From Phycisphaerales bacterium (GTDB taxonomy: Bacteria > Planctomycetota > Phycisphaerae > Phycisphaerales > UBA1924), in contig JAVJVK010000019.1 of assembly GCA_040221175.1 (NCBI GenBank), positions 62,001 through 126,000 on the forward strand: a stretch of 64,000 nucleotides of DNA, in the 5' to 3' direction. Shown here in pieces: positions 1-64,000 of this stretch. Positions within the stretch are counted from its first letter, which is position 1. Every line of letters starts with the position of its first letter. A program made the position numbers and the translations under genes. The notes beneath the pieces were generated by a model. It worked only from the letters and a program-made list of their open reading frames with translations. It made no database searches and was not told where the DNA came from.

Positions 1-78
1 CGAGGTCGAGCGGCAGCCGAGCGGCAGTGCCGCGGCGATGCACAATGCGAGCAAGAGGGCCGGCGAGGTTCGTGTCAT
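1..78 (-). CDS. Partial lipoprotein at the end of the type II secretion operon
   Basis: Only the first 26 codons are in the window; the gene runs off the left edge. The start ATG overlaps the stop of the upstream GspM-like gene as ATGA (75-78), so it is translationally coupled to the secretion operon. The visible N-terminus is a signal peptide with a hydrophobic LLLALCIAAAL core and a lipobox LPLGC, giving a predicted lipidated cysteine near residue 22. Its function cannot be read from this stub. Position as the last gene of a gsp operon would suit a small accessory lipoprotein, but that is inference. Confidence 0.7.
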   Translation of the reverse strand, partial: MTRTSPALLLALCIAAALPLGCRSTS

Positions 79-611
79 GGCCGCGAGTCCCCCTGCGAGC
101 GTTCGGACGCATCGTACGTCCGGCTCAGCATCAGTCCAGCGTCGTACCGGTTGCCGTCGCCGCGACGCGGGCGGGTGAGCTCAACACGCGCGACCAGCCA
201 TTCTGGATGATCGGCTTCGAGCCGCGCAAGGAATCGGCCGAGGTCGCCGGGCGTGATGCTGGTGAGGGCGAGTCGAAGCGTCTGCCGGCGCAGTCCCGCC
301 TCGCCGACGTCCGCATCGCTCTGCTCGTCGAGCGATCGCATGGCGGAGTCGGGCAAGCCGGCGGCGGCGAGAGTGTCGGCGATCTCAGCGAGCGCATCGG
401 CTCGGCTGCCGGTTGTCGCGATGCGTTGGGTGTGGAGGCTTGCCTGGAGGGATCGGATCTCGGCGATCTGCTGCTGAACGGCCACGAGCTCGGCGTTCGC
501 TTGATCGAAGGTGTTCGCGGTGCTGCGCCATCGCGCGAACGAGATGGCCAGGATGGTCACCGAAGCGACGAGGGCCGCAAGGCCGATCAGCATGAGTGCG
601 CGGCCGTTCAT
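75..611 (-). CDS. Type II secretion protein M-like inner-membrane protein
   Basis: 178 residues with one N-terminal membrane helix (about residues 6-24) followed by a coiled-coil-like stretch (about 34-62, QANAELVAVQQQIAEI) and a small alpha/beta domain. This is the layout of GspM/PilO-type platform proteins, which pair with GspL and tie the ATPase to the pseudopilus. Sequence identity to GspM is not evident, so the call rests on topology and on being directly after the GspL/PilN-like gene (ATGA overlap at 608-611). A PilO-like assignment is an alternative. Confidence 0.55.
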   Translation of the reverse strand: MNGRALMLIGLAALVASVTILAISFARWRSTANTFDQANAELVAVQQQIAEIRSLQASLHTQRIATTGSRADALAEIADTLAAAGLPDSAMRSLDEQSDADVGEAGLRRQTLRLALTSITPGDLGRFLARLEADHPEWLVARVELTRPRRGDGNRYDAGLMLSRTYDASERSQGDSRP

Positions 612-1447
612 TGGCGGCCTCCGGTGTGGATGAGCGAGACTTCCAGCCGCGTGACGTCGCCATCACGCTGCGTTTCGGTCCGCACCTGTGGGAGGGCGGA
701 CTCGAACGTGCTCGCCTCGGCGAGACGGCCGGCCAGCGCGATGGCGGCCTCGCGTGACGGCGCGACGGTGCGGAGTGTCACCCGATCCGCGGCGGCCTCG
801 ATGGACTCGACTTGGAAGCCCTCGCCCGTGGGCCACGCCTCGAAGAGGGCCGCGAGCGCATCGCGGCTGTCGATCGGCTTGTCGTCGCGGTCCCCGCTCG
901 CGAGCGTGCGCAGCCTGCGCAGTTCCCCCGTGAGGGCGAGCTGGGGCGAGGCGCCTTCGCGCCACTGCGGGAGGGCCTCGCGTGAGAGGTCCAGCGTTGC
1001 CGCGTCGGCCGATCGTGCGTGGTCCAGGATCGTGCCCGTCCGCTGGTCCAGCTCGTACGCCGCAACGAGGCTGCTAGCGGCAAGCATGATGGCGAGCGAA
1101 GCGACTCGATGGCGCCGATGGCGGCGGATCCTGGCTGGTAGATAGGACCGAGCTAGGAGCTCGATCGGGCCAGTTTCAATGCCGACTCCCGCTGGCAACG
1201 CCGCGACGCGCGAGCTCAGGACGCCCTCGGCGAGCCAGTGGTCTGCCAACTCGTGATCCACCGCGACCACGACCAGTTGGTCGCCGAAGACTCGCCAGGC
1301 GATGCACAGCTCGTCGATCGGCCGTGGCAGTTGGCCCTCGCCGGCGTAGGCCGCGACGCGAGCGTTCAGGCGGCCGGGCGGCCGGGGGGCGACCGCGACG
1401 TAGCACGTGTCCACAGGGACCTCGATCGTGTGCGTGCCCTTCGTCAT
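608..1447 (-). CDS. Type II secretion protein L / PilN-like inner-membrane platform protein
   Basis: 279 residues: a cytoplasmic N-terminal part (1-110), one membrane helix (about 112-130, VASLAIMLAASSLVAAYEL), then a coiled region and a periplasmic ferredoxin-like part (about 200-275). GspL/PilN proteins link the assembly ATPase to the inner-membrane platform. The N-terminal domain is shorter than the usual actin-like GspL cytoplasmic domain, so this is a reduced or PilM/N-like form. It overlaps both neighbours by 4 nt, so L and M would be made together. Confidence 0.55.
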   Translation of the reverse strand: MTKGTHTIEVPVDTCYVAVAPRPPGRLNARVAAYAGEGQLPRPIDELCIAWRVFGDQLVVVAVDHELADHWLAEGVLSSRVAALPAGVGIETGPIELLARSYLPARIRRHRRHRVASLAIMLAASSLVAAYELDQRTGTILDHARSADAATLDLSREALPQWREGASPQLALTGELRRLRTLASGDRDDKPIDSRDALAALFEAWPTGEGFQVESIEAAADRVTLRTVAPSREAAIALAGRLAEASTFESALPQVRTETQRDGDVTRLEVSLIHTGGRQ

Positions 1448-1935
1448 GACGGTCCGCCTTGCAATGCCAGCTGGCGTGTTCGCCCGGCGAGTTCGAGCAG
1501 GACGGTCGATGCCGTTACCTCGCGCACACGGACTGATCCGACGGTGTCGCCTTCGCCCGCAAAGAAGATGCGTTGTTCGCCGGGGTCGTAGAGGGCCACT
1601 TGCCAGCCGCCCTCGGCTTCCACAATGGCGACCAGCGTCAGATTGATTGCCGCGGGCGGCGGTGGCGGAGGTGGTGAGGGCGTCGACAATCTCGCGCTGG
1701 CTACTCGTGTCGTCTCGGCCTGCTTGGGCTCGGGCCAGAGCACCACATCAAAAACGGAGGCATCCAGTCGTGTGTTGGCGCTGTCCGTGGCTGGCACGAC
1801 TGGTTCGTCGATGCGTACAGCGATGGGAAAAGAGCCCGCTGGCCGCGTCGCCCAACAGACGGCCGCGCCGCATGCGATGATCGCGCATGCCATGCCTGCG
1901 GTCGTGATCGCACGCTCGCGGGTTAGCCGATTCAT
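1444..1935 (-). CDS. Type II secretion protein C-like inner-membrane protein
   Basis: 163 residues when started at the ATG that overlaps the gspK stop (1932-1935); a longer reading to 2070 would run far into gspK. Layout: one N-terminal membrane helix (about 12-30), a linker with a run of eight prolines (about 86-93), then a small beta domain (about 95-155, with LTLVAIVEAEGGWQVALYD). That is the arrangement of GspC/PilP, where the C-terminal HR domain touches the secretin N0 domain and links inner and outer membranes. Called from topology and operon position. Confidence 0.6.
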   Translation of the reverse strand: MNRLTRERAITTAGMACAIIACGAAVCWATRPAGSFPIAVRIDEPVVPATDSANTRLDASVFDVVLWPEPKQAETTRVASARLSTPSPPPPPPPAAINLTLVAIVEAEGGWQVALYDPGEQRIFFAGEGDTVGSVRVREVTASTVLLELAGRTRQLALQGGPS

Positions 1936-2798
1936 CGCGTGGCCTCCGGGTGGGGCTCCCACAGGATGGGCGTGCGGCGTTGGAGCATCCAGTCGCCGCT
2001 GACGCGTGTCCACACCGTCCACCACGATCGCCGCACGGAGCCGACGCGGATGTCGATGCGAACGCCCCAACTGCTGCTCGAAGCGGCAAGCACGATCCGT
2101 GGCGAGCCAGCTCGATCACCATCGGGTGCGGGCGGCGGCCCGCTTCGCTGTCCCATCGCCCGTCGTTCCATGATCTGCTCGTAGCCGCCCCGACCGGCGA
2201 GGCGCAGGGCCTGGGCGAGCAGCGGCGCGGGCGTGGTATTGACGTTCAGGCGGACGGTGGGCTGGGCGGATGGGCGCTCTGACGTGCTCACGAGGGCGCC
2301 CAGGGCGGGCTCGTGTGACGTCGGCGAGGGGAAGATTCGCCTGTGGCCGTCGCGCGCGGCGAACACGTCCAGACCATCGGGATCGGCCTCCAATGCGTCC
2401 ACCCGCTGGCGCACGTCCTCGGGAAGCAACAGCCTCAGCGGCGTGCCCGCGCGAACGGCGTCCGCCGGTAGCATGCCGTGCAGGTCCCACGCCGTCACGC
2501 GGATCTCGATGGGGCGGCCCTCGATCTCGAAGCGATCGTCGAGCACGCGCACCATGGGCTGCTCGGCTTGCGGGGGCAAGGCCACGAGCGGCGCGTCGCG
2601 GCGAAGCCAGTCGACGACGGGCAGGGTCGTTGCCTGCATCAGGTCATCGGCGATGGCGCCCTCGGCCATCGATCGGTCGAGCTGCACGGCCGCGGAGGAA
2701 CGCGAGGCCGCGAGCGCGACGATGGGCAGCACGCCGGCGACCAGGGCCAGCACGAGCAGGAGCGCGACGCCACGGCGGGTTGGAGCAAAGCGGGTCAT
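1932..2798 (-). CDS. gspK: Type II secretion minor pseudopilin GspK-like
   Basis: 288 residues. It begins with a prepilin-like signal (TRRGVALLLVLALVAGVLPIVALA) and has the large inserted domain typical of GspK, including LNVNTTPAPLLAQAL, which matches the family's NVNTA-type segment. GspK sits at the tip of the pseudopilus with GspI and GspJ. The gene starts inside the end of gspJ (overlap 2795-2798). The methylation-position Glu of ordinary pseudopilins is absent from the start of the helix, as is normal for GspK. Confidence 0.8.
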   Translation of the reverse strand: MTRFAPTRRGVALLLVLALVAGVLPIVALAASRSSAAVQLDRSMAEGAIADDLMQATTLPVVDWLRRDAPLVALPPQAEQPMVRVLDDRFEIEGRPIEIRVTAWDLHGMLPADAVRAGTPLRLLLPEDVRQRVDALEADPDGLDVFAARDGHRRIFPSPTSHEPALGALVSTSERPSAQPTVRLNVNTTPAPLLAQALRLAGRGGYEQIMERRAMGQRSGPPPAPDGDRAGSPRIVLAASSSSWGVRIDIRVGSVRRSWWTVWTRVSGDWMLQRRTPILWEPHPEATR

Positions 2799-3193
2799 GG
2801 CACGCGGTACTCCCGCTGGAGCGATTGGTCGCGGTCGCTGATGCGGACGACGAGCCGGCGATCGTTGTCCAGCAACTCGGACTCCAGCGTGTCGACGCCC
2901 AGCGAGTCCGCGTCATAGCGATTCATTACCCGCCGGCCGTCGGACCTCGTCTCGATCGTGAGCCAGCCGTCCCCGACGCTCACCCGCCGGCGCGGCATCG
3001 ACTCATGCTCAATGAGCAGATCGTGGCCGATGCGGTTCAGGGCCCGCTGCGCCTTCGATCGTGACTCGATCTCGGCGGCGACGGCGGGCGCATCGCTGAC
3101 CATGGGCACGAGCACCGCGACGGCGGCACCCGCGGCCAGCGCCGTCAGCGCGAGGGCGAGCAGCACCTCCAAGAGCGTGAAGCCCCGCCTCAT
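2795..3193 (-). CDS. gspJ: Type II secretion minor pseudopilin GspJ-like
   Basis: 132 residues from the ATG at 3193, which overlaps the preceding stop (ATGA, 3190-3193). This start gives a classic type III prepilin leader: MRRG followed by FTLLEVLLALALTALAAG, with Glu at position +5 after the Gly cleavage site. The globular part is short and beta-rich. Order G-H-I-J-K on the operon supports GspJ, the minor pseudopilin that forms the tip complex with I and K. Confidence 0.75.
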   Translation of the reverse strand: MRRGFTLLEVLLALALTALAAGAAVAVLVPMVSDAPAVAAEIESRSKAQRALNRIGHDLLIEHESMPRRRVSVGDGWLTIETRSDGRRVMNRYDADSLGVDTLESELLDNDRRLVVRISDRDQSLQREYRVP

Positions 3194-3540
3194 CGCCGCT
3201 CCTCCGGCACGCGGACCCAGCGGGCGATCCGCTGGTCTCCTTGGGCGAACTCCAGCCATGCACCGCGTCCGCTCCGCGTCTTGAGCACGATCTGGATCGT
3301 CGCGTCATCAAGCATGAGCGTGCCCTGGCCGTGGGCGGTGATCGCGGCGGCATCGAGCTCGTATCGCGCGGGATCCCTCAGCACCTCCTCGATCGCGGCG
3401 GCGAGCTCATGAATGTCAGCGTGTGATCCTTCAACTGGTCGCGTGATCGAAGAGACCGCCGAGGCCACGCCTGTCGCGGCCAGAGCGAGCAGCGCGGTCG
3501 CGAGCACGACCTCGAGCAGCGTGAGGCCGCGGCGGGTCAT
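3190..3540 (-). CDS. gspI: Type II secretion minor pseudopilin GspI-like
   Basis: 116 residues from the ATG at 3540, which overlaps the stop of gspH (3537-3540). MTRRG/LTLLEVVLATALLALAATG is a prepilin leader with Gly before the cleavage site and Glu at +5. A longer open frame to 3909 lies across gspH and is not used. Small size and position between H and J fit GspI. Confidence 0.75.
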   Translation of the reverse strand: MTRRGLTLLEVVLATALLALAATGVASAVSSITRPVEGSHADIHELAAAIEEVLRDPARYELDAAAITAHGQGTLMLDDATIQIVLKTRSGRGAWLEFAQGDQRIARWVRVPEERR

Positions 3541-3920
3541 GGCGCCAGCTCCATCCTGCGGCCATTGTGCATGAGCACGACGCTCGGTGCATCGCTTGCG
3601 CCCAAACGATCGATGCGGATGCCATCGGTCAGAGCTGTCGCCAGCACGTTGATTGGCCATTCCCGTTCGACAACGGCGCTGCCACGGCCGTCGCGGACGA
3701 TCAGCCGGCCGCCCTCGAGTTGCATGCTGGCCGGGCCATCGCTCACGGCCACGAGCCTCGCCATCGCGCGAGCTTCCAAGTAGGTTTGCTCGGCCCGCGG
3801 CAGCGGATCGCCCGCCCCGGCGAGCAGCGCGGCACCGATCGCCATGGCCAGCGCGGCGATGGCGCAGGTCGCCAGCGTCTCGACGAGCGTGAAGCCGCGA
3901 TGGAAGCACGGCGAGGTCAT
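3537..3920 (-). CDS. gspH: Type II secretion minor pseudopilin GspH-like
   Basis: 127 residues with a prepilin leader HRG/FTLVETLATCAIAALAMAIG. Glu at +5 is kept. The remaining domain has a GspH-like beta layout (SMQLEGGRLIVRDGRGS, RRMELAP). The start overlaps the gspG stop (3917-3920). GspH links the tip complex to the GspG fibre. Confidence 0.75.
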   Translation of the reverse strand: MTSPCFHRGFTLVETLATCAIAALAMAIGAALLAGAGDPLPRAEQTYLEARAMARLVAVSDGPASMQLEGGRLIVRDGRGSAVVEREWPINVLATALTDGIRIDRLGASDAPSVVLMHNGRRMELAP

Positions 3921-4339
3921 GCGCCGCCCTCGCGCAAGTCCAGCGAACTCAGATCTGCGTCCTCGCCGTCGCCGCCGACTCTGCCATCCGCGCCCAAGCT
4001 GATGATCTCGAACGCGTGGCCCTCCGGCCCGGGCACGATCAGCTGCATCATGTTGCCCCAGGGGTCGCGGGCGGCGTCCATGGGCAGGTGGTAGCTGGCC
4101 GAGGGCGGGGCGTCGACGAGGTCCTGCAGGCTCTGCGGCCAGCCGCCCTCGGCGACGTGGTACATCTCGACCTTGGCCTTGGCCCCGGCGATCGCGGTGC
4201 GTGCAAGTTCGCGCTTGCCCTGGCCGAAGGCGGCGGTGAGGCCAACGGTGAGTGTTGCGGCGAGGATGCCCAGCAGCACGACGACGGCCAGCACCTCGAC
4301 GAGAGTCATGCCGTGCTGGGCTGAATAGAAGCGACGCAT
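3917..4339 (-). CDS. gspG: Type II secretion major pseudopilin GspG
   Basis: 140 residues from the ATG at 4339, which shares bases with the gspF stop (TAATG). The leader QHG/MTLVEVLAVVVLLGILAA is followed by the long helix and the GspG signature: AKAKVEMYHVAEGGWPQSLQDLV, then DPWGNMMQLIVPGPEG and a C-terminal calcium-loop-like ISLGADGRVGGDGEDAD. Note Met rather than Phe after the cleavage site. This is the main subunit of the pseudopilus piston. Confidence 0.92.
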   Translation of the reverse strand: MRRFYSAQHGMTLVEVLAVVVLLGILAATLTVGLTAAFGQGKRELARTAIAGAKAKVEMYHVAEGGWPQSLQDLVDAPPSASYHLPMDAARDPWGNMMQLIVPGPEGHAFEIISLGADGRVGGDGEDADLSSLDLREGGA

Positions 4340-5574
4340 TAGAGCACCTCCCGAAGTTTCAAGAGGGGAAGCACGGCGGAGAGCACGACGACGCCGATCA
4401 TGGCCGCAAGCATAATGATGGCGGCGGGCTCGATGAGGCCGGCCAGCCGATCGGTCAGGCGCTTGGCCCTGCGTTCCAGGCGATCGGCCAGGCGTTCGAG
4501 CAGGTCGGGAAGCTCGCCCGCGGTCTCGCCGGCCTCGATCAGCCGGCGCATGTCGTCGGCGAACCAGTGCGGGTCGTCGAGGGCTTGCGAGAGGCGCTCG
4601 CCCGCCTCGACGCGCGTGGCGGCGCGTTCGAGGTTTGAGCGAAGGCTCAGATTCACCGGCCCGTTGAAGGTCCGTGCCGCCGCGCGGAGGGCCTCGGTCA
4701 GTGGCACGCCCAGGCGCGTCATCGATTGCAGTTCGCCGGCGAGCCTGGCTAGCGCCATGCCGCGGAGGGCGTGGGGCACGAGTTGGCGCAATGGACTGGG
4801 CCAGCCGCGCTCGCTCGTCGAGATCATGCGCACCGCCCACGCCGCGAGAAGCAGCGCGGAAATGACGCCGGCAACGATCACCGCCCACCAGCGCGCGATC
4901 GCTTCGCCGAGCACAATCATGCCCGCGGTCAACGCCGGCGGCCGCACCCCCGCTTGATCCAGGATGCCCACCAGCCTTGGCAGCGGCCCGAGCGAGAGAA
5001 ACACGACGACCGCCACGCCGGCGACGGCGACGATGGCCGGGTACGCCAGCGCCGAGGCCAGCTTGCCCGCCAGTTCGCCGGTGCGCGTGTGCCGATCGGC
5101 CAGGGATCGCAGCGCGTGCGCGAGCTCGCCCCGGGCTTGGCCGGCCCGCACGACCGCGACCTCCGCCGCATCAAACCAGCCCGGCTGGGACTCGAACGCA
5201 TCGGCCAGCGGCGTGCCCGAGCGCACCGCGTCCTCGACCTGCAGCAGCATCCGCCGCATGCCCGACCGCTTCGAGCGCGAACCGGCGAGCGTGCCCAGAC
5301 CGTCGGCCAGCGGCACGCCCGAGGCCAGCAGCGTGGCGAGCGCGTCGAGCACCTCGGCCTTGGCGTCGCGGCGTCGTCCGCGGAGCACGCCATGCGAGCT
5401 GGACGCGAGCGAGGCCGGTACACGCACCCGCTCGCTGGCAACCGGTCGCACGTCGAGGACCGTCAGTCCCACGCGACGCAGCGAGGCTCGGGCGCTCACG
5501 GCGGTGTCGGCGGTCAGCTCGCCCTTGCGCGAGAGCCCGCCGGCAGTCACGGCTCTGTAGCGCCAGAGCGTCAT
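4339..5574 (-). CDS. gspF: Type II secretion inner-membrane platform protein GspF
   Basis: 411 residues, the usual GspF length. It has two repeated T2SF domains (about 75-195 and 275-398), each followed by membrane helices: VAVAGVAVVVFLSL near 212, WAVIVAGVISALLLAAW near 230, and AAIIMLAAMIGVVVLSAVLP near the end. LATLLASGVPLADGL is the recognisable first-domain motif, repeated as MTRLGVPLTEALRAA. It forms the inner-membrane platform on which GspE acts. Confidence 0.92.
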   Translation of the reverse strand: MTLWRYRAVTAGGLSRKGELTADTAVSARASLRRVGLTVLDVRPVASERVRVPASLASSSHGVLRGRRRDAKAEVLDALATLLASGVPLADGLGTLAGSRSKRSGMRRMLLQVEDAVRSGTPLADAFESQPGWFDAAEVAVVRAGQARGELAHALRSLADRHTRTGELAGKLASALAYPAIVAVAGVAVVVFLSLGPLPRLVGILDQAGVRPPALTAGMIVLGEAIARWWAVIVAGVISALLLAAWAVRMISTSERGWPSPLRQLVPHALRGMALARLAGELQSMTRLGVPLTEALRAAARTFNGPVNLSLRSNLERAATRVEAGERLSQALDDPHWFADDMRRLIEAGETAGELPDLLERLADRLERRAKRLTDRLAGLIEPAAIIMLAAMIGVVVLSAVLPLLKLREVL

Positions 5575-7070
5575 GGCACGGCCTCGACCGCATCGAAGGC
5601 CTCGTCACCAACGGACGCCACGCGCGCGACCTCGAGCGGCGTCGTCACCCCAGCCTCAACCAGCCGCCGCCCTTCGGCCTGCAGCGTCCGCATCCCTGCG
5701 GCCTTGGCCTCGCCCCGCAGAGCGCTCGCGGTGATGCCCGCCGCGATCCGCTCACGCATCGGTTCGCCCACCACCAGCAGCTCGAACAACCCCACTCGCC
5801 CCAGGAGCCCGCTGTTGTAGCACGCCTCGCAGCCCTTCCCATCGCATGCCCCGTGCACGCGCCGGACCAAGCGCTGCGCGAGCGCGGCGGACAGCGACGC
5901 CGACACGAGGTACGGCTCGACACCCAAATCGACCAGCCGCGTGACGGCCGTCGCCGCGTCGGAGGTATGCAGCGTCGAGAGCACCAGGTGCCCGGTCAGG
6001 CTGGCCTGGATGGCGACCTGCGCCGTCTCAAGGTCGCGGATCTCGCCGACCATGACGACGTCGGGATCCTGCCGCAGGATGTGCCGCAGGCCGCTTGCGA
6101 ACGTGACGCCCTTCTTGGTATTGATCTGGGCCTGGCTGATCGCCACGTGAGGACCAGATAGATCGTACTCGATGGGGTCCTCGATGGTCATCACGTTCAG
6201 GTCGCGGGCCGAGCGGCGGGCGGTCCACCGAAGCGTCGCGTACAGGGTCGTGGTCTTGCCGCTTCCGGTCGGGCCGGTGGAGAGGACGATGCCGCTCGAA
6301 CGCGAGCACGCCGCCAGCCATCTCCGCTGCACGTCCTCAGGCATGCCGAGGGCCGAGAAGTCGTCCAGGTCCAGCGTGCCCTCGGGCTCGAGCAGACGCA
6401 CCACGACGCGCTCGCCGAACGCGGTGGGCAGGCTGCTGAGACGCAGGTCGATCGTGCGGGCCGTATCGCCGTTGCCGATGGTGACCGTCGCCCGCCCATC
6501 TTGCGGCACGCGGCGCTCGGCCACATCCATCCGGCCCATGACCTTTAGCCGGCTTGCGATCGGGCCACCGAGCGACGCGGGAAGGTCCCTGACGTCGCGC
6601 AGCGCGCCGTCGACACGCATCCTTATAAGAACGCGGTCCTCCAGCGGCTGCACGTGCACGTCGCTCGCGCCTCGCGTGGCCGCGGTGAACAGCATCCAAT
6701 CGACAAGCCGCACGACCGGCGCCTTGCCCGAGGTGGCCAGCAGGTCTCGGTCGGCCTCGGCCAGGGCACGCTCCAGGTCGTCGTCGGGGGCCTCGATGGT
6801 CAGGCCCGGGGTCTCTTGTGAGGTGTCCCGCTCGATCTGGGTATACGCCGCGTCGATCCGCTCGGCGAGCACCTGCGCATCGGCGACCTCTTGATCGCCG
6901 TGCTCGCCCAGGCGCACGCCCACGTTGTGCAGCACGGTCAGCGGTGTCGCGTCGGCGTGCCGCAGCACCAACTGCTCGCCTACACGCTCGCCCAGCACGA
7001 GGTGCTCGCGTGCGAAGTCGCGGTTGATCAGACGCAGGAACGCCTCGCACGGCCGGGCCGCCACGCTCAT
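5571..7070 (-). CDS. gspE: Type II secretion assembly ATPase GspE
   Basis: 499 residues. An N-terminal adaptor domain (about 1-150) precedes the ATPase core. Walker A is GPTGSGKTTT (about 264-273), the Asp box and Walker B follow (PDVVMVGEIRDLETAQ), and the His box is GHLVLSTLHTSDA. Near the C-terminus the Cys-rich metal-binding segment CDGKGCEACYNSGLLGR is present, reduced to three closely spaced Cys. It powers pseudopilus assembly from the cytoplasm. It overlaps gspD and gspF by 4 nt on each side. Confidence 0.95.
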   Translation of the reverse strand: MSVAARPCEAFLRLINRDFAREHLVLGERVGEQLVLRHADATPLTVLHNVGVRLGEHGDQEVADAQVLAERIDAAYTQIERDTSQETPGLTIEAPDDDLERALAEADRDLLATSGKAPVVRLVDWMLFTAATRGASDVHVQPLEDRVLIRMRVDGALRDVRDLPASLGGPIASRLKVMGRMDVAERRVPQDGRATVTIGNGDTARTIDLRLSSLPTAFGERVVVRLLEPEGTLDLDDFSALGMPEDVQRRWLAACSRSSGIVLSTGPTGSGKTTTLYATLRWTARRSARDLNVMTIEDPIEYDLSGPHVAISQAQINTKKGVTFASGLRHILRQDPDVVMVGEIRDLETAQVAIQASLTGHLVLSTLHTSDAATAVTRLVDLGVEPYLVSASLSAALAQRLVRRVHGACDGKGCEACYNSGLLGRVGLFELLVVGEPMRERIAAGITASALRGEAKAAGMRTLQAEGRRLVEAGVTTPLEVARVASVGDEAFDAVEAVP

Positions 7071-8320
7071 CGGATCACCCGCGGCTTGACCACCGGGAAG
7101 CCATCGTCCACGCCCAAGTCCGCGGCCATGTCCTGGCTGACGTACTTAAGGTACTCGAAGCCGTCGCCGCGAGTGATGGTCGGGCGGATGAACACGTAGA
7201 ACTTCGTGCGGCCAGCCGAGCGCGAGCGGTTTTTGAAGAGTTCGCCCAGCCATGGGATGTCGCCCAGTAGCGGCACCTGGCTCTCCGCCTCGCCCTCGTT
7301 CATGGTCTCGAGCCCGCCCAGCACGATCGCGTGCCCATCGGGGATCGTCGCGATCGACGTGATGCTGTTCTCCTGCCGAGGCGGCGGCACGGCACTGCTG
7401 GACGACTCGCCTACGAACTGGCTGAGGCTTACCGCGTACTCGAGCAACAGGTGGTCGCCCTCGGCAATGCGCGGCGTGACGGTGATCTGCGTGCCCGCCG
7501 ACGCCGAGCCACCGAAGCTGGTGGTCGCCACGGTATCGCTCGCGTTCGTCGAGACGAAGGGCTCTTCGCGCACGGCGTCCAGCGTGGCGGTTGCGGCGTT
7601 GTCCACCAGCACGCGCGGCAGGCTGAGCGAGCGACCCTGGTTCACCGTCTCGAGTGCACGCACCACCACGGCGAAGTCGCCGGGGTCAAGCACGACGCCC
7701 GTGAAGCCCGCGCCGTCCCCCGCGTCGCGGCCATCGCCATCGCTGGTCGAAAGGCCGAAGAGCGATGCGAGCCGGATCCGGATGTCGCCCGCGATCTCGA
7801 TCTTCTCGAGCTCCACGCCCAAGTCGAACGTCTCCCCCTCGGTCAGGCTGACCATCGTCACGTCGAGCATGACCTGGGGCTGGCGCACGTCCAGCTCGCG
7901 CACGAGCTCCTGCACCTTGTCCAGCACGCCGGGCGGCCCGATCGCCAGGATGCGGCTGGTCGCCTCGTCGGCCACGAGCGAAACGGTCATGCCGTCGATC
8001 TGGATCACGCCGTCGCTGGCTGCGCCGCCCCGACCGCGGTCGCGGGCACGCTCCGCGGCGGTGGGGGCCTCGGGTGGCAGGCGCGAATTCGTGGGCCCGC
8101 CGTCCGCGGGCTCATCGGGCTGGCCCGCAACGCCCGCCCCAAGCAGCCGGTTGACGAGCGACACGATTTCCTCGACGGGCCGGTGCCGCACCGTGATCGT
8201 GCGCGTCGAGAGCCGTGCCGCCGACGTTTCGGCGTCCAGTCGCGCGACCAGCGCCGCGATCGCCTCGTGCTGCGTCACGGTCGCTTCAACCAAGAGCGTC
8301 CCGGTGAGCTCGTCGGCCAC
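7067..8320 (-). CDS. gspD: GspD secretin, C-terminal part, separated from its N-terminal part by an in-frame stop
   Basis: 417 residues from a GTG at 8320. It starts in the middle of an N-domain (VVADELTGTLLVEATVTQHEAI, the usual secretin VADERTN-type repeat) and continues through another N-domain to the secretin barrel (VPLLGDIPWLGELFKNRS near residue 345), which forms the outer-membrane gate. No signal peptide is possible. It lies in the same frame as 8333-8983, separated only by TAA at 8333-8335. An AGAGG sequence about 8 nt before the GTG could allow reinitiation, but a secretin barrel without an export signal should not reach the outer membrane alone. Nonsense mutation, sequencing error or unusual decoding are all possible. 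Confidence 0.8.
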   Translation of the reverse strand: MADELTGTLLVEATVTQHEAIAALVARLDAETSAARLSTRTITVRHRPVEEIVSLVNRLLGAGVAGQPDEPADGGPTNSRLPPEAPTAAERARDRGRGGAASDGVIQIDGMTVSLVADEATSRILAIGPPGVLDKVQELVRELDVRQPQVMLDVTMVSLTEGETFDLGVELEKIEIAGDIRIRLASLFGLSTSDGDGRDAGDGAGFTGVVLDPGDFAVVVRALETVNQGRSLSLPRVLVDNAATATLDAVREEPFVSTNASDTVATTSFGGSASAGTQITVTPRIAEGDHLLLEYAVSLSQFVGESSSSAVPPPRQENSITSIATIPDGHAIVLGGLETMNEGEAESQVPLLGDIPWLGELFKNRSRSAGRTKFYVFIRPTITRGDGFEYLKYVSQDMAADLGVDDGFPVVKPRVIR

Positions 8321-8332
8321 GACGCGGACCTC

Positions 8333-8983
8333 TTAACCGATGAGCCGCTTGACGGCTTCGCCCACTTCTCCTGGAGAAAAGACCCGAGGCTCGTACGACC
8401 GCGTCACGGTCGTGCGAATGTCCAGGGCCTGCATGAGCGACACGACCCGGCCGACCCGGTCACGAAGATCGGCCACGATCACGCGATCGCTATCGCCCAG
8501 CCGGGTCACGGATCCACCCGCGCTCAGCAGCGGCTGAACGGCCGACATCAGTGTCTCTGGGTCGGCCTCCTTGATGTCATACACAATCGCGACATACCCG
8601 GCCCGGCCGGCCGTGCGTAGTCGCGGTCCTGAGTCGGTCTGCTCGATAGCCCATTGTTCGATCGGCGTCGCCAGCCGCCCGGCGCCGTTGAGCTGCACGA
8701 TGGCCAGCCCGTCGCCGGTGGAGATCGTGGTCAGGTTCTTCTGAACGAGCAGCTCGTTCGTCAGGGCCCAGAGCCCCTCGTCGTCCACCCCATCGCCGCT
8801 GCGGACCATGAAGCTGCCGGCCAACTGCCGCGGTTCGTAGGCGATCCGCAGGCCGAGCCGCTCGGCCGAAAGATCGACCAGCCGGGCCAGGTCGACCTCG
8901 GCGGGCAGGTGGACCCGGTCCTGCGCAAGAGCGGCCAGGGGTGCGCACCAGATCAAAGCCAAACAGAGGGCGGCTCGCATCAT
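8333..8983 (-). CDS. gspD: GspD secretin, N-terminal part (signal peptide, N0/N1 domains), ends at an in-frame TAA
   Basis: 216 residues: signal peptide (about 1-21, ending LAALAQ), N0 domain (VDLARLVDLSAERLGLRIAYEP) and N1 domain (YDIKEADPETLMSAVQPLLSAGG). It ends at KRLIG-stop in the middle of the next N-domain; the frame continues as EVRVVADELTG. With the downstream part it would make a normal secretin of about 640 residues. A homologous relic near 29.85 kb has GAG where this gene has TAA. It is the first gene of the secretion operon. Confidence 0.85.
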   Translation of the reverse strand: MMRAALCLALIWCAPLAALAQDRVHLPAEVDLARLVDLSAERLGLRIAYEPRQLAGSFMVRSGDGVDDEGLWALTNELLVQKNLTTISTGDGLAIVQLNGAGRLATPIEQWAIEQTDSGPRLRTAGRAGYVAIVYDIKEADPETLMSAVQPLLSAGGSVTRLGDSDRVIVADLRDRVGRVVSLMQALDIRTTVTRSYEPRVFSPGEVGEAVKRLIG

Positions 8984-9042
8984 GCCCAGCGTAGCCGATA
9001 ACGCCCAATTTCACAAGGGCATTTTGCCGTCGGCGACAAACT

Positions 9043-9609
9043 TCACCGCTTCGCCTGTTCCCGGATCCGGGCCTTGGCCTCCGCGACCTGCTGCTCGACC
9101 ACCGCGCGCAGGGCTTCCCAGGCCTGCTTATCCAATTGCAACTGCGACCCCGCCCTCTGGGCAATGGCTTGCGGCAGGTCGTTGAGGGCCTGGCACACGA
9201 CGCCCAGCGCCTCGTTCCAGTTCGCCCGCACCTCGTCGACCTGCAGCAGTTCGCCCTGCATTTTCCGCAGCTCGATCACCTTCATGTTGGCGATAGCGGT
9301 TTCCTTGATCGCCCGGGCCTTGTTGTACTCTTGCTGGCTCATGCTGGGGGCTCCGGTGGGCTGCCGTGCGTGCCAGGACTTGGCAGGTGAACTTCCCGGC
9401 TTCCGGCCGGCGCCCTCTCGCCGTCCGCCGTGGCCGGTGTCGAGGACATGATCATCGAGCCAGGCGCGGCAGGTGGCCTCGTCCCACAGCCGCCCACCAT
9501 GCGGGGTGTGGCCCGCGGGCGGCATGCCCTCCTGGGCGTACTTGCGCACCGTCGACGCGGCCAGCCCCAGGCGGTCGGCGAGCTGCGAGGTGGTGAGCAG
9601 GTCGGGCAT
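9043..9609 (-). CDS. Phage terminase small subunit-like HTH protein (copy A)
   Basis: 188 residues. Residues 1-60 are an excisionase/Nu1-type winged HTH (LTTSQLADRLGLAASTVRKY, then GRLWDEATCRAWLDDH). Residues 63-75 hold GRREGAGRKPGSS, the basic GRKPG segment common in phage terminase small subunits. The rest is helical and ends in a coiled-coil-like tail. A near-identical-length paralogue lies at 29946-30512. No large terminase, portal or capsid gene is present, so this is a remnant or satellite component. It could also act as a DNA-binding regulator. Confidence 0.7.
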   Translation of the reverse strand: MPDLLTTSQLADRLGLAASTVRKYAQEGMPPAGHTPHGGRLWDEATCRAWLDDHVLDTGHGGRREGAGRKPGSSPAKSWHARQPTGAPSMSQQEYNKARAIKETAIANMKVIELRKMQGELLQVDEVRANWNEALGVVCQALNDLPQAIAQRAGSQLQLDKQAWEALRAVVEQQVAEAKARIREQAKR

Positions 9610-9870
9610 GTCACGGGTTCATCCTGGCTAGTTGTCTGATTCACCGGCGATATCAAGATTCCGCGGCCCATCCGCACACGAAATGCGAACCACGGGCAAC
9701 CTGCGTTTGTCAAAGGTGTTGACTAGTACCCAACCGGGGGGGTAGCCGGCCCGCGCGTCATCGCTTTCCCCTGCGGCGTGCGATTGATCGGCGATGGCCC
9801 TTGCCTCGCGCGAGATGTGAGGGCGTCATGTGTGCCAACGCGTGGCATGGGGCCACGCTGAGGACACGAC
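9610..9870. other. Conserved spacer between the terminase-like and HARE-HTH genes (copy A)
   Basis: This 260-bp divergent intergenic region is nearly identical to 30513-30781 (for example the shared stretch around 9621-9655). Since it diverged less by eye than the flanking frameshifted HARE gene, it probably holds the promoters of both divergent genes. No convincing -10/-35 pair could be chosen; a TTGACA-like hexamer occurs on the minus strand near 9713. Confidence 0.5.
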
Positions 9871-10276
9871 CATGCCGACCAGTACGAAGACTGCGAAGAA
9901 GACCACGGCAAGCGCTCCGCAAAGCAGGCGAGCAAGAAGAAGACGCCCGCCAAGAACACGGCGAAAACCCGGGCAAAGAAGCCGGCCGCGAAGAAGCACG
10001 CGCCCAACGCCGTCACCGCCGCGACGAAGCAGCCCGCCAAGCCCACGCCACGCAAGGGCAAGCAGCCCAGCGGCCTCGACCTCGCGGCGAGGGTGCTGGC
10101 CAACGCCGGCGAGCCGCTGGCGGCCAAGACGATCGCCGAGCGCGTCATCGCCGCGGGCTGGCAGACCAGCGGCAAGACGCCGCACGCGACGCTCTACGCC
10201 GCGAGAGATCCAGACCAAGGGAAAGGACGCTCGCTTCCTGAAGGTCGAGCGCGGCCGTTTCACAGCCAAAGCGTGA
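9871..10276 (+). pseudogene. HARE-HTH domain protein, core scrambled by two compensating deletions (copy A)
   Basis: Compared with the intact copy at 30782-31195, this gene lacks 1 nt near 9907 and 8 nt near 10205. The two losses sum to 9, so the frame returns and the last 24 residues (REIQTKGKDARFLKV) are right. Between them the sequence is read one frame off and becomes Arg/Pro/Ser-rich. The original HARE domain can still be seen in another frame (LANAGEPLAAKTIAERVI from 10093). The product would lack the HARE fold, so this is almost certainly non-functional, though it remains an open frame of 135 codons. Confidence 0.85.
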
Positions 10277-10363
10277 TGCCGGCCCCACCGGCCCGGTAAC
10301 CGCACCGCACCCACCCGGTCTGCCCCCGGGCCGACGCTTCGGCTGAACCCCGGCTGGAAACAC

Positions 10364-10377
10364 ACCGTATATACGGT
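10364..10377. promoter_or_regulatory. Perfect 14-bp palindrome in the toxin-antitoxin promoter
   Basis: ACCGTATATACGGT, an exact inverted repeat 26 bp before the antitoxin ATG and upstream of its AAGGAGG ribosome site (10391-10397). AbrB/MazE-type antitoxins autoregulate by binding such palindromes, so this is the expected operator. The binding itself is inferred. Confidence 0.7.
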
Positions 10378-10402
10378 AGTATTCCCTGTCAAGGAGGCCA
10401 CT

Positions 10403-10630
10403 ATGGTCAAGAACCTGATCAAGCACGGCAACAGCTACGCCATGATCATCGACAAGCCGATTCTCGACCTGCTGCGTGCCAGCCCGGACACGCCCTTCGA
10501 GGTCATCTCCGATGGGCGCTCGCTCGTGCTCACGCCCGTTCGAGATCCCGAGATCGAGCGACGCTTCGAGCAAGCGGTCGATCGCGTCCATAAGCGCTTT
10601 GGCAAGGCCATGAAGCGGCTCGCCGAGTAA
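10403..10630 (+). CDS. AbrB/MazE-type antitoxin
   Basis: 75 residues. Residues 1-45 form a SpoVT-AbrB swapped-hairpin DNA-binding domain (VKNLIKHGNSYAMIIDKPIL, then SDGRSLVLTPV). The C-terminal 30 residues are a charged helix (IERRFEQAVDRVHKRFGKAM) of the type that wraps the toxin. A strong AAGGAGG sits 5 nt before the ATG. The gene is 3 nt from the Doc toxin, so they are co-transcribed. The pair lies inside copy A only. Confidence 0.85.
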   Translation: MVKNLIKHGNSYAMIIDKPILDLLRASPDTPFEVISDGRSLVLTPVRDPEIERRFEQAVDRVHKRFGKAMKRLAE

Positions 10631-10633
10631 GTC

Positions 10634-11020
10634 ATGGTCGATCCGGTCTTTCTCCACGTCGACCAGGTCTTGCGGCTGCACCGCAGCCTGATCAAAGCCT
10701 ACGGCGGTGCGGACGGAACCCGCGACGTTGGCTTGTTGCTCTCGGCACTTGAACAGCCGCGTGCGACGTTCGCGGGCTCGTACCTGCACGCTGACCTTTT
10801 CGAGATGGCCGCCGCGTACCTGTTCCACGTCGTGAGCAACCATCCGTTCATCGATGGCAACAAGCGGACCGGCGCTGCGTCGGCCATCGTCTTCCTGGAA
10901 GTGAACGGCGTGGAGATCGAGGCCGATGAGGATGGGCTGTACGACATCACGGTGGCTGTCGCCTCGGGTAAGGCCGACAAAGCCGAGGTCGCCGTGTTCT
11001 TCCGTGAACGCGCTCACTGA
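10634..11020 (+). CDS. doc: Doc-type (Fic family) death-on-curing toxin
   Basis: 128 residues, the usual length for Doc. The Fic motif is intact as HPFIDGNKRTG (about residues 75-85; canonical HxFxD/EGNKR). Characterised Doc proteins inactivate elongation factor Tu by phosphorylation. Its antitoxin partner is AbrB-like rather than Phd, a common swap. The last 7 nt overlap the end of the methyltransferase remnant on the other strand, marking the right edge of the insertion. Confidence 0.9.
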   Translation: MVDPVFLHVDQVLRLHRSLIKAYGGADGTRDVGLLLSALEQPRATFAGSYLHADLFEMAAAYLFHVVSNHPFIDGNKRTGAASAIVFLEVNGVEIEADEDGLYDITVAVASGKADKAEVAVFFRERAH

Positions 11021-11179
11021 GTTGCTCCCTCTCGCTCGGCCTTCTTGCCCGTGAACCGCTCCCACCGCTTCACGATCACATCGCAGTACAAGGGGGCCAG
11101 CTCCATCAGCAAGGCCCGGCGCTGAGTCTGCTCCGCGGCGATAAGCGTCGAGCCGCTGCCACCGAACAGGTCGAGCACT
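11014..11179 (-). pseudogene. DNA methyltransferase C-terminal remnant (copy A)
   Basis: The last 55 codons of the ParB-methyltransferase that is complete at 31216-32580. The remnant begins at VLDLFGGSGSTLIAAEQ (SAM-binding motif I) and ends KAEREGATQ. The catalytic DPPY motif, ParB domain and start are missing. It stops abruptly at 11179, where HsdR sequence on the other strand begins, so one deletion removed the 5' ends of both. Confidence 0.85.
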
Positions 11180-11180
11180 C

Positions 11181-11745
11181 ATCCACGAGAACGTGCACGT
11201 CGACGCCCTGCGCGACGACGTTGACACGCTCTTGCTCGACGCCGATCTGCTTGAGGCCGTGCTCGGCACGAAGAACCCCGACGGCAAGGCCAAGGAAGTT
11301 ACCATCAAGCTCACCGCCCGGCTGTGCAAGCACGCGAGCAACCCAAGTACAAGGAACTCGCCGAGCGCTCGAAGCGATCAAGGAGCGTCAGGAGCAGGGC
11401 CTGCTCGTGAGCATCGACTTCCTCAAGGCCCTGCTCGACTCGGCCAAGGACGTCGTCCGCATGGAGCGCGAGACGCTCGAGGAAGAAGAGATCGACCAGG
11501 GCCGCACGGCGCTCACCGAGCTCTTCGGAGAGGCCCGCAACGGCGAGACGCCCATCACGGTCAAGCGCGTGGTCGACGACATGGATGAGATCGTGCGGGC
11601 GGTGCGATTCGACGGCTGTCAGGACACGCACGCTGACGAACGCCAGATTCGGATCGAACTGCGCAAGACGCTGCTGAAGTACAAGCTGCACCACGACACC
11701 GAGCTGTTCGAGCGGGCGTACGGGTACGTTCGCGAGTATTACTGA
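11181..11745 (+). pseudogene. Type I restriction endonuclease HsdR C-terminal remnant, with two single-base deletions (copy A)
   Basis: Reading starts mid-protein (IHENVHVDALRDDVDTLLLD) with no start codon context. Compared with copy B it lacks one base near 11344 and one near 11372, so the product is spread over frames. The tail (IDFLKALLDSAKDVVRMERE to the stop) is intact and matches the helical C-terminal domain of HsdR subunits, which binds the rest of the type I complex. No helicase or nuclease motif remains. Confidence 0.8.
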
Positions 11746-11948
11746 TTCTCGAAACTGCCGCCTCAGGCACCCAATCTTCTCCGCTCCGTTAACCGCCACC
11801 CAGAGAGCGCGAAAGTCTCGTCCCCGCCGGCCCTCCTCGCCTCGGGTTCCGCCCGCCACCCACAGTTCTCTCCCAAAAGCCGAGAGACCCCAACCCCCGC
11901 CCCGTCGCCCCAGTGGGGCCGCTTCTGGCCCCGAGCCAGTAAACAAAC

Positions 11949-11975
11949 AGGCCCGCATCCAAAGGACGCGGGCCT
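11949..11975. terminator. Hairpin (copy A counterpart of the tRNA-Asn terminator)
   Basis: AGGCCCGC and GCGGGCCT form an 8-bp perfect stem, extended by TCC/GGA around a small loop. The same hairpin follows tRNA-Asn in copy B (36504-36530). On the minus strand it is followed by a T-rich tract (TGTTTGTTTACTGG). In copy A the tRNA it served is gone. Confidence 0.6.
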
Positions 11976-12329
11976 TGCAAGCTCCCCGAGCGTAACCGTC
12001 TCAAAGGCGCAATGCAATGGATAGGGCGGCGTGTCTCTGCGATCGCCAGGAGTCGGCGGAGTGTATCGAGTGTGTTGACCCGCCGAACAACCTCTTCCCG
12101 CCGCGTCTTTCGGCCTGTTGAATCCAGAGCAATGGGTTTAAGGTGAGTCGTCTGCAACGGTACCCCGAGTCCCGAATTCGGGGCATTCGCGTATTGAGCG
12201 AGTTCTTAGAGTACCTCCGCTCTGCCGTGGTACTGATTATTCGGATTCGATACATGTAGCCATTCGGTTCGTGACGATTATCTGGGGAGTGCGGTATCTA
12301 CTCTCGGCCGCCTCGCGTTGGGCAAGAGA
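11976..12329. other. Junction and intergenic region right of copy A
   Basis: 11981-11990 keeps the 3' end of tRNA-Asn (CTCCCCGAGC) and is followed at once by GTAACCGTC, which in copy B lies on the far side of the complete tRNA gene (36636-36644). After that the two copies share nothing. The rest, to 12329, is less GC-rich than its surroundings; only a doubtful 84-codon minus frame (12001-12255) is open and no gene is supported. Confidence 0.5.
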
Positions 12330-13091
12330 TCACCGGTTGTGCTCCGCGTTCGCCGAGACCTCTTGTCTCGTCGTTGAAAGTCGAAGGGTCTGTTCGAGCT
12401 GGATCTCGTCGGCCACTTTGTCTGGTACGTCCTTATGAGTCATGCCGAAGTCCGACAATTTCACGGCGTAACTGGTCTTGACGAACAGCAAGTCGCCCGG
12501 GGCGATGCTGGCGGTGCGATCGGATGCGTCCAGGAACGACAAGCGGGCGTCCGTTACGCGCAGTTTTCTGGTGACGCCTCGGATCGTCATATCGCCCACG
12601 AGCGTGGCGTTCCAGGTCGAGAAGCCTTTGCCGCGCTTGATCTCCTTGATGCCCTCGACGCTCGCGAGCTTGAACTCGATGGTCGGGTGTGACTCGCCGT
12701 CGAGCCATTCCTTGCCCGCCATGTGCGCGTCGCGCAGCGGGATACCGGTGGCCATCGACTCGACCGGCAGCACCCAGTGGGCGGCGACCAGCTTCGCGGG
12801 GTTGTCCGCCGGCCCCGCGACTGCGTAGCCCACCACCTTGTTGCTCTTGCCGACGATGTTCTCCAGCGGGGCCTTGGAAGTGAACAGCACCTGGGCCTCC
12901 TTGCCGCTGAGCGTGTAGTAGAGCGTGCCCTTCTCGGCCACTTCGGCTGGGGCCTGGGGCTCGTGGGGTTTGTGGGGGGTGGGCTGGATGGCCTCGGTTT
13001 CGACAGCTTGCTGTTGGACGGTTTGCGCGAGCACCGCGCACGCAATCGACACCACGGCGCTCGTCGCCACAATTGCACGAATCGGATTCAT
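12330..13091 (-). CDS. YceI family lipocalin-like periplasmic protein
   Basis: 253 residues from the ATG at 13091 (overlaps the upstream stop, ATGA). Signal peptide to about residue 22 (cleavage near VLAQ), a Pro/Glu-rich linker (PTPHKPHEPQAPAEV), then a YceI domain (about 50-235; TIEFKLASVEGIKEIKRGKGF, LVGDMTIRGVTRKLRV). YceI proteins are eight-stranded barrels that bind long isoprenoid chains such as polyprenyl compounds. As last gene of a polyketide/quinone-type operon it may carry the lipophilic product in the periplasm. That role is inference. Confidence 0.85.
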   Translation of the reverse strand: MNPIRAIVATSAVVSIACAVLAQTVQQQAVETEAIQPTPHKPHEPQAPAEVAEKGTLYYTLSGKEAQVLFTSKAPLENIVGKSNKVVGYAVAGPADNPAKLVAAHWVLPVESMATGIPLRDAHMAGKEWLDGESHPTIEFKLASVEGIKEIKRGKGFSTWNATLVGDMTIRGVTRKLRVTDARLSFLDASDRTASIAPGDLLFVKTSYAVKLSDFGMTHKDVPDKVADEIQLEQTLRLSTTRQEVSANAEHNR

Positions 13092-13477
13092 GGTTGTTTC
13101 TCCTTGAGTAGCACGCAATGACGCCCGCGACGCATCGCGATGGCGCCAACGCTGCACAGGCCGAGCCCGACGGTCGCCACGGACGCGACGGACACGAGGT
13201 ATCTCGGTGTAAACCCACCGGGCAGCAGCCCGAGCGCGAAGCGGCTCTCGATGTCCGGCTGGGCCATCGCGTCCTCCTCGGTGGTCAGGCCGATGTCCTC
13301 GAAGAGGTCGAGGTCCTCTTCCGACGTTGCCGTGTCCGAGGCGGCGAGCTTCGCGTCGGGCCATCGCGTGTAGCCCTCGTGCCCCGTCGCCGCCCACACC
13401 AGCACCGGCGCGACGGCGAGCCCGAGCCCCGCCGCCAGCAGCAACCGTGGCCATTGCCGATGCCCGGTCACGCTCAT
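13088..13477 (-). CDS. Small two-helix membrane protein of unknown function
   Basis: 129 residues with membrane helices at about 10-30 (LLLAAGLGLAVAPVLVWAA) and 92-113 (YLVSVASVATVGLGLCSVGAI). The segment between them is acidic (SEEDLDLFEDIGLTTEEDA). No family recognised. It overlaps the lipoprotein gene upstream and the YceI gene downstream by 4 nt each, so it belongs to the same operon. Confidence 0.75.
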   Translation of the reverse strand: MSVTGHRQWPRLLLAAGLGLAVAPVLVWAATGHEGYTRWPDAKLAASDTATSEEDLDLFEDIGLTTEEDAMAQPDIESRFALGLLPGGFTPRYLVSVASVATVGLGLCSVGAIAMRRGRHCVLLKEKQP

Positions 13478-13929
13478 CGCGATTCTCCCTCTGCCTGAAC
13501 ATCCAGTTTGAACGCCGTCTCGCCAAGGTCCATGGACTTGAGCCAGAGGAATCCCGTGTGGTCCTTGTGGCCGAGCACGCCGCTCAGGTGCAGCAGCGTC
13601 GAGTCGGGCTCGAGGGGGGGCTCATCGAACTTGATGTCGAGCGTGAGCTCCGCCTCGCCGCCCGCCGGTAGATCGACATCGCCGGTCCAATACCCGCTGG
13701 CGACTGGCAGGGCCATCTCGCCGTGCGAGAGCTCGTAGTCGACGCGGTTGATCGTCAGCCGCCGCCCGCCCGGGTTGCCCAGGGTGAGCGCGATCGATGC
13801 GGCGTCGTCGGTCATACTGGCACGACGAACGGCCACCGTCGGGTTCGAGCTGTTGGCCACGCAGCCAGTCAGCAAGCTGCCAGCCGTGAGCATCACGAGG
13901 CCGGCAACGGTTCGAGTCGAGATTCCCAT
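13474..13929 (-). CDS. LEA type 2-like lipoprotein
   Basis: 151 residues from the ATG at 13929, chosen because GGAGG lies 5 nt upstream. A lipoprotein signal (GLVMLTAGSLLTGC) puts the lipidated Cys near residue 23. The mature part is an Ig-like beta domain of LEA14 type: ASIALTLGNPGGRRLTINRVDYELS, then PAGGEAELTLDIKFDEPP. Such domains bind hydrophobic ligands or surfaces in some bacterial lipoproteins. The start overlaps the end of the monooxygenase gene by 37 nt in another frame. Confidence 0.75.
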   Translation of the reverse strand: MGISTRTVAGLVMLTAGSLLTGCVANSSNPTVAVRRASMTDDAASIALTLGNPGGRRLTINRVDYELSHGEMALPVASGYWTGDVDLPAGGEAELTLDIKFDEPPLEPDSTLLHLSGVLGHKDHTGFLWLKSMDLGETAFKLDVQAEGESR

Positions 13930-15425
13930 GGTGTCCTCCATGCGCCCCAAACGCGCCGTGGCGCGGAGCTGGAATGCGAATGCACGATGCGATCGGGCCG
14001 AACGAGCACGAGCGCCCCGGGCCCGAAGCGATGCTGGAGCTTGCGCTCCCTGTCAATGAAGTCGCGTCCCTCGACGAGCAGCACGTCGCCCAGGCTGAGC
14101 GGCACGTGGTCAACCTCGCCCGGCCGGCCATCGCAACCAAGCTGCAGCCAGGTCATACGCGGGCCGAGCAGCGCGTCGAACGCGATGCCCTGCCCGTTCC
14201 TGACTTCCACGCGAGGCTGGGGCAGGTACCCCCCCGCGAGCGGGCCCGAGCCGACCAGCGTGCTGTTGTACACCGGCCGCAGATCGGGCCCACGCATCTC
14301 GAAGCGACTACGCATCGCCGAAGAGCGACCGACTAGCCCGATTGCTTTGTGGGCAAGCGTTCCGAGCACCGGGTTTGCTGGCGACATCAACCAGCCCAAC
14401 CGGAGGGCGAGGTTGATCATCTTCCGCTGGTGGGGTCGGCGTTCGGCCTCGTAGGTTTCCAGCACCGATTGCGGCAGCCAGCCCTGCGTCGCGCCCGCGA
14501 GCTTGAACGCGAGGTTGGACGCGTCGCGGAGCCCCGTCGCCAGCCCCTGGCTCGCGAAGGGGGGCGTCACATGCGCCGCGTCGCCTGCCAGGAAGACACG
14601 GCCCTCGCGCCACCGCTCGGCCATGCCGGCCCGGAATCGCATGACGGCGAAGTCGATCAGCTCGGCGTTGGTTACCGCAGGCCAGACGCTATGGAGGTGC
14701 TCCATCACGGCCGATGCGTCCAGTCCCGCGGCCTGCTCGGGGGTGAGCATCATCTCGATGCGTCGGCGATTGCCCGGTAGCGGCACCGACACCGACGCGG
14801 CCCCAGACGCACAGCCGATGCGCACGCAGTGGTCATTGCTCGAGTCGGTGATGTTCGCCACGAGCCAGGGTTGGGGCAGGTTCTTCGTCGGCATAGCAAT
14901 TCCGAGGTGCTGCCGCACAGCGCTGGTCGCGCCGTCGCACGCGACGACCCATCGCGCCGTGAAGGAACCTGTCGCTTCGCCCACCTTGGCAGAAACTTCT
15001 ACGCCACACTCATGCTGCGAGAGATTCTCGAACGCCGTGCCTGGAACGAGGTCGATGCTCGGATGGTCGATGGCTTTCTGCCACAGGATGGCGCTCGCCA
15101 TGTCCTGGTCGATGACGGCCGCGTGGGGGTGCCCCAGGTCGCTGTGCCGCTGACGCAGGCTCAGGAACTCACGACCAACGCCATCGGAGTACCGGCAGAT
15201 CACGCTGCCTGCCTGGCCCGATGCCCAGGCGCCTGCCAGGTCCGGCCCAAGGCCGCAGGCCTGCCAGATACGCAGGCACTCGTCGTCCACTGACACCGCA
15301 CCCAGCCGTGCGACTGGGGAGTGGCCCCGCTCGAGCAGCGTCACACGGAGGCCGTGCTTCGCCAACAGGTGGGCCAGCGTCAGGCCAACGGGCCCGGCGC
15401 CCACGATGAGAACATCACGCATCAT
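13893..15425 (-). CDS. FAD-dependent aromatic monooxygenase (PheA/TfdB type)
   Basis: 510 residues from the double ATG at 15425, which overlaps the methyltransferase stop by 11 nt. FAD-binding GxGxxG is at the start (VLIVGAGPVGLTLAHLLAKHG); the second FAD motif is GRVFLAGDAAHVTPPFASQG; the DG fingerprint is WVVACDGATSAVR. These are hallmarks of class A flavoprotein hydroxylases acting on phenols. In this operon the likely substrate is the methylated product of the type III polyketide synthase, hydroxylated towards a quinol. The C-terminal thioredoxin-like domain of the family is present. Confidence 0.88.
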   Translation of the reverse strand: MMRDVLIVGAGPVGLTLAHLLAKHGLRVTLLERGHSPVARLGAVSVDDECLRIWQACGLGPDLAGAWASGQAGSVICRYSDGVGREFLSLRQRHSDLGHPHAAVIDQDMASAILWQKAIDHPSIDLVPGTAFENLSQHECGVEVSAKVGEATGSFTARWVVACDGATSAVRQHLGIAMPTKNLPQPWLVANITDSSNDHCVRIGCASGAASVSVPLPGNRRRIEMMLTPEQAAGLDASAVMEHLHSVWPAVTNAELIDFAVMRFRAGMAERWREGRVFLAGDAAHVTPPFASQGLATGLRDASNLAFKLAGATQGWLPQSVLETYEAERRPHQRKMINLALRLGWLMSPANPVLGTLAHKAIGLVGRSSAMRSRFEMRGPDLRPVYNSTLVGSGPLAGGYLPQPRVEVRNGQGIAFDALLGPRMTWLQLGCDGRPGEVDHVPLSLGDVLLVEGRDFIDRERKLQHRFGPGALVLVRPDRIVHSHSSSAPRRVWGAWRTPWESRLEPLPAS

Positions 15426-16218
15426 GCTTGGCCGCCTTGTTGTCGGGAACGCGAGCCACGTGCTGGGCAACCGCTCCCATCCAGTACTCGTGAACCTTCA
15501 CGTCTTCGTAGCCCAGCTCCTCAAACATGCCCGCGAGCGTTCGCTGATCGGGGAAGTACTTGTTCGACTCTGGCAGGTAGCGGAACGAGTTGTACTCGCC
15601 GCGGTGGAAGATGAGCTTTCCGAGGATGGGGGCCACCCGTTTGAATTGCACCTCGTAGATCGCCCGGAACAGCATGTTGCGCGGCTTGCCCTGGTCCATG
15701 TTGCACACGAACCCGCCGGGCTTGACCACGCGTTGCAACTCCTTCAGCCCGGCCTCGAGGCTCGAAAGGTTCCTCAGTCCGAAGCTGATGACCGCCCCGT
15801 CGAAGCTGTCGTCGGGAAAGTCGAGCGAAAGCGCGTCTCCCGGCCGGAAGTTGATCTGCCCAAGCAAACCAGCGGCCTTGCGTTGCGCGACCTCGAGCAT
15901 CCGCGTCGAGGCGTCCACACCCGTCACCATCAAGTCCAGATGAGCGCGGGCCATCAGGATCGCGATGTCGCCGCTGCCCGTGCACACGTCCAGCACATGC
16001 GAGCCCGGGCGGATCGGCATTCGCGACACGGCCTTGCGATCGAACTTCCCCTTGGTACCCAGCGAGTGCAGCACGTTGGTCGCGTCGTACTTGTCGGCCA
16101 GATTGTCGAAAAACTGGCGGTTGTACCCCGCCCAGTCGTTGGCCTCGAAGTAGCGGTCGAACCCGGTGTCGTGGATCAACTTCAGCTTTGCCTGGTTGTC
16201 GTGAATCGCGTGTGTCAT
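15415..16218 (-). CDS. UbiE/MenG-like SAM-dependent methyltransferase
   Basis: 267 residues, class I methyltransferase fold. SAM motif I is VLDVCTGSGDIAILMARA, motif II/III region is DALSLDFPDDSFDGAVISFGLRNL, which closely follows UbiE/COQ5 quinone C-methyltransferases (they carry FGLRN). It overlaps the polyketide synthase gene by 4 nt. In menaquinone or ubiquinone synthesis UbiE methylates the ring. Here the context points to methylation of the polyketide ring instead, though a role in ordinary menaquinone synthesis cannot be excluded. Confidence 0.88.
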   Translation of the reverse strand: MTHAIHDNQAKLKLIHDTGFDRYFEANDWAGYNRQFFDNLADKYDATNVLHSLGTKGKFDRKAVSRMPIRPGSHVLDVCTGSGDIAILMARAHLDLMVTGVDASTRMLEVAQRKAAGLLGQINFRPGDALSLDFPDDSFDGAVISFGLRNLSSLEAGLKELQRVVKPGGFVCNMDQGKPRNMLFRAIYEVQFKRVAPILGKLIFHRGEYNSFRYLPESNKYFPDQRTLAGMFEELGYEDVKVHEYWMGAVAQHVARVPDNKAAKHDA

Positions 16219-17291
16219 GACGATGCTCCCCGGCCAAGCCGGATCAGGAGTTGGTGCGCACTGAAACCCGGGCCGAAACTCATCATGAGCGTCGGCCCGG
16301 GCGAGGGGGTCGAGTTCAGCAGGGCGTCGAGGATGAACACCACCGTACTCGAGCTCATGTTGCCGTACTGCCGCATGACGCGGCGAGCCAGATCGACGTT
16401 GCCTCCGAACGTGGACAGAGTTTCTTCGATCCGGTCCAGGATCTTCACACCGCCAGGGTGGATCACGAAGTGCCCGATGTCGCTCAGAGCCAGGCCGTTG
16501 CGATCCAGCATCGGCGCTGTGGCACCCTGGAGGTTGCGCCCGATGACGTCGGGCAGGGTCGGATCGAGGTTCATCAACAGGCCGGTGTCGGTGAGGTGGT
16601 AGCCCAGCAGCCCGGTGGTTTCGAACACCTGGTGCATGTACCAGTCTTCGATGACGACCGGGCCAGGCGCCTCCTCACAGGCCACGATCGTGCAGGCGAT
16701 GCCGTCGGAGAACAGCGCCGCTCCCACGATGTTGTCCATCGAGTAGTCGTTATGCTGCATCGTGTTCGATGGGAATTCAATGTTCAGTACCGCAGCCTTG
16801 CGCCCCGGCCGGCCAGTGAGCATCTCGGCTGCATAGATAAGCGCCGAAGCGCCCGCCGCGCAGCCCATCTCGGTCACCGGCAGCCGCACGAGGTCGGGTC
16901 GCATGCCCAGCGCATCGGCGATGTACGCGTCGACCGAGGGGATCATGTACCCCGTGCACGAAGTGGTGATCAGCACGTCGAGGTCTTCGGGCTTCACCCC
17001 GGCCTTCGCCAGCGCATCTGCCACGGCCCTGGTTCCCAGCTCGATCGCGTGCTCGCGATAGCGTGCCGAAGACTCCGTGAGCCCGCAGGGCGTAAAGATT
17101 TCCTCAAGTGACAGGAACGAGTGCCGCGCCTCGACGCCGGCGTTGCGCAGGATGCGCATGCCCTTGACCTGCGTGGCTCGGTCGCTGCCACTCAGCCACC
17201 GCTCGAACGCTTGCTCGACCGCGGGGCCGGAGTGCCGAAGCGGAGGCAGCGCGGTGTGGGTGGCCAGGATGTTGATGTGTCCGTTGCTCAT
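16215..17291 (-). CDS. Type III polyketide synthase (chalcone synthase family)
   Basis: 358 residues, normal for bacterial type III synthases. The catalytic triad is visible: Cys in TEMGCAAGASAL, His in GHFVIHPGGVKIL, Asn in RQYGNMSSSTVVF. GPGFSAHQLLIRL near the C-terminus matches the family's GFGPGL loop. Start chosen at 17291 with AGGAG upstream. Such enzymes extend an acyl-CoA with malonyl-CoA to pyrones, resorcinols or phloroglucinols. Coupling with a methyltransferase and flavin hydroxylase resembles known phenolic-lipid operons in which an alkylresorcinol is turned into a methylated quinone. Confidence 0.93.
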   Translation of the reverse strand: MSNGHINILATHTALPPLRHSGPAVEQAFERWLSGSDRATQVKGMRILRNAGVEARHSFLSLEEIFTPCGLTESSARYREHAIELGTRAVADALAKAGVKPEDLDVLITTSCTGYMIPSVDAYIADALGMRPDLVRLPVTEMGCAAGASALIYAAEMLTGRPGRKAAVLNIEFPSNTMQHNDYSMDNIVGAALFSDGIACTIVACEEAPGPVVIEDWYMHQVFETTGLLGYHLTDTGLLMNLDPTLPDVIGRNLQGATAPMLDRNGLALSDIGHFVIHPGGVKILDRIEETLSTFGGNVDLARRVMRQYGNMSSSTVVFILDALLNSTPSPGPTLMMSFGPGFSAHQLLIRLGRGASS

Positions 17292-17296
17292 GGACT

Positions 17297-18907
17297 TCAC
17301 GCTCCTTGGCCGATCCTGGTTTCGACGGCCGGAGAGAGTGCGGCATTGCTGGAGCGCCCCACTCCCGACATCAACCACACAGCCAGGGCCGCACCCGCGA
17401 GCGCGCCGCCGCACGCGACCCAAGCGCTGGCGTGGAAGCCCCCTTCGAACGCACCGACAACCGGAACACGCGCCGCCACGCCCGCGGCCGTGCCGGCCAC
17501 CTGCTCCACCCGTTCGAGCACAACCATCGCGCCGCCAAGAGAGTGACGCATCGCTTCCACCGCGTCGGCAGGCATGGGGGAGCCAACAAAGCCGTCGGTG
17601 ATGTTCTGGCGGTACACGCCGTTGAAAACACTGCCCATCGCGGCCACACCCAGCGTGCCGCCGAGTTCCCGTGTTGTGTCATTGATAGAAGAGCCCACGC
17701 CCGCCTTGCTCGCGGGCAGCGCGTTCATGATAACTTCGGTTGCCGCCGCGTTCACCAGTCCGAGTCCGACACCAAGCAGTGACATCTGCCACACCAGGGT
17801 CTCGTACGGCGTGTGCTGCGTGTCTTGCGAGACCCACGCGAAGCCCACGCCCATCAGCACGAGGCCGGCGGCCGAGATCCAGCCCTGACGCCGGTGCGAA
17901 CCCAACCGCGCCGCCACAGCCGCGCCACACAGGATGAAACCCGCGAACGGCAGCGTCCGCACACCGGCTTGCAATGCCGAGTATCCCTGCACGAATTGCA
18001 GGTACTGGGTCACCATGAACACAAAGCCAAAGAGGCCGAAGAACGCCGCCGAGATCGCCACGCAGGCGCCAGTGAATCGGTGCTGGCGGAAGACCCGCAC
18101 ATCCAGCATGGGCGCTGGCGTGCGGGTCTCCCACCACCCGAAGAAGGTCCAAAGAACCGCCGAGAGGAGCAGCGCTCCGGCGATGTGCCACGATCCCCAG
18201 CCGTACACGGGCCCCTCGATCAAGCCGAACACCAGTGTGAAGATCGCCAGAATCGAGAGCACATTGCCGGCGGGGTCGAAGCGGTGTGGCCGGGGATCGG
18301 CCGACGGACGCACGAACAAGGCCGAGCCCGCGAGCACCGCGGCGATCACCGGCAGATTGACCAGGAACACCGAGCCCCAGTGGAAGTGCTCGAGCAGCCA
18401 GCCGCCAGCAACGGGCCCGAGCGCTACACCCAGCCCGCTGCTGCCCGCCCACACGGCGATCGCCCGCCGGCGCTGCGCTGGGTCCGCGAACGTATCGGTG
18501 ATGATCGCCAGGGTCGAGGGGAAGATCATCGCCGCGCCGAGGCCCATGGCGGCCCGCCAGGCGATGAGCTGGCCGGCGGTCTGCGAGGTCGCGCCGCCCA
18601 ACGACATCAACCCGAACACGACCAGGCCCAGCACCATGACTCGCCGACGCCCAAACCGATCGGCCGCACTGCCAGCGGTGAGCAGGATGGCCGCGAACGC
18701 GAGGATGTACGCGTCGACGATCCACTGCAGCTGGCTGTTGCTCGAACCGTCGAGGGCACGTGCCAGCGTCGGCAGCGCCACGTTCACGATCGAACCGTCC
18801 ATCACGATCACCGTCACCGCCAGGGTGACGGTCGCCAGCGTGCCCAGTGCTCGCCACCCGTTCGCGGGCGTTTCGTTGGCAGCCAGGTTCGGTGATCGAC
18901 CGATCAT
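17297..18907 (-). CDS. MFS transporter, DHA2 (14-helix) drug:H+ antiporter type
   Basis: 536 residues from the ATG at 18907. Motif C/D features of the 14-helix family: TVIVMDGSIVNVALPTLAR in helix 1, GSAADRFGRRRVMVLG (motif A) and GPVAGGWLLEHFHWGSVFLVNLP (motif C region). It is the first gene of the operon, 5 nt before the polyketide synthase. It likely exports the product or gives self-resistance. It diverges from the sensor-kinase gene, with a 120-bp shared promoter region. Confidence 0.9.
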   Translation of the reverse strand: MIGRSPNLAANETPANGWRALGTLATVTLAVTVIVMDGSIVNVALPTLARALDGSSNSQLQWIVDAYILAFAAILLTAGSAADRFGRRRVMVLGLVVFGLMSLGGATSQTAGQLIAWRAAMGLGAAMIFPSTLAIITDTFADPAQRRRAIAVWAGSSGLGVALGPVAGGWLLEHFHWGSVFLVNLPVIAAVLAGSALFVRPSADPRPHRFDPAGNVLSILAIFTLVFGLIEGPVYGWGSWHIAGALLLSAVLWTFFGWWETRTPAPMLDVRVFRQHRFTGACVAISAAFFGLFGFVFMVTQYLQFVQGYSALQAGVRTLPFAGFILCGAAVAARLGSHRRQGWISAAGLVLMGVGFAWVSQDTQHTPYETLVWQMSLLGVGLGLVNAAATEVIMNALPASKAGVGSSINDTTRELGGTLGVAAMGSVFNGVYRQNITDGFVGSPMPADAVEAMRHSLGGAMVVLERVEQVAGTAAGVAARVPVVGAFEGGFHASAWVACGGALAGAALAVWLMSGVGRSSNAALSPAVETRIGQGA

Positions 18908-19027
18908 GCCTATAGCTTCGGATGCAGGTTGGCCAAAGTCGCATCCGAGGCGGCTGCAATGTTTGCGGTGGCCTCCACGGGCCGGCTTGGGGAGGCCACA
19001 ATCCGCTCTCACGAGGAGGTGTCGCCG

Positions 19028-20485
19028 GTGGGCATCCAGGTCAAGCTCTTCATCGTCATGGTCCTCATTCTGGTGCTGCCGCTCAGCGTGACCGGCATTA
19101 CCTGGCATGGCCTCACGCGCATAGACGAGGAACTTCGGCAAGTCGCCGAGGAGTTCGGCGAGGCGCGTCGCCTCCAGCCTGTCGACGTTGATCTCTCCCT
19201 CGCCGCCGCCGAGCTCGCCCACGACGACGACCGCCTGCACTCGCGCTCCCTCGAGAGCCTGCGCCGAGCCGAGTCCAACCTCGTCCAGTACCTCGCCGAG
19301 CAGTACGACGACGTGTCCTCACAGGAACACCAGGCCGAGGAGGCAAGCCGAGCCGCGAGCGTGCTAGCCGATATCCGCGACCTCATCGGCGACGCATGGG
19401 GCACGATGCCCGCCGATGAACGCACCAATCGCATCCTGCAGATCCGCGCCGGCTTGCGGGCTCTTTACGAAGAAGCCGATACCGGCGTGCTGAGCGCCCC
19501 GGCGCAGGCGCAGGCCACCCGGCGGCAGACCTTGGCTCTCGTTCTCGGCGCGAGCCTTGTTTCGGCGACCGTGTGCATGGCGCTCTCGATCTGGTCGACG
19601 CGTGGCGTCATCGTTCGTCTCCGCGAGCTGCGCAATGCGATGGTCGCACGCGCCGAAGGGTCGCCATCGCCCGAACCACGTGACGTCGGCGGCGTGGTCA
19701 GCCAGCTCGAAGAGCTCAGCACACGCATGGCGCTCAAGATCGAGGAAAAGAACCGCGAGCTCCTCCGCCGCGAACGCATGGCCGGCGTTGGTCTGTTGGC
19801 CGCCGATGTCGCCCACGAGATCAACAACCCGCTCAACGCCATGCTGGGCCTGGCCGAGCTCTCGCTCCGTGCCACCATCTCGGGCCCGATCGACGATGCC
19901 GGCAGGCAGGAACTCCACGAGTCCCTCGGAGTGATACGCCGCGAAGCAATCCGTTGCCGCGCCATCGTCCAACGATTGATGTCGATGGTCCGCAGCCCAC
20001 GGGCTCCCGAGACACTGGACGTCCAGCGGCTTCTCACCGAGACGGTCGATACCGCGCGTGCTGCACGCCCCGATCGTGCGGCCTGCTACGCGTTCACGTG
20101 CCCCGACAAGCCACTCTCGATCACCGCCCGGGGCGACGATGTTCGCCAGATCATGCTCACGCTACTCATCAATGCCGCCGACGCCGTCGGCCCCGACGGG
20201 CGAATCGACGTCGACGCCACCCGCGCAGGCGGCGAAGTGTGGCTCCGCGTTCGAGACAACGGCCGCGGGATGCCTGCAGAGGCCATCGAGAACCTGGGCG
20301 TCCCGTTCGCCACAACGCGTAGCGACAAGGGCGGCACCGGGTTGGGACTTTCCATCGCCACCACGATTGCCGCCGACATCGGTGCAACGATCCGCGCCGA
20401 AAGCCCAGGACCGGACCAGGGGACGCTGTTCATCCTCGCCATTCCGACCGACGAGCCCCTTGATCAGGACGGAGATCGTCAGTGA
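19028..20485 (+). CDS. Membrane sensor histidine kinase
   Basis: About 485 residues from a GTG at 19028, preferred over an upstream ATG (18929) because GAGGAGG lies 8 nt before it and the first membrane helix then starts at residue 5 (VKLFIVMVLILVLPLSVTGI). A periplasmic sensing region (about 30-165) is followed by a second helix (LALVLGASLVSATVCMALSIW), a HAMP-like segment, HisKA with phospho-His in DVAHEINNPLNAML, and HATPase_c (N box LLINAADAV, G1 DNGRGMP, G2 GGTGLGLSI). Pairs with the response regulator overlapping its stop (20482). Confidence 0.9.
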   Translation: MGIQVKLFIVMVLILVLPLSVTGITWHGLTRIDEELRQVAEEFGEARRLQPVDVDLSLAAAELAHDDDRLHSRSLESLRRAESNLVQYLAEQYDDVSSQEHQAEEASRAASVLADIRDLIGDAWGTMPADERTNRILQIRAGLRALYEEADTGVLSAPAQAQATRRQTLALVLGASLVSATVCMALSIWSTRGVIVRLRELRNAMVARAEGSPSPEPRDVGGVVSQLEELSTRMALKIEEKNRELLRRERMAGVGLLAADVAHEINNPLNAMLGLAELSLRATISGPIDDAGRQELHESLGVIRREAIRCRAIVQRLMSMVRSPRAPETLDVQRLLTETVDTARAARPDRAACYAFTCPDKPLSITARGDDVRQIMLTLLINAADAVGPDGRIDVDATRAGGEVWLRVRDNGRGMPAEAIENLGVPFATTRSDKGGTGLGLSIATTIAADIGATIRAESPGPDQGTLFILAIPTDEPLDQDGDRQ

Positions 20486-21081
20486 CTGAAGAGCACGCCA
20501 CGCCTTCTCGCCGCATCTTGGTCGTCGAAGACGAATCGGCCCAGCGTCTGATGTATGAGAAGGCGCTCACCCGCATGGGATTCGGCGTCACCCTCGCGGC
20601 GAGCATCTCCCAGGCGCGGCAAGCACTCACGGAGCACTCGTTTGCCGTCGTCCTTCTCGACCTCAACCTGGGCGGTGAGTCTGGCATGGACTACTTCGAG
20701 GAACTCCGCGAGGCCCACCCGGCCACCTCGGTCGTCATCGCCACCGGCTACGGCACACTCGACGCGGCCTCGCGCGCGATCCGAATGGACGTGGTCGACT
20801 TTCTGTCCAAGCCGGTCGCCTTGGATGACCTTGAGAAGGCCGTCGAGCGTGCCTGGTCCCGCTGCAAAAAGGTGCAGGCACCCGTTTCCAGCATCCAGCC
20901 CAGCGCCCTGGACGACGACGCCAAGGCAATCGCCAGTCGCCGCAGCCTCAACATCGAGCAGGCCGAGAGGGATCTCATCTTCGAAGCGCTGCGGCGCTGC
21001 CAGGATAACCGCAAGGCGGCGGCGAGCATGTTGGGGATCAGCGAACGCACACTCTACTATCGCCTGAGCCTGTATATGTAA
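20482..21081 (+). CDS. Response regulator with Fis-type HTH (ActR/PrrA-like)
   Basis: 199 residues. Receiver domain 10-125: acidic pocket VVEDES, phospho-Asp in VVLLDLNLGG, Thr/Ser region VIATGYGT, Lys in FLSKPVALDD. A linker leads to a C-terminal Fis-type HTH (ERDLIFEALRRCQDNRKAAA, then MLGISERTLYYRLSLYM). There is no AAA+ domain, so it is a two-domain ActR/PrrA-type activator. Targets are unknown; the divergent polyketide operon is the closest candidate. Confidence 0.9.
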   Translation: MTEEHATPSRRILVVEDESAQRLMYEKALTRMGFGVTLAASISQARQALTEHSFAVVLLDLNLGGESGMDYFEELREAHPATSVVIATGYGTLDAASRAIRMDVVDFLSKPVALDDLEKAVERAWSRCKKVQAPVSSIQPSALDDDAKAIASRRSLNIEQAERDLIFEALRRCQDNRKAAASMLGISERTLYYRLSLYM

Positions 21082-21548
21082 GTGGCGACGGGTGTGACAC
21101 AAAGCGTCTCTCGTCTGTGGTGTCCCGCTCAGCACCATGATTGGGATCATGCGCAGCTTCTCGGAAACTCTTAGCGCGGAAAGACTTCGACAGATGACGA
21201 GGCGGCCCGGTACTGCGCACCCGTGAGCGTAGGGCGGGCATCGCTTCACATGCGGCTATTGTCAGAGGACGGACGTCGGCCGCGCCAGCCTGGCTAGCCG
21301 ATCGTCAATGTGAACAGCATCGCGGCATTGCAATCACAATTTGTTCGTCAGTGTGATCGGTGCCGTGGTTGTTGCTGGGGTGGCTTCCAGATCCTGAGAG
21401 TGGCCTCTCAGTGTCAGGAAACTCGCGGTTGAAAACGCCGCGAAGCTTGTCTCAATAATGGGCGCCATCCGCATTGCCGAGAGTTTCCAGCATGTGATTG
21501 CAAAGAGTTGAGAATCTACCGCCGTCCATCGAGGTATACTTGAAGTAG
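21082..21548. other. Intergenic region before the metal-efflux cluster
   Basis: About 470 bp with no supported gene; a 76-codon minus frame (21334-21564) has no recognisable product and overlaps the next start. It contains a stem of CTGAGAG and CTCTCAG arms separated by TGGC (21394-21411), a possible operator. A promoter for the efflux operon must lie here; GTATACTTG shortly before 21549 is a candidate -10 area but is not certain. Confidence 0.4.
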
Positions 21549-21974
21549 ATGAGCGTTCGCCCACTGGCCATTTTGCTCACAGCGATCATCGCCTTTCACG
21601 CGCTGGCGGGCGGTGTCGAAGGCATGGCCGTGCTGTGCCTCGGCGGCGGCCACCAGCACCTATCGACCGAGTCCAATCATTGTGAGTCGGCTTGTAGCCA
21701 CGACGGCACCTGGGCGCTCCCTGTCCCTGTGGACGAGCACGAGCACGACTGCGGCTGCACGGACATCGAGCTAGAGATCGCAGAACTGATTTCGTTGCCG
21801 CGCGGCGGCGACGTCGACGCCCCGAGTCCTGCCATCGTACCGATTCCGAGCCGAGGCGTCGCGCTCCAGGATGCCGGCCTCGGCCAGCGCGGGCCGCCCC
21901 AGCGGCCGCCCTGGTTCGATCCCGGTGGGGTCCACCGGCTCGCGATCGTGGGCAGTGTTCGCCTGACCATTTGA
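21549..21974 (+). CDS. Small His/Cys-rich exported protein before the efflux genes
   Basis: 141 residues. Hydrophobic N-terminus (LAILLTAIIAFHALAGGVEG) suggests a signal peptide. The following part is rich in metal ligands (GGGHQHLSTESNHCESACSH and DEHEHDCGC). The second half is Pro/Gly-rich. It resembles the small periplasmic metal-binding proteins that often head Czc/Cus operons, but no named family is recognised. Close upstream placement of the CzcC-like gene supports a role in metal sensing or buffering. Confidence 0.65.
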   Translation: MSVRPLAILLTAIIAFHALAGGVEGMAVLCLGGGHQHLSTESNHCESACSHDGTWALPVPVDEHEHDCGCTDIELEIAELISLPRGGDVDAPSPAIVPIPSRGVALQDAGLGQRGPPQRPPWFDPGGVHRLAIVGSVRLTI

Positions 21975-22059
21975 TTCCTGCCTGTTCCTTCGCGCGTGCC
22001 GCGGCGGCTTGGACCGTTGTGGCGGGTATCGCTTTGGACTCAGACAGGGATTGCAAACT

Positions 22060-23544
22060 ATGGACAATCTGAAACGCCCGCGTCGAATGCGGGCCATGCT
22101 GCCGGGTCTCGGTTCGGCGGTGGCCCTGATAGCTCTTGCGGGCTGCCAGTCGTACGAGCGGGTGCCACTGGAATTGGCCGACCACCGGGCCACGATCGAT
22201 GCAAGGCTGGTTGTCGCTGAACCCATCTCAGACTTTGTTGAGCGGCTCGCCAAGGCCGGCAACCAGGTGCCGGAAAAGTTTGACCCGAACGATGGGCTCT
22301 CCCCTGAAGAGGGCGAGGTGCTCGCGCTGTTCTATAACCCGGACCTCCGTCTCGCTCGCCTCGATGGCGGTGTTGCGATGGCGAACTTTGAAACGGCAGG
22401 ACTGTGGGAGGATCCTCAGTTCGGCTTCGATGGTGCGGAGATCCTCTCGCCCGCCGGGCCGTTCGAGTATGGGCTCACGCTGAGCCTGACGATCCCGATT
22501 TCGGGGCGGCTCGGCGTCGAGAAGGATCGGGCCGGGGCGGTGTACGAGGCTGAGTTGAGGCGAATCGCCGATGCCGAGTGGAGCACGCGGGCCGCGGTTC
22601 GCTCGGCCTGGGCGTCGTGGTCTGCGGCCTCCGAGCGGCTCCGCTTGTTGCGCGAGGTGATGGGTCAGGTCAAGCAGATCTCCGCCATCACCGACCGTCT
22701 GGAGACAGCGGGAGAACTTTCTCGGGTCGAGGCTCGGCTCCTACGCGCCGAGTTGGTCGAGACCCGAGCGGATGTCGCCGAGGCGGTGTTCGCAGAGGCC
22801 CGGGCCCGGGTCGAACTACTCGGTTTGATGGGGCTTTCGCCGGATGCTTCGGTGGAGTTGCTGCCGGCGATTCCGCCCCCATCGATCCCTGAGGCGGGCG
22901 ATGCAATTGAACGGCTCATCGGGGCCAACACGACACTCGCGGTGCGCCGGGCCGAGTATCAAATCGCCGAAGAGACTCTCCGCCTGGAAGTCCGTAAGCA
23001 GTATCCGGACATTTCAATTGGCGCGGGCTATGGGAGCGAGGATAACGACGATCGTCTTCTGCTTGGCGTGTCGATCCCCATACCGAGTCTCAACGCCAAC
23101 CGGGGGGGCATCGCCGACGCCAGGGCTCGCCGTGAGGTGGCTCGGGCCTCGGCCGAGACAACCTTCGAGCGTCTGACTCGCGAACTCACGATGGCCCGTG
23201 CTATGTACGACGCCGCGCGAACGCAGCGAGACGCGTTCGAGCGTGACCTGGTGCCGATGCTCGACGAGCAGGTATCCGAAGTCGAGCAACTGATCGACCT
23301 TGGCGAGGTCAACACGCTCCTTTTGCTTGAGACCGTCACGCGGCAGTTCGAGGCCAAGGGTCGGCTGCTCGATGTTCGTCTGGCCGAGACCGACGCGGCC
23401 ATCGAGATCACTCGACTGCTCGGCCCGGAAGAGCTGGAGTCTTCGGCCCCTATCGAGTCCAAGACCGACGATGACACCAAAACCGCCACCACGCCACACA
23501 CCGCGGCGCGAGGTGACACGCCCGCCGAGGAGGCATCCCCATGA
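22060..23544 (+). CDS. czcC: CzcC-like outer-membrane efflux lipoprotein (TolC family)
   Basis: 494 residues from the ATG at 22060. Lipoprotein signal ends VALIALAGC. Two repeats of the OEP helical hairpin follow: LFYNPDLRLARLDGGVAMAN to about 250, and TTLAVRRAEYQIAEETLRLEVRKQYPDISIGAGYG onward. Long helices carry the usual coiled-coil pattern. It forms the outer-membrane channel of the tripartite pump with the two genes that follow. The stop overlaps the adaptor start (23541). Confidence 0.88.
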   Translation: MDNLKRPRRMRAMLPGLGSAVALIALAGCQSYERVPLELADHRATIDARLVVAEPISDFVERLAKAGNQVPEKFDPNDGLSPEEGEVLALFYNPDLRLARLDGGVAMANFETAGLWEDPQFGFDGAEILSPAGPFEYGLTLSLTIPISGRLGVEKDRAGAVYEAELRRIADAEWSTRAAVRSAWASWSAASERLRLLREVMGQVKQISAITDRLETAGELSRVEARLLRAELVETRADVAEAVFAEARARVELLGLMGLSPDASVELLPAIPPPSIPEAGDAIERLIGANTTLAVRRAEYQIAEETLRLEVRKQYPDISIGAGYGSEDNDDRLLLGVSIPIPSLNANRGGIADARARREVARASAETTFERLTRELTMARAMYDAARTQRDAFERDLVPMLDEQVSEVEQLIDLGEVNTLLLLETVTRQFEAKGRLLDVRLAETDAAIEITRLLGPEELESSAPIESKTDDDTKTATTPHTAARGDTPAEEASP

Positions 23545-25013
23545 ACACTATGGAACGGGCAATCGCGATCGCCCTCGCGGCAGTTCTTCCGCTGACACTG
23601 GCCGCCTGCGATGGCGGTTCGCTATCCTCCGGCGAGACCGAGCATGGCGAGGGAAACGACCACGACCACGCCTCGGAAGCTGAGGCCGTGGCGACCGGGT
23701 CCGACCGTGTCGCCATCCCGGCCGCGGTTCGGTCAAACCTCGGCATCAGCTTTATCAAGGTCGAGCGGCGGCGGGTCGAGCAGACCCTCCGAGTGCCGGG
23801 CCGATTCGAGTACCTCCCGACGGCGCGCCGCGAGTACCGCACGGCCGTGCCCGGGCGGGTCGAGCTGCTCGTCGAGCAGTTCGAGCGGGTCGAAGCGGGC
23901 CAGGCGCTCTACCGCCTCGACTCGCCCGCGTGGCGGGAAATGCAGCAGCAACTCGCCGACGCCGAGGCGCAGATCGAGCGGCTCGAGACCCGGCTTGAGA
24001 CCTTCGAGCCGCTGCTCGCGGCGCACCAGCAGCACGAGGACAGCCTTGACGATAGCGTCGAGGTCTGGAGCGAGCGGGTCGCGCAGCTGCAATTGGTCCG
24101 CGAGGCCGGCGGCGGCCGCATCGATGAACTCGCCCAGGCCCGCGCGTCGCTTGCGAGCACCCGCGCCGACCTTGCCAGCGTGATGGAGAAAAAGGCCCAA
24201 CTCCAAGCGGACCGGCAGCAGGCCGTTGCCGACCTCAGGTCGGCCAGGTTGCGGCGAGACTACCTGCTGGATGCAGCCTCCTCGGTCGTTTCGCGCCCTC
24301 GCGACGAACTTGCCATGCAGGTCGACACGCCCCGCGGCAGCGAGCCGGGATGGGCCGCGATCACGATGATCGAGGTGGACGCATCGGAGGCTGGCGTCGT
24401 GGAGATGCTCGGCCTGACCAATGGCTCGTGGGCTGACGAGAAGACGCCTGTCATCACCGTCGTGCAGCCCGACCGGCTCCGTTTCCGGGCGTCCGGGCTG
24501 CAGAGCGATCTGGGCGTGCTGCGATCTGGTCTCACTGCCCGGATCGTGCCGCCAACGCCAACTGCCGCCGGACGCGCCGTGCCCCTGAGCGAGACCATGG
24601 ATGGCACCATCTCGCTCGGGCTGGCCGGCGATCCGAACGACCGCACGCTCGAACTGTTCGTCGTCCCCGACGAAATCAGACCCTGGGCCCGGCCCGGCGT
24701 CTCGGCGCAGCTGGAGATCGTGACGGACGCGACGGCTGCGCCCGAACTCGCCATCCCGCTCGCCGCTGTGCAGCGTGACGGGCTCACCCCCGTCATCTTC
24801 CGGCGCAATCCCAGCAATCCGAACGAGGCCATCCGCATGGAGGCTGACCTTGGACTCGACGACGGGCGCTGGGTCGCCTTGCTCAGCGGTGTGCGCGACG
24901 GCGACGAGGTTGTTCTCGACGGTGCTTTCCAGCTCATGCTCGCAACGAGCGGTTCGATTCAGAAGGGTGGCCACTTCCACGCCGATGGCACGTTCCACGA
25001 AGAGGAGCACTGA
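23541..25013 (+). CDS. czcB: CzcB/CusB-like periplasmic adaptor of RND metal efflux
   Basis: 490 residues. Lipoprotein signal (AVLPLTLAAC) then a His/Asp segment (EHGEGNDHDHASEAE) that could bind metal. Barrel-sandwich halves flank a long coiled-coil hairpin (about 130-240): GRVELLVEQFERVEAGQALY and the later VVQPDRLRFRASG. The final membrane-proximal domain ends QKGGHFHADGTFHEEEH, again His-rich. It bridges the inner-membrane pump and outer channel. Confidence 0.88.
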   Translation: MNTMERAIAIALAAVLPLTLAACDGGSLSSGETEHGEGNDHDHASEAEAVATGSDRVAIPAAVRSNLGISFIKVERRRVEQTLRVPGRFEYLPTARREYRTAVPGRVELLVEQFERVEAGQALYRLDSPAWREMQQQLADAEAQIERLETRLETFEPLLAAHQQHEDSLDDSVEVWSERVAQLQLVREAGGGRIDELAQARASLASTRADLASVMEKKAQLQADRQQAVADLRSARLRRDYLLDAASSVVSRPRDELAMQVDTPRGSEPGWAAITMIEVDASEAGVVEMLGLTNGSWADEKTPVITVVQPDRLRFRASGLQSDLGVLRSGLTARIVPPTPTAAGRAVPLSETMDGTISLGLAGDPNDRTLELFVVPDEIRPWARPGVSAQLEIVTDATAAPELAIPLAAVQRDGLTPVIFRRNPSNPNEAIRMEADLGLDDGRWVALLSGVRDGDEVVLDGAFQLMLATSGSIQKGGHFHADGTFHEEEH

Positions 25014-25016
25014 GCC

Positions 25017-28000
25017 ATGCTGAAGGCCGTCATCCAGTTCTCACTCCGTTACTCCACCCTCGTGCTCATCGCGGCGGTCATGATCGTCGGCTATGCCGGC
25101 TATCGCCTGCCAAAGATGAGCGTTGATGTGTTCCCCGAGCTCAACGCGCCGACCGTCACGATCATGGCCGAGTCTGGCGGGCTCGCCGCCGACGAGGTCG
25201 AGCAGTACGTTACCTTCCCCATTGAGACCGCCGTCAACGGCATGACGGGTGTCCGCCGAGTCCGAAGCGCGAGTGCCATCGGGCTGGGCATCGTCTGGGT
25301 GGATCTTGAGTGGGGCACTGATCTCTACGACGCACGCCAGCTCGTCTCTGAGCGGCTCGTGACCGCTCGGGAAAACCTTCCCGATGATGTCGAGCCGTTC
25401 ATCACGCCCATCACGTCCATTGCCGGCGAGATCATGCTGATCTCACTGTCGTCGCCCGATGGGTCGGTCAGCCCCATGCAGCTTCGCGCCTACGGCGAGT
25501 TCGAGCTGCGCAACAAGATCCTCGCCGTGCCAGGCGTTGCGCAGGCCGTCGCCATCGGCGGCGAACTGCCCGAGTACCAAGTCAACGTCGATCAGGAACG
25601 GCTGAGGCTCTACGATCTGACCATCACGGATGTCGTGGAGGCCGCGGGCGGCGCGCATAGCACCGCCAGCGGTGGTTACCTGGTAAACGTCGACAACTTC
25701 GAGATCCCGATCCGTCAGCAGAGCCGGGTGACGCGCCCCGAGGATATCGCCAACACCGTCATCAAGTACCACGAGGGCGTGCCCGTGACGATCGGCCAAG
25801 TCGCCGAGGTCATCCTCGGGCCGGCGATCAAGCGAGGCACCGCTTCTGAGGGGGGCGAGCCCGCTGTCGTGCTGTCCATCCAGAAGTCACCGGGCACCAA
25901 CACGCTCGCCCTGACGGACAGTCTTGATGCGCTGTTCGATCAGATCGAGCCGACGCTTCCCGGAGGTGTCGTGCTCAACCGAGATGTTGTCCGCCAGTCG
26001 CACTTCATCGACCGAGCGGTCCACAACGTCACCAAGGTGCTTGGTGAGGCAGTCATTATCGTGCTCATCGTGCTCGTCCTGTTCCTGATGAATCTGCGGA
26101 CGACGCTCATAACGCTCACCGCGATCCCTATCTCACTGGCCGTCGGGCTCCTGATGATGGACGCGATGAACCTCGGGCTCAACGTCATGACGCTCGGCGG
26201 TCTCACGGTTGCGATCGGCGTGCTTGTCGATGACGCGATCATCGATGTGGAGAATGTCTTCCGACGCCTGAAACAGAACCGGGCCATGCCCGAGGCCGAC
26301 AGGCGTCACTTTACGGAGGTCATTTTCGACGCTAGCAACGAGATCCGACCGGCGATGGTCTTCGCGACGGTCATCATCGTCATGGTGTTCGTGCCGCTGC
26401 TGTTTCTTCAGGGGCTTGAAGGACGCTTCTTCCAGCCCTTAGCACTCACCTATATGATCTCGATTCTCGCTTCATTGGTCGTCGCCCTGACGGTCGTGCC
26501 GGCGATGTGCCGGTTCCTGCTCAAGGGCAAACTCGGCGGTAAGCACGAGGACCGCGATGGATTCCTTGTTCGCCTCTTGAAACGGGCTTACGAGCCCTCG
26601 CTCCGGGCGGCAATCCGGTACCGGGCGTGCGTGCTCGGCGCTGCCGGAGTGGTCACCGCGGGCGCACTCCTGCTTGCGAGCACGTTTGGGAGTTCGTTCC
26701 TCCCATCGTTCAACGAGGGCACATTCACCGTCTTCCTGCTCGCCCCGCCCGGGACATCGATCGTCGAGAGCGACCGGCTCGCGACAGAGGTTGAGAAGCA
26801 ACTCGTTCAGGTCGAGGGTGTCCGATCCGTATCACGGCGCACCGGCCGAGCCGAGCGTGACGAGCACGCCGAGCCGGTCAGCAACTCCGAGATCGAGGTC
26901 ACCGTTGATGCGGGGAGCAACCGCCTCGAGGTGCGCGAGCGGATCGACCGCATCCTCGGGGCCGTCCCGGGGATCACGACGATGGTCGGCCAGCCCATCG
27001 AGCACCGCCTCAGTCATGTGCTGTCCGGTACGCCCGCGGCGATCGCCATCAATGTCTTCGGCGAGGACCTCACCGAGCTTCGCGACGTCGCCAAGGCGAT
27101 CGAGGCAGAACTCCAGGGATTGCCGGGCGCTCGCGATGTGAATGCCAACCGCGAGGTCCTGATCACGTCCCTTCCTATCCGCTACCGGCACGCCGAGCTC
27201 GCGGCGGTCGGCCTCAGCCCCGCCGACGCCGCAGAGCAGGTCCGCGAGGCCCTCTACGGCGAGGTCGTGGACACCGTGAACCAGGGGGTGCGTCGGTACG
27301 ACCTCGTCGTCCGGCTCGCACCCGAAGGGCGTGAATCCATCCTGCAGGTCCGCGACCTGCTGCTCCGTGGTCGAGGCGGAGCAACCGTTCGCCTGAGCGA
27401 CGTCGCTGACATTGGCCCCGAGCGATCGAGCAACCTCATCACCCGAGAGAACGCCCAGCGGAAGGCGGTGGTGTCTCTCAACGTGGCCGAAGGATCCAAC
27501 CTGGGCGACCTGGTAACGCAGGTGCAGGAGCGTGTGAATCCCATCGTCCAACGAGCCGGCATGACCGTGTCCTACGGCGGACAGTTCGAGGCGCAACAGT
27601 CGGCGTCACGCACGATTCTCGTCGCGGGCGTGGCGGTCGTGCTCATCATGCTCATGCTGCTCCAGATTTCCACCGGCTCGATGCGGGCCGCTGTGCTCGT
27701 CATGCTCAACATGCCCTTGGCGCTCATCGGGGGTATCGCCGCGATCTACATCACCGAGGGCGGCGGGCCGATCGCCAACACACTCGCGCTCGCCGGTGTC
27801 GGCGGACCGTACATCCCACCGGTCATCTCAATCGCGAGCATGGTTGGGTTTATCACCCTCTTCGGGATCGCCGTACGAAACGGCATCCTGCTCATCAACC
27901 ATTACAATCATCTCATGGAGGCGGAGGGCGTCTCACTTGGTGAGGCCATCGTGCAGGGATCGTTGGAACGGCTCGCGCCGATCCTGATGACCGCGATCTC

Positions 28001-28253
28001 GGCGGCGCTCGGGCTTGTCCCGCTGGCGATGGCCGCGGGTGAGCCGGGCAGCGAACTGCTCGCGCCCCTCGCCATCGTCACCCTTGGGGGTCTGCTGACC
28101 TCGACGTTCTTGAATCTCATCGTTGTCCCGGCGGGGTACTCGCTCGTCTTCGGGCTCAAGCCCGAGCGTCGTCCCGCGAACCGCCCATCCGTGTTGTCCC
28201 GTCTTGCCGGCGTGTTTCGCCGCCCCAGAACCATTGCCAAGAAGGAGTCCTGA
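25017..28253 (+). CDS. czcA: CzcA/CusA-like heavy-metal RND efflux pump
   Basis: 1078 residues, full length for a heavy-metal RND transporter with 12 membrane helices and two large periplasmic loops. Typical starts and motifs: VDVFPELNAPTVTIMAESGGLAADEVEQ, and in helix 4 VLVDDAIIDVENVFRRL, which supplies the proton-relay acids. The canonical CzcA DFG-DGA signature is not present, so the metal (Zn/Co/Cd versus Cu/Ag) cannot be assigned from this motif. It lies 3 nt after the adaptor gene. Confidence 0.92.
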   Translation: MLKAVIQFSLRYSTLVLIAAVMIVGYAGYRLPKMSVDVFPELNAPTVTIMAESGGLAADEVEQYVTFPIETAVNGMTGVRRVRSASAIGLGIVWVDLEWGTDLYDARQLVSERLVTARENLPDDVEPFITPITSIAGEIMLISLSSPDGSVSPMQLRAYGEFELRNKILAVPGVAQAVAIGGELPEYQVNVDQERLRLYDLTITDVVEAAGGAHSTASGGYLVNVDNFEIPIRQQSRVTRPEDIANTVIKYHEGVPVTIGQVAEVILGPAIKRGTASEGGEPAVVLSIQKSPGTNTLALTDSLDALFDQIEPTLPGGVVLNRDVVRQSHFIDRAVHNVTKVLGEAVIIVLIVLVLFLMNLRTTLITLTAIPISLAVGLLMMDAMNLGLNVMTLGGLTVAIGVLVDDAIIDVENVFRRLKQNRAMPEADRRHFTEVIFDASNEIRPAMVFATVIIVMVFVPLLFLQGLEGRFFQPLALTYMISILASLVVALTVVPAMCRFLLKGKLGGKHEDRDGFLVRLLKRAYEPSLRAAIRYRACVLGAAGVVTAGALLLASTFGSSFLPSFNEGTFTVFLLAPPGTSIVESDRLATEVEKQLVQVEGVRSVSRRTGRAERDEHAEPVSNSEIEVTVDAGSNRLEVRERIDRILGAVPGITTMVGQPIEHRLSHVLSGTPAAIAINVFGEDLTELRDVAKAIEAELQGLPGARDVNANREVLITSLPIRYRHAELAAVGLSPADAAEQVREALYGEVVDTVNQGVRRYDLVVRLAPEGRESILQVRDLLLRGRGGATVRLSDVADIGPERSSNLITRENAQRKAVVSLNVAEGSNLGDLVTQVQERVNPIVQRAGMTVSYGGQFEAQQSASRTILVAGVAVVLIMLMLLQISTGSMRAAVLVMLNMPLALIGGIAAIYITEGGGPIANTLALAGVGGPYIPPVISIASMVGFITLFGIAVRNGILLINHYNHLMEAEGVSLGEAIVQGSLERLAPILMTAISAALGLVPLAMAAGEPGSELLAPLAIVTLGGLLTSTFLNLIVVPAGYSLVFGLKPERRPANRPSVLSRLAGVFRRPRTIAKKES

Positions 28254-28255
28254 CC

Positions 28256-28765
28256 ATGAACGACCTCATCAAGTTCCTCTCCGCCGCGGGCGTGGCTATT
28301 GCCCTGTCGCTCTCCTTGCCGGGCTGCGGGGAGTCTTCGCAGCCGCCTGCCGAGACCCACTCTGCGTACGACGGTCACGAACACGACGGCGATGATCACG
28401 AGGGGCACGACCATGACGGTGGTGAATACGTCGAGCACGAAGATCATGACCACGGCGAGATGCGTTCGCTCGGTAGCGTGACGATCGCCGGTACGACGCT
28501 GTCGGTCTTGGCGTCCGGTGACATCGCGTCATCGTCCGAGGTGTACCTCGACCTCGACATCGAGTCCGGACCGGTCCCCACCGCCGTGCGGTTCTGGGTT
28601 GGGGATGAGGCCGGGACGGGCGCGCTGAAGTCGAAAGCAGACGCCCACGACGGTCACTTCCACGGCCAGACTGAGGCCCCGGAGAACATCGACGGGGCAA
28701 GCCTGTGGATCGAGATCGAAACCGCCAGCGGCGAACGACAGGCCGCCGCAGTACCGCTTCAGTAA
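28256..28765 (+). CDS. His-rich lipoprotein of the efflux cluster
   Basis: 169 residues. Lipoprotein signal ends LSLSLPGC. Residues 38-68 are extremely rich in His and Asp (for example HEHDGDDHEGHDHDGG), a likely metal-buffering segment. The C-terminal half is a beta-rich domain with another His cluster (DAHDGHFHGQTEA). It is 2 nt after the pump gene and 6 nt before the CDF transporter gene. Function is inferred as periplasmic metal binding; no named family. Confidence 0.75.
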   Translation: MNDLIKFLSAAGVAIALSLSLPGCGESSQPPAETHSAYDGHEHDGDDHEGHDHDGGEYVEHEDHDHGEMRSLGSVTIAGTTLSVLASGDIASSSEVYLDLDIESGPVPTAVRFWVGDEAGTGALKSKADAHDGHFHGQTEAPENIDGASLWIEIETASGERQAAAVPLQ

Positions 28766-28771
28766 GCATTC

Positions 28772-29677
28772 GTGAGCAACCTCGACCAACATCACGGATC
28801 CGATCTCGGAACCCGCCGGCTCGCCTGGGCCGTCGCCATCAACCTCTTGCTGACGGCGGCCCAGGTCGTCGGGGGCGTGCTGTCGGGCAGCCTGTCTCTG
28901 GTCGCCGATGCCCTGCACAACTTCAGCGACGCGGCGGGCCTCCTGCTCGCGCTCGTCGCGCGCAAGATCTCGAAGCGTCCCGCCGATGCGCAGCGCACTT
29001 TCGGCTACGGTCGCGCCGAAATTGTGGGCGGACTGATCAACCTCACGTCCATCATGGTCATTGCGGGCTACCTGCTCATCGAGGCGATCACTCGTACGTT
29101 CGATCGGCCCGAGATCGACGGCTGGATGGTGGTGATTGTCGCGGGAATCGCATTGGTCGTTGATGTCACAACCGCTGTGCTCACCTACTCGATGTCGAAG
29201 GACAGTGTGAACATTAAGGCCGCGTTGCTTCACAACGTCGCCGACGCGCTCGCCTCGGTGGCGGTCATTATCACCGGCACCCTGATCATCCTGTTCGATT
29301 GGTTCTGGACAGATATCGTCGCGACCATCGGGATCTCGCTCTACATCGCGTGGATGTCGTGGTCGCCGATGAAGCGGTGCATTCGAATCCTTATGCAGAG
29401 CGTGCCCGAGGGGCTGTCGATCGAGGAGATAGCACGGACGATCGCGGACGTCCGCGGCGTGCAGGGGATGGGCCACCTGCACGTCTGGCCGATCGACGAG
29501 CAGCACGTCTCGCTGGAGGTCCGCGTAGAGATGCGGACCGACGCGTCCCTGCAGGACGTCCAGGCCGTCCGTGAACGCGCCCGGGCGGCCATCGCCGAGC
29601 GGTTCGGCATCGAGCACGCGACCATCGAGGTGCGACCCGCCGGAGCCGTGAACGAAAGCCTGCTGCCCGAGCACTGA
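28772..29677 (+). CDS. czcD: Cation diffusion facilitator (CzcD/ZitB-like)
   Basis: 301 residues from a GTG. Six membrane helices and a cytoplasmic C-terminal domain. The zinc-site ligand pairs HxxxD are in helices 2 and 5: DALHNFSDAAG and LLHNVADALAS. FGYGRAEIVGGLIN is the family signature after helix 2. The C-terminal ferredoxin-like domain contains GHLHVWPIDEQHVSLEV. It moves divalent metals from cytoplasm to periplasm, feeding the RND pump. Confidence 0.93.
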   Translation: MSNLDQHHGSDLGTRRLAWAVAINLLLTAAQVVGGVLSGSLSLVADALHNFSDAAGLLLALVARKISKRPADAQRTFGYGRAEIVGGLINLTSIMVIAGYLLIEAITRTFDRPEIDGWMVVIVAGIALVVDVTTAVLTYSMSKDSVNIKAALLHNVADALASVAVIITGTLIILFDWFWTDIVATIGISLYIAWMSWSPMKRCIRILMQSVPEGLSIEEIARTIADVRGVQGMGHLHVWPIDEQHVSLEVRVEMRTDASLQDVQAVRERARAAIAERFGIEHATIEVRPAGAVNESLLPEH

Positions 29678-29799
29678 CGCATGGAGCCGGCGGTCCGTTG
29701 TCACTGCTTAATCTCCCGCGTGGGTGAAGGCACGCCTGGCGGCCAGAGAGTCATACTGTCATGTTTGATTAGGATCCGGAGCAAAAGTCCCGGGCAGGC

Positions 29800-29935
29800 T
29801 TGGTCGCCTCGACCAGCAGCGTGCCAGTCAGTTCGTCGGTGACGACGTGGGCCTCCTCGCCGATGAATGCAACGGTACGCACTGCGTCCAGCATATCTGA
29901 TAACGCTCAGCGTCACAAGAACACTTTCGGGGTGA
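29800..29935 (-). pseudogene. Relic of a gspD secretin gene at the left edge of copy B
   Basis: 29800-29867 on the minus strand reads FIGEEAHVVTDELTG then TLLVEAT, matching the intact operon's IG-stop-EVRVVADELTG region at 8268-8344. At the position of the TAA in gspD the relic has GAG (29856-29858). The next bases (29880-29930) match the region around the gspD start (8975-9020), so about 640 bp between them has been deleted. The fragment shows that copy B once sat beside a secretin gene too. Confidence 0.75.
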
Positions 29936-29945
29936 ACGCATAGAT

Positions 29946-30512
29946 TCATCGGCGGGCCAGCTCCCGAATCCGTGCCCTCGCCACGCCCACCTGCTCCTCA
30001 ACCATACTCCGTACCGCATCCCAACCCATCTTGTCGAGCCCCAGCTCCATCACGACTTGTTGGGAGATGGCCTGCGGCAGGTCATCGAGTGCCTGGCAGA
30101 CGATCCCGAGCGCTTCGTTCCAACTTGACTTGACCTCGTCGACGGGCAGCAGCTCCCCCTGCATCTTCCGCAGCTCGATCACCTTCATGTTGGCGATGGC
30201 GGTCTCCTTGATCGCCCGGGCCTTGTTGTACTCCTGCTGGGTCATGCTGGAGGCTCCGGTCGGTTGCCGCGCGTGCCAGGGCTTGGACGGTGAACTCCCG
30301 GGCTTGCGGCCGGCGCCCTCGCGGCGGCCGCCGTGGCCGGTGTCGAGGACGTGATCATCGAGCCACGCGCGGCAGGTGGCCTCGTCCCACAGCCGGCCGC
30401 CGTCGGGCGTGTGACCCGAGGGCGGCATGCCGTCCTGGGCGTACTTGCGCACCGTCGACGCGGCCAGCCCCAAGCGGTCGGCGAGCTGCGATGTGGTGAG
30501 CAGGTCGGGCAT
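29946..30512 (-). CDS. Phage terminase small subunit-like HTH protein (copy B)
   Basis: 188 residues, same length as the copy at 9043-9609 and by eye roughly 80-85% identical, with most changes in the last 50 residues. N-terminal excisionase/Nu1-type HTH (LADRLGLAASTVRKYAQDG), basic GRREGAGRKPGSS, and a helical C-terminal half. Both copies keep an open frame although neighbouring genes have decayed, which hints at continued selection. Confidence 0.7.
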   Translation of the reverse strand: MPDLLTTSQLADRLGLAASTVRKYAQDGMPPSGHTPDGGRLWDEATCRAWLDDHVLDTGHGGRREGAGRKPGSSPSKPWHARQPTGASSMTQQEYNKARAIKETAIANMKVIELRKMQGELLPVDEVKSSWNEALGIVCQALDDLPQAISQQVVMELGLDKMGWDAVRSMVEEQVGVARARIRELARR

Positions 30513-30781
30513 GTCACGGGTTCATCCTGGCTAGTTGTCTGATTCACCGGCGATATCAAGATTCCGCGGCCCACTCGCACGCGAATTGCGAACCGCGGGC
30601 AACCTGCGTTTGTCAATGGTTTTGACTAGTACCCAACCGGGGGGGTGGGGGTAGGCGGCCCGCGCGTCATCGCTTTCCCCTGCGGCGTGCGATTGATCGG
30701 CGATGGGCCTTGCCTCGCGCGAGATGCGAGGGCGTCATGTGTGCCAACGCGTGGCATGGGGCCACGCCGGAGGACACGACC

Positions 30782-31195
30782 ATGCCGACCAGTACGAAGA
30801 CCGCGAAGAAGACCACGACCAAGTGCCCCGCCAGGAAGGCGAGCACGAAGAAGCCGCCCGCGAAGACCACGGCGAAAACCCAGGCCAGGAAGCCGGCCAC
30901 GAAGAAGCCCGCGCCCAACGCCGTCACCGCCGCGACGAAGAAGCCCGCCAAGCCCACGCCCCGCAGGGGCAAGCAGCCCAGCGGCCTCGACCTCGCGGCG
31001 AAGGTGCTGGCCAACGCCGGCGAGCCGCTGGCGGCCAAGACCATCGCCGAGCGCGTCATCGCCGCGGGCTGGCAGACCAGCGGCAAGACGCCGCACGCGA
31101 CGCTGTACGCCGCGATGACGCGGGAGATCCAGACCAAGGGCAAGGACGCCCGGTTCGTCAAGGTCGAGCGAGGGCGGTTCAAGGTCAAGGCGTAG
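30782..31195 (+). CDS. HARE-HTH domain protein with histone H1-like basic tail (copy B, intact)
   Basis: 137 residues from the ATG at 30782 (GGAGG 9 nt upstream). Residues 1-58 are almost entirely Lys, Ala, Pro and Thr (TAKKTTTKCPARKASTKK), like histone H1 or bacterial HC-type tails. Residues 62-137 form a HARE-HTH winged domain (LDLAAKVLANAGEPLAAKTI, then GKTPHATLYAAMTREI). HARE domains occur in chromatin and restriction proteins and are thought to bind modified DNA. The methyltransferase gene converges on it from the other strand. Confidence 0.8.
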   Translation: MPTSTKTAKKTTTKCPARKASTKKPPAKTTAKTQARKPATKKPAPNAVTAATKKPAKPTPRRGKQPSGLDLAAKVLANAGEPLAAKTIAERVIAAGWQTSGKTPHATLYAAMTREIQTKGKDARFVKVERGRFKVKA

Positions 31196-31215
31196 CGATA
31201 GCACGACGCACCCCC

Positions 31216-32580
31216 TCACGCCCCGGCCATCACCGGGGCGTTCTCTCGTTCGGCCTTCGCGCCGGTAAACTGCTCCCACCGCTTCACGATTACGTCGCAG
31301 TAGAGCGGGTCCAGCTCCATCAGCAGCGCTCGCCGCTGGGTCTGCTCGGCGGCGATGAGCGTCGAGCCCGAGCCGCCGAACAGGTCGAGTACGCGCTCGC
31401 CCGGACGCGACGAGTACTGCATCGCGCGGACCGCGAGTTCGACGGGCTTCTCGGTCAGGTGCACCATGCTGGTGGGGTTGACCTTCTTGACCTGCCAGAC
31501 GTCGGGGACGTTGTTCGGGCCCAGGAAGACGTGCGCCGCCCCCTCCCGCCAGCCGTAGAAGCACCACTCGTGGTCGCCCATGAAGTCCTTGCGGCTGATC
31601 ACCGGGTGCATCTTGTGCCAGATGATCTGCTGGGCGAACTTCAGCCCCGCGGCCTCGAGCGCGGCGGGGTAGTTGGCGATGTTCGCATAGCCGCCCCAGA
31701 TGTAGAAGGCGCGGCCCGGCTCGAGCGCATCCGATGCGTTCTGGAACCACGCCATGAGCAGCCGGTCGAACTCCTCCTCGCTCACGAAGTCGTTGGCCAG
31801 CGGGCGGTCCTTGGCCCGCAGCTTGGCCGTGGTGCCCTTGGCAGGCCCGGCCTTGCGGTCGCCGTCGAGGTTCCGGCTGCGCTTGGTCTTGCCCTGCTTC
31901 TGTGGCGCGAAGTTCGTCTGCCCGGTGACGAAGGCGTTCTTGCTGCGCGGCTGGACGGCCACGTTGTACGGCGGGTCGGAGTTGACCAGCTGCACGGGCT
32001 CGCCGGCCAGCAGACGCTGAACGTCGTCGGCGTTCGACGAGTCGCCGCACAGCAGCCGGTGCTCGCCGAGGATCCACAGGTCGCCCGGCTGGGTGATCGC
32101 CTCGTCGGGAGGTTCCGGAACGCTGTCGGCTTCGCTCTCGCCCTCCGAGACGCCGGGATCGAGCAGCTTCTGCAGCTCGCGTTCGGCGAAGCCCAGGAGG
32201 TTCCAGTCCAAGCCCAGGTCCTGCAGGCCGGCCAGCTCGAGCGGGAGCAGCTCGAGGTCCCACTCGCTCAGCTCGGAAGTGCGGTTGTCGGCGATGCGGT
32301 AGGCACGCGCTTGCTCGGGCGTGAGATCCGCCGCGACGTGCACGGGCGCCTCCTCGAGCCCCAGCGACTGCGCCGCCTTCCACCGCGTGTGCCCGCACAC
32401 GATCACGCCCTCGCCATCCACCACGATCGGCTGGCGGAAGCCGAACCGCGTGATGCTCTCGGCCACCGCCGCGACGGCCTGGTCGTTCACGCGCGGGTTG
32501 CGCTCGTACGGCACGATGTCCGCCAGCTTCCGCATCTCGATCGCCAGCCCCGCCTTCGAGTCCATCGCCACCTTCGTCAT
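31216..32580 (-). CDS. ParB-like nuclease domain fused to DNA methyltransferase (phage type)
   Basis: 454 residues. Residues 12-105 are a ParB/sulfiredoxin-like domain (VPYERNPRVNDQAVAAVAES, GVIVCGHTRWKAA, YRIADNRTSELSEWD). Residues 165-440 are an N4/N6-type (beta class) methyltransferase: catalytic SDPPYN and SAM motif VLDLFGGSGSTLIAAE near the end. This fusion is common in phages, where it modifies phage DNA against host restriction. The position next to HsdR remains may reflect an arms-race locus. Confidence 0.92.
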   Translation of the reverse strand: MTKVAMDSKAGLAIEMRKLADIVPYERNPRVNDQAVAAVAESITRFGFRQPIVVDGEGVIVCGHTRWKAAQSLGLEEAPVHVAADLTPEQARAYRIADNRTSELSEWDLELLPLELAGLQDLGLDWNLLGFAERELQKLLDPGVSEGESEADSVPEPPDEAITQPGDLWILGEHRLLCGDSSNADDVQRLLAGEPVQLVNSDPPYNVAVQPRSKNAFVTGQTNFAPQKQGKTKRSRNLDGDRKAGPAKGTTAKLRAKDRPLANDFVSEEEFDRLLMAWFQNASDALEPGRAFYIWGGYANIANYPAALEAAGLKFAQQIIWHKMHPVISRKDFMGDHEWCFYGWREGAAHVFLGPNNVPDVWQVKKVNPTSMVHLTEKPVELAVRAMQYSSRPGERVLDLFGGSGSTLIAAEQTQRRALLMELDPLYCDVIVKRWEQFTGAKAERENAPVMAGA

Positions 32581-32751
32581 CGTCCACGCTCCTTGGCGCC
32601 TCGCGCCGTGTGTTCGGTCCGTTGCCCGCTTGCCCGCCCGTTGGCCCGTCGTTCGCCCGTGTCGCGTTGCTCGCCCCAGGGCGGGGTATCGCCGCCTTGG
32701 GGCGCCCTCGGCCGCACGCGGGCACGACGGGCGGGAGCGGGACTTCTTTCC

Positions 32752-32829
32752 CTTCTTTCCCCTCTTTCACCCGGGGTCTCGCGCACGCACGCGGGGGAGG
32801 GGGAATGGGGGGTGAAAGAGAGAAAGAAG
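32752..32829. repeat. Long inverted repeat downstream of the primase gene
   Basis: Arms 32752-32772 and 32810-32829 pair over about 20 bp with one unpaired base, around a 37-bp GC-rich loop. Arms are homopyrimidine/homopurine (CTTCTTTC-type). It lies 14 bp beyond the stop of the primase-polymerase gene, so it could stop transcription, although no T-run follows. The region 32581-32842 otherwise holds no gene. Confidence 0.6.
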
Positions 32830-32842
32830 TAGTTCTGTGTGT

Positions 32843-35056
32843 CTAGAGCCCGCATTTTGACCCCCCTTCTTTCACCCTTCCTTCACCTTCTTTCCCGTCG
32901 ATCCCAACCGGCAGCCGGTAACTGATCGCGTCGCGGCCCGCCGTCTTGCAGCTCTCGACCGCCAGATCGCCCCGCTCGATGAGCGTCTCGATGACCTGAC
33001 GGAAGGTCTTGGTGTCCACCTTCATCCGCTTGAGCAGCACGCTGTGGGGGACTGACCGTGCCGGAGCCTCGCGCAGCCTGCGCATCAGCCGCAGCGCCAG
33101 CTCGTCGAACTCACCCTCGGCCGCGTAGCCCGCCGCCATGTGCAGCATGCGGCGAGACTGGTGCAGCACGAGGGCCGACGCCCACCGCACCGCGTCCTCG
33201 CCGATCTCGGCCTCGAGGTGGTCCTCGCTGATGGCGTACAGCAGCGCCAGCTTGCGGGCGTTCTCGCTCACGCGGCCCCACACCGTCGTCGCCACCGCGT
33301 CCGAGGCGCTCTCCGCCTTCGCGTACGCGTCCTCCGCCTCGCATCGAAGATGCACCAGCAGCGCCCGAGCACCATCCGTCTGCGGCACCGTCCTCGGCTG
33401 GGGATGCGAGTCGGTCAGGTTCCCCGGCGCGGGCCGGAAGCTCGCCCACCAGGCTGCCGTCTCGATCACCCGCTGCGGCGGATCGGCGATGCCCGGCTCC
33501 TGTCCCGCCTGCCTGGGGCCGCTCTCGAGCACGAGCGTGCGCGCAAACAGCCCATTGGTGAGCATCCGCTCGGATAGGGCGCTGTAGTAGTGGTTCGGGA
33601 TGGCGGTGCCGAAGAGCACCAGGCACGGCTGGTCGATCACGCCGGGGTCGGGCTGCCCGGCCCGGCGCCGCATCGGGTACACCGAGTTGGACGCCGAGTA
33701 CATCGTCAGCAGCGTGGCCATGATCGACTCATACCGCGCATCGCGGGCCCGCTTCATCGACTGCAGCAGCGCATCGATCTCGTCGGTCTGGAAGAGCATG
33801 GCCGGCGCCGCGTGCAGTGCATCCTGGATGCCTTCGCCCGAGGCCAATTGCTCGCCCAGGCGGTTCGCCAGCCCGACCGCCTGGAGCGTCTTGGCGTTGA
33901 TCTTGCGCGGCCAGTCCTTGCCCGCCGAGGAGTGCGCCAGCCCGAGCAGGTAAATGTTGGTCCGGTTGTCGGCGGGGTCGCGGACCTTGCGGCCAGCCAG
34001 AAATGCCAGCAGCGCGAGCGCCCCGCAGAAGGCCAGCGTCGGGTTGGGGTACGGCGCGGTCGCGAGGCAGTGGTCCATCACCTCGCCGACGAAGCCGGGC
34101 ACGCGCAGCGCTTCGGGCGGCAGTATTCCTGGGTCGGTGGGTGCCGGGTCGGGCACGACATCGCGCGGGGTTGTCAGCCCCGACAAATCGACACCCGCGT
34201 GCTCATGCTCGCGCTTCGATTCGAGCAGCCACCCCCTCGGCCTCTCGTGCGCCTTGCTCGCCGCGTCGTCGACCTTGTGCTTCAGCTCGCGCTCGCTCCA
34301 CGGCGGCTCGCACCGCGGGTTGTAGCGGGTGGCCAACAGGTCCATCGCGACCTCGGGCACCAGCGCGAAGCCGTGGACGAGGGCGGTGGCGGCGGCGTAG
34401 GTCTGGTTATGCCCACCGCTTCCGGCGATGGCGGGCGGCATGGCGTCGAGGTACGCGGCCGCGCGACGCTCGGCGTCGTCGTGGGGCGTGCTGATGGCGG
34501 GCGCGCTGCGCGCCGGCTCGACGGTGTGGCGCTGCGCACGCACCGCGTCGGCGAGCGCCTGCACGCACGCGGCCAGCATCGCCGCCGGCACCCGCGCCGG
34601 CTCGCCCTCGAGCACGTCGTATCGCTCGCCGCTGGGATGCACACTCGGGCCGACCACCGTCTGGCAGCCGGTCGACCGCAGCTCGACGATCATCGCGCCA
34701 TCGGCGTCCTGGTGCTTCGCGGTCGCCGCGCCCTCGGCGATGTACCACCGGTGCGAGCCCGGCCGGCCCTCGCGACCCGTTACCGCGCCCGTCGCTGGCA
34801 GGTACTGGTCCGCCAACTCGATGGCCTCGTCGCAGTCCAGGTCGACGTCCACCAGCCAACCGCTGGGCTCGCCGAGGATCAGGCCGAGGTTGGTCTCGCC
34901 GTGGAAGTGCGACGCGAGCTCGGGCTCTTCGAGTCGCAGCACGGGCCAGCCCTTGAGCGTCGGGGCCTTGGCGCCCGTGGCGATCGGCACCACGCGCCAG
35001 CCGCGACGCGTGTACGCGATGGCGGTGTCGAGCGAGCTGGGGAGTACGGCGGCCAT
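32843..35056 (-). CDS. Bifunctional primase-polymerase / DUF3987-type replication protein
   Basis: 737 residues from the ATG at 35056, which shares bases with the helicase stop (TAATG). Residues 8-190 are a prim-pol domain (AIAYTRRGWRVVPIATGAKAP, catalytic WLVDVDLDCDEA, GSHRWYIAEG). The region from about 340 is a DUF3987-like helicase/ATPase-type domain (YLLGLAHSSAGKDWPRKI with a degenerate P-loop, LFQTDEIDALLQSM). Such proteins start phage or plasmid replication. It is paired with the helicase fragment upstream. Confidence 0.85.
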   Translation of the reverse strand: MAAVLPSSLDTAIAYTRRGWRVVPIATGAKAPTLKGWPVLRLEEPELASHFHGETNLGLILGEPSGWLVDVDLDCDEAIELADQYLPATGAVTGREGRPGSHRWYIAEGAATAKHQDADGAMIVELRSTGCQTVVGPSVHPSGERYDVLEGEPARVPAAMLAACVQALADAVRAQRHTVEPARSAPAISTPHDDAERRAAAYLDAMPPAIAGSGGHNQTYAAATALVHGFALVPEVAMDLLATRYNPRCEPPWSERELKHKVDDAASKAHERPRGWLLESKREHEHAGVDLSGLTTPRDVVPDPAPTDPGILPPEALRVPGFVGEVMDHCLATAPYPNPTLAFCGALALLAFLAGRKVRDPADNRTNIYLLGLAHSSAGKDWPRKINAKTLQAVGLANRLGEQLASGEGIQDALHAAPAMLFQTDEIDALLQSMKRARDARYESIMATLLTMYSASNSVYPMRRRAGQPDPGVIDQPCLVLFGTAIPNHYYSALSERMLTNGLFARTLVLESGPRQAGQEPGIADPPQRVIETAAWWASFRPAPGNLTDSHPQPRTVPQTDGARALLVHLRCEAEDAYAKAESASDAVATTVWGRVSENARKLALLYAISEDHLEAEIGEDAVRWASALVLHQSRRMLHMAAGYAAEGEFDELALRLMRRLREAPARSVPHSVLLKRMKVDTKTFRQVIETLIERGDLAVESCKTAGRDAISYRLPVGIDGKEGEGRVKEGGSKCGL

Positions 35057-35904
35057 TAGAAGGGGATCTCGTCGTCTGGGATCGCAAGCGCCAGCTCGCG
35101 GACAGCATCCGGGTCGTCCAACCGGGCTGGCCTGGGGCCGAGCTCGCACGCGGTGATGCGGTCGAACTTCTCGCCGGCCACGCGGCGCACGGTGATGCGG
35201 CTCGGCTCGGCGAGCGCGCCGGCCTGCGCCAGCTCGACCGCCTCCTCGGCGTCGCCCGGCGCGGGCTCGCGCGATCGCGCTCGCCACCAGTCGACCGCCT
35301 TCGACCGCGCGTACCCATCGTGGCCGATGGCCACCCACTCGCTCACCGTCTCGGCGAGCGAGACCTGATAGTCGACACGCATCGTCGGCGGGGCCTCGGG
35401 CTTTCGTCGGCTGTGGTGCACGCGGTAGCTCACCGCCTGAACCTCGTGCTCGGCCTCGCTGACCTGCCCCGTGAGGATGCCCGCGTCGCTGGCCACCACG
35501 CCGTGCTGCGTGCGCTCGGTCTCGGGAAACGCGTGGCCGCACTCGGGGCACGCGCGGCAGCCGGCGGCGACCAGCTCGTTGCAGTCGGGGCACTCCTTCG
35601 CCGGAGGCGGGCCGCCGCTGGCGCTCGGACGCTTGGCCGACAGCGCGTCGACCGGCCCGTGCCGCAGCACATTGCCCGCAAAGTCGAGCACCAGGCAGTC
35701 GGCCTTGCCCGGCGAGAGCCGGAAGCCACGCCCGACCATCTGGTAGTACAGCCCGCAGCTCATCGTCGGCCGCAGCAGCGCCACGCAATCGACGTGCGGG
35801 GAGTCGAAGCCGGTGGTCAGCATGTTCACGTTTGCGAGGTACTTGAGGTCGCCGGCGCGGAACCGCCCGATTAGCTCGTCGCGCTCGGCCGGCGGCGTCT
35901 TCGA
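35056..35904 (-). pseudogene. SF2 DEAD/DEAH helicase, 5'-truncated (C-terminal half only)
   Basis: The frame opens at [20 protein letters not shown] and continues [23 protein letters not shown] and [19 protein letters not shown], which are helicase motifs V and VI, then a zinc-ribbon-like [19 protein letters not shown] and a long tail. Walker A and B are missing, because the gene is cut at 35904 where an HsdR tail begins on the other strand. A start at 35829 (MNMLTTG) is open but could only make a motor-less fragment. Confidence 0.85.
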
Positions 35905-35905
35905 G

Positions 35906-36302
35906 CAAGGAACTCGCCGAGCGGCTCGAAGCGCTCAAGGAGCGCCATGAGCAGGGACTGCTCGTGAGCATCGACTTCCTCAAGGCCCTGCTCGACCTGG
36001 CCAAGGACGTCGTCCGCATGGAGCGCGAGACGCCCGAGGAAGAGGAGATCGATCAAGGCCGCACGGCGCTCACCGAACTGTTCGAAGAGGCCCGCAACGG
36101 CGAGACGCCCATCATGGTCAAACGCGTGGTCGACGACATCGACGAGATCGTGCGGGCCATTCGATTCGACGGCTGGCAGGACACGCACGCCGGCGAACGC
36201 GAGGTCAAGATCGCGCTCCGCAAGACGCTGCTCAAGTACAAGCTGCACCAGGACAACGAACTGTTCGAGCGGGCGTACGGGTACATACGCGAGTATTACT
36301 AA
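35906..36302 (+). pseudogene. Type I restriction HsdR C-terminal remnant (copy B)
   Basis: Begins mid-protein at [19 protein letters not shown] and runs intact to the stop (AYGYIREYY). An internal ATG at 35964 could give a 112-residue protein. It is the helical subunit-contact domain of HsdR; the nuclease and translocase domains are absent. Copy A (11181-11745) keeps about 55 more N-terminal residues, so the two copies broke at different points. No hsdM or hsdS is present. Confidence 0.8.
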
Positions 36303-36503
36303 CTCTCGAGACTGCAGCCTCAAGCACCCATTCCTCTCCCCTCCGTTAACCGGCACCCAGAGAGCGCGAGAGTCTCGCCCCCGCCGGCCCTCCCAGCCCC
36401 GGGTTCCGCCCGCCACCCACAACTCTCCCTCAAAGCCGAGAGAGCCCGACCCCCGCCCCTGGCGCCTCACGGGGCCCGCTCGGGCACCCAACCAGTAAGC
36501 AAA

Positions 36504-36530
36504 CAGGCCCGCATCCAACGGACGCGGGCC
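36504..36530 (-). terminator. Rho-independent terminator of tRNA-Asn
   Basis: Read on the minus strand: AGGCCCGC-TCC/GGA-GCGGGCCT stem with a short loop, followed by TGTTTGCTT. It lies 6 bp beyond the tRNA 3' end. The stem is conserved in copy A. Confidence 0.75.
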
Positions 36531-36536
36531 TGGGAA

Positions 36537-36609
36537 GCTCCCCGAGCAGGACTCGAACCTGCAACCTAGCGGTTAACAGCCGCTCGCTCTACCATTGAGC
36601 TATCGGGGA
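36537..36609 (-). tRNA. tRNA-Asn (anticodon GTT)
   Basis: Cloverleaf by eye: acceptor TCCCCGA, D arm GCTC...GAGC, anticodon stem AGCGG/CCGCT with loop CTGTTAA (anticodon GTT), T arm GCAGG-TTCGAGT-CCTGC, 3' acceptor strand with five G. Perfect pairing to TCCCCGA needs only four G, so either the pair 1-72 is U-G or one extra G is present in the sequence. CCA is not encoded. Copy B ends at the 3' side of this gene, the usual attachment site for integrated elements. Confidence 0.93.
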
Positions 36610-36726
36610 TCGGCGAGATGTCGAGCCGAAAGCGTAACCGTCGTTTTCCCAGCGTCAAGAGACGGTGGGCCCGTGTGGGCCAAAGATTGGCCGGTTTCAA
36701 GCGTCAGCCAGTATGGGGGGCTCCCA

Positions 36727-37527
36727 GTGCCGAATATTGTCCGTACCTATCGTCGACGTCCGCTTGCCGCCCGGCGGGGCAATCTGCTCGTGGGGTGCCT
36801 GGCCGTCATCGGAGTCATCGCGGCCCTCATCGTCATCGGCGGAGTCATCCTCTGGATGAACTGGAAGAGTTGGACTGCCGGCGCCATGAACGCGGGCATG
36901 AAGGCCGCGGTGCAGGAGTCGAAGCTCCCTGCGGGCCAGCAGAGCCGCATCAACACGCAGATCGACCAATTGACCGCCGCCTTCGAGGCTGGCGACGTCA
37001 CCTTCGAGGATCTTGCCCTGGTCATTGAGGCGCTCGAGGATCACCCGATCCTGCCCATCGGCCTGCTCGAATTCATCGAGGTCAACAGCCTGAAGGTCGA
37101 AGGTTTGACTGATGAAGAGCGAGCGGCCGGGGAACTTGCCACGCAGCGCCTCCAGCGTGGCCTGGCCGAAGGCGTCCTGGTCATGGCCGATCTCGATCCG
37201 GTGCTCGAGCCCATCTCGCAGCGCGATGGCAACGGCGACCTGCAACCCCTGCAGAATCCGACGGCGCCCCAGGTGCGGCTGTACATTGATGCGGCTCGGA
37301 GCAAGGCCGACGAACTCGGCATTCCCGATGAACCCTACGACGTGGACGTCGCCGAGCAGATCGAGCGTTTGATCAACGACACGCTCGGCCGTGAGGTCGT
37401 CAGCGCTCCGGCACCCGCCGCCGAGGCATCAGGCCCTGCTGCCGATCAGGTCGACGAGCCCGCGAGCGAACCGGTCGAGGAGCCTGAGGCAGCCGAAGAG
37501 CCCGGCGAGCCGACTGGCGGCGGCTGA
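36727..37527 (+). CDS. Membrane-anchored protein of unknown function
   Basis: 266 residues from a GTG at 36727; an earlier ATG (36595) would start inside the tRNA gene. A basic N-terminus (RTYRRRPLAARRG) is followed by a membrane helix (about 20-42, LLVGCLAVIGVIAALIVIGG), an all-helical domain (50-235) and a low-complexity Pro/Glu/Ala tail (240-266). No family recognised. The last 82 nt overlap the end of the APC permease gene on the other strand. Confidence 0.7.
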   Translation: MPNIVRTYRRRPLAARRGNLLVGCLAVIGVIAALIVIGGVILWMNWKSWTAGAMNAGMKAAVQESKLPAGQQSRINTQIDQLTAAFEAGDVTFEDLALVIEALEDHPILPIGLLEFIEVNSLKVEGLTDEERAAGELATQRLQRGLAEGVLVMADLDPVLEPISQRDGNGDLQPLQNPTAPQVRLYIDAARSKADELGIPDEPYDVDVAEQIERLINDTLGREVVSAPAPAAEASGPAADQVDEPASEPVEEPEAAEEPGEPTGGG

Positions 37528-38807
37528 ACCCGGCGCGAGACCCAACGCAGGCCCAGGCCAACTGCGACCAGAAGGGCGGTAATCGCCAGCACCACGGGGT
37601 CGATGAAGATCGCCAGCGACACGCAGCCGGCCAGACCCAGCGTGTGCACCCACCGGGCAATGAACCGGCCCTCCGCGACGCGCATCGCGGCGATGTTGGT
37701 GATGGCGTAGTACACCAGCACCGCCCCCGCCGCGAGGGACCACGCCGCCGGTACGCTGCCAATGACGATCACCAGCGCAATGCCCGCGAGCACCGCGACC
37801 GTCGCCACGGCCGGGACGCCTTGGCGATCGATCCGCGCGAGCGGCGTGGGCAGGTCGCGCTCGCGACCGGCGGCCAGGGCGACGCGCGCCAGGCCCATGA
37901 TCAGGTTCAACTGCACCGCCAGCAGCGCCGCGGCGGCGCCCACGCCCAGCATGAACGCAAGCGTGGGCGCCTCAACGGCCCGGGCGACGGCCAGCAGTGG
38001 GGCGGCGTCCCGCGCGGCGCGTTCGCCGAAATCGGCGGGCCCCAGCACGCCCAGCCCCGTGAACGCGACGAGCGCATACAGCACCACGGCGACGCCAAGC
38101 GTGATGACGACCGCACGCGGGATGGTCCGCGGGGGATCGCGCACTTCCTCGCCCATCGTGGCGATGCGCGCGTAGCCGGCGAACGCAACGAACGCCAGCG
38201 CCGCCGCTTGCAGCACGCCGGGGGCCGAGATGGGGCGATCGGCGATGGCCGCCCACGAGAGGCCCTGCCAGCCTCGCACCGCCTGGGGCCCGGCGGCGAT
38301 GACCATGGTCAGCAGGGCGGCGACGGTCACGAACACAAGCCCGTAGTTGAACCGCACCGACCGGCTCACGCCCGCCAGCGCCATGGCCGCCACCACCAGC
38401 AGCGAGCCCAGGGCCGCCAGCGTCAAGGTCGCCCCGTCGCCCGGCTTGCCCATGACCCACGCGACCAGGCCGCCGAACCCGAGCGCGGCCGTGGCGCACG
38501 AGGCGGTCTTGGCGATCAGGAACACCCAGCCGGCGGTAAAGCCCGCCAGCGGATGGATGAACCGGTACCCGTAGGCGTACGTCCCGCCGCTGACGGGGTG
38601 GACCGCGGCGAGCTGCGCACTACTCAGGCCGTTGCACATCGCCAGCCCGCCGGCGATCACGATCGCGACGAGCAGCCAGGGTCCGGCCAGCCCCGCCCCG
38701 AGCCCCAGCGTGACGAACGCGCCGGTGCCGATGATCGAGCCGAGCCCCACGCCAACAGCCCCGGGCAGGGTGATGACGCGGCGGAGCTCGTTCGTGGGCG
38801 GGGCCAT
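37446..38807 (-). CDS. APC superfamily amino acid permease
   Basis: 453 residues, about 12 membrane helices. Helix 1 holds the substrate-binding GSIIGTGAFVTLG; helix 2 has SSAQLAAVHPVSGGTYAYGY, typical of APC permeases; helix 6 region FVAFAGYARIATMGEEVRDPPRTIPRAV matches the family motif. The C-terminal 25 residues are low complexity (Ser/Gly/Pro). Substrate not predictable. Lies just 3 bp from the serS stop, same strand. Confidence 0.9.
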   Translation of the reverse strand: MAPPTNELRRVITLPGAVGVGLGSIIGTGAFVTLGLGAGLAGPWLLVAIVIAGGLAMCNGLSSAQLAAVHPVSGGTYAYGYRFIHPLAGFTAGWVFLIAKTASCATAALGFGGLVAWVMGKPGDGATLTLAALGSLLVVAAMALAGVSRSVRFNYGLVFVTVAALLTMVIAAGPQAVRGWQGLSWAAIADRPISAPGVLQAAALAFVAFAGYARIATMGEEVRDPPRTIPRAVVITLGVAVVLYALVAFTGLGVLGPADFGERAARDAAPLLAVARAVEAPTLAFMLGVGAAAALLAVQLNLIMGLARVALAAGRERDLPTPLARIDRQGVPAVATVAVLAGIALVIVIGSVPAAWSLAAGAVLVYYAITNIAAMRVAEGRFIARWVHTLGLAGCVSLAIFIDPVVLAITALLVAVGLGLRWVSRRVQPPPVGSPGSSAASGSSTGSLAGSST

Positions 38808-38810
38808 CGC

Positions 38811-40235
38811 CTATCCGATTCTTTCTTGTCCGTTCATGTACGGCCGGAGCACCTCGGGAATCGTGATGCTCCGGTCGGCGTTCTGGTGCATCTCGATCAG
38901 GGGGATCAGGAACCTGGGGCTCGCCAAGACGGTGTTGTTCAGCGAGTGGCAGAAGGTCGTGGCGCCCTTGCCGTTCGCGCCGCCGGCACGATACCTGAGA
39001 TTCAGGCGGCGGCACTGGAAGTCGTAGAGCCGGCTGGCGCTGTGGGTCTCGCCCCAGTCGCCGCTGGGCACGCCGTCGCTATCCACCTCGCCGCGGCTGG
39101 GCATCCAGCACTCCACGTCGATCATGTCGGCGTTCTTCTGCCCCAGGTCGCCCGCGCAGCATTGCAAGAGCCGATATGGCAGGTTCAGGCTCTGCAGCAG
39201 GCTCTCCACGTAGGTGATCATCTTGCGGTGCCACTGGCGGCTCTCGCCCTCGTCGGCCCTGCAGATGACCACCTGCTCGACCTTCTCGAAGTAGTGCACG
39301 CGGTACAGGCCCGCCGTGTCCTTGCCCGCGGCCCCGGCCTCGCGGCGGTAGCAGGGCGAGAGCGTGCACAGCTTGATGGGCAGGTCGGCTTCGTCGACGA
39401 TCTCGTCCATGTGGAAGCCCATCAGGCCTACTTCACCAGTTCCCGTGAGGTAGCCGTCCGCTTCCCATTCCGTCCCGCCCGCGTCGGTCTTCTCGTGGAT
39501 CCCCACCTCGTACGTCTGCTCCCGCCCTGCGGGGAAGAAGCCCGTGCCCACCATCGCCTTCTCGCGCACAATACTGGGGGCGCTCACGGGCGTGAAGCCC
39601 TGGGCGACGATCTGGTCGAAGGCGTACCGCAGAACCGCCTGGTGCAACCGGAAGCCATCGCCCGTGAGCACGTAGCTGCGCGAGCCGCTCAGCTTCACGC
39701 CCCGCTCGAAGTCGATCAGCCCGTGCACCTCCGCCAGCTCGGTGTGGCTCTTCGCCGCGTATCCCTTCTGCTCGGCGAAGGGCCTGGCGGGGTCGAACCC
39801 GCTCGGCGACCAGCGCCGGATCTCGACGTTGCCCTCGCTCCCCGGGCCATCGGGCACGTCGGGGTCGGGCGGCTGGGGGATCATCAGGAGCAGCTTTTCC
39901 AGCTCCGGCTCGATGCCCTCCAGCTCGGTCTCCAGCCCCTCGATCTCGGATTTCAGCCTGGCAGGCCCGGCCTTCAGCTCGTCCAGCTCGCCCTGCAGCC
40001 GGGCCTTCTCGGCGCCCACGGCCTTCTTCAGCCGGCCGGCGAGCTGGCCCATCTGCGGCCCCATCTTCTTGCCCAGGGCGTTCTGCTCGGCCTTGAGAGA
40101 CTCGCGCCTGGTCATCAGCTCCCGCTTGCGGGCGTCCAAGGCCACGACGCGGTCGATGTCCACCGCCGCGTGCTTGCGGGCGGCGCCTTGCTTGTAGTGC
40201 TCGGGGTCTTCGCGCAGGTGCTTGAGGTCGATCAT
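38811..40235 (-). CDS. serS: Seryl-tRNA synthetase
   Basis: 474 residues from the ATG at 40235 (MIDLKHLREDPEHYKQG is the normal N-terminus). Residues 30-110 are the tRNA-binding coiled-coil arm (LMTRRESLKAEQNALGKKMG). The class II core has motif 2 (SPCYRREAGAAGKDTAGLYR, HYFEKVEQVV) and motif 3 (near 420-455, ATTFCHSLNNTVLASPRFL), where the family's usual TRTLVAILEN-type segment is replaced by a different sequence. It charges tRNA-Ser. Confidence 0.93.
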   Translation of the reverse strand: MIDLKHLREDPEHYKQGAARKHAAVDIDRVVALDARKRELMTRRESLKAEQNALGKKMGPQMGQLAGRLKKAVGAEKARLQGELDELKAGPARLKSEIEGLETELEGIEPELEKLLLMIPQPPDPDVPDGPGSEGNVEIRRWSPSGFDPARPFAEQKGYAAKSHTELAEVHGLIDFERGVKLSGSRSYVLTGDGFRLHQAVLRYAFDQIVAQGFTPVSAPSIVREKAMVGTGFFPAGREQTYEVGIHEKTDAGGTEWEADGYLTGTGEVGLMGFHMDEIVDEADLPIKLCTLSPCYRREAGAAGKDTAGLYRVHYFEKVEQVVICRADEGESRQWHRKMITYVESLLQSLNLPYRLLQCCAGDLGQKNADMIDVECWMPSRGEVDSDGVPSGDWGETHSASRLYDFQCRRLNLRYRAGGANGKGATTFCHSLNNTVLASPRFLIPLIEMHQNADRSITIPEVLRPYMNGQERIG

Positions 40236-40245
40236 GGGCCGGGAT

Positions 40246-40290
40246 GGTACCCGCTCCGCGGGGGGGTGCATCCGCTGCGCGGGCCGGATG
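40246..40290. repeat. 21-22 bp GC-rich tandem repeat, inverted relative to 40941-40984
   Basis: Two degenerate units with the core CCCGCTCCGCGGGGGGG at 40250-40266, then a related unit around 40270-40285. The 23-bp stretch 40246-40268 is the reverse complement of 40961-40984 apart from one extra A. Together they flank the 40308-40835 gene as inverted repeats. Confidence 0.7.
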
Positions 40291-40307
40291 TGGGGCCTCG
40301 ACCAGCG

Positions 40308-40835
40308 CTACGGGCGGGCCCAGTCGGGCAGCTCATCGTCCGTGATGAACTCCATCTGATAGCCGTTGGTCCATCCGTATCGCCCGCGTTCCCCCGGCTG
40401 CCGGTCGTTCGACGAAAAGGGCACCTCGTTGAAGACGTCGTGGGTCATGAGCAATATCACTCTCGGCTCCAGGATCGTCGGGTCTCGTGTCCACGCCTCG
40501 GAATTGGGATTGTACAGGATCTTCGAGCCCCACTTCGTGCGTTCGACGTCCCATCCCTCCGCCCGAGCGACCGCCAGGGCGTCTTCGAAGCTGGCTCCAT
40601 CGAGCATCGCGGCCCGGATCGTCGCGCCCATGTTGTTCAAGTGCATCGACGTGTCGCCGGGCATCATCATCTGACGATCTCGAGCGCGGACGCTGAGCAG
40701 CATCCACGCCACGGCGGCCATGATCACAACCGCAATGACCGCCAGCGCGATCCATACATGCCGGCGGCCGCGTGCGCCGATCGGGCCGGGCGTCACGGGC
40801 GGGGCGGATGGCGCTGGTGTGCTCGGGTCGGCCAT
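40308..40835 (-). CDS. Membrane-anchored protein of unknown function flanked by inverted repeats
   Basis: 175 residues. Pro/Ala-rich N-terminus, one membrane helix (about 28-48, WIALAVIAVVIMAAVAWML), then a soluble domain (52-175) with LNNMGATIRAAMLDGASFED and a C-terminal YQMEFITDDELPDW. No family recognised. It is separate from serS (72 bp) and bounded on both sides by the 21-bp GC-rich repeat in opposite orientations. Confidence 0.7.
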   Translation of the reverse strand: MADPSTPAPSAPPVTPGPIGARGRRHVWIALAVIAVVIMAAVAWMLLSVRARDRQMMMPGDTSMHLNNMGATIRAAMLDGASFEDALAVARAEGWDVERTKWGSKILYNPNSEAWTRDPTILEPRVILLMTHDVFNEVPFSSNDRQPGERGRYGWTNGYQMEFITDDELPDWARP

Positions 40836-40940
40836 GACGCCACTTTACGCGTATGCCAAGGGTTCCGCGCACGCGAACGCCGCGGCCCGAACGGGCGCCG
40901 CGGCGTCGCGTCTCGTGGGGGTTTGATTTGGAGCGCCTCC

Positions 40941-40984
40941 ACCCCGCCACGGAGTGGCTTCACCCCCCCGCGGAGCGGGTTACC
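40941..40984. repeat. Two 21-bp GC-rich tandem units (inverted partner of 40246-40290)
   Basis: Units 40941-40961 and 40961-40981 share the pattern CACCCC-n-CGGAG-n-GG-TT; the second carries CCGCGGAGCGG. The repeat overlaps the stop of the fibronectin-domain gene (40980). Confidence 0.65.
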
Positions 40985-41675
40985 CCGCGTCCTTGCCCGA
41001 AGCCTCCACGGGCGCAATCGCGCCGGCGACCTGCTGCTGGTTGCCCGAGGCGCCCAGCGGCAGGCTGGCGGGGGTGGAGAAGAAGCTCTGCCCGCCAACC
41101 CGCTCGGCGCGCACGCGGTAGCCAACGCTCAGCACGCCGCTTGGCGTGGCCTGGTCGACGAACGTGCGCTCCGGCACGGTCACCAGCGTGGTCCACGGGC
41201 TGGTCTGCCCGCCCACGGCGGTCGTGCGCCGCTGCACGGTGAACACCGTTCCGCCCTGGCGGCTGCCGCCCCAGCGCACGATGGCCTGGCCGTCGGTGCT
41301 CAGCTCCACGCTCAGGCCGGTGGGCGTGTCGGGCTTGCCCAGGGGCTCGCGGTCCTTGGGCGGGGCGATCGATGCGAGCGCATAGACCGCGTCGGGGTTG
41401 GCGCTGTTCTTGGCGAAGGCGTCGATCGAGCGGATGCACCCGCGTCCATCGCCCACGGCCGCCTGGATGGCGTTGAGCCAATCCACCCGGGCGTCCCGCG
41501 CATCCTGACGCTTCTGCAGATAGTCGTCGTAGGCGTCGCGGGCGGCCTGGGTCTTGGTCTTGGTCGACGTGGCGAGTTCGAGGGCCACGCCGATGGCGGC
41601 CTGGTTCTCCTCCCACCCCTCCACGCGGGTCTCCAAGTACTCGAGCTGCTGAATCTTTCGTTGAGGCAAACGCAT
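40980..41675 (-). CDS. Fibronectin type III domain protein
   Basis: 231 residues from the ATG at 41675 (GGAG 8 nt upstream). Residues 1-115 are helical (QLEYLETRVEGWEENQAAIG, ARDAYDDYLQKRQDARDARV). Residues 128-215 form a fibronectin type III domain (PDTPTGLSVELSTDGQAIVR, then a YRVRAERVGG strand). No signal peptide is evident. Function unknown; the form resembles planctomycete-specific proteins with one FN3 domain. The 21-bp repeat array lies upstream. Confidence 0.75.
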   Translation of the reverse strand: MRLPQRKIQQLEYLETRVEGWEENQAAIGVALELATSTKTKTQAARDAYDDYLQKRQDARDARVDWLNAIQAAVGDGRGCIRSIDAFAKNSANPDAVYALASIAPPKDREPLGKPDTPTGLSVELSTDGQAIVRWGGSRQGGTVFTVQRRTTAVGGQTSPWTTLVTVPERTFVDQATPSGVLSVGYRVRAERVGGQSFFSTPASLPLGASGNQQQVAGAIAPVEASGKDAG

Positions 41676-42256
41676 TGGCGTCTCCAGGTCTGTGGCCGGC
41701 GGGGCCTTCTTCCGTTCATGGCCCACCGGCCGGGTTCGTGCGGCCCCGCCCCACACGAGCGGCCGCCGCGAACCTTGCATCGACGGGGCCGGGAGGCGGC
41801 TTCACTCGAAAACCGAAAAATCGACAAAATCGTCACGAGCCGCATCGCCGGGACGGACCGGCTTCCCCGCGGACACGGGCGGACCTTGGCGTTTCTCGGA
41901 CGAAACGGCGAAAAACCGGCGAGCAATGGGCGTTTTTCGGGCCGCGAGGGCGGCGATGGCGGGGCGTGTAACTTCGTCACGAAAATGTACGTCGTCGTAC
42001 CGAAAAGATTCGTCGTCGTACAGAAAGGGTATGACGACGTACAGAAAAGGTACGACGACGCACCAAAAGGATACGACGACGTATAGAAGAGGTACGACGT
42101 CGTACCAAAAAGATACGTCGGCGTACACAACAGGGATGGCGACGCCCCGAAGCGGTACGGCGACGCGCCGCGGCGGCACGGCCCACCCTCGGCCCGCCAC
42201 GGCCGCCCCCGCGCCGGCCCCCTGGCCCTCGCCCGGCTTCCCGGGCCGGTCCGCGC
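41676..42256. other. Long intergenic region holding a 21-bp repeat array
   Basis: About 580 bp between the sensor kinase stop and the FN3 gene start. It has no supported gene; all frames across the array show heptapeptide repeats simply because 21 is a multiple of three. The array occupies 41963-42172. Confidence 0.6.
41963..42172. repeat. Array of ten degenerate 21-bp tandem repeats with palindromic core
   Basis: Units start every 21 bp (41963, 41984, 42005, 42026 and so on to 42152). The core is GTACGACGTCGTAC (perfect palindrome near 42092) or near matches such as GTACGTCGTCGTAC, followed by an A-rich spacer (AGAAAAG type). Outer units are more diverged. Period 21 is two helical turns, so all cores would face the same side of DNA. 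Confidence 0.9.
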
Positions 42257-44431
42257 TCAGGACGCCCCGATCCCCAAAGGCAGCTCGATGTCGTAGCGCA
42301 TGCCGCTGGCCTCGAGCGTGCGCTCGAGGCTGCCGCCCAGCTCGTGCTCGACGATCTGGGCGATGAGCGTGCTGCCGTAGCCCGGCTGGCCGTCGGGCCC
42401 GACCGGGCTGGGGCAGCGCTCCTGCCAGCGCAGGCGCACGCGCTCGCGGCCGTCGCGCTCGGCCAGCGACCAGCGCACGTCGATGCGGCCCTCGGCCGTG
42501 CGCAGCGCGCCGTACTTGGCGGCGTTGGTGGACATCTCGTGGACCACCATGTGCAGCGACAGGCAGCGCCTGGGCTCGAGCACGACTTGGGGGCCTTCCA
42601 GCGAGAGCTGCCCGGGGGCGCCCAGGCGCGGGGCGAGCTCGGTGCGGATGATCTCCTCGAGCGGGCAGCCCTCCATCTGGCGCTTGGCGAGCAGGTCGTG
42701 GGCCTTGGCGATGGCGCTCAGGCGCGCGTTGAAGTCCTTGGCGAAGGCCCGGGGGTCGGGCGAGCGCCGCTGGGTCTGCGTGGCGATGGAGCCAACGACG
42801 GCCAGGGTGTTCTTGACGCGGTGGTTGAGCTCGTCGAGGATGGTCTGGACGTAGCGCTCCTGGGCCTTGCGCTCGGTGATGTCCAGGTTGACGCCGATCA
42901 TCCGCACGGGACGGTCGTGCCCGTCGCGCTCGATCCACGCGCGGGCCTCCAGCCAGCGCACCTCGCCGCCGGGCAGCACGATGCGCCACTCGCCCTCGAA
43001 GTCGCCGTCGGCCCCGTCCTCGAAGGCTCGCTGGGCGCCGGCCGCCGCCCGCTCGCGGTCGTCGGGGTGCACCAGCTCGAGCCAGGCGTCGTAGGTGCCC
43101 GCGAAGGCGCCCGGCGACAGGCCGTAGAGGGCCTCCAGCTCGGGCGACCAGTGGTTGACGCCCGTGGCGATGTCGAACTCGAAGGTGCCCACGCCGCCGA
43201 TGTGCTGGGCCAGGCTGGAACGCCGCTCGGCGTCGCGCACGGCCCGCTCGGCCTCGAACAGCTCGGTGGTGTCCACCGCGGCCACGCGGACGCCGGTGAC
43301 GGCGCCCGCGGGGTCGTGCACCGGCTCGGCGTAGAGGTCGAAGCGGCGGGGCGTACCGTCGATCACGGGCTCGAATTGCCGGTACGCGGGCTGGCCGTCG
43401 TCCAGTACCAGTCGTTTGAAGCCGGCAAGCTCCTGGGCCTGCCCGGCGGGCAGCAGGTCCTCGTCGCGCTGGCCGATGATGTCGGCCGAATCGAAGCCCT
43501 CCATGGGGTTCACGATCCAGGTGTAGCGAAGCTCTCGGTCGCACTCGTAGAGCGAGATGGGCGAGTTCTCGACCGCCAGACGGAGCCGCTCGGCCATCTC
43601 GCGCGCGGCCGCCTGCGCCTGCACGCCGTCGTGGATATCAGTGGCGGTGCCGAACCAGCGGGCGCGTCCGTCATCCTCCTCGACGCGGTAGGCCCGGCTG
43701 AGGTGCCAGCGCCACTGGCCGTCGGCCATGCGCACGCGGTGCTGGCACTCGTAGGTCTGGCCCGATCCGATGGCCGCATTCCATCGGCGCACGGTCTCGT
43801 CCAGCTCGTCGGGGTGGACCACCGGCTGCCAGTCCCACGAGCCGTCGGGCTTGCGGCGGATGCCGTCGTAGCGGCTGGCCTGGGCGTTGTAGTACTCCAC
43901 CGAGGCCTCGCCGCTGGCCACCCAGACGAGCTGGGGCACGGCGTCGGCCAGGGCGTGGAAGCGCCGCTCGCTCTCGCGCAGGGCCCGCTCGATGTCCTCC
44001 CGTGGGGTGTCGAGTTCGATCTTGCGCCACACGGCAAGGAACCCGTCGCCGTGCTTTTGCACGTCGATGTCGAAGGCGTGCGTGGCGAGCCGGTCGCCAT
44101 AGACGTCGGTGTACTCGAACGAGCGGCGTTGCAGCGGCTGGCCGGTGTCGACGACCTTGCAGTAGGCGGCGAACAGGCCGCTCTCGCGGTGGCCGGGCAG
44201 GAGGTCATTGAGGCGCTTGCCGACCTGCTGCTCGCTCGTGAGCTTGTTGTTCACGCAGGCCGCGTGGTTGACGTAGAGGACCTCGAAGTCGATGATGCGG
44301 CCGCGATCATCGCGCAGGGCGGCATAGAGGCCCACGCACTGGGGCAGGCGGTCGAAGAGCTCTCGCCATTGGCTAGTCGTGGACGGCTCGCCCGAGCCCG
44401 GGCGGTGCTCGTCACGTGCCTCATCCGGCAT
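42257..44431 (-). CDS. Multi-PAS sensor histidine kinase of the HWE/HisKA_2 type
   Basis: 724 residues, no membrane helix, so cytoplasmic. Four PAS domains at about 22-145, 155-275, 285-395 and 405-525 (the second and fourth end in PAC motifs such as GVNLDITERKAQ). The kinase part begins ILDELNHRVKNTLAVVGSIA, with phospho-His in the HRVKN motif of HWE kinases, and the ATPase part has MVVHEMSTNAAKYGAL. The first gene boundary has no partner response regulator. It probably senses light, redox or a small ligand through PAS. Confidence 0.9.
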   Translation of the reverse strand: MPDEARDEHRPGSGEPSTTSQWRELFDRLPQCVGLYAALRDDRGRIIDFEVLYVNHAACVNNKLTSEQQVGKRLNDLLPGHRESGLFAAYCKVVDTGQPLQRRSFEYTDVYGDRLATHAFDIDVQKHGDGFLAVWRKIELDTPREDIERALRESERRFHALADAVPQLVWVASGEASVEYYNAQASRYDGIRRKPDGSWDWQPVVHPDELDETVRRWNAAIGSGQTYECQHRVRMADGQWRWHLSRAYRVEEDDGRARWFGTATDIHDGVQAQAAAREMAERLRLAVENSPISLYECDRELRYTWIVNPMEGFDSADIIGQRDEDLLPAGQAQELAGFKRLVLDDGQPAYRQFEPVIDGTPRRFDLYAEPVHDPAGAVTGVRVAAVDTTELFEAERAVRDAERRSSLAQHIGGVGTFEFDIATGVNHWSPELEALYGLSPGAFAGTYDAWLELVHPDDRERAAAGAQRAFEDGADGDFEGEWRIVLPGGEVRWLEARAWIERDGHDRPVRMIGVNLDITERKAQERYVQTILDELNHRVKNTLAVVGSIATQTQRRSPDPRAFAKDFNARLSAIAKAHDLLAKRQMEGCPLEEIIRTELAPRLGAPGQLSLEGPQVVLEPRRCLSLHMVVHEMSTNAAKYGALRTAEGRIDVRWSLAERDGRERVRLRWQERCPSPVGPDGQPGYGSTLIAQIVEHELGGSLERTLEASGMRYDIELPLGIGAS

Positions 44432-44479
44432 CGAATCTTCCCCCCTCGCTTCCCGCCAAAAAGTCCGGCGAGCCCCCCG

Positions 44480-45451
44480 TTATTGTACCCGGTGGCGTGA
44501 CCGACCCGCAATTGCATGCGCTCCGCACTCTGGGCACGCCGCGTGGGGATCAAGACCCTCCCGCTCATAGCCGCACCGAACACACCGCCCACGCCGCCGA
44601 CGCAGCGCGCGGCGCAGCACGCCCGGCAACCGCCACGCGCCGAACAGCAGCAGGGCGTAGAACAGCGTGTTTATAAGAAAGCCGGGCCAGAGGGGGAGCA
44701 GGGGGAGGGCGAAGCGGTGGAGGGGGCGGTAGGGGATGGGCCGGGCGGTCCCCGTGGCAATCCGCGGGTACGGCTCGTGCCACAGCTCGATGCCGCCACG
44801 CAGCGACACCGCTGGCGGGGCCGCGAGTTGCTCCACCCGCGCAAACAGCGGCGGCGGCGAACGTCCTGGGGGCGTGGGCGGATGGTTCTCGATGACCTGC
44901 GCGTAGTGCGCGCCCGCCGACACCGCGTGCAGCGGCCACCCGGCGTGCAAGACGAAGAGCCGCTCGTCGACGAGGCCGCGCGGGGGCTCGACCACCTCGT
45001 TCAGCAGGGAGGTCTCGCTCCCCAGGATGCGCCAGCCGAGCTTCCGGGGATAAGGCTCGAACATCCGATACGGGAACGGGTACCCCGGCAACGGACCAAG
45101 CCGGGGCTCTGCGCTCCGGTAGCGGCGCCAGGCGGCATCGGCGTTGACGTCCATGGCCGTCGCGATGCCGTGGTTCTTGTTGAGCTCTTCCTCCGGTGCG
45201 AACTGATAGAACCCCTGCGAGGTGTCAATACCGATGCCGCCGGGCGCGATCGTCGTGTCGATCATCATGCCTTCCGCAATCGCCGTGTCGACGGGCCAGT
45301 AGATCGGGATGGCGGTGATGTGCGGGAGCATCCCGCTCGCGCGCCACCGCAGGAACTGCACCGCATGGATCGCCCACGACGACAGCACCGTCGCGACCGC
45401 CCCCAGCAGAAGGAACACGAGCAGCGTGCGGATGGCCCGGCGGCGACGCAT
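44480..45451 (-). CDS. Membrane protein with C-terminal zinc ribbon, paralogue 1
   Basis: 323 residues. N-terminal helix (about 7-28, IRTLLVFLLLGAVATVLSSW), large extracytoplasmic domain (30-250), a helix pair region (LPLLPLWPGFLINTLFYALLLFGAW, 250-275), then a cytoplasmic basic stretch and zinc ribbon CVRCGYEREGLDP...CPECG. Three tandem paralogues share the ends and differ in the middle. Function unknown. Confidence 0.8.
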   Translation of the reverse strand: MRRRRAIRTLLVFLLLGAVATVLSSWAIHAVQFLRWRASGMLPHITAIPIYWPVDTAIAEGMMIDTTIAPGGIGIDTSQGFYQFAPEEELNKNHGIATAMDVNADAAWRRYRSAEPRLGPLPGYPFPYRMFEPYPRKLGWRILGSETSLLNEVVEPPRGLVDERLFVLHAGWPLHAVSAGAHYAQVIENHPPTPPGRSPPPLFARVEQLAAPPAVSLRGGIELWHEPYPRIATGTARPIPYRPLHRFALPLLPLWPGFLINTLFYALLLFGAWRLPGVLRRALRRRRGRCVRCGYEREGLDPHAACPECGAHAIAGRSRHRVQ

Positions 45452-45460
45452 GGCCAGAGC

Positions 45461-46270
45461 CTACGTCGCGGCGGCGGGCCAGGTTGCCATGCGAGCGCTC
45501 GCCTGCGTTCCGCACTCGGGGCACGCCGCGTCGGGGTCGAGGCCGCTGCGGTCGTAGCCGCAGCGGATGCAGCGCCCGCGCCGCCGGCGCAAGGCGCGGC
45601 GCACCGCGCGCGGAATGCGTGCGGGGACGAACAGGAGGAGAGCGTAAAGAAGAGTGTTGAGAAGGAAGCCGGGCCAGATCGGCAACACGGCCAGCGTGGT
45701 GCGCTCGAAGCAGTCGTACCTGGGGTAGAGTTGCAACGGGCGGTTGATCGGGCCCGCCCGCCAGGGCATCACCAGCAGCCCGCCGCGCAGCGAGACTGGC
45801 CCGGTGCGCGTCTCGACGCGATTCGTGGGGCCGTCGTAGAAGTAGCCGGTGTACGAGCCGTGCGCCATCGCGAGGCGGGGCCACCCCGACTCGAACCACG
45901 CCATCCGCTCCTGGCTCCGCCCGGTAGCGCCATTGCCCGGCCCGGGCACCGTGATACCCTCGACGTGCGCGCGCCAGCCCGGGGCCGACCAGTCCGAGCG
46001 GTATTGGAATTGGGCGTGCGGGGCGCGGGCCCACGCGAAGCCGTCCGGGGTGCGGCGCAGGCCCGCCCAGGTCGGGGCGGTGAGATCCACCCGCGGACCG
46101 GCGGCCCTTGGGTACTCACGATGGGCGGGGATGTGCCAGGCCGCGTGGGACTGGGACTGGTTGGTGCGCCAGCGCTGCACCGCGTGGATCGCCCACGACG
46201 AGAGCACCGTCGTAACCGCCCCCAGCAGGACGAATACGAGCAGCGTGCGGATGGCGCGGCCCCAACGCAT
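45461..46270 (-). CDS. Membrane protein with C-terminal zinc ribbon, paralogue 2
   Basis: 269 residues, the shortest of the three. Same N-terminal helix (IRTLLVFVLLGAVTTVLSSW), a shorter and unrelated-looking middle domain (35-185), the conserved LAVLPIWPGFLLNTLLYALLL helix, and a zinc ribbon CIRCGYDRSGLDPDAACPEC. Stop-to-start distance to the neighbours is 9 nt each side, so the three are co-transcribed. Confidence 0.8.
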   Translation of the reverse strand: MRWGRAIRTLLVFVLLGAVTTVLSSWAIHAVQRWRTNQSQSHAAWHIPAHREYPRAAGPRVDLTAPTWAGLRRTPDGFAWARAPHAQFQYRSDWSAPGWRAHVEGITVPGPGNGATGRSQERMAWFESGWPRLAMAHGSYTGYFYDGPTNRVETRTGPVSLRGGLLVMPWRAGPINRPLQLYPRYDCFERTTLAVLPIWPGFLLNTLLYALLLFVPARIPRAVRRALRRRRGRCIRCGYDRSGLDPDAACPECGTQASARMATWPAAAT

Positions 46271-46279
46271 CGCAAGAGC

Positions 46280-47257
46280 CTACGTCGCGGCGGCGGGCCC
46301 GGTCGCCGCGCGAGCGCCCACCCCCGCCCCGCACTCCGGGCACGCCGCGTCGGGGTCGAGCCCATCGCGGCTATACCCGCACCGCTCGCACCGCCCACGC
46401 CGCCGCCGCACCGCGCGACGCAGCACGCCCGGCAATCGCCACGCGATGAACAGCAGCAGGGCATAGAAGACAGTGTTGATGGCGAAGCCGGGCCAGAGGG
46501 GGAGCAGGGGGAGGGCGAAGCGGTCGAAGCTGATGTGAGCACTGGTGGAGTGGACTCCTTTCTTCGGGGCTGGCGCGACGACCTGCCACAACCGGAGCCC
46601 GCTGGCGAAGCTCACGGCGGGAGTTGGCCTGTGCACCGCTACGCCTCTTGGCCCACCGAAAGCTGTTCGCCCTTCCAGCAGGCGGTCGGGGATCCGATGT
46701 CGGGCGGCCTGGTGGGAACCGATCTCGAGTGATGCATACGGCCAGCCTGCGTGGACGACTTGGATCGATTCTCGCGTGTACTCTGCACCCCGGTCGAGCG
46801 CGCCGTCGATGACCATCGCCTCGCTCATCAGGATGCGCCAGCCCCGAGAAGAAGCAGGATGCTCGAAGAGCGCGTAGGGAAAGGGGTAATCCGGCGTCCG
46901 CGGCGAGATGTCGTCGACCGAACGGTGTCGGCGCCATACCGCGTCGGCGTTGAGGTCGAACGCGGCGGGGAGCGACGCGTCCGCGAAGAACTCGTTGTCC
47001 AGAAGGAGCTGCCAGTACGCTGCCTCGCGGTCGAGCGCGATCTCGCCGGAGCGTGCGTCGGGATCAATATGAAACTCACGCGCGACGGCGAAATCGAGAG
47101 GCCAGATGATGCTCGGCAGGTATCCCCACGAAGGAGCCTGCGACTGTCGAAGTTGCCGGAACTGCACCGCATGGATCGCCCACGACGACAGCACCGTTGC
47201 GACCGCCCCCAGCAGGAGGAACACGAGCAGCGTGCGGATGGCCCGGCGGGAGCGCAT
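46280..47257 (-). CDS. Membrane protein with C-terminal zinc ribbon, paralogue 3
   Basis: 325 residues. The first 30 residues are nearly identical to paralogue 1. The middle domain (35-250) shares short matches with paralogue 1 (ADAVWRRHRSVD; PDYPFPYALFEHPASSRGWRIL), so those two are closest. It ends with helix LPLLPLWPGFAINTVFYALLLF and ribbon CERCGYSRDGLDPDAACPEC. It starts 33 bp beyond the trpA stop, so it may be reached by read-through from the trp operon. Confidence 0.8.
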   Translation of the reverse strand: MRSRRAIRTLLVFLLLGAVATVLSSWAIHAVQFRQLRQSQAPSWGYLPSIIWPLDFAVAREFHIDPDARSGEIALDREAAYWQLLLDNEFFADASLPAAFDLNADAVWRRHRSVDDISPRTPDYPFPYALFEHPASSRGWRILMSEAMVIDGALDRGAEYTRESIQVVHAGWPYASLEIGSHQAARHRIPDRLLEGRTAFGGPRGVAVHRPTPAVSFASGLRLWQVVAPAPKKGVHSTSAHISFDRFALPLLPLWPGFAINTVFYALLLFIAWRLPGVLRRAVRRRRGRCERCGYSRDGLDPDAACPECGAGVGARAATGPAAAT

Positions 47258-47290
47258 GGCGGGAGTGTACCGCGCGGGCGGTGACGGGAT

Positions 47291-48055
47291 TCAGCGAAGG
47301 CCCTGGAGGATCGGCCCGATGGCCCGCCCCTCGCCCACCGCTTCCATCAGCGCCGAGCCCACGATCACGCCGTCGCACGATTCCCGCAGGGTGTCGACGT
47401 GCTGCTTCGAGCGGATGCCGAAGCCGGCGCACACGGGGATGGTCGCGGCGGATGTGACTTTGTGAAGATACTCGACGATGCTGGATTGATCGGAGCGGTG
47501 CTGGCCCGTGACGCCCACGCTCGTGACGGCGTACACGAAGCCGGTCGCGCGCTCGACGATGCGCGCGAGGCGGGCGTCGCTCGTCACCGGGCTGACCATG
47601 CCAATGGTTGCCAGGCCGGCGTCGGTCAGGGGCTCGGCCATGCCGAGCGCTTCGAGGGGCAGGTCGGGCACGATCACGCCGTGCACGCCGGCGGCCTGGG
47701 CATCGTCGGCGAGCCGATCGAGCCCGTACGCCAAGAGCGGGTTGAGGTAGCCCATCAGCAGCAGCGGGGCGGCTAGCGTGCCGTCGAGCTCGCGCAGCGT
47801 GTGCATGATCTTGTTCATGGTGGCACCCGCCTTGAGCGCCGCGCGGGCGGTCTCCTGGAGTGAGCCACCATCGGCGATGGGGTTGCTGAAGGGGATGCCC
47901 ACTTCGACGACGTCGGCGTGCGCGCACGCATCGGCGAGGATGGCGGGGAAGGCGTCCATGCTCGGATAGCCGGCCGTGACGTACGCGACCAGGGCGATGC
48001 CGTGCGTATCGCGGCCGTCGGTGATGGCTTGCGAGATGACCTCGTGCGCGCGCAT
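47291..48055 (-). CDS. trpA: Tryptophan synthase alpha chain
   Basis: 254 residues, TIM barrel. The catalytic Glu and Asp are present in VVEVGIPFSNPIADGGSLQE; the family's usual PFSDP is PFSNP here, an unusual but non-catalytic change. GFGIRSKQHVDTLRESCDGVIVGSALM is the phosphate-binding end. It splits indole-3-glycerol phosphate to indole for TrpB. Last gene of the trp operon, 3 nt after trpB. Confidence 0.95.
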   Translation of the reverse strand: MRAHEVISQAITDGRDTHGIALVAYVTAGYPSMDAFPAILADACAHADVVEVGIPFSNPIADGGSLQETARAALKAGATMNKIMHTLRELDGTLAAPLLLMGYLNPLLAYGLDRLADDAQAAGVHGVIVPDLPLEALGMAEPLTDAGLATIGMVSPVTSDARLARIVERATGFVYAVTSVGVTGQHRSDQSSIVEYLHKVTSAATIPVCAGFGIRSKQHVDTLRESCDGVIVGSALMEAVGEGRAIGPILQGLR

Positions 48056-48058
48056 GGC

Positions 48059-49288
48059 TTACGTGTTCCCCTCTTCGGCCAGCCGCGTCAGGATCGGCAT
48101 GTCCTTGTCCCCGCGCCCGCAGACGTTGACCAGCACGGTGGGGTCATCGCGCCCCTCGCACAGACGCCTGGCCAGCGCCAGCGCGTGCGCGGGCTCGACG
48201 GCGGGCAATATGCCCTCGAGCCGGCACAGCTCGTCCAGCGCCGCGATGGCGTCGTGGTCCCGGACGGCGTGGTAGTGAACACGCCCGACGTGCGCGAGCA
48301 GCGCGTGCTCGGGGCCGATGGCGGGGTAATCCAGCCCGGCCGAGACGCTTTGCGTGTCGCTCACCTGGCCGTCGCCATCTTGCAGCAGCATGGAGCGCGA
48401 GCCGTGCAATACACCCGGCGTGCCGCCCGACATGGTCGCCGCGTGCTGGCCAACCGCGGGGCCAATCCCGCCCGCCTCCGCGCCGTGCAGCTCGACTTCG
48501 GCGTCGCCCAGGAATCCGTGATAGAAGCCGATGGCGTTGCTGCCCCCGCCCACGCACGCGACGGCGATGTCCGGCAGCTTCCATGCCTGCTCGAGCATCT
48601 GTCTCCGCGATTCCACGCCGATGACCTTCTGGAACTCGCGCACGATCCAGGGGAACGGGTGGGGCCCCACGGCGCTGCCCAAGATGTAGTGCGTGCCCTG
48701 CGGGTCGCCAACCCAGTGACGGATCGCCTCGTCGACGGCCGCCCGCAGCGTCGCGTCGCCCGTCGAAACGGGCCGCACCTCCGCGCCCATGCGCCGCATG
48801 CGCACGACGTTGGGGGCTTGGCGTTCGACGTCCTTCGCGCCCATATAGACAATGCACGGCAGGCCCACCCGCGCGCACGCCGCGGCCGTCGCCACGCCGT
48901 GCTGGCCCGCGCCCGTCTCGGCGACGACGCGCTGGGCCCCGATTCTCTTAGCGATCAGCGCCTGGCCGAGCGCGTTGTTGATCTTGTGGGCCCCGGTGTG
49001 GGCCAGGTCCTCGCGCTTCAGCCACACCTGGGCCTTCCACGCTTCGCTGAGGCGCGGGGCGTACATCAACGGCGTCGGGCGGCCAACCCAGGTCTCCTGG
49101 TGCTGGCGCAGTTCGGTCTTGAAGGCCCCGTCCTTGAGCGCCTCGCGGGCGCCGCGCTCGAAGCGCTCGAGCGCGGGCACCAGCGTCTCGGGCACGAAGC
49201 GGCCGCCGAAGGGGCCGAAGAAGCCGCGCTCGTCGGGCAGTTCGCCGTCGATGAGCTGCTGGAGCAGGTTGCTGGTGTCGGTGGTCAT
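48059..49288 (-). CDS. trpB: Tryptophan synthase beta chain
   Basis: 409 residues from the ATG at 49288, overlapping the trpF stop (49285-49288). PLP lysine is in DLAHTGAHKINNALGQ; the phosphate-binding loop is CVGGGSNAIGFYHG; GRPTPLMYAPRLSEAW and RVVAETGAGQHGVATAAACA are family signatures. It joins indole and serine to tryptophan. Confidence 0.97.
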   Translation of the reverse strand: MTTDTSNLLQQLIDGELPDERGFFGPFGGRFVPETLVPALERFERGAREALKDGAFKTELRQHQETWVGRPTPLMYAPRLSEAWKAQVWLKREDLAHTGAHKINNALGQALIAKRIGAQRVVAETGAGQHGVATAAACARVGLPCIVYMGAKDVERQAPNVVRMRRMGAEVRPVSTGDATLRAAVDEAIRHWVGDPQGTHYILGSAVGPHPFPWIVREFQKVIGVESRRQMLEQAWKLPDIAVACVGGGSNAIGFYHGFLGDAEVELHGAEAGGIGPAVGQHAATMSGGTPGVLHGSRSMLLQDGDGQVSDTQSVSAGLDYPAIGPEHALLAHVGRVHYHAVRDHDAIAALDELCRLEGILPAVEPAHALALARRLCEGRDDPTVLVNVCGRGDKDMPILTRLAEEGNT

Positions 49289-49902
49289 CCCCGCTCCCCT
49301 TCTCTCACCGCCGCGATGAACTCGCGCACCATGCCGGCGTCCTTGATTCCCGGCTCGCGCTCCACGCCCGAGGATACGTCCACCGCGAACGGCCGGAGCG
49401 TGCGCACGACCTCGCCCACGTTCTCGATGCTCAGCCCGCCGGCCAACACGACGCGGCAGCGGGGGATCCACGGCCCCGCTTCGTGCCACGGTGCTGCCTC
49501 GCCCGATCCCGAGTCCTGACCCTCGATCAGCACCATGCGCCGCTCGTGGCGGGCGATGTCACGCTCGAACGAAGCGCCCAGGCGCACGACCGGCACGCGG
49601 CGATCGAGCGCAACCGCGGCGAGCGTGCCGTCGAAGTCGCTCGCGTCGGACTGGTGGAGGATCCATGGGGGCAGTGCCTCGAGCGCCCGCGAGACCAACG
49701 ACGCATCGGGGTGCCGGTACACCGCCACGCCCGTGACGTAGCCGGGAAGTTCGCGGATCAGTTCCGCAGCCCGCTCGGGCGTCACCCGTCGCCTGGACGG
49801 GCTCAAGACCACGCCCACGGCATCGACGCCCGCATCCACGCACGTCGAGACCATGTCGGGCGTGGTCAGCCCGCAGACCTTAATTCGCACGCGATCAGGC
49901 AC
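49285..49902 (-). CDS. trpF: Phosphoribosylanthranilate isomerase
   Basis: 205 residues. Catalytic Cys in the N-terminal RIKVCGLTTPDMVSTCVDAG, general acid Asp in VVLAGGLSIENVGEVV...VDVSSGVE, and GVVLSPSRRRVTPERA. It converts phosphoribosylanthranilate to the carboxyphenylamino form. Overlaps trpC by 8 nt and trpB by 4 nt. Confidence 0.95.
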   Translation of the reverse strand: MPDRVRIKVCGLTTPDMVSTCVDAGVDAVGVVLSPSRRRVTPERAAELIRELPGYVTGVAVYRHPDASLVSRALEALPPWILHQSDASDFDGTLAAVALDRRVPVVRLGASFERDIARHERRMVLIEGQDSGSGEAAPWHEAGPWIPRCRVVLAGGLSIENVGEVVRTLRPFAVDVSSGVEREPGIKDAGMVREFIAAVREGERG

Positions 49903-50698
49903 GGGCCTTCCTTCCCGCTTCGAGCATCCCGGCCGCCAGCGCGGCGGGGTTGTCCGAGCGCATCAGGGCCGTGCCGACGAGCGCACCGTCGTAGCCAAGC
50001 CGAGCCACGGCCGCGGCGTCCTGCGGCGTGGCGATGCCGGACTCGGCGATCTTGATGGACCCAGCGGGGAAGCACGCGGACAGCGACTCGAAGCGTGAGA
50101 CGTCTTCCTCCAGCGTCGCGAGGTTCCGGCAGTTCAGCCCAAGGAGCACGTTGGTCCGGTTGGTGATCGCGCGGGCCGAGCGGTCGACATCCGCTCGGTC
50201 AAACGCCTCGAGCAGGGCGATGAGCCCCATCGCCTCGCACGCGTCGAGCATCACCGAAAGCCGATCATCGTCCAGAATGCGCGCGATCAGGAGAACCGCT
50301 GACGCCCCCCATGCCCGCGCCTCGAACACCTGGTAAGGCTCCACCAGAAAGTCCTTCCGCATCGCTGGCGTGTCGATGCGGCTTGCAATCTGCCGAAGGT
50401 CCTCGCTGCTTCCGCCGAATCGGTCCGGTTCGGTCAGCACCGAGATCAATGCAGCGCCGGCGTTGGCGTACGCACGAGCTTGTGCGACGACGTCGAGTTG
50501 TTCCCCAGCCAATCGACCCTGGCTCGGGCTTGTGCGCTTCACTTCGGCGATGAGGTCGAAGGCGGACCATGTCGGCGCAACCGGCGGCGGCGTGTCGAGC
50601 GCCATGCCACGCATCGTGTCCAGCGGCGTCTGCGCTTCTGCCGCGGTTGCACGTCGGGCTGATGCGTCGGCCATCTGCTGGAGAAAATCACCCGGCAT
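49895..50698 (-). CDS. trpC: Indole-3-glycerol phosphate synthase
   Basis: 267 residues from the ATG at 50698, which shares bases with the trpD stop. Core motifs are IAEVKRTSPSQGRL (catalytic Lys), ISVLTEPDRFGGSSEDL, RKDFLVEPYQVFEARAWGAS and GLNCRNLATLEEDVSRFESL, KIAESGIATPQDA. It closes the indole ring. Confidence 0.95.
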   Translation of the reverse strand: MPGDFLQQMADASARRATAAEAQTPLDTMRGMALDTPPPVAPTWSAFDLIAEVKRTSPSQGRLAGEQLDVVAQARAYANAGAALISVLTEPDRFGGSSEDLRQIASRIDTPAMRKDFLVEPYQVFEARAWGASAVLLIARILDDDRLSVMLDACEAMGLIALLEAFDRADVDRSARAITNRTNVLLGLNCRNLATLEEDVSRFESLSACFPAGSIKIAESGIATPQDAAAVARLGYDGALVGTALMRSDNPAALAAGMLEAGRKARA

Positions 50699-51714
50699 CA
50701 CGATGGCCCGCCTGCGAGACGGTGCAGGAGGCGGCCTGCTCGCCCGTCGGTGATCGCCGCGGCTGCCATGGTGATGCCCTGGGCCAGACTGGCTGCCTTG
50801 CCCGAGACCTCGAGCGCGAGCCCCGCCGTCAGCACCAACGCATCTCGGTGAGGGCCTGTGTCCTCGCCATGCAATACCCGAGCGAGTGCAGCGGCGTTCT
50901 CCCCGGGCGTGCCCCCCTTCAGTTGCTCGGGGTTGCAACGCTCGAGGCCCACCTCTGCCGGATCACGCTCGGTGCGCTCGACCCGATCCCTGCGAACGTC
51001 GAACAACAGAAACGGTCCGCACGGCGTCGCCTCATCCCACCCCGGTTCGCCGTGGACGACGAATGCTCGCTCGATTCCCATCCCCGCCAGAGCGTTCGAC
51101 ATGAGTTCGGCCGCCGCCGGCGAGTACGCCCCGATGACCGCGAATGGCGGGCGGCCCGGGTTGGTTAAGGGCCCCAGAATGTTGAATACCGTGCGCACCC
51201 CCATGGCCTTGCGGATGGGCGCGATCTGCGCCATCGCGGGGTGATAGGCTGGCGCATGCAGGTAGACGAAGCCAGTCTCTCGGAGGCAGTTACTCGCATC
51301 GGGCATCGGTATGCCAATACCGAGCGCCGAGAGCAGGTCGGCCGCGCCGGAGCGTGAACTGATGGATCGATTGCCGTGCTTGATGATCGTGGCGCCGGCT
51401 GCGGTTGCGAGCAGTGCCGCGCCGGTAGAGATGTTGTAGCTGTTGCTTCCATCGCCCCCGGTGCCCACCAGGTCGCAGGCATCGCTGGGCGTCTCAAACT
51501 CGGGTGTCCGGGCGAGCTCGCGCAGACCTCGAGCCAGGCCGCGGACTTCCTCGGCCGATTCGCCCTTGGCCCGCAAGGCCGCCAGCAGTGCGCCGGCCAT
51601 GGCGGGCTCGACAGCACCTTCGGCCAGGGCGTGTGCCAGCAGCATCGCCTCGTCTTCTTGCAGCGAGGTGCCGGCTAACAGGGAGTCGAGTGCGTGCGAG
51701 GCATCGAGTGTCAT
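50698..51714 (-). CDS. trpD: Anthranilate phosphoribosyltransferase
   Basis: 338 residues. PRPP-binding CDLVGTGGDGSNSYNISTG and KHGNRSISSRSGAADLLSALG are the family signatures, with RKAMGVRTVFNILGPLTNPG later. It transfers phosphoribose to anthranilate. Starts inside the end of trpG (overlap 51711-51714). Confidence 0.96.
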   Translation of the reverse strand: MTLDASHALDSLLAGTSLQEDEAMLLAHALAEGAVEPAMAGALLAALRAKGESAEEVRGLARGLRELARTPEFETPSDACDLVGTGGDGSNSYNISTGAALLATAAGATIIKHGNRSISSRSGAADLLSALGIGIPMPDASNCLRETGFVYLHAPAYHPAMAQIAPIRKAMGVRTVFNILGPLTNPGRPPFAVIGAYSPAAAELMSNALAGMGIERAFVVHGEPGWDEATPCGPFLLFDVRRDRVERTERDPAEVGLERCNPEQLKGGTPGENAAALARVLHGEDTGPHRDALVLTAGLALEVSGKAASLAQGITMAAAAITDGRAGRLLHRLAGGPS

Positions 51715-52349
51715 GGCCGCACCTCCGCGGTGGGCGCATAGACCCGCGTCGGGTACGGCGGCCGGACTTCGCGATCATGTACGCCGAGGAAGTTCGCCAC
51801 CATCCGGCCTCCCCACGGTGTGAGCACCGACTCGGGATGAAACTGGACGGCCTCGATCGGCAGCGACCGGTGCCGCAAGCCCATCAGTTCACCACCGTCG
51901 ACATCACGAGACGTCGGGATCAAGTCTGCGTGAAGGTCCTGCTCATGCACCCCGAGCGAGTGGTATCGCCCGACGGGCGTCCCCTGGGGCACGCCCGCGT
52001 ACACGCCGTGTCCGTCGTGCTCGATGTCCGATGGCTTGCCATGCATCAAGCACGCGGCATGCCGGATTGGCGCTCCCCACACGGCGGCAATGGCCTGGAA
52101 GCCCAGGCACACGCCAAGGATCGGAACTGTCTCGGCGAACGCCTCGATCATGGACATGGTGACGCCTGCGCCTTCGGGCCGCCCAGGACCGGGGGAGATC
52201 ATCAGGTGCGTCGGCTGCAGCGCACGCGCCTCGTCTACCGTCAAGGCGTCGTTGCGGTGCGTCAGCACGTCGGCGCCCAGTTCGCGCATGTACTGCACGA
52301 GGTTAAACGTGAACGAGTCGTAGTTGTCGATCATGAGCACCCGCGGCAT
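51711..52349 (-). CDS. trpG: Anthranilate synthase component II (glutamine amidotransferase)
   Basis: 212 residues from the ATG at 52349. Class I amidotransferase triad: Cys in ILGVCLGFQAIA, His and Glu in VQFHPESVLTPWG. Oxyanion region ISPGPGRPEGAG. It gives ammonia to TrpE. A longer open frame to 52604 covers the end of trpE and is not used; the trpE stop is 1 nt away. Confidence 0.95.
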   Translation of the reverse strand: MPRVLMIDNYDSFTFNLVQYMRELGADVLTHRNDALTVDEARALQPTHLMISPGPGRPEGAGVTMSMIEAFAETVPILGVCLGFQAIAAVWGAPIRHAACLMHGKPSDIEHDGHGVYAGVPQGTPVGRYHSLGVHEQDLHADLIPTSRDVDGGELMGLRHRSLPIEAVQFHPESVLTPWGGRMVANFLGVHDREVRPPYPTRVYAPTAEVRP

Positions 52350-52350
52350 C

Positions 52351-53769
52351 TCACCAGCCCCCCTCGGCCAACTCGAGGGCCTTTTCGAGCACCGCCACCT
52401 TCGAGCGCACTTCCTGGTACTCGGCTTCGGGCGAGGAATCGGCCACGATGCCCGCACCGGCCTGGTATGCATACTGCCCATCCTGGAACACGAGCGTGCG
52501 GATGCAGATCGCCTTGTCGGCGCTGGCCGGCCCGTCGTCCACCGGCTTGGCGAAGTAGCCCACCGCCCCGGCATAGAACCCCCGCCCGACCGGCTCGTAC
52601 CCATCGATCAGTTGCATGGCCCGAACCTTCGGCGTGCCCACCAGCGTGCCGGCGGGGAATGAGGCGGCCATCAGGTCCATGGCGTCAACGCCCGCATCAA
52701 GTTCGCCACGTACGCCGCTTACAAGATGCATGACGTGGGAGTATCGCTCGATGACGCGGAACGGATCGACGCGGATCGAGCCAGGCCGAGCCACCCGACC
52801 GAGGTCGTTGCGAGCCAGGTCGACAAGCATGACGTGCTCGGCGGCCTCCTTCGGGTCGGCGGCGAGTTCGGCTTCGAGCGCCCGATCCTCGTCCTCGCTC
52901 TGGCCTCGTTTGCGGGTGCCCGCGATTGGTCGGAGCATGGCCTGGCCTCCCTGGCATCGGAACAAGGCCTCGGGTGAAGCGCCCACCACACGTGTCCCCT
53001 CGATGTCGAGGAAATACATGTACGCAGACGGATTGAGCATTCGAAGGGCTCGATAGACCTGGAAGGGCTCGGTGTGTACCTCGCCGCAGCTGCGAATGCT
53101 GAGCACGAGTTGGAAGACCTCGCCGTTGTAGATGTCCTGCTTGGCCGAGGCGACCCGTTCGAGGAACTCGGGCTGGCACAGGCTGTGCTGCGCTGGCGCG
53201 TGGCCGCTCCGTACTGGCTCGGCCGGGTGCGCGCCGCGCATGGCATGCAGCATCTCCCGCTTCAGCGAAGCGCGTTCCCACTCCTCGCCAGCGTGAAGCA
53301 GGGCCATGCGTCGTGTAAGGTGATCAAATACGAGCAGGCTTCGGGGCGCACAGTACAATGCGATCGGGGCCACATCCGCTCGGCCCGCCGGTGCGGGCAA
53401 GGGCTCGAAGAACCGCACGGCGTCGTATCCGCTTACACCCACGATACCGCCTGCGAACGGCACCCCAGCGGGCACGGGCGCAAGCGATGGCGCGCGGTCC
53501 CGCAGCAATCTGAGCATTTGGAGGAAACCCTCGGTATCCGTCGGTGCCGGGCCTTCTTCGAGGCCTTGAGAAGAGCGGATCTGCAACGGCGAGCCGTCAC
53601 TCGGCAGGCGGGCAGTAAACGCCGGATCCAGGCCGATGAACGAGTATCGCGCCAGCCGGGTGCCGCTCTCGGCCGATTCCAACAGGAAGCAGGGCGAGAA
53701 CTCGGCCAACTTGCGATAGACCGACACCGGCGTGTCGAGGTCGGCAGGAATGTCGAAGGGAGCTTGCAT
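52351..53769 (-). CDS. trpE: Anthranilate synthase component I
   Basis: 472 residues. Feedback site LLESAESGTRLARYSFIG (LLES is the tryptophan-binding motif), chorismate-binding core with SPEALFRCQGGQAMLRPIAG, GTRKRGQSEDEDRALEAELA, LVDLARNDLGRV and SFPAGTLVGTPKVRAMQLI. It makes anthranilate from chorismate with TrpG. First structural gene of the operon; expression likely controlled by the leader upstream. Confidence 0.97.
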   Translation of the reverse strand: MQAPFDIPADLDTPVSVYRKLAEFSPCFLLESAESGTRLARYSFIGLDPAFTARLPSDGSPLQIRSSQGLEEGPAPTDTEGFLQMLRLLRDRAPSLAPVPAGVPFAGGIVGVSGYDAVRFFEPLPAPAGRADVAPIALYCAPRSLLVFDHLTRRMALLHAGEEWERASLKREMLHAMRGAHPAEPVRSGHAPAQHSLCQPEFLERVASAKQDIYNGEVFQLVLSIRSCGEVHTEPFQVYRALRMLNPSAYMYFLDIEGTRVVGASPEALFRCQGGQAMLRPIAGTRKRGQSEDEDRALEAELAADPKEAAEHVMLVDLARNDLGRVARPGSIRVDPFRVIERYSHVMHLVSGVRGELDAGVDAMDLMAASFPAGTLVGTPKVRAMQLIDGYEPVGRGFYAGAVGYFAKPVDDGPASADKAICIRTLVFQDGQYAYQAGAGIVADSSPEAEYQEVRSKVAVLEKALELAEGGW

Positions 53770-53836
53770 GGCCGAACCAGTGTCCTCGGGGCGGCTGTCG
53801 ATGTCTTATCGACTCGTCCAAGGGGTTCAGCCAAAC

Positions 53837-53863
53837 ACCCCCGGGCGAGAAACGCGTGGGGGC
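53837..53863 (-). terminator. Candidate trp attenuator terminator hairpin
   Basis: In the trp transcript: GCCCCC pairs with GGGGGU (six pairs), with an inner GCG/CGC stem around a UUUCU loop, followed by GUUUGG. It lies between the leader peptide stop (53880) and trpE (53769), where a transcription attenuator is expected. The U-run is short, so termination strength is uncertain. Confidence 0.5.
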
Positions 53864-53873
53864 GGCGGCAGAT

Positions 53874-53892
53874 GCGGGTCTAAATGACCCGC
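53874..53892 (-). promoter_or_regulatory. Hairpin at the leader-peptide stop codon (possible pause or antiterminator arm)
   Basis: GCGGGTC and GACCCGC form a perfect 7-bp stem around the loop ATTTA, which holds part of the trpL stop codon. A ribosome at the stop would open it and one stalled at the Trp codons would not, the usual logic of a trp leader. The exact alternative pairing could not be worked out by eye. Confidence 0.5.
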
Positions 53893-53987
53893 AGGAGACC
53901 GACAGGACCTCGCCCCATGTGCCAACGCCACCACCAGCCGCAACTGCGGATGGCTTTGGAGGCAGATTTGGGGTTCGGACCGCTCAT
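53880..53987 (-). CDS. trpL: trp operon leader peptide
   Basis: 35 codons from the ATG at 53987 (an alternative ATG at 54029 with AGGA upstream gives 49). The peptide contains WWWRW, four Trp codons in five (53922-53936), then 13 residues to the stop. Trp is rare, and such a cluster just before trpE is the hallmark of ribosome-mediated attenuation: low charged tRNA-Trp stalls the ribosome there. Transcript direction, distance to trpE (110 nt) and following hairpins agree. The frame is open further upstream only as an antisense shadow of the next gene. Confidence 0.8.
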   Translation of the reverse strand: MSGPNPKSASKAIRSCGWWWRWHMGRGPVGLLRVI

Positions 53988-54137
53988 GACTGCGATTATG
54001 CCAAGATTCGCGTACCCGGTCAAGGCCATTTCTGCATTCCTCACTTGGATTCTCGATATCGGCCGTCCAATGAGGAGATCCGCTATCTCCGTCGAGAGCG
54101 GGGAATCATCGCGGTGATCACGGGGATCATTGGGGGT

Positions 54138-55271
54138 ATGACCACCCTCGATACCAGCGTCGCGACACTCCTCTCGCCCCTCCAAGCCGGCCAGATCGAC
54201 GCGAGGACCCGCGTCTGGATGGCTCCGCTCACTCGGAGCCGGAGCAAGCAGCCCGGTGACGTTCCATGGGAGCTCAATGCCGAGTACTACGGGCAGCGGG
54301 CCGATCCGCTCAAGGGTGCCGCCGTCATCATCTCCGAGGCCACCCAGGTCAGCCCGCAGGGCAAGGGCTACGCCTTCACGCCGGGCATCTACAGCGAAGA
54401 GCAAGTGAAGGGTTGGAAGCTCGTTACCGATGCCGTGCACGATAAGGGGGGGCTCATCCTCGCCCAGCTCTGGCACGTCGGGCGCATCAGCCACGTCGAC
54501 CTGCAACCGAACGGCCAGATGCCAGTCGCTCCCTCGGCCATCCGCGCCGACAGCAAGACCTACACCAGCAAAGAGAGTGGCATGGTGCCCACCAGCCAGC
54601 CGCGGGCTCTCGACACTGACGAGATCCCCGGCGTGGTTGATCAGTTCCGCCAGGCTGCTCGCAACGCCAAGGCCGCGGGCTTCGACGGCGTCGAAATTCA
54701 TGGCGCCAATGGCTACCTGCTCCAGCAGTTTCTCCGCCGATCGACCAATCATCGCGATGATGCATATGGCGGATCGCTCGAGAACCGCGCGAGATTCTGT
54801 CTGGAAGTGACGCGAGCGGTGCTGGAGTCCTGGGAAACCGGCCGCGTGGGCTATCGGATCAGCCCGATGGCCGAGGGCGACGAGGATCCTCAGGACCAGC
54901 CGACGGACACCTATGCCTACCTCGCCGGCGAGCTTGGTCGGATGGGTTTGTCGTACATCCACGTCGTCGAGGCCTTCCGCGCATCCGAGCGGGACGAGAA
55001 GAGCGAGCGCGTCTTTGCCGCCATCCGTCAGGCGTTCCGCGATGCTGGCGGCTCGGCCTACGTTGGCAACGGCGAATACACCGCCGAGGCTGCCGCTCGA
55101 CGTATCGACCAGGACAAGGCCGACGCCGTGGCATTCGGCAAGCCCTTCATCAGCAATCCCGATCTCGCCGAACGATTCCGTCGGAAAGCCCCGCTGAATG
55201 ACTGGGACCAGTCGACGTTCTATGGGGGAGGCCCGGAAGGCTACACGGATTACCCGGCCCTGGAGAGCTGA
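54138..55271 (+). CDS. Old yellow enzyme family NADH:flavin oxidoreductase (alkene reductase)
   Basis: 377 residues from the ATG at 54138. FMN-binding TIM barrel: VWMAPLTRSRSKQPGDVP, AQLWHVGRISHVDLQPNGQ, and the substrate/flavin His-Asn and signature region VEIHGANGYLLQQFLRRSTN then DDAYGGSLENRARF. The final AVAFGKPFISNPDLAERF is standard. NemA/XenB-type enzymes reduce activated C=C bonds and nitro groups. It diverges from the trp leader. Confidence 0.95.
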   Translation: MTTLDTSVATLLSPLQAGQIDARTRVWMAPLTRSRSKQPGDVPWELNAEYYGQRADPLKGAAVIISEATQVSPQGKGYAFTPGIYSEEQVKGWKLVTDAVHDKGGLILAQLWHVGRISHVDLQPNGQMPVAPSAIRADSKTYTSKESGMVPTSQPRALDTDEIPGVVDQFRQAARNAKAAGFDGVEIHGANGYLLQQFLRRSTNHRDDAYGGSLENRARFCLEVTRAVLESWETGRVGYRISPMAEGDEDPQDQPTDTYAYLAGELGRMGLSYIHVVEAFRASERDEKSERVFAAIRQAFRDAGGSAYVGNGEYTAEAAARRIDQDKADAVAFGKPFISNPDLAERFRRKAPLNDWDQSTFYGGGPEGYTDYPALES

Positions 55272-55355
55272 CGGGTACCGTCGAATACAGCGTCTCTTTC
55301 CACAGTTAAGTCCGTAAGGCTTCACCCAGACATGCGACTATCCTCTGGAGGAACG

Positions 55356-56531
55356 ATGATGAGGCAAGGATCCATGGCCGTCCGGATGCTCTCCATCGCA
55401 ACGATCGCGCTGGTGGCCGCCACCGTGGCGTTCGCCAGCGTACTGCGGCCGATGCCGCGTACCACCAGCAATGCTTCAACGGAAGGCTTCGCAATGACGA
55501 CGATGCAGTCGACCACGAGCAACACAACGCCCCTGAAGGTCTTCGACGTGAATGGCAACCTCGTTGGACCGTTTTCGTTGCCTCGCGTCGAACTCACAGA
55601 GTCGCAATGGAAGGATCGGCTGAGCCCCGAGGCCTTCAAGATCCTCCGCAATGCTGGTACGGAGGCGCCCTTCTGCGGCACGCTCTTGGACAACAAGAAG
55701 GATGGCGTGTATGCCTGTGCCGGCTGCCAACTGCCGCTGTTCGCCAGCGACGCCAAGTTCACCAGCGGCACGGGATGGCCCAGCTTCTTCAAGCCGGTTG
55801 CGACCGAGAACATCAACATCAAGGAAGACACCAGCCACGGCATGATTCGTACCGAGATCCTGTGTGCCCGCTGCGATGGCCACCTGGGCCACGTGTTCAA
55901 CGATGGGCCGGCGCCCACGGGCATGCGGTTCTGCGTGAACAGCGAGAGCTTGGAGTTTACCGAAGCCGATGATCTCCAGAGTCTTGGGGAAGTCGGTGTT
56001 GCCTACTTCGCCGGCGGATGTTTCTGGTGCGTGGAGGGCGTGTTCGAGCAGCTTCAGGGTGTCTACGACGTAACCAGCGGATACACGGGTGGCCATGAGA
56101 ACCCCGAGGTCCTGCCGGTCACATATAAGCAGGTTACCACCGGCGCCACGGGCCATGCCGAGTCGGTCCGCATCGTGTACGACCCCGAGGTCATCTCGTA
56201 CGAGGCCCTGCTCGAAGTCCACTTCGCCACACACGACCCGACCACCCTCAACCGCCAGGGGGGCGACGTCGGCACGCACTACCGCAGCGCAATCTTCTTT
56301 GCAAACGAGCAGGAGAAGAAAATCGCGCAGGCCTTCATCGACAATCTCGGGAAGAAGGGCGAGTTCAAGGATCCGATCGTCACCACGCTCGAGCCTCTGA
56401 ACGGATTCCAGGTGGCCGAAGACTACCACCAGAACTACGCCGAGTTGAATCCTGATCAGCCCTATATCTGCAACGTGGCCCTGCCCAAGATCGAGAAGGT
56501 CAAGAGGAAGTTTCCCCAGAAGGTCCGCTAG
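55356..56531 (+). CDS. msrBA: Fused peptide methionine sulfoxide reductase MsrB-MsrA, exported
   Basis: 391 residues from the ATG at 55356 (GGAGG 5 nt upstream). A membrane/signal helix (about 12-32, MLSIATIALVAATVAFASVL) sends the enzyme outside the cytoplasm. MsrB (about 85-195): zinc ligands CAGC and CARC, TSGTGWPSFF, GHLGHVFNDG and catalytic Cys in MRFCVNS. MsrA (about 205-375): catalytic GGCFWCVEGVF, TGATGHAESVRI, GDVGTHYRSAIFF. The B-A order is opposite to the common MsrA-MsrB fusion. It repairs both Met-sulfoxide stereoisomers in envelope proteins. Confidence 0.95.
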   Translation: MMRQGSMAVRMLSIATIALVAATVAFASVLRPMPRTTSNASTEGFAMTTMQSTTSNTTPLKVFDVNGNLVGPFSLPRVELTESQWKDRLSPEAFKILRNAGTEAPFCGTLLDNKKDGVYACAGCQLPLFASDAKFTSGTGWPSFFKPVATENINIKEDTSHGMIRTEILCARCDGHLGHVFNDGPAPTGMRFCVNSESLEFTEADDLQSLGEVGVAYFAGGCFWCVEGVFEQLQGVYDVTSGYTGGHENPEVLPVTYKQVTTGATGHAESVRIVYDPEVISYEALLEVHFATHDPTTLNRQGGDVGTHYRSAIFFANEQEKKIAQAFIDNLGKKGEFKDPIVTTLEPLNGFQVAEDYHQNYAELNPDQPYICNVALPKIEKVKRKFPQKVR

Positions 56532-56664
56532 CGGAAGGTCCGCGAGCCAGCGGCGTCCTGTCCGCGTTCTAAGAAGGCGAGGCCCGGCGCTCTTTTTGGC
56601 GCGCGACAGGCAGCCCGCTGCCGGCTACCCCGCGGCTGGTTCCCGGACGATCGATGGCCCGACG

Positions 56665-56895
56665 GGCCGTGTGTGGCCGGCCCGCGCACCAGTGTTGCCG
56701 TCGCCCGCACCAGTGTGGCCGCCACGCGCCCTAGTGCTGGCGGTCCGCGTACCTGTGCTGGCCGCTCGCGCACCGGGGCTGGCGTCGCGCGCACTGGTGC
56801 GGCTGGCTCCCGCATTGGTGTTGGTCGCTCCTGCACTGGTGCGCGTGGTTCGCGCACTGGTGTTGGCGGCTCCCGCACCGGTGCGCGCGCCACCC
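56665..56895. repeat. Array of eleven degenerate 21-bp tandem repeats with palindromic core
   Basis: Units begin at 56665, 56686, 56707 and every 21 bp to 56875. The core is GCACTGGTGC or the perfect palindrome GCACCGGTGC (56875-56884), followed by a GGC-rich spacer. All six frames show heptapeptide patterns (VREPxxP-like on the minus strand), a result of the 21-bp period. Different in sequence from the array at 41963-42172 but identical in period. Confidence 0.88.
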
Positions 56896-57677
56896 GCAGG
56901 CCTGCGATTCTCAACAACACCCCTGCGATTCTCAACCGCACCGCCTGCGATACGGACGATGTTTGGGCTCTTCCCCGCGTCCCGGTTCGCGAGCGATGCT
57001 AACCCGAGAAGTGACCGAACGGGATATGCGGACGCCGGTGCTCGGCGTCCTTCGGAGGCCGCGGCTACGTTGTTCTCGGGCGTCGATCGGCCTCCGGGCC
57101 GGCAGGGATCAGTGCCCGGCCCCTCGCATTACCGACCTCTGACGAACCCCGTGGTGACGCGGGGGGCCCCTGTCCCGGCGACGAGACGCCGGTAGCTGCT
57201 CGGCTTGAAGGAGCCGCTGGCGTGGGCCAGCGGACTGGGCGTCCCCGTGGCCTGTACGTCGACCCGGCCGTGATACTTGCCCCCTCGCTCCGCGATCCGG
57301 AGGTGGGGGGCACGCTGGCCGGGCACCTGGCGGGCTGGGCGGGACGGCGGCTGCGGGTGCCCGAGCGGTTCGAGCCGGATGGGGAGGCGGTGCGGTGGCA
57401 TCGGGGGAGGGCTTTAGGGTGGCCAGCCTCATCGGCGAGAACTGCCCGAGCCCCCACTGAGGATTGATCAGGGATGCATGCTCGTAGACAGAAGCGATCA
57501 TCGCACGCGTAGGGACCCTCCTTGGGCCGCGAGGTGGAGCGGTGCGAAGCGAGGTGCGCGTCCGCGCGGCCCGGGCGCAGATCCGTGCGCTCGGGGTCCA
57601 CGTGACGCCCTCCCAGTCCCTTCTCCTTGTGGCACGCGGATTGCCAACACGGATCTGGGAACAACGGAGACGCCACC
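56896..57677. other. Gene-poor region after the second repeat array
   Basis: No supported gene. It starts with a pair of CTGCGATTCTCAAC direct repeats 20 bp apart (56902 and 56922). A small open frame at 57222-57467 (81 codons) has no recognised product. The upstream part of the 57678 operon must hold its promoter, which could not be located. Confidence 0.5.
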
Positions 57678-58622
57678 ATGCACGACCTTGATCGCATCCA
57701 GGCAGAATTCGAAGACGACTCGCCATTCGATGGCGGCAACGCGTTTGACGATGGGTTCGAGGATGAATTCGAATCGGATGACTTCGACGACGAGCCACTC
57801 GCTGAAGAACGCGACGACGACTCGGACCTATATGACGAGGACCACGACCTCGAAATGTCGGATGAATTCGATCGTGGGTATGAAATGAATGGATTCGACA
57901 CCGCTTCGGCGGACGACGACGACCTGCCGCTGGACGAAGACATGGAGATGGAGCTGGCCTCCGAGCTTCTCGCCGCCACGGATGACGATCAGCTCGAACG
58001 CACTATGCAACGGATCGTCCACGCGCGCACCCGTCGTCGTCGTCCGCCGCAGCCTTCCTTCGAAGAGGTTGACGACGAGTTCGATGACTTGGACCTGGAC
58101 GACGGCGAAGACGACGAGCGTCGTCGCCGACGGCGCCGTCGTCGCCGTCGGCGAAATCGGCGCCGGGGCCTGCTTGGCAAGGCGCTCAAGGGCATCGCCA
58201 AGAAGGCCCTCCCCATCGTCGGAGGGGCGATCGGCTCGGCGGTCCCGATCATCGGCACGGCCGCGGGCGCGGGTATCGCAAGCCGAGCCGGAAAGGCCTT
58301 CGGGCTCGAACTGGAGGGCCTAAGCCCCGAGGACCAAGAGTTCGAACTGGCGAGGCGCATCGTTCGCCTGGGAGCCGAAGCCGCCGCGGAGGCCGATGCC
58401 ATCGATGACGCGGTCGACGACGAAACCGCAGCCAAGGTCGGCATGATCCGTGCCGCGGGCAAGCACGCCCCGGGCGTTATGCCCAGGCCCGACGCAGCGG
58501 GCCGTCGTCCCGAGATGCGTCAACGCCCTCGACGTTCTCCCGGCGCGAGCGGGGGCGGTGGCGATGGACAGACCGGTCGCTGGGTGCGTCGCAACGGGCG
58601 CATCGTCCTTCTGGACCTCTAA
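57678..58622 (+). CDS. Acidic / poly-arginine / glycine-zipper protein of unknown function
   Basis: 314 residues from the ATG at 57678 (GGAG upstream). Residues 1-145 are strongly acidic (FEDDSPFDGGNAFDDGFEDE; DDEFDDLDLDDGEDDE). A run of about 12 Arg follows (147-163), then a Gly/Ala-rich amphipathic segment (GLLGKALKGIAKKALPIVGG, AAGAGIASRAGKAFG; about 164-206), then LEGLSPEDQEFELARRIVRL. The last residues are WVRRNGRIVLLDL. The mix of an acidic shield and a basic, glycine-zipper membrane-active-looking core suggests a masked pore or nucleic-acid-binding protein, but this is conjecture. First gene of a four-gene run. Confidence 0.7.
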   Translation: MHDLDRIQAEFEDDSPFDGGNAFDDGFEDEFESDDFDDEPLAEERDDDSDLYDEDHDLEMSDEFDRGYEMNGFDTASADDDDLPLDEDMEMELASELLAATDDDQLERTMQRIVHARTRRRRPPQPSFEEVDDEFDDLDLDDGEDDERRRRRRRRRRRRNRRRGLLGKALKGIAKKALPIVGGAIGSAVPIIGTAAGAGIASRAGKAFGLELEGLSPEDQEFELARRIVRLGAEAAAEADAIDDAVDDETAAKVGMIRAAGKHAPGVMPRPDAAGRRPEMRQRPRRSPGASGGGGDGQTGRWVRRNGRIVLLDL

Positions 58623-58637
58623 GGAAGGGGCCGACGC

Positions 58638-59903
58638 GTGCCACTGTCTCCACCAGTCCGGGCCCATCTGCTGCAAGAGGCCGCGACGCTCCGCGAGCGC
58701 GTCCGCACCCTGATGCCCTTTGACTTGCACATGACTACGCTACCGGCCGCGAGCATCTCCGTGACGGCTCGCCATCTCATCGATGCGTTCATCGAGCGTG
58801 GCCGCCGCGATGTGCTCGAGCAGCTCGCCGCATTCACGGCCACCCTTCGACAGAACATGCTCGATGACGCCGAAGCGCAGCGTCGATTGACGATGATCCG
58901 CCTGCGAACGGGGACGATGCTCTCGCGATTCGATCTGTACGCGGACGTGTTGACCCAGCGAAGCGAGCACCGCGTGGGCATCTGGCTGGCCGGGCTCGAA
59001 GCGGCGGCCGAGGACGGCCTGGTCATTGAAGGTGTGTCCTCGCCACCGGTCGTGTGCTACCTCGATCGCGGCGGCGGCGCCGCGATCCGTCGGGCTCGCA
59101 CGCGTCTGCCCGGGGGGGAAGTCAATCCGGTCGCCCTCGTGCGCATCCCCCGGGAACGCATGATCGGCAGCGGCGTCGCCTCCTCGCTCATCCACGAGGC
59201 CGGCCACCAGGGCATGGAACTCCTCGATCTCGTGCCGTCAATCCGGCCGGTGCTTGAGGGGTTCGAAGCGCACCGCCCACAGGTCTGGTCGCTGTGGAAG
59301 ACCTGGATCAGCGAGATCCTGGCCGACTTCTGGTCCGTGGCTCGCCTCGGGCCGGCCGCCGTGCTCGGCGTCATGTCGGTCGTCAGTTTACCACGAGCCT
59401 TCGTCTTTCGGATCGGCGTCGACGACCCGCATCCGTTCCCCTACATCCGCGTCCGGCTCGGGTGCGCGATGGCGCGGGAGTTGTACCCGCACCAGCAATG
59501 GGACCAGCTCGACGCGATCTGGCGGCGCTTATACCCACTGGAAGGGCTCGATGCTCCGAGCCAGCGCATCATCGCCGGCCTCTCCGAGACCTTGCCCGCG
59601 CTTGCCAGGCTGATCTCCGAGCACCGCCCGCCCAGGCTCGGTGGACGCAGCCTCCGCCAGGTCCTGGCCTGCCCGTGCAAGGGCCCCGAACGGCTGCGAA
59701 GAACGGTGGTCGGGATGCGGAGCGGCAGCACGAAGCTCGACGACCAGTCGCCCTGCCGCGCGCTCGCGGTCCTCGGCCAGGCGAAGCTCGACAAGCGGCT
59801 CGCCGCCGCGAAGGAGACCCGCATCCTCGAGCGGCTGCTGACACACTGGGCGCTGACACGCACCCGCAACGAAGTGAACACCTGCGCCGCCCCCGCGGCG
59901 TAG
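58638..59903 (+). CDS. Putative zinc metalloprotease (HEAGH)
   Basis: 421 residues from a GTG at 58638 (AAGGAAGGGG upstream). The zinc motif HEAGH is at residues 186-190 in SSLIHEAGHQGMELL; a later EILADFW (about 229-235) could give the third ligand in gluzincin fashion. There is no signal peptide. The remaining sequence is not assigned to a named peptidase family. It lies 15 nt after the previous gene and 17 nt before the next. Confidence 0.7.
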   Translation: MPLSPPVRAHLLQEAATLRERVRTLMPFDLHMTTLPAASISVTARHLIDAFIERGRRDVLEQLAAFTATLRQNMLDDAEAQRRLTMIRLRTGTMLSRFDLYADVLTQRSEHRVGIWLAGLEAAAEDGLVIEGVSSPPVVCYLDRGGGAAIRRARTRLPGGEVNPVALVRIPRERMIGSGVASSLIHEAGHQGMELLDLVPSIRPVLEGFEAHRPQVWSLWKTWISEILADFWSVARLGPAAVLGVMSVVSLPRAFVFRIGVDDPHPFPYIRVRLGCAMARELYPHQQWDQLDAIWRRLYPLEGLDAPSQRIIAGLSETLPALARLISEHRPPRLGGRSLRQVLACPCKGPERLRRTVVGMRSGSTKLDDQSPCRALAVLGQAKLDKRLAAAKETRILERLLTHWALTRTRNEVNTCAAPAA

Positions 59904-59920
59904 ATGGAAGGAGTCCGACC

Positions 59921-61477
59921 ATGACGCAAGTGTTGCCCGACAAGACCAATGACCAGGCCCTTTGGGTTGCCATCCGCAATCGGAGCGAAGCGATCCAGTT
60001 CGACCGCTACGCGGCGTTCATCAAGGCCGTCTTTTGCGGTAACGAAGAGCAGACCGATCGTAGCGAACGGCCGACCAGTCCATGCGCAACCATCCAGGGA
60101 CTAAACAAGGAGAAGGACGAACTCGAGAACATCGGGTACGGCACGAAGGCCTATCAGACGCTCAAGGCGGCCACCGAGGCCTTCCTGCTGTTCAACACCG
60201 GTGTCTACATCCACAAGGGAGACAAAGACAGCACATACCTCCCCCCTCCGCGCGACGATCAATTCACGAGGACCGAACTTTCCGAGGCAGACGAACCTTA
60301 CATACCGAAGACGCCTTGCCCGAAGGAGGGCAAGTGCCAGGATGCGGGCAACATCGGTGGGGAAGCCGCGCTGTACAACCAGGAGCTCGAGGCAGGCCGC
60401 ATGGCCAACCGCTCTGACACCAGCCTGGACGAACTGCGTGAGAAGTTAGACACCTACCTCACGAGCTCCCAGCTTCTCCTGCCATACCTCGATCGCATCA
60501 CAAGGGCGCTTGACCTCTCCGTTGAGCCCGCGGGCAACGCCCTGTGCGCTGATCTGCTCACCAAAAGGGTAGAGTGCCCCCTCATGATCGAGCTGATCTG
60601 GAACTACTGGCACGAAGCCGGCGGCCAGATCCAGACCATGAAGGCCATCACGCGCCGCTTCCAGAACCGACGCGCCTGCGATGCGCGCGACCCGCTGGCC
60701 GACCTGGACATCGATCCCCTGCGGCCGCTCGGCAACATTCTCTGGGGCTACGTCCAGGACGAGAGCAACCAGCTCAGCGTGCTGCGACGCGTCTACGAGT
60801 ACGACCACCACTACGGCATGTCGCTCCGTGGCAAGGCCATCCCCCGGATGTGCACGGCCGACAGCCGCTCGAAGTTCATCGCCGGCTTCCACAACCTGCT
60901 CCGCATGGCCCTGGCCTACTACAAGGCCGCCGAGGACACGCAGGTCATCCCCGACACCTTCCCGATGCTCAACAGCCTCAAGGAGGTCCACCTGCTGCTG
61001 GCCGAGGGCGCCGGCAACCAGTTTGGCGACCTGCCGCACCAGTCGCGCATCGAAATGCTCGTCGAACAGTGGATCCTCGGCCGAGAAGAGATGCGCGAGT
61101 TCCTGCGCGGCCGCGTGATGGTGCCCTACCCGGCGGCGTTCATGGGCCGCGTCGACACCATGCGCAAGCTCCAGGGCTGGGGCGACACGTCGTTCCGCTA
61201 CTTCTACGAGCTGGCCACGTTCGGCGAGCGTCTGCTGCTCTCGATCCGATTCGGCGACTGGAGCGTCGTGTCCAACGCCGCGAGCGCCGCCAACTGGGCC
61301 AACTACTGGCGAGAGGAGATCCAGGCCTACGTCCACGCCTACCGCGTCGTCACGGGCGTGGACCTTTCGGACACCAAAGCGGACCCGGCGACGCTGCGGC
61401 GGATTGTGACGCCGCCGCAGGAGTTGATGGCAATGAATGGCGAAGGCGTACGAACGAGCGCGGCGGCACGGACATAA
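59921..61477 (+). CDS. Conserved-looking 518-residue protein of unknown function
   Basis: 518 residues from the ATG at 59921 (GGAAGGAG upstream). No signal peptide or membrane helix. The N-terminal 180 residues contain several Cys (PCATIQG, KTPCPKEGKCQDAG) that may be species-specific; the second half looks well structured and helical (LWGYVQDESNQLSVLRRVYE, LLLAEGAGNQFGDLPHQSRI, MRKLQGWGDTSFRYFYELAT). No known motif. Tight spacing ties it to the metalloprotease gene. Confidence 0.7.
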   Translation: MTQVLPDKTNDQALWVAIRNRSEAIQFDRYAAFIKAVFCGNEEQTDRSERPTSPCATIQGLNKEKDELENIGYGTKAYQTLKAATEAFLLFNTGVYIHKGDKDSTYLPPPRDDQFTRTELSEADEPYIPKTPCPKEGKCQDAGNIGGEAALYNQELEAGRMANRSDTSLDELREKLDTYLTSSQLLLPYLDRITRALDLSVEPAGNALCADLLTKRVECPLMIELIWNYWHEAGGQIQTMKAITRRFQNRRACDARDPLADLDIDPLRPLGNILWGYVQDESNQLSVLRRVYEYDHHYGMSLRGKAIPRMCTADSRSKFIAGFHNLLRMALAYYKAAEDTQVIPDTFPMLNSLKEVHLLLAEGAGNQFGDLPHQSRIEMLVEQWILGREEMREFLRGRVMVPYPAAFMGRVDTMRKLQGWGDTSFRYFYELATFGERLLLSIRFGDWSVVSNAASAANWANYWREEIQAYVHAYRVVTGVDLSDTKADPATLRRIVTPPQELMAMNGEGVRTSAAART

Positions 61478-61508
61478 CTGTACGGCATCACATAAAGGGA
61501 GGCTCACA

Positions 61509-62843
61509 ATGACCTGTACTTGCCCCAGTCGGCAAAGCACCCCGGTTGACGATCCGGAGATGGCCATCGATTGGGATGGCGACACGATGGAGAAGTTTTT
61601 CTCATTCGTGAAGAAGCGAACCTCGCTTGATATCGAAGTTGACTCTATAAACACCGTCAACGAGGCCCTTGCTCTTTGCAGCGATGCTCGCAAGAGACGA
61701 GACTTGTTTCGGCGTTTGCCAAAGAGCAGCCTGTTGAGTCCAGGAGCATTCGCTCGTCGATTCCTGAAGCATATCGCTGTTGGTACGTACAAGACCCTGT
61801 CATACGACCAGAAGCTTGGATACCTGATTGGTGCAAGCTATGGAGCTATCGCCAAGGCAACATCTGCGTCAACTGATGCTTCGAACTATCCTCAGTCAAC
61901 GAAGGGGTCTAGCGCTGCGCAACAGAGCTGGCGTACTGGCTTCCGTGACGCCTACAGGCAAGGGTCACGACTCCAACGTCGAATTGAACTTGGTTCTATG
62001 TCGCCGGAAACGGCCCTTCGGATCACGTTTGCCTTGCTGGCCGTAGATGAATTCTGCACCGATGGTGGCGTGGCGTGGATGTCCGCGGAACACCTCGCAC
62101 GCGACCTTCGTTGGCCGTACTCAGCAACGAGCAATGAGGCGGCCGACGTGACCAGGATCCCATGGGATCTCCCGCAGGTCAACTCTGAGCGCGATGATCC
62201 AGCATCAGACTTTGTTCGAACCGGAAAGGAGGAGGCTGTTGTAGCGGCGGAGATTCGCAAAGGAAACCGCAACGAGAACACCCTAACAAACAGGATTTTT
62301 TTTGCACGCCATCCTGGCCGTCGAGGCAAGCTGCTCTCGCGTTCTGAACCACAGTACGCGGCTTTGAGTGCCGAGTGGCTCTCGATTCGCAATGACATTG
62401 TTCGCCCGGCCTTGATGAAGCAGAACCGCACGACGCGAGCGGGAATCCCCGACGACATCGTGACAGTCGAAGGCATACAGGTGCATCGGTCAATTGCGAG
62501 CAATGTGCAGCGAATGGTTCGAGACGCTCGACGGGACGGCGTTGAGCTTAGGGGGGGAGGCTATCGGTCGCCCGACTCCCAGATTGCGCTACGACGCAAG
62601 AATTGCGCGACCCGCCCAGGAGCGCCGACGGACTACGACATCTTTAAGAAGCCATCGTCGCAATGTACACCGCCAACTGCTCGTCCAGGGAGTTCCAATC
62701 ACGAAAAGGGACTCGCCATCGACTTCGACTTCGGAAGCAATAGGAGTAGCTCCGGTTTTCGTTGGTTATCCAAGCACGCGAGCAAATATGGTCTCAAGAA
62801 CTTTTCCAAGGAGCCATGGCACTGGTCTGTCGATGGCCGCTGA
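61509..62843 (+). CDS. M15 family (VanY-like) peptidoglycan carboxypeptidase/endopeptidase
   Basis: 444 residues from the ATG at 61509 (GGGAGG upstream). The last 120 residues are an M15 zinc peptidase: HEKGLAID gives ligands His398 and Asp405, and EPWHW gives catalytic Glu435 and ligand His438. The first 320 residues are unassigned, probably a targeting domain. No signal peptide, so it needs another export route or acts like an endolysin. GC content is visibly lower and codon use looser than in the neighbours, suggesting transfer. Confidence 0.85.
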   Translation: MTCTCPSRQSTPVDDPEMAIDWDGDTMEKFFSFVKKRTSLDIEVDSINTVNEALALCSDARKRRDLFRRLPKSSLLSPGAFARRFLKHIAVGTYKTLSYDQKLGYLIGASYGAIAKATSASTDASNYPQSTKGSSAAQQSWRTGFRDAYRQGSRLQRRIELGSMSPETALRITFALLAVDEFCTDGGVAWMSAEHLARDLRWPYSATSNEAADVTRIPWDLPQVNSERDDPASDFVRTGKEEAVVAAEIRKGNRNENTLTNRIFFARHPGRRGKLLSRSEPQYAALSAEWLSIRNDIVRPALMKQNRTTRAGIPDDIVTVEGIQVHRSIASNVQRMVRDARRDGVELRGGGYRSPDSQIALRRKNCATRPGAPTDYDIFKKPSSQCTPPTARPGSSNHEKGLAIDFDFGSNRSSSGFRWLSKHASKYGLKNFSKEPWHWSVDGR

Positions 62844-64000
62844 TCATCTGGACCTCCGCATCTGCACCGCCCGCTCACTCACTCCCAGCACCTCGGCCGC
62901 TCGCCGAGAGTTCCCATCGGCGTCCTCGAGCGCGACGCGGAGGGCCAGCGCCTCCGCGTCGCGTCCGATCGCCTTCATGCCGTGTCCTTGCGCCAGGCCG
63001 CGACGGACCGTATCTTCGAACTGCTCGTCGGGCCAGTCCGCCCGGCGTGCATCCGACCGGTCCTCGGGCGGGATGTCACCGAGCGTGATCGGCCCGCCCC
63101 CCACGTGTCGGGTCATGACGCGGACCATGAGCTGGCGGAGCTCGCGAAGGTTGCCCGGGTACGCCCGCTGCACGAGCTGCCGCTCGACGGCCGGACAGAG
63201 CTCCACGGGCTCGGACCTGCCAGCGGCCATGGCGGCGAAGTGGCGTGCGAGGAGGGGGATGTCCTCGCTTCGCTCCCGCAGGCTCGGGAGGTGGACGTGC
63301 CACCCGATGGCCCGGTGGTAGAGGTCGAGCCTGAAGCGGCCCTCGCCCACGTCGTCGTCGAGGTTGCGATTGGTGGCGCACACCAGGCGGAAGTTGGCCC
63401 GCTTCCACTGGATGGCGCCCACGGGCTTGTAGGCCCCGTCCTCGAGGGCCCGGAGCATCTGGGCCTGGATCGACATCGGCAATTCACCGAACTCGTCGAG
63501 GAACAGCGTGCCGCCATCCGCGAGGGCAACCGCGCCCTCGCGCTCGGCGATGGCGCCGGTGTAGGCCCCGCGCACGTGCCCAAACAGCTCGCTCCCGGCC
63601 AACTCCGGCGACACGGTGCCGCAGTCGAGCACGACGAAGGGCCCGCGCTTGGGACGGCCGTCGAGCGCATGGATGAGTCTGGCGGCCAGTTCCTTGCCCG
63701 TGCCGCTCTCGCCGGTAATCAATACGTTGGCGTCGCTGAAGCGCGCGATCTCAACGATGCGTCGAAGGCACGATTTCCAGACCCGGCTAACGCCAAGGAC
63801 CGATTCGCGGACGTGCCGCGACGCCATGAGGCTCGCGATCTCATGGATCCTCTTGGCACGCGCCGCAACGACGAAGGCGGCCTCGTCGAAACTCATTCCG
63901 TCGATGACATCGCTGGCGCCCGCGGCGAGCCAAGCCGAAACGCGTAGGGGAGAGAGCGATCGCTCGCAAACCACGACGCAGGGACCCGGTATGGCTTCAA
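62844..64000 (-). CDS. Sigma-54-dependent transcriptional activator (NtrC-like), 5' end beyond the window
   Basis: The frame is open to the window edge, so the start is not visible; at least 385 residues. The N-terminal part looks like the end of a receiver-like domain (PGPCVVVCERS, AGASDVIDG). The AAA+ domain has Walker A GESGTGKE, a GAYTGA variant of the sigma-54 contact loop GAFTGA, Walker B GGTLFLDEFGELP, and the R-finger region. The C-terminus is a Fis-type HTH (NSRRAAEVLGVSERAVQMRR). It ends flush with the stop of the M15 peptidase gene from the other strand. Confidence 0.9.
   Translation of the reverse strand, partial: EAIPGPCVVVCERSLSPLRVSAWLAAGASDVIDGMSFDEAAFVVAARAKRIHEIASLMASRHVRESVLGVSRVWKSCLRRIVEIARFSDANVLITGESGTGKELAARLIHALDGRPKRGPFVVLDCGTVSPELAGSELFGHVRGAYTGAIAEREGAVALADGGTLFLDEFGELPMSIQAQMLRALEDGAYKPVGAIQWKRANFRLVCATNRNLDDDVGEGRFRLDLYHRAIGWHVHLPSLRERSEDIPLLARHFAAMAAGRSEPVELCPAVERQLVQRAYPGNLRELRQLMVRVMTRHVGGGPITLGDIPPEDRSDARRADWPDEQFEDTVRRGLAQGHGMKAIGRDAEALALRVALEDADGNSRRAAEVLGVSERAVQMRRSR

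Follow-up and report, generated by a model that had tools for sequence, protein, structure and literature searches.

The polyketide quinone cluster of S. griseus is named srsABC. Its equivalent in mycobacteria and Streptomyces, pkqABC, is described in the part of the source available to us as three genes, for a synthase, a methyltransferase and an oxidoreductase, that give alkylbenzoquinones, with no exporter, YceI protein or lipoprotein mentioned there (PMC9927152). In planctomycetes, Milke et al. (2024, PMC10896814) described a five-gene type III polyketide synthase operon in Saltatorellus ferox Poly30, whose other products are two methyltransferases, a lipoprotein and a lipid/isoprenoid-binding protein. 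In the same study, the S. ferox synthase alone made alkylresorcinols in C. glutamicum, and four related planctomycete synthases, including that of S. ferox, gave pentadecyl- and/or heptadecylresorcinols. A G. maris methyltransferase was called a probable C-methyltransferase, and the co-expressions of G. maris and S. ferox genes formed no alkylquinone and left the oxidoreductase and the two S. ferox methyltransferases without a clear role. The planctomycete counterpart of the hierridin-type hidABC genes accounted for 58 of 96 genes, and the natural job of the planctomycete alkylresorcinols was reported as unknown (PMC10896814). For the YceI lipocalins, the available part of another paper describes BcnA-LcoA, a lipocalin with a cytochrome b561, as a peroxyl-radical detoxification system and calls the in vivo role of the family unsettled (PMC9113575).

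The locus described here lies in a 64,000-nucleotide stretch of the genome of a Phycisphaerales bacterium (the window) and is a variant, not seen before, of these phenolic-lipid clusters (Table 1). Like the S. ferox operon, which we know by description, it brings together a lipoprotein, a lipid-binding protein, a methyltransferase and a synthase; the lipid/isoprenoid-binding protein of S. ferox is probably a YceI protein, and on that description both are synthase operons that carry a lipoprotein and a YceI. The initial annotation, whose interpretation is supported in part, knew of no characterised system with the full set, but much of the set is already present in S. ferox (PMC10896814). Beyond it, the locus has an MFS exporter, an aromatic hydroxylase, a small two-helix protein and a two-component system, with one methyltransferase instead of two. 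A layout like that of S. ferox is found at another locus, L128, with a YceI, a small Cys-bearing protein, a methyltransferase, an unassigned protein and a synthase. Compared with L128, the lipoprotein of our cassette looks unrelated and its YceI is short, the other form having 383-394 aa, a hydrophobic N-terminus and a long extra part. The cassette shares with hidABC the presence of a methyltransferase, an FAD oxidoreductase and a type III synthase, but in hierridin-type clusters these stand in that order, whereas the cassette runs from the MFS gene through synthase, methyltransferase and hydroxylase to the carriers. The source genome has its own hierridin-type copy (G000:C1:250236), with no YceI nearby, whose synthase falls in a different, strongly supported part of the synthase tree. 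Based on gene order and tree place, we rejected membership of the hierridin type.

Table 1. Features of the cassette, with positions in the window
Feature	Position	Strand	Evidence
DHA2-family MFS exporter, 536 aa, operon gene 1	17297..18907	-	Pfam MFS_1, NCBIfam TIGR00711
Type III polyketide synthase, 358 aa	16215..17291	-	Pfam Chal_sti_synt_N/C
UbiE/MenG-type methyltransferase, 267 aa	15415..16218	-	NCBIfam TIGR01934
Class A FAD aromatic hydroxylase, MhpA-like, 510 aa	13893..15425	-	Pfam FAD_binding_3
Lipoprotein, candidate LEA_2-like beta-sandwich	13474..13929	-	lipobox alignment, structure model, Foldseek
Small membrane protein, 129 aa	13088..13477	-	two hydrophobic segments, adjoins YceI
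YceI-family lipocalin, 253 aa	12330..13091	-	Pfam YceI, Foldseek
Sensor histidine kinase, divergent	18929..20485	+	Pfam HisKA, HATPase_c
Response regulator, receiver + Fis-type HTH	20482..21081	+	Pfam Response_reg, HTH_8
Terminator-like hairpin, candidate operon end, downstream of YceI	11949..11975	-	12 pairs, 9 G-C

The seven co-directional genes at 12330-18907 had been annotated as an almost entirely overlapping set, and this was confirmed: all are on the minus strand and five of the six junctions overlap. A gap of 5 bp separates the MFS gene from the ATG of the synthase gene, and the following overlaps are 4 bp (synthase/methyltransferase), 11 bp (methyltransferase/hydroxylase), 37 bp (hydroxylase/lipoprotein, to the lipoprotein ATG), 4 bp (lipoprotein/small membrane protein) and 4 bp (small membrane protein/YceI). 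The hydroxylase gene has an alternative second ATG at 15422. Pfam gathering cut-offs were passed by YceI, FAD_binding_3, Ubie_methyltran, the N- and C-terminal Chal_sti_synt domains and MFS_1. As a unit of seven genes, however, the block is incomplete: its genes and their linkage are real, but a divergent histidine kinase/response regulator pair (18929-21081; 4 bp overlap), conserved together with the operon, had been missed. The kinase is 48-51% identical, and in the same place, in the three other cassettes that we found (L036, L139 and L140), and the response regulator 51-54%. The kinase is listed with a TTG start, and the real start may be further downstream. We also considered whether such regulators are a general part of YceI-linked loci and rejected this, because the kinases near the YceI-linked synthases L122, L125 and L142 are not orthologues (27-32% identity, against 48-53% for the cassette orthologues). 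When the regions between the MFS and kinase genes were aligned across the four cassettes, no clear motif emerged; a promoter scan was at chance level (1 found, 1.1 expected), and Rfam models, applied at their gathering cut-offs, had no match in 9000-24000. Terminator-like sites in the region were about as many as expected (6 against 5.5), so that only its long stem favours the hairpin downstream of YceI as a terminator.

The reading that we favour, with a probability of about 60%, is that the nine genes are one transferable cassette that makes a phenolic lipid and hands it out of the cytoplasm. Judging from the enzymes encoded, the product is probably an alkylresorcinol-derived lipid, possibly a quinone. 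The synthase would elongate a long-chain acyl starter by malonyl units and cyclise the chain to an alkylresorcinol. The ring may then be hydroxylated by the FAD hydroxylase and C-methylated by the UbiE-type enzyme, and the resulting methylated alkyl-hydroxyquinol could cycle with its quinone. Transport of this product over the inner membrane, presumably outwards, would be the task of the MFS protein; the small two-helix protein may hold YceI at the membrane, where YceI would collect the product in the periplasm, and at a membrane face the lipoprotein may receive or hold it. Expression of the operon is probably turned on by the divergent two-component system, and the product might serve as a membrane antioxidant, an envelope lipid or a chemical signal.

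YceI scored 68.8 bits in Pfam (cut-off 23.7), and its hydrophobic N-terminus is a predicted signal peptide. The structure model has middling confidence (pLDDT 66.4), and every one of its 13 Foldseek matches below E 0.001 is a YceI-family chain, so that both the Pfam score and the lipocalin-like fold place it among the YceI lipocalins. That such proteins carry lipids or quinones, as had been proposed, is backed for the family by the available part of PMC9113575, where YceI structures hold octaprenylphosphate, octaprenylphenol or ubiquinone-8. The lipoprotein has the lipobox LTGC followed by a conserved CVANSSNP in the alignment. It stays below the Pfam cut-off for LEA_2 (20.4 against 25.4 bits), a family that three of the four lipoprotein orthologues match with E values of 1 or lower, 4.5e-6 being the best, and Foldseek matches of its model (pLDDT 79.9) include 3but and the LEA protein 1yyc, among other folds. 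Weak matches to it occurred in G002, G077, G096, G242, G213 and G271; no YceI was seen in the stretches fetched from two of these, G002 and G096.

The small membrane protein has hydrophobic segments at residues 9-32 and 93-115 with a conserved loop in between, a length of 117-131 aa across relatives, and no Pfam match above cut-off. Like BcnA-LcoA, as far as that system is described in the available text (PMC9113575), the cassette encodes a YceI lipocalin with a membrane partner, but this partner is not a b561 haem protein, as no His is invariant in a seven-row alignment and Pfam gives no b561 match; a cytochrome b561 identity was rejected on both grounds, and a GT87 identity because the match was under cut-off. 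In searches of two overlapping samples of 294 and 298 genomes, the small protein adjoined YceI at 10 of 11 loci, six of them with no synthase nearby. At the match in G481 there was no YceI within 13 kb, and none was seen in the stretches fetched for the weak matches in G097 and G027 (a further weak match, G184, was not fetched). In another explanation, the operon makes an antimicrobial or signalling phenol for secretion, and the MFS and YceI proteins serve for efflux and sequestration in self-protection instead of carrying a membrane lipid. The MFS protein is indeed of the DHA2 multidrug type, the YceI lipocalin BcnA captures antibiotics according to the available parts of PMC5350466 and PMC9113575, and the top Foldseek match of our YceI model, 7bwl, is an antibiotic-sequestering YceI protein. 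However, some of the stretches examined have the YceI/small-protein pair but no synthase, as would be expected if the pair has a general lipid or quinone job, and in disc assays the core alkylresorcinols of relatives added no antimicrobial effect (PMC10896814). We consider self-protection unlikely.

The biosynthetic genes fit the proposed phenolic-lipid pathway with ring hydroxylation and methylation, as first annotated. The synthase is a type III polyketide synthase by its Pfam chalcone/stilbene domains and its Cys-His-Asn triad (C144/H278/N311), which is intact; in an alignment of 123 rows, the Cys is present in 122 and the His and Asn in all. A malonyl-only synthase of the DpgA type, the best NCBIfam match, was rejected because it scored 134.3 bits against a cut-off of 425. 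The nearest solved structure by sequence is M. tuberculosis PKS11, which has a Trp where the window synthase has Tyr231. This position probably corresponds to the one at which the resorcinol-forming ArsB has an aromatic residue, as given in the available part of PMC6274091, and it is aromatic in all 23 YceI-linked synthases. It cannot settle the ring type, because it is likewise aromatic in PKS11, which is named an alpha-pyrone synthase, and in 98 of 100 rows without YceI. The methyltransferase is of the UbiE/MenG type (TIGR01934, 188.7 bits, cut-off 158.35), the exporter matches efflux_EmrB (TIGR00711, 234.6 bits, cut-off 230.2), and the top NCBIfam match of the hydroxylase, PRK06183.1-3, is under its cut-off. 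Compared by order alone, synthase, methyltransferase and oxidoreductase follow each other as in pkqABC/srsABC. This order, which is that of the actinobacterial three-gene cluster in the available part of PMC9927152, and the quinone-type modification set formed by the hydroxylase and the UbiE-type enzyme would suit an inner-membrane respiratory lipoquinone as in mycobacteria and Streptomyces, with the periplasmic proteins peripheral to it. Yet gene order by itself is weak evidence, an inner-membrane electron carrier needs no exporter, and the actinobacterial cluster is described in that text without YceI, lipoprotein or exporter (PMC9927152). A purely respiratory role seems to us distinctly improbable.

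Three other planctomycetes (L036, L139 and L140) have all nine genes in an identical arrangement, with proteins that are 43-66% identical: 62-66% for the methyltransferase, 57-62% for the exporter and 46-48% for the hydroxylase. The preserved order in three other genomes indicates an association of the seven genes beyond chance. Loss of linkage between YceI and the lipoprotein in relatives had been named as an argument against the proposal, and all three have kept both. Blastn similarity with them is limited to 12373-21067 of the window, with none found past the cassette ends. Of these three relatives, L036 was found by the synthase alone, among its best 80 matches, and the other two, in genomes G640 and G391, by the methyltransferase alone. 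The cassette is patchy in distribution: its methyltransferase is missing from every one of 43 further genomes sampled in this family and present in 2 of 396 other genomes of the class, at 62 and 64% identity. We infer that the cassette moved between lineages.

A survey of synthase loci showed that the linkage with YceI recurs, but that most loci are without it. Among the synthase matches listed, those down to about E 2e-22 were fetched, plus G270 at 2.5e-17 and apart from one of two matches in G024 and one of two pieces in G029, and nearby YceI genes were called with a profile grown from the YceI of the window (E under 1e-5); Pfam confirmed YceI in all four proteins submitted (L105, L119, L125 and L128). 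At 15 of 105 other planctomycete loci, a YceI gene is found no more than 4 kb from the synthase gene and in every case on its strand, a lower bound because several contigs are short; about 0.2 such pairs are expected by chance, as estimated by hand from 229 YceI matches, in a search complete for the genomes with matches, and an assumed 4.8 Mb per genome. In Bacteroidota, 5 of 79 synthase loci have a same-strand YceI, and four of nine YceI neighbours are on the opposite strand. No YceI was found within 4 kb at 90/105 and 70/79 loci, respectively. On the synthase tree, which includes rows of at least 250 residues and 19 of the 79 Bacteroidota loci, the linkage requires 11 changes, at least 10 of them forced, and none of 500 shuffles was as low. 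In the midpoint-rooted YceI tree, 18 of 19 synthase-linked planctomycete copies stand apart from 20 of 21 unlinked copies, unlinked meaning on a contig other than that of the synthase or not fetched next to a synthase; for 14 of these 21, the same genome has a linked copy too. Among the unlinked rows, L237 is a fragment of 26 residues, and the linked copy L146 falls outside, on a very long branch. The linked Bacteroidota rows fall with unlinked copies. The YceI of the cassette is nested in a clade linked to the small membrane protein (support 100/100), and the trees show that several YceI groups take part in the linkage. This repeated pairing in two phyla suggests that it matters. That the carrier genes joined the operon by chance, as the many synthase loci without a close YceI and the occurrence of the YceI/small-protein pair alone in other genomes might be taken to indicate, is very improbable given the order kept in four genomes although 34-57% of aligned residues differ, the translational overlaps, the agreement in strand in all 18 planctomycete cases and the repetition with different YceI groups.

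Going beyond the cassette as a maker and exporter of a phenolic lipid, a bolder and less probable reading is that Planctomycetota and some Flavobacteriia have repeatedly tied the synthase to a YceI of its own, with the result that a lipoquinone of polyketide origin acts in the periplasm or outer membrane and thus beyond the inner membrane. The two-helix protein might then be a new class of YceI docking protein that replaces b561 and serves ordinary-quinone YceI in other planctomycetes. As a candidate new family of YceI partners, it is open to testing. Both the natural job of the planctomycete alkylresorcinols and the in vivo role of the YceI lipocalins could be addressed in one direct experiment, since this operon encodes a candidate ligand and a lipocalin together.

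All seven genes that the initial annotation had assigned to one operon are present as described, and its remark that they are almost all overlapping also held: overlaps of 4 to 37 bp occur at five of the six junctions, the exception being a 5 bp gap between the exporter and synthase genes. The type III polyketide synthase contains the catalytic triad Cys144-His278-Asn311. Among the 25 of 83 NCBIfam families listed, the hydroxylase, an MhpA-like class A flavoprotein of 510 residues, exceeded no cut-off. The seven genes are co-directional, but the unit is larger, as a divergent two-component pair brings it to nine genes.

Features of the cassette (window positions; empty cells, no value reported)
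Feature	Position	Strand	Remarks
Seven-gene operon	18907-12330	-	exporter start to YceI end
MFS exporter	start 18907	-	above DHA2 cut-off (NCBIfam)
Synthase	start 17291	-	start read from sequence
Methyltransferase		-	NCBIfam UbiE/MenG, 188.7 vs cut-off 158.35 bits
Lipoprotein	start 13929	-	start read from sequence
YceI	start 13091, end 12330	-	start read from sequence; above Pfam cut-off
Histidine kinase and Fis-type response regulator	18929-21081		transcribed away from operon

The nine genes of this cassette recur in identical order and orientation, with protein identities of 43 to 66%, in a Phycisphaeraceae metagenome-assembled genome (locus L036, top match among the best 80 synthase loci) and in genomes G640 (L139) and G391 (L140). 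L036 was found via the synthase alone and the other two via the methyltransferase alone, so the remaining cassette genes were not selected for. When the whole window was compared by blastn with 18- to 20-kb stretches of these three cassettes (E up to 1e-5), nucleotide similarity was limited to positions 12373 to 21067. The cassette is rare. When 397 genomes of the class were searched with the methyltransferase, matches above 60% identity turned up only in the window's genome, G640 and G391, the next best being 39%; the 5 genomes of the same genus and the 38 others of the same family had no such match. The patchy distribution together with the conserved gene order suggests that the cassette spread by horizontal transfer. 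Its GC content is unremarkable (66.0%, compared with 67.2% for the window).

Beside the cassette, a small frame that gives an antitoxin-like impression (no Pfam match) is directly followed by a Fic/Doc-family gene (10403 to 11020), and the two are likely a toxin-antitoxin pair. The 174-residue frame at 11221 to 11745, resembling by eye the C-terminus of a type I restriction R subunit (no Pfam match), is possibly a gene remnant at the cassette edge. Positions 9043 to 9609, with a MerR-like N-terminus under the Pfam cut-off and a long C-terminal part resembling, on inspection, a phage packaging small subunit, may be a prophage remnant.

The window's genome has a second synthase (L134; G000:C1:250236-251048) with a methyltransferase and an oxidoreductase upstream, an order that is hierridin-like. 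This synthase groups with those of three same-genus genomes in the sample, where it is the counterpart of their enzyme and where no match closer than about 30% to the cassette synthase was found.

The coupling of synthase and YceI was followed in a neighbourhood survey of 105 further synthase loci from a 294-genome phylum sample (the second copy of the window's genome included) plus the three other cassettes. The link is recurrent but not universal. YceI lies within 4 kb of the synthase at 18 of 108 planctomycete loci (15 of 105 when the three cassettes are excluded), and it is always on the synthase's strand (18/18). As 159 of the 294 genomes have YceI (229 matches by hand sum), we estimated by hand, assuming 4.8 Mb per genome, that roughly 0.2 chance neighbours would be expected for 105 loci. 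In Bacteroidota, assigned by record titles among the best 80 synthase matches, YceI lies no more than 4 kb from the synthase at 9 of 79 loci: at five it is on the same strand, directly before the oxidoreductase gene, and at four on the opposite strand. In the synthase tree (123 rows) the window and the three cassettes form one group (support 100), joined next by L119, which also has YceI, and the 19 Bacteroidota rows (100). Linkage to YceI (23 rows) takes 11 changes on this tree, at least 10 of them forced by strongly supported branches, compared with 21.3 for shuffled linkage, and none of 500 shuffles was as low; the change count indicates repeated gain or loss of the link.

At least three YceI groups are tied to such synthases, as follows from their placement in the YceI tree (62 rows). 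There, a split (95/88) separates 20 of the 21 planctomycete copies that are unlinked (on another contig than a synthase, or not fetched beside one) from 18 of the 19 planctomycete copies that are synthase-linked; the remaining unlinked row is a 26-residue fragment, and 14 of the 21 come from genomes that have a linked copy too. The Bacteroidota linked copies are on the unlinked side, and the cassette YceI lies within a separate clade (100/100) with YceIs adjoining the small membrane protein. The linked YceIs of L128, L125 and L119 are a long form (383 to 394 residues), hydrophobic at the N-terminus and extended in the N-terminal region by a long unassigned part, whereas the cassette YceI is short and has a separate two-helix protein. 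Possibly, the anchor is built into the former and supplied separately in the cassette. The small Cys-bearing proteins that come after YceI in L125 and L128 share an LxWRPAT motif and gave no Pfam match.

The small membrane protein itself had no match above the Pfam cut-off. Its family was sought by profile in 294 genomes of the phylum and 298 of the class, samples that overlap, and was found outside the cassettes in seven genomes (G020, G261, G270, G379, G453, G469 and G481), and YceI adjoins it in 6 of these 7 loci and in all four cassettes (10/11). No synthase was found in 6- to 20-kb stretches around the six non-cassette pairs (L250 and L260 to L264, all but G481). Weaker matches in G097, G027 and G184 (E 3e-4 to 5e-3) were left out of this count; the fetched stretches of two of them contained no YceI. 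The loop is conserved, with the approximate sequence ATG-EGYTRWP ... SRFALGL-PGG. From its sequence the protein likely has two helices, but this is not certain for all members, because the weakly hydrophobic second segment passes the threshold in 5 of 7. The lipoprotein family was found in one case beside a YceI without a synthase (L253 in G270). For the lipoprotein, the model (pLDDT 79.9) is a good sandwich of seven strands; 3but and the LEA protein 1yyc are among its matches, but their TM-scores are 0.38 to 0.47, and ApaG proteins reach up to 0.65. Confidence in the YceI model is middling (66.4), yet every one of its 13 matches below E 0.001 is a YceI-family chain, among them the polyisoprenoid-binding protein of T. 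thermophilus and YceI of E. coli.

Regarding the product, the synthase is closest in sequence, among solved enzymes, to PKS11 of M. tuberculosis, which bears the name alpha-pyrone synthase. The choice between resorcinol and pyrone is described as steered by Trp281 in ArsB versus Gly in ArsC (PMC6274091), and Trp281 is reported for ArsB, PkqA and the Streptomyces MNU77 enzyme (PMC9927152). The window synthase has Tyr231 at the Trp position of PKS11, which probably corresponds to Trp281 of ArsB, and 121 of 123 rows of the synthase tree have an aromatic residue there. Position 231 does not decide the ring type, because PKS11 has Trp there. Published expression work is a stronger guide. According to PMC10896814, pentadecyl- and/or heptadecylresorcinols were formed in C. 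glutamicum by four synthases of planctomycetes, that of S. ferox included, whose genes lie in three-gene operons or variants of these, and no product was detected for two synthases from outside such operons. Co-expressed G. maris genes are reported there to add one methyl group, probably on carbon, with no alkylquinone formed and the oxidoreductase's role still unclear. The same source describes an S. ferox operon of a lipoprotein, a lipid/isoprenoid-binding protein, two methyltransferases and the synthase, which the layout of L128 resembles.

Among the open-access literature matches listed, we judged PMC10896814 alone to be relevant to the carrier link, and no publication joining YceI and type III polyketide synthases was found in that literature. 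Phenolic-lipid clusters are known; our open-access searches did not find in print the recurrent linkage to YceI or the family of YceI partners. We propose that the inner face would be the site where a phenolic lipid is made and its ring modified; the MFS protein would then export this lipid, and YceI, close to its membrane partner, would take it up. Many YceI lipocalin structures are reported to bind octaprenylphenol or ubiquinone-8, and in Burkholderia YceI and cytochrome b561 are described as guarding the envelope against lipid peroxyl radicals (PMC9113575). By analogy, and as the least certain step, the cassette could supply the cell with a home-made antioxidant quinol.
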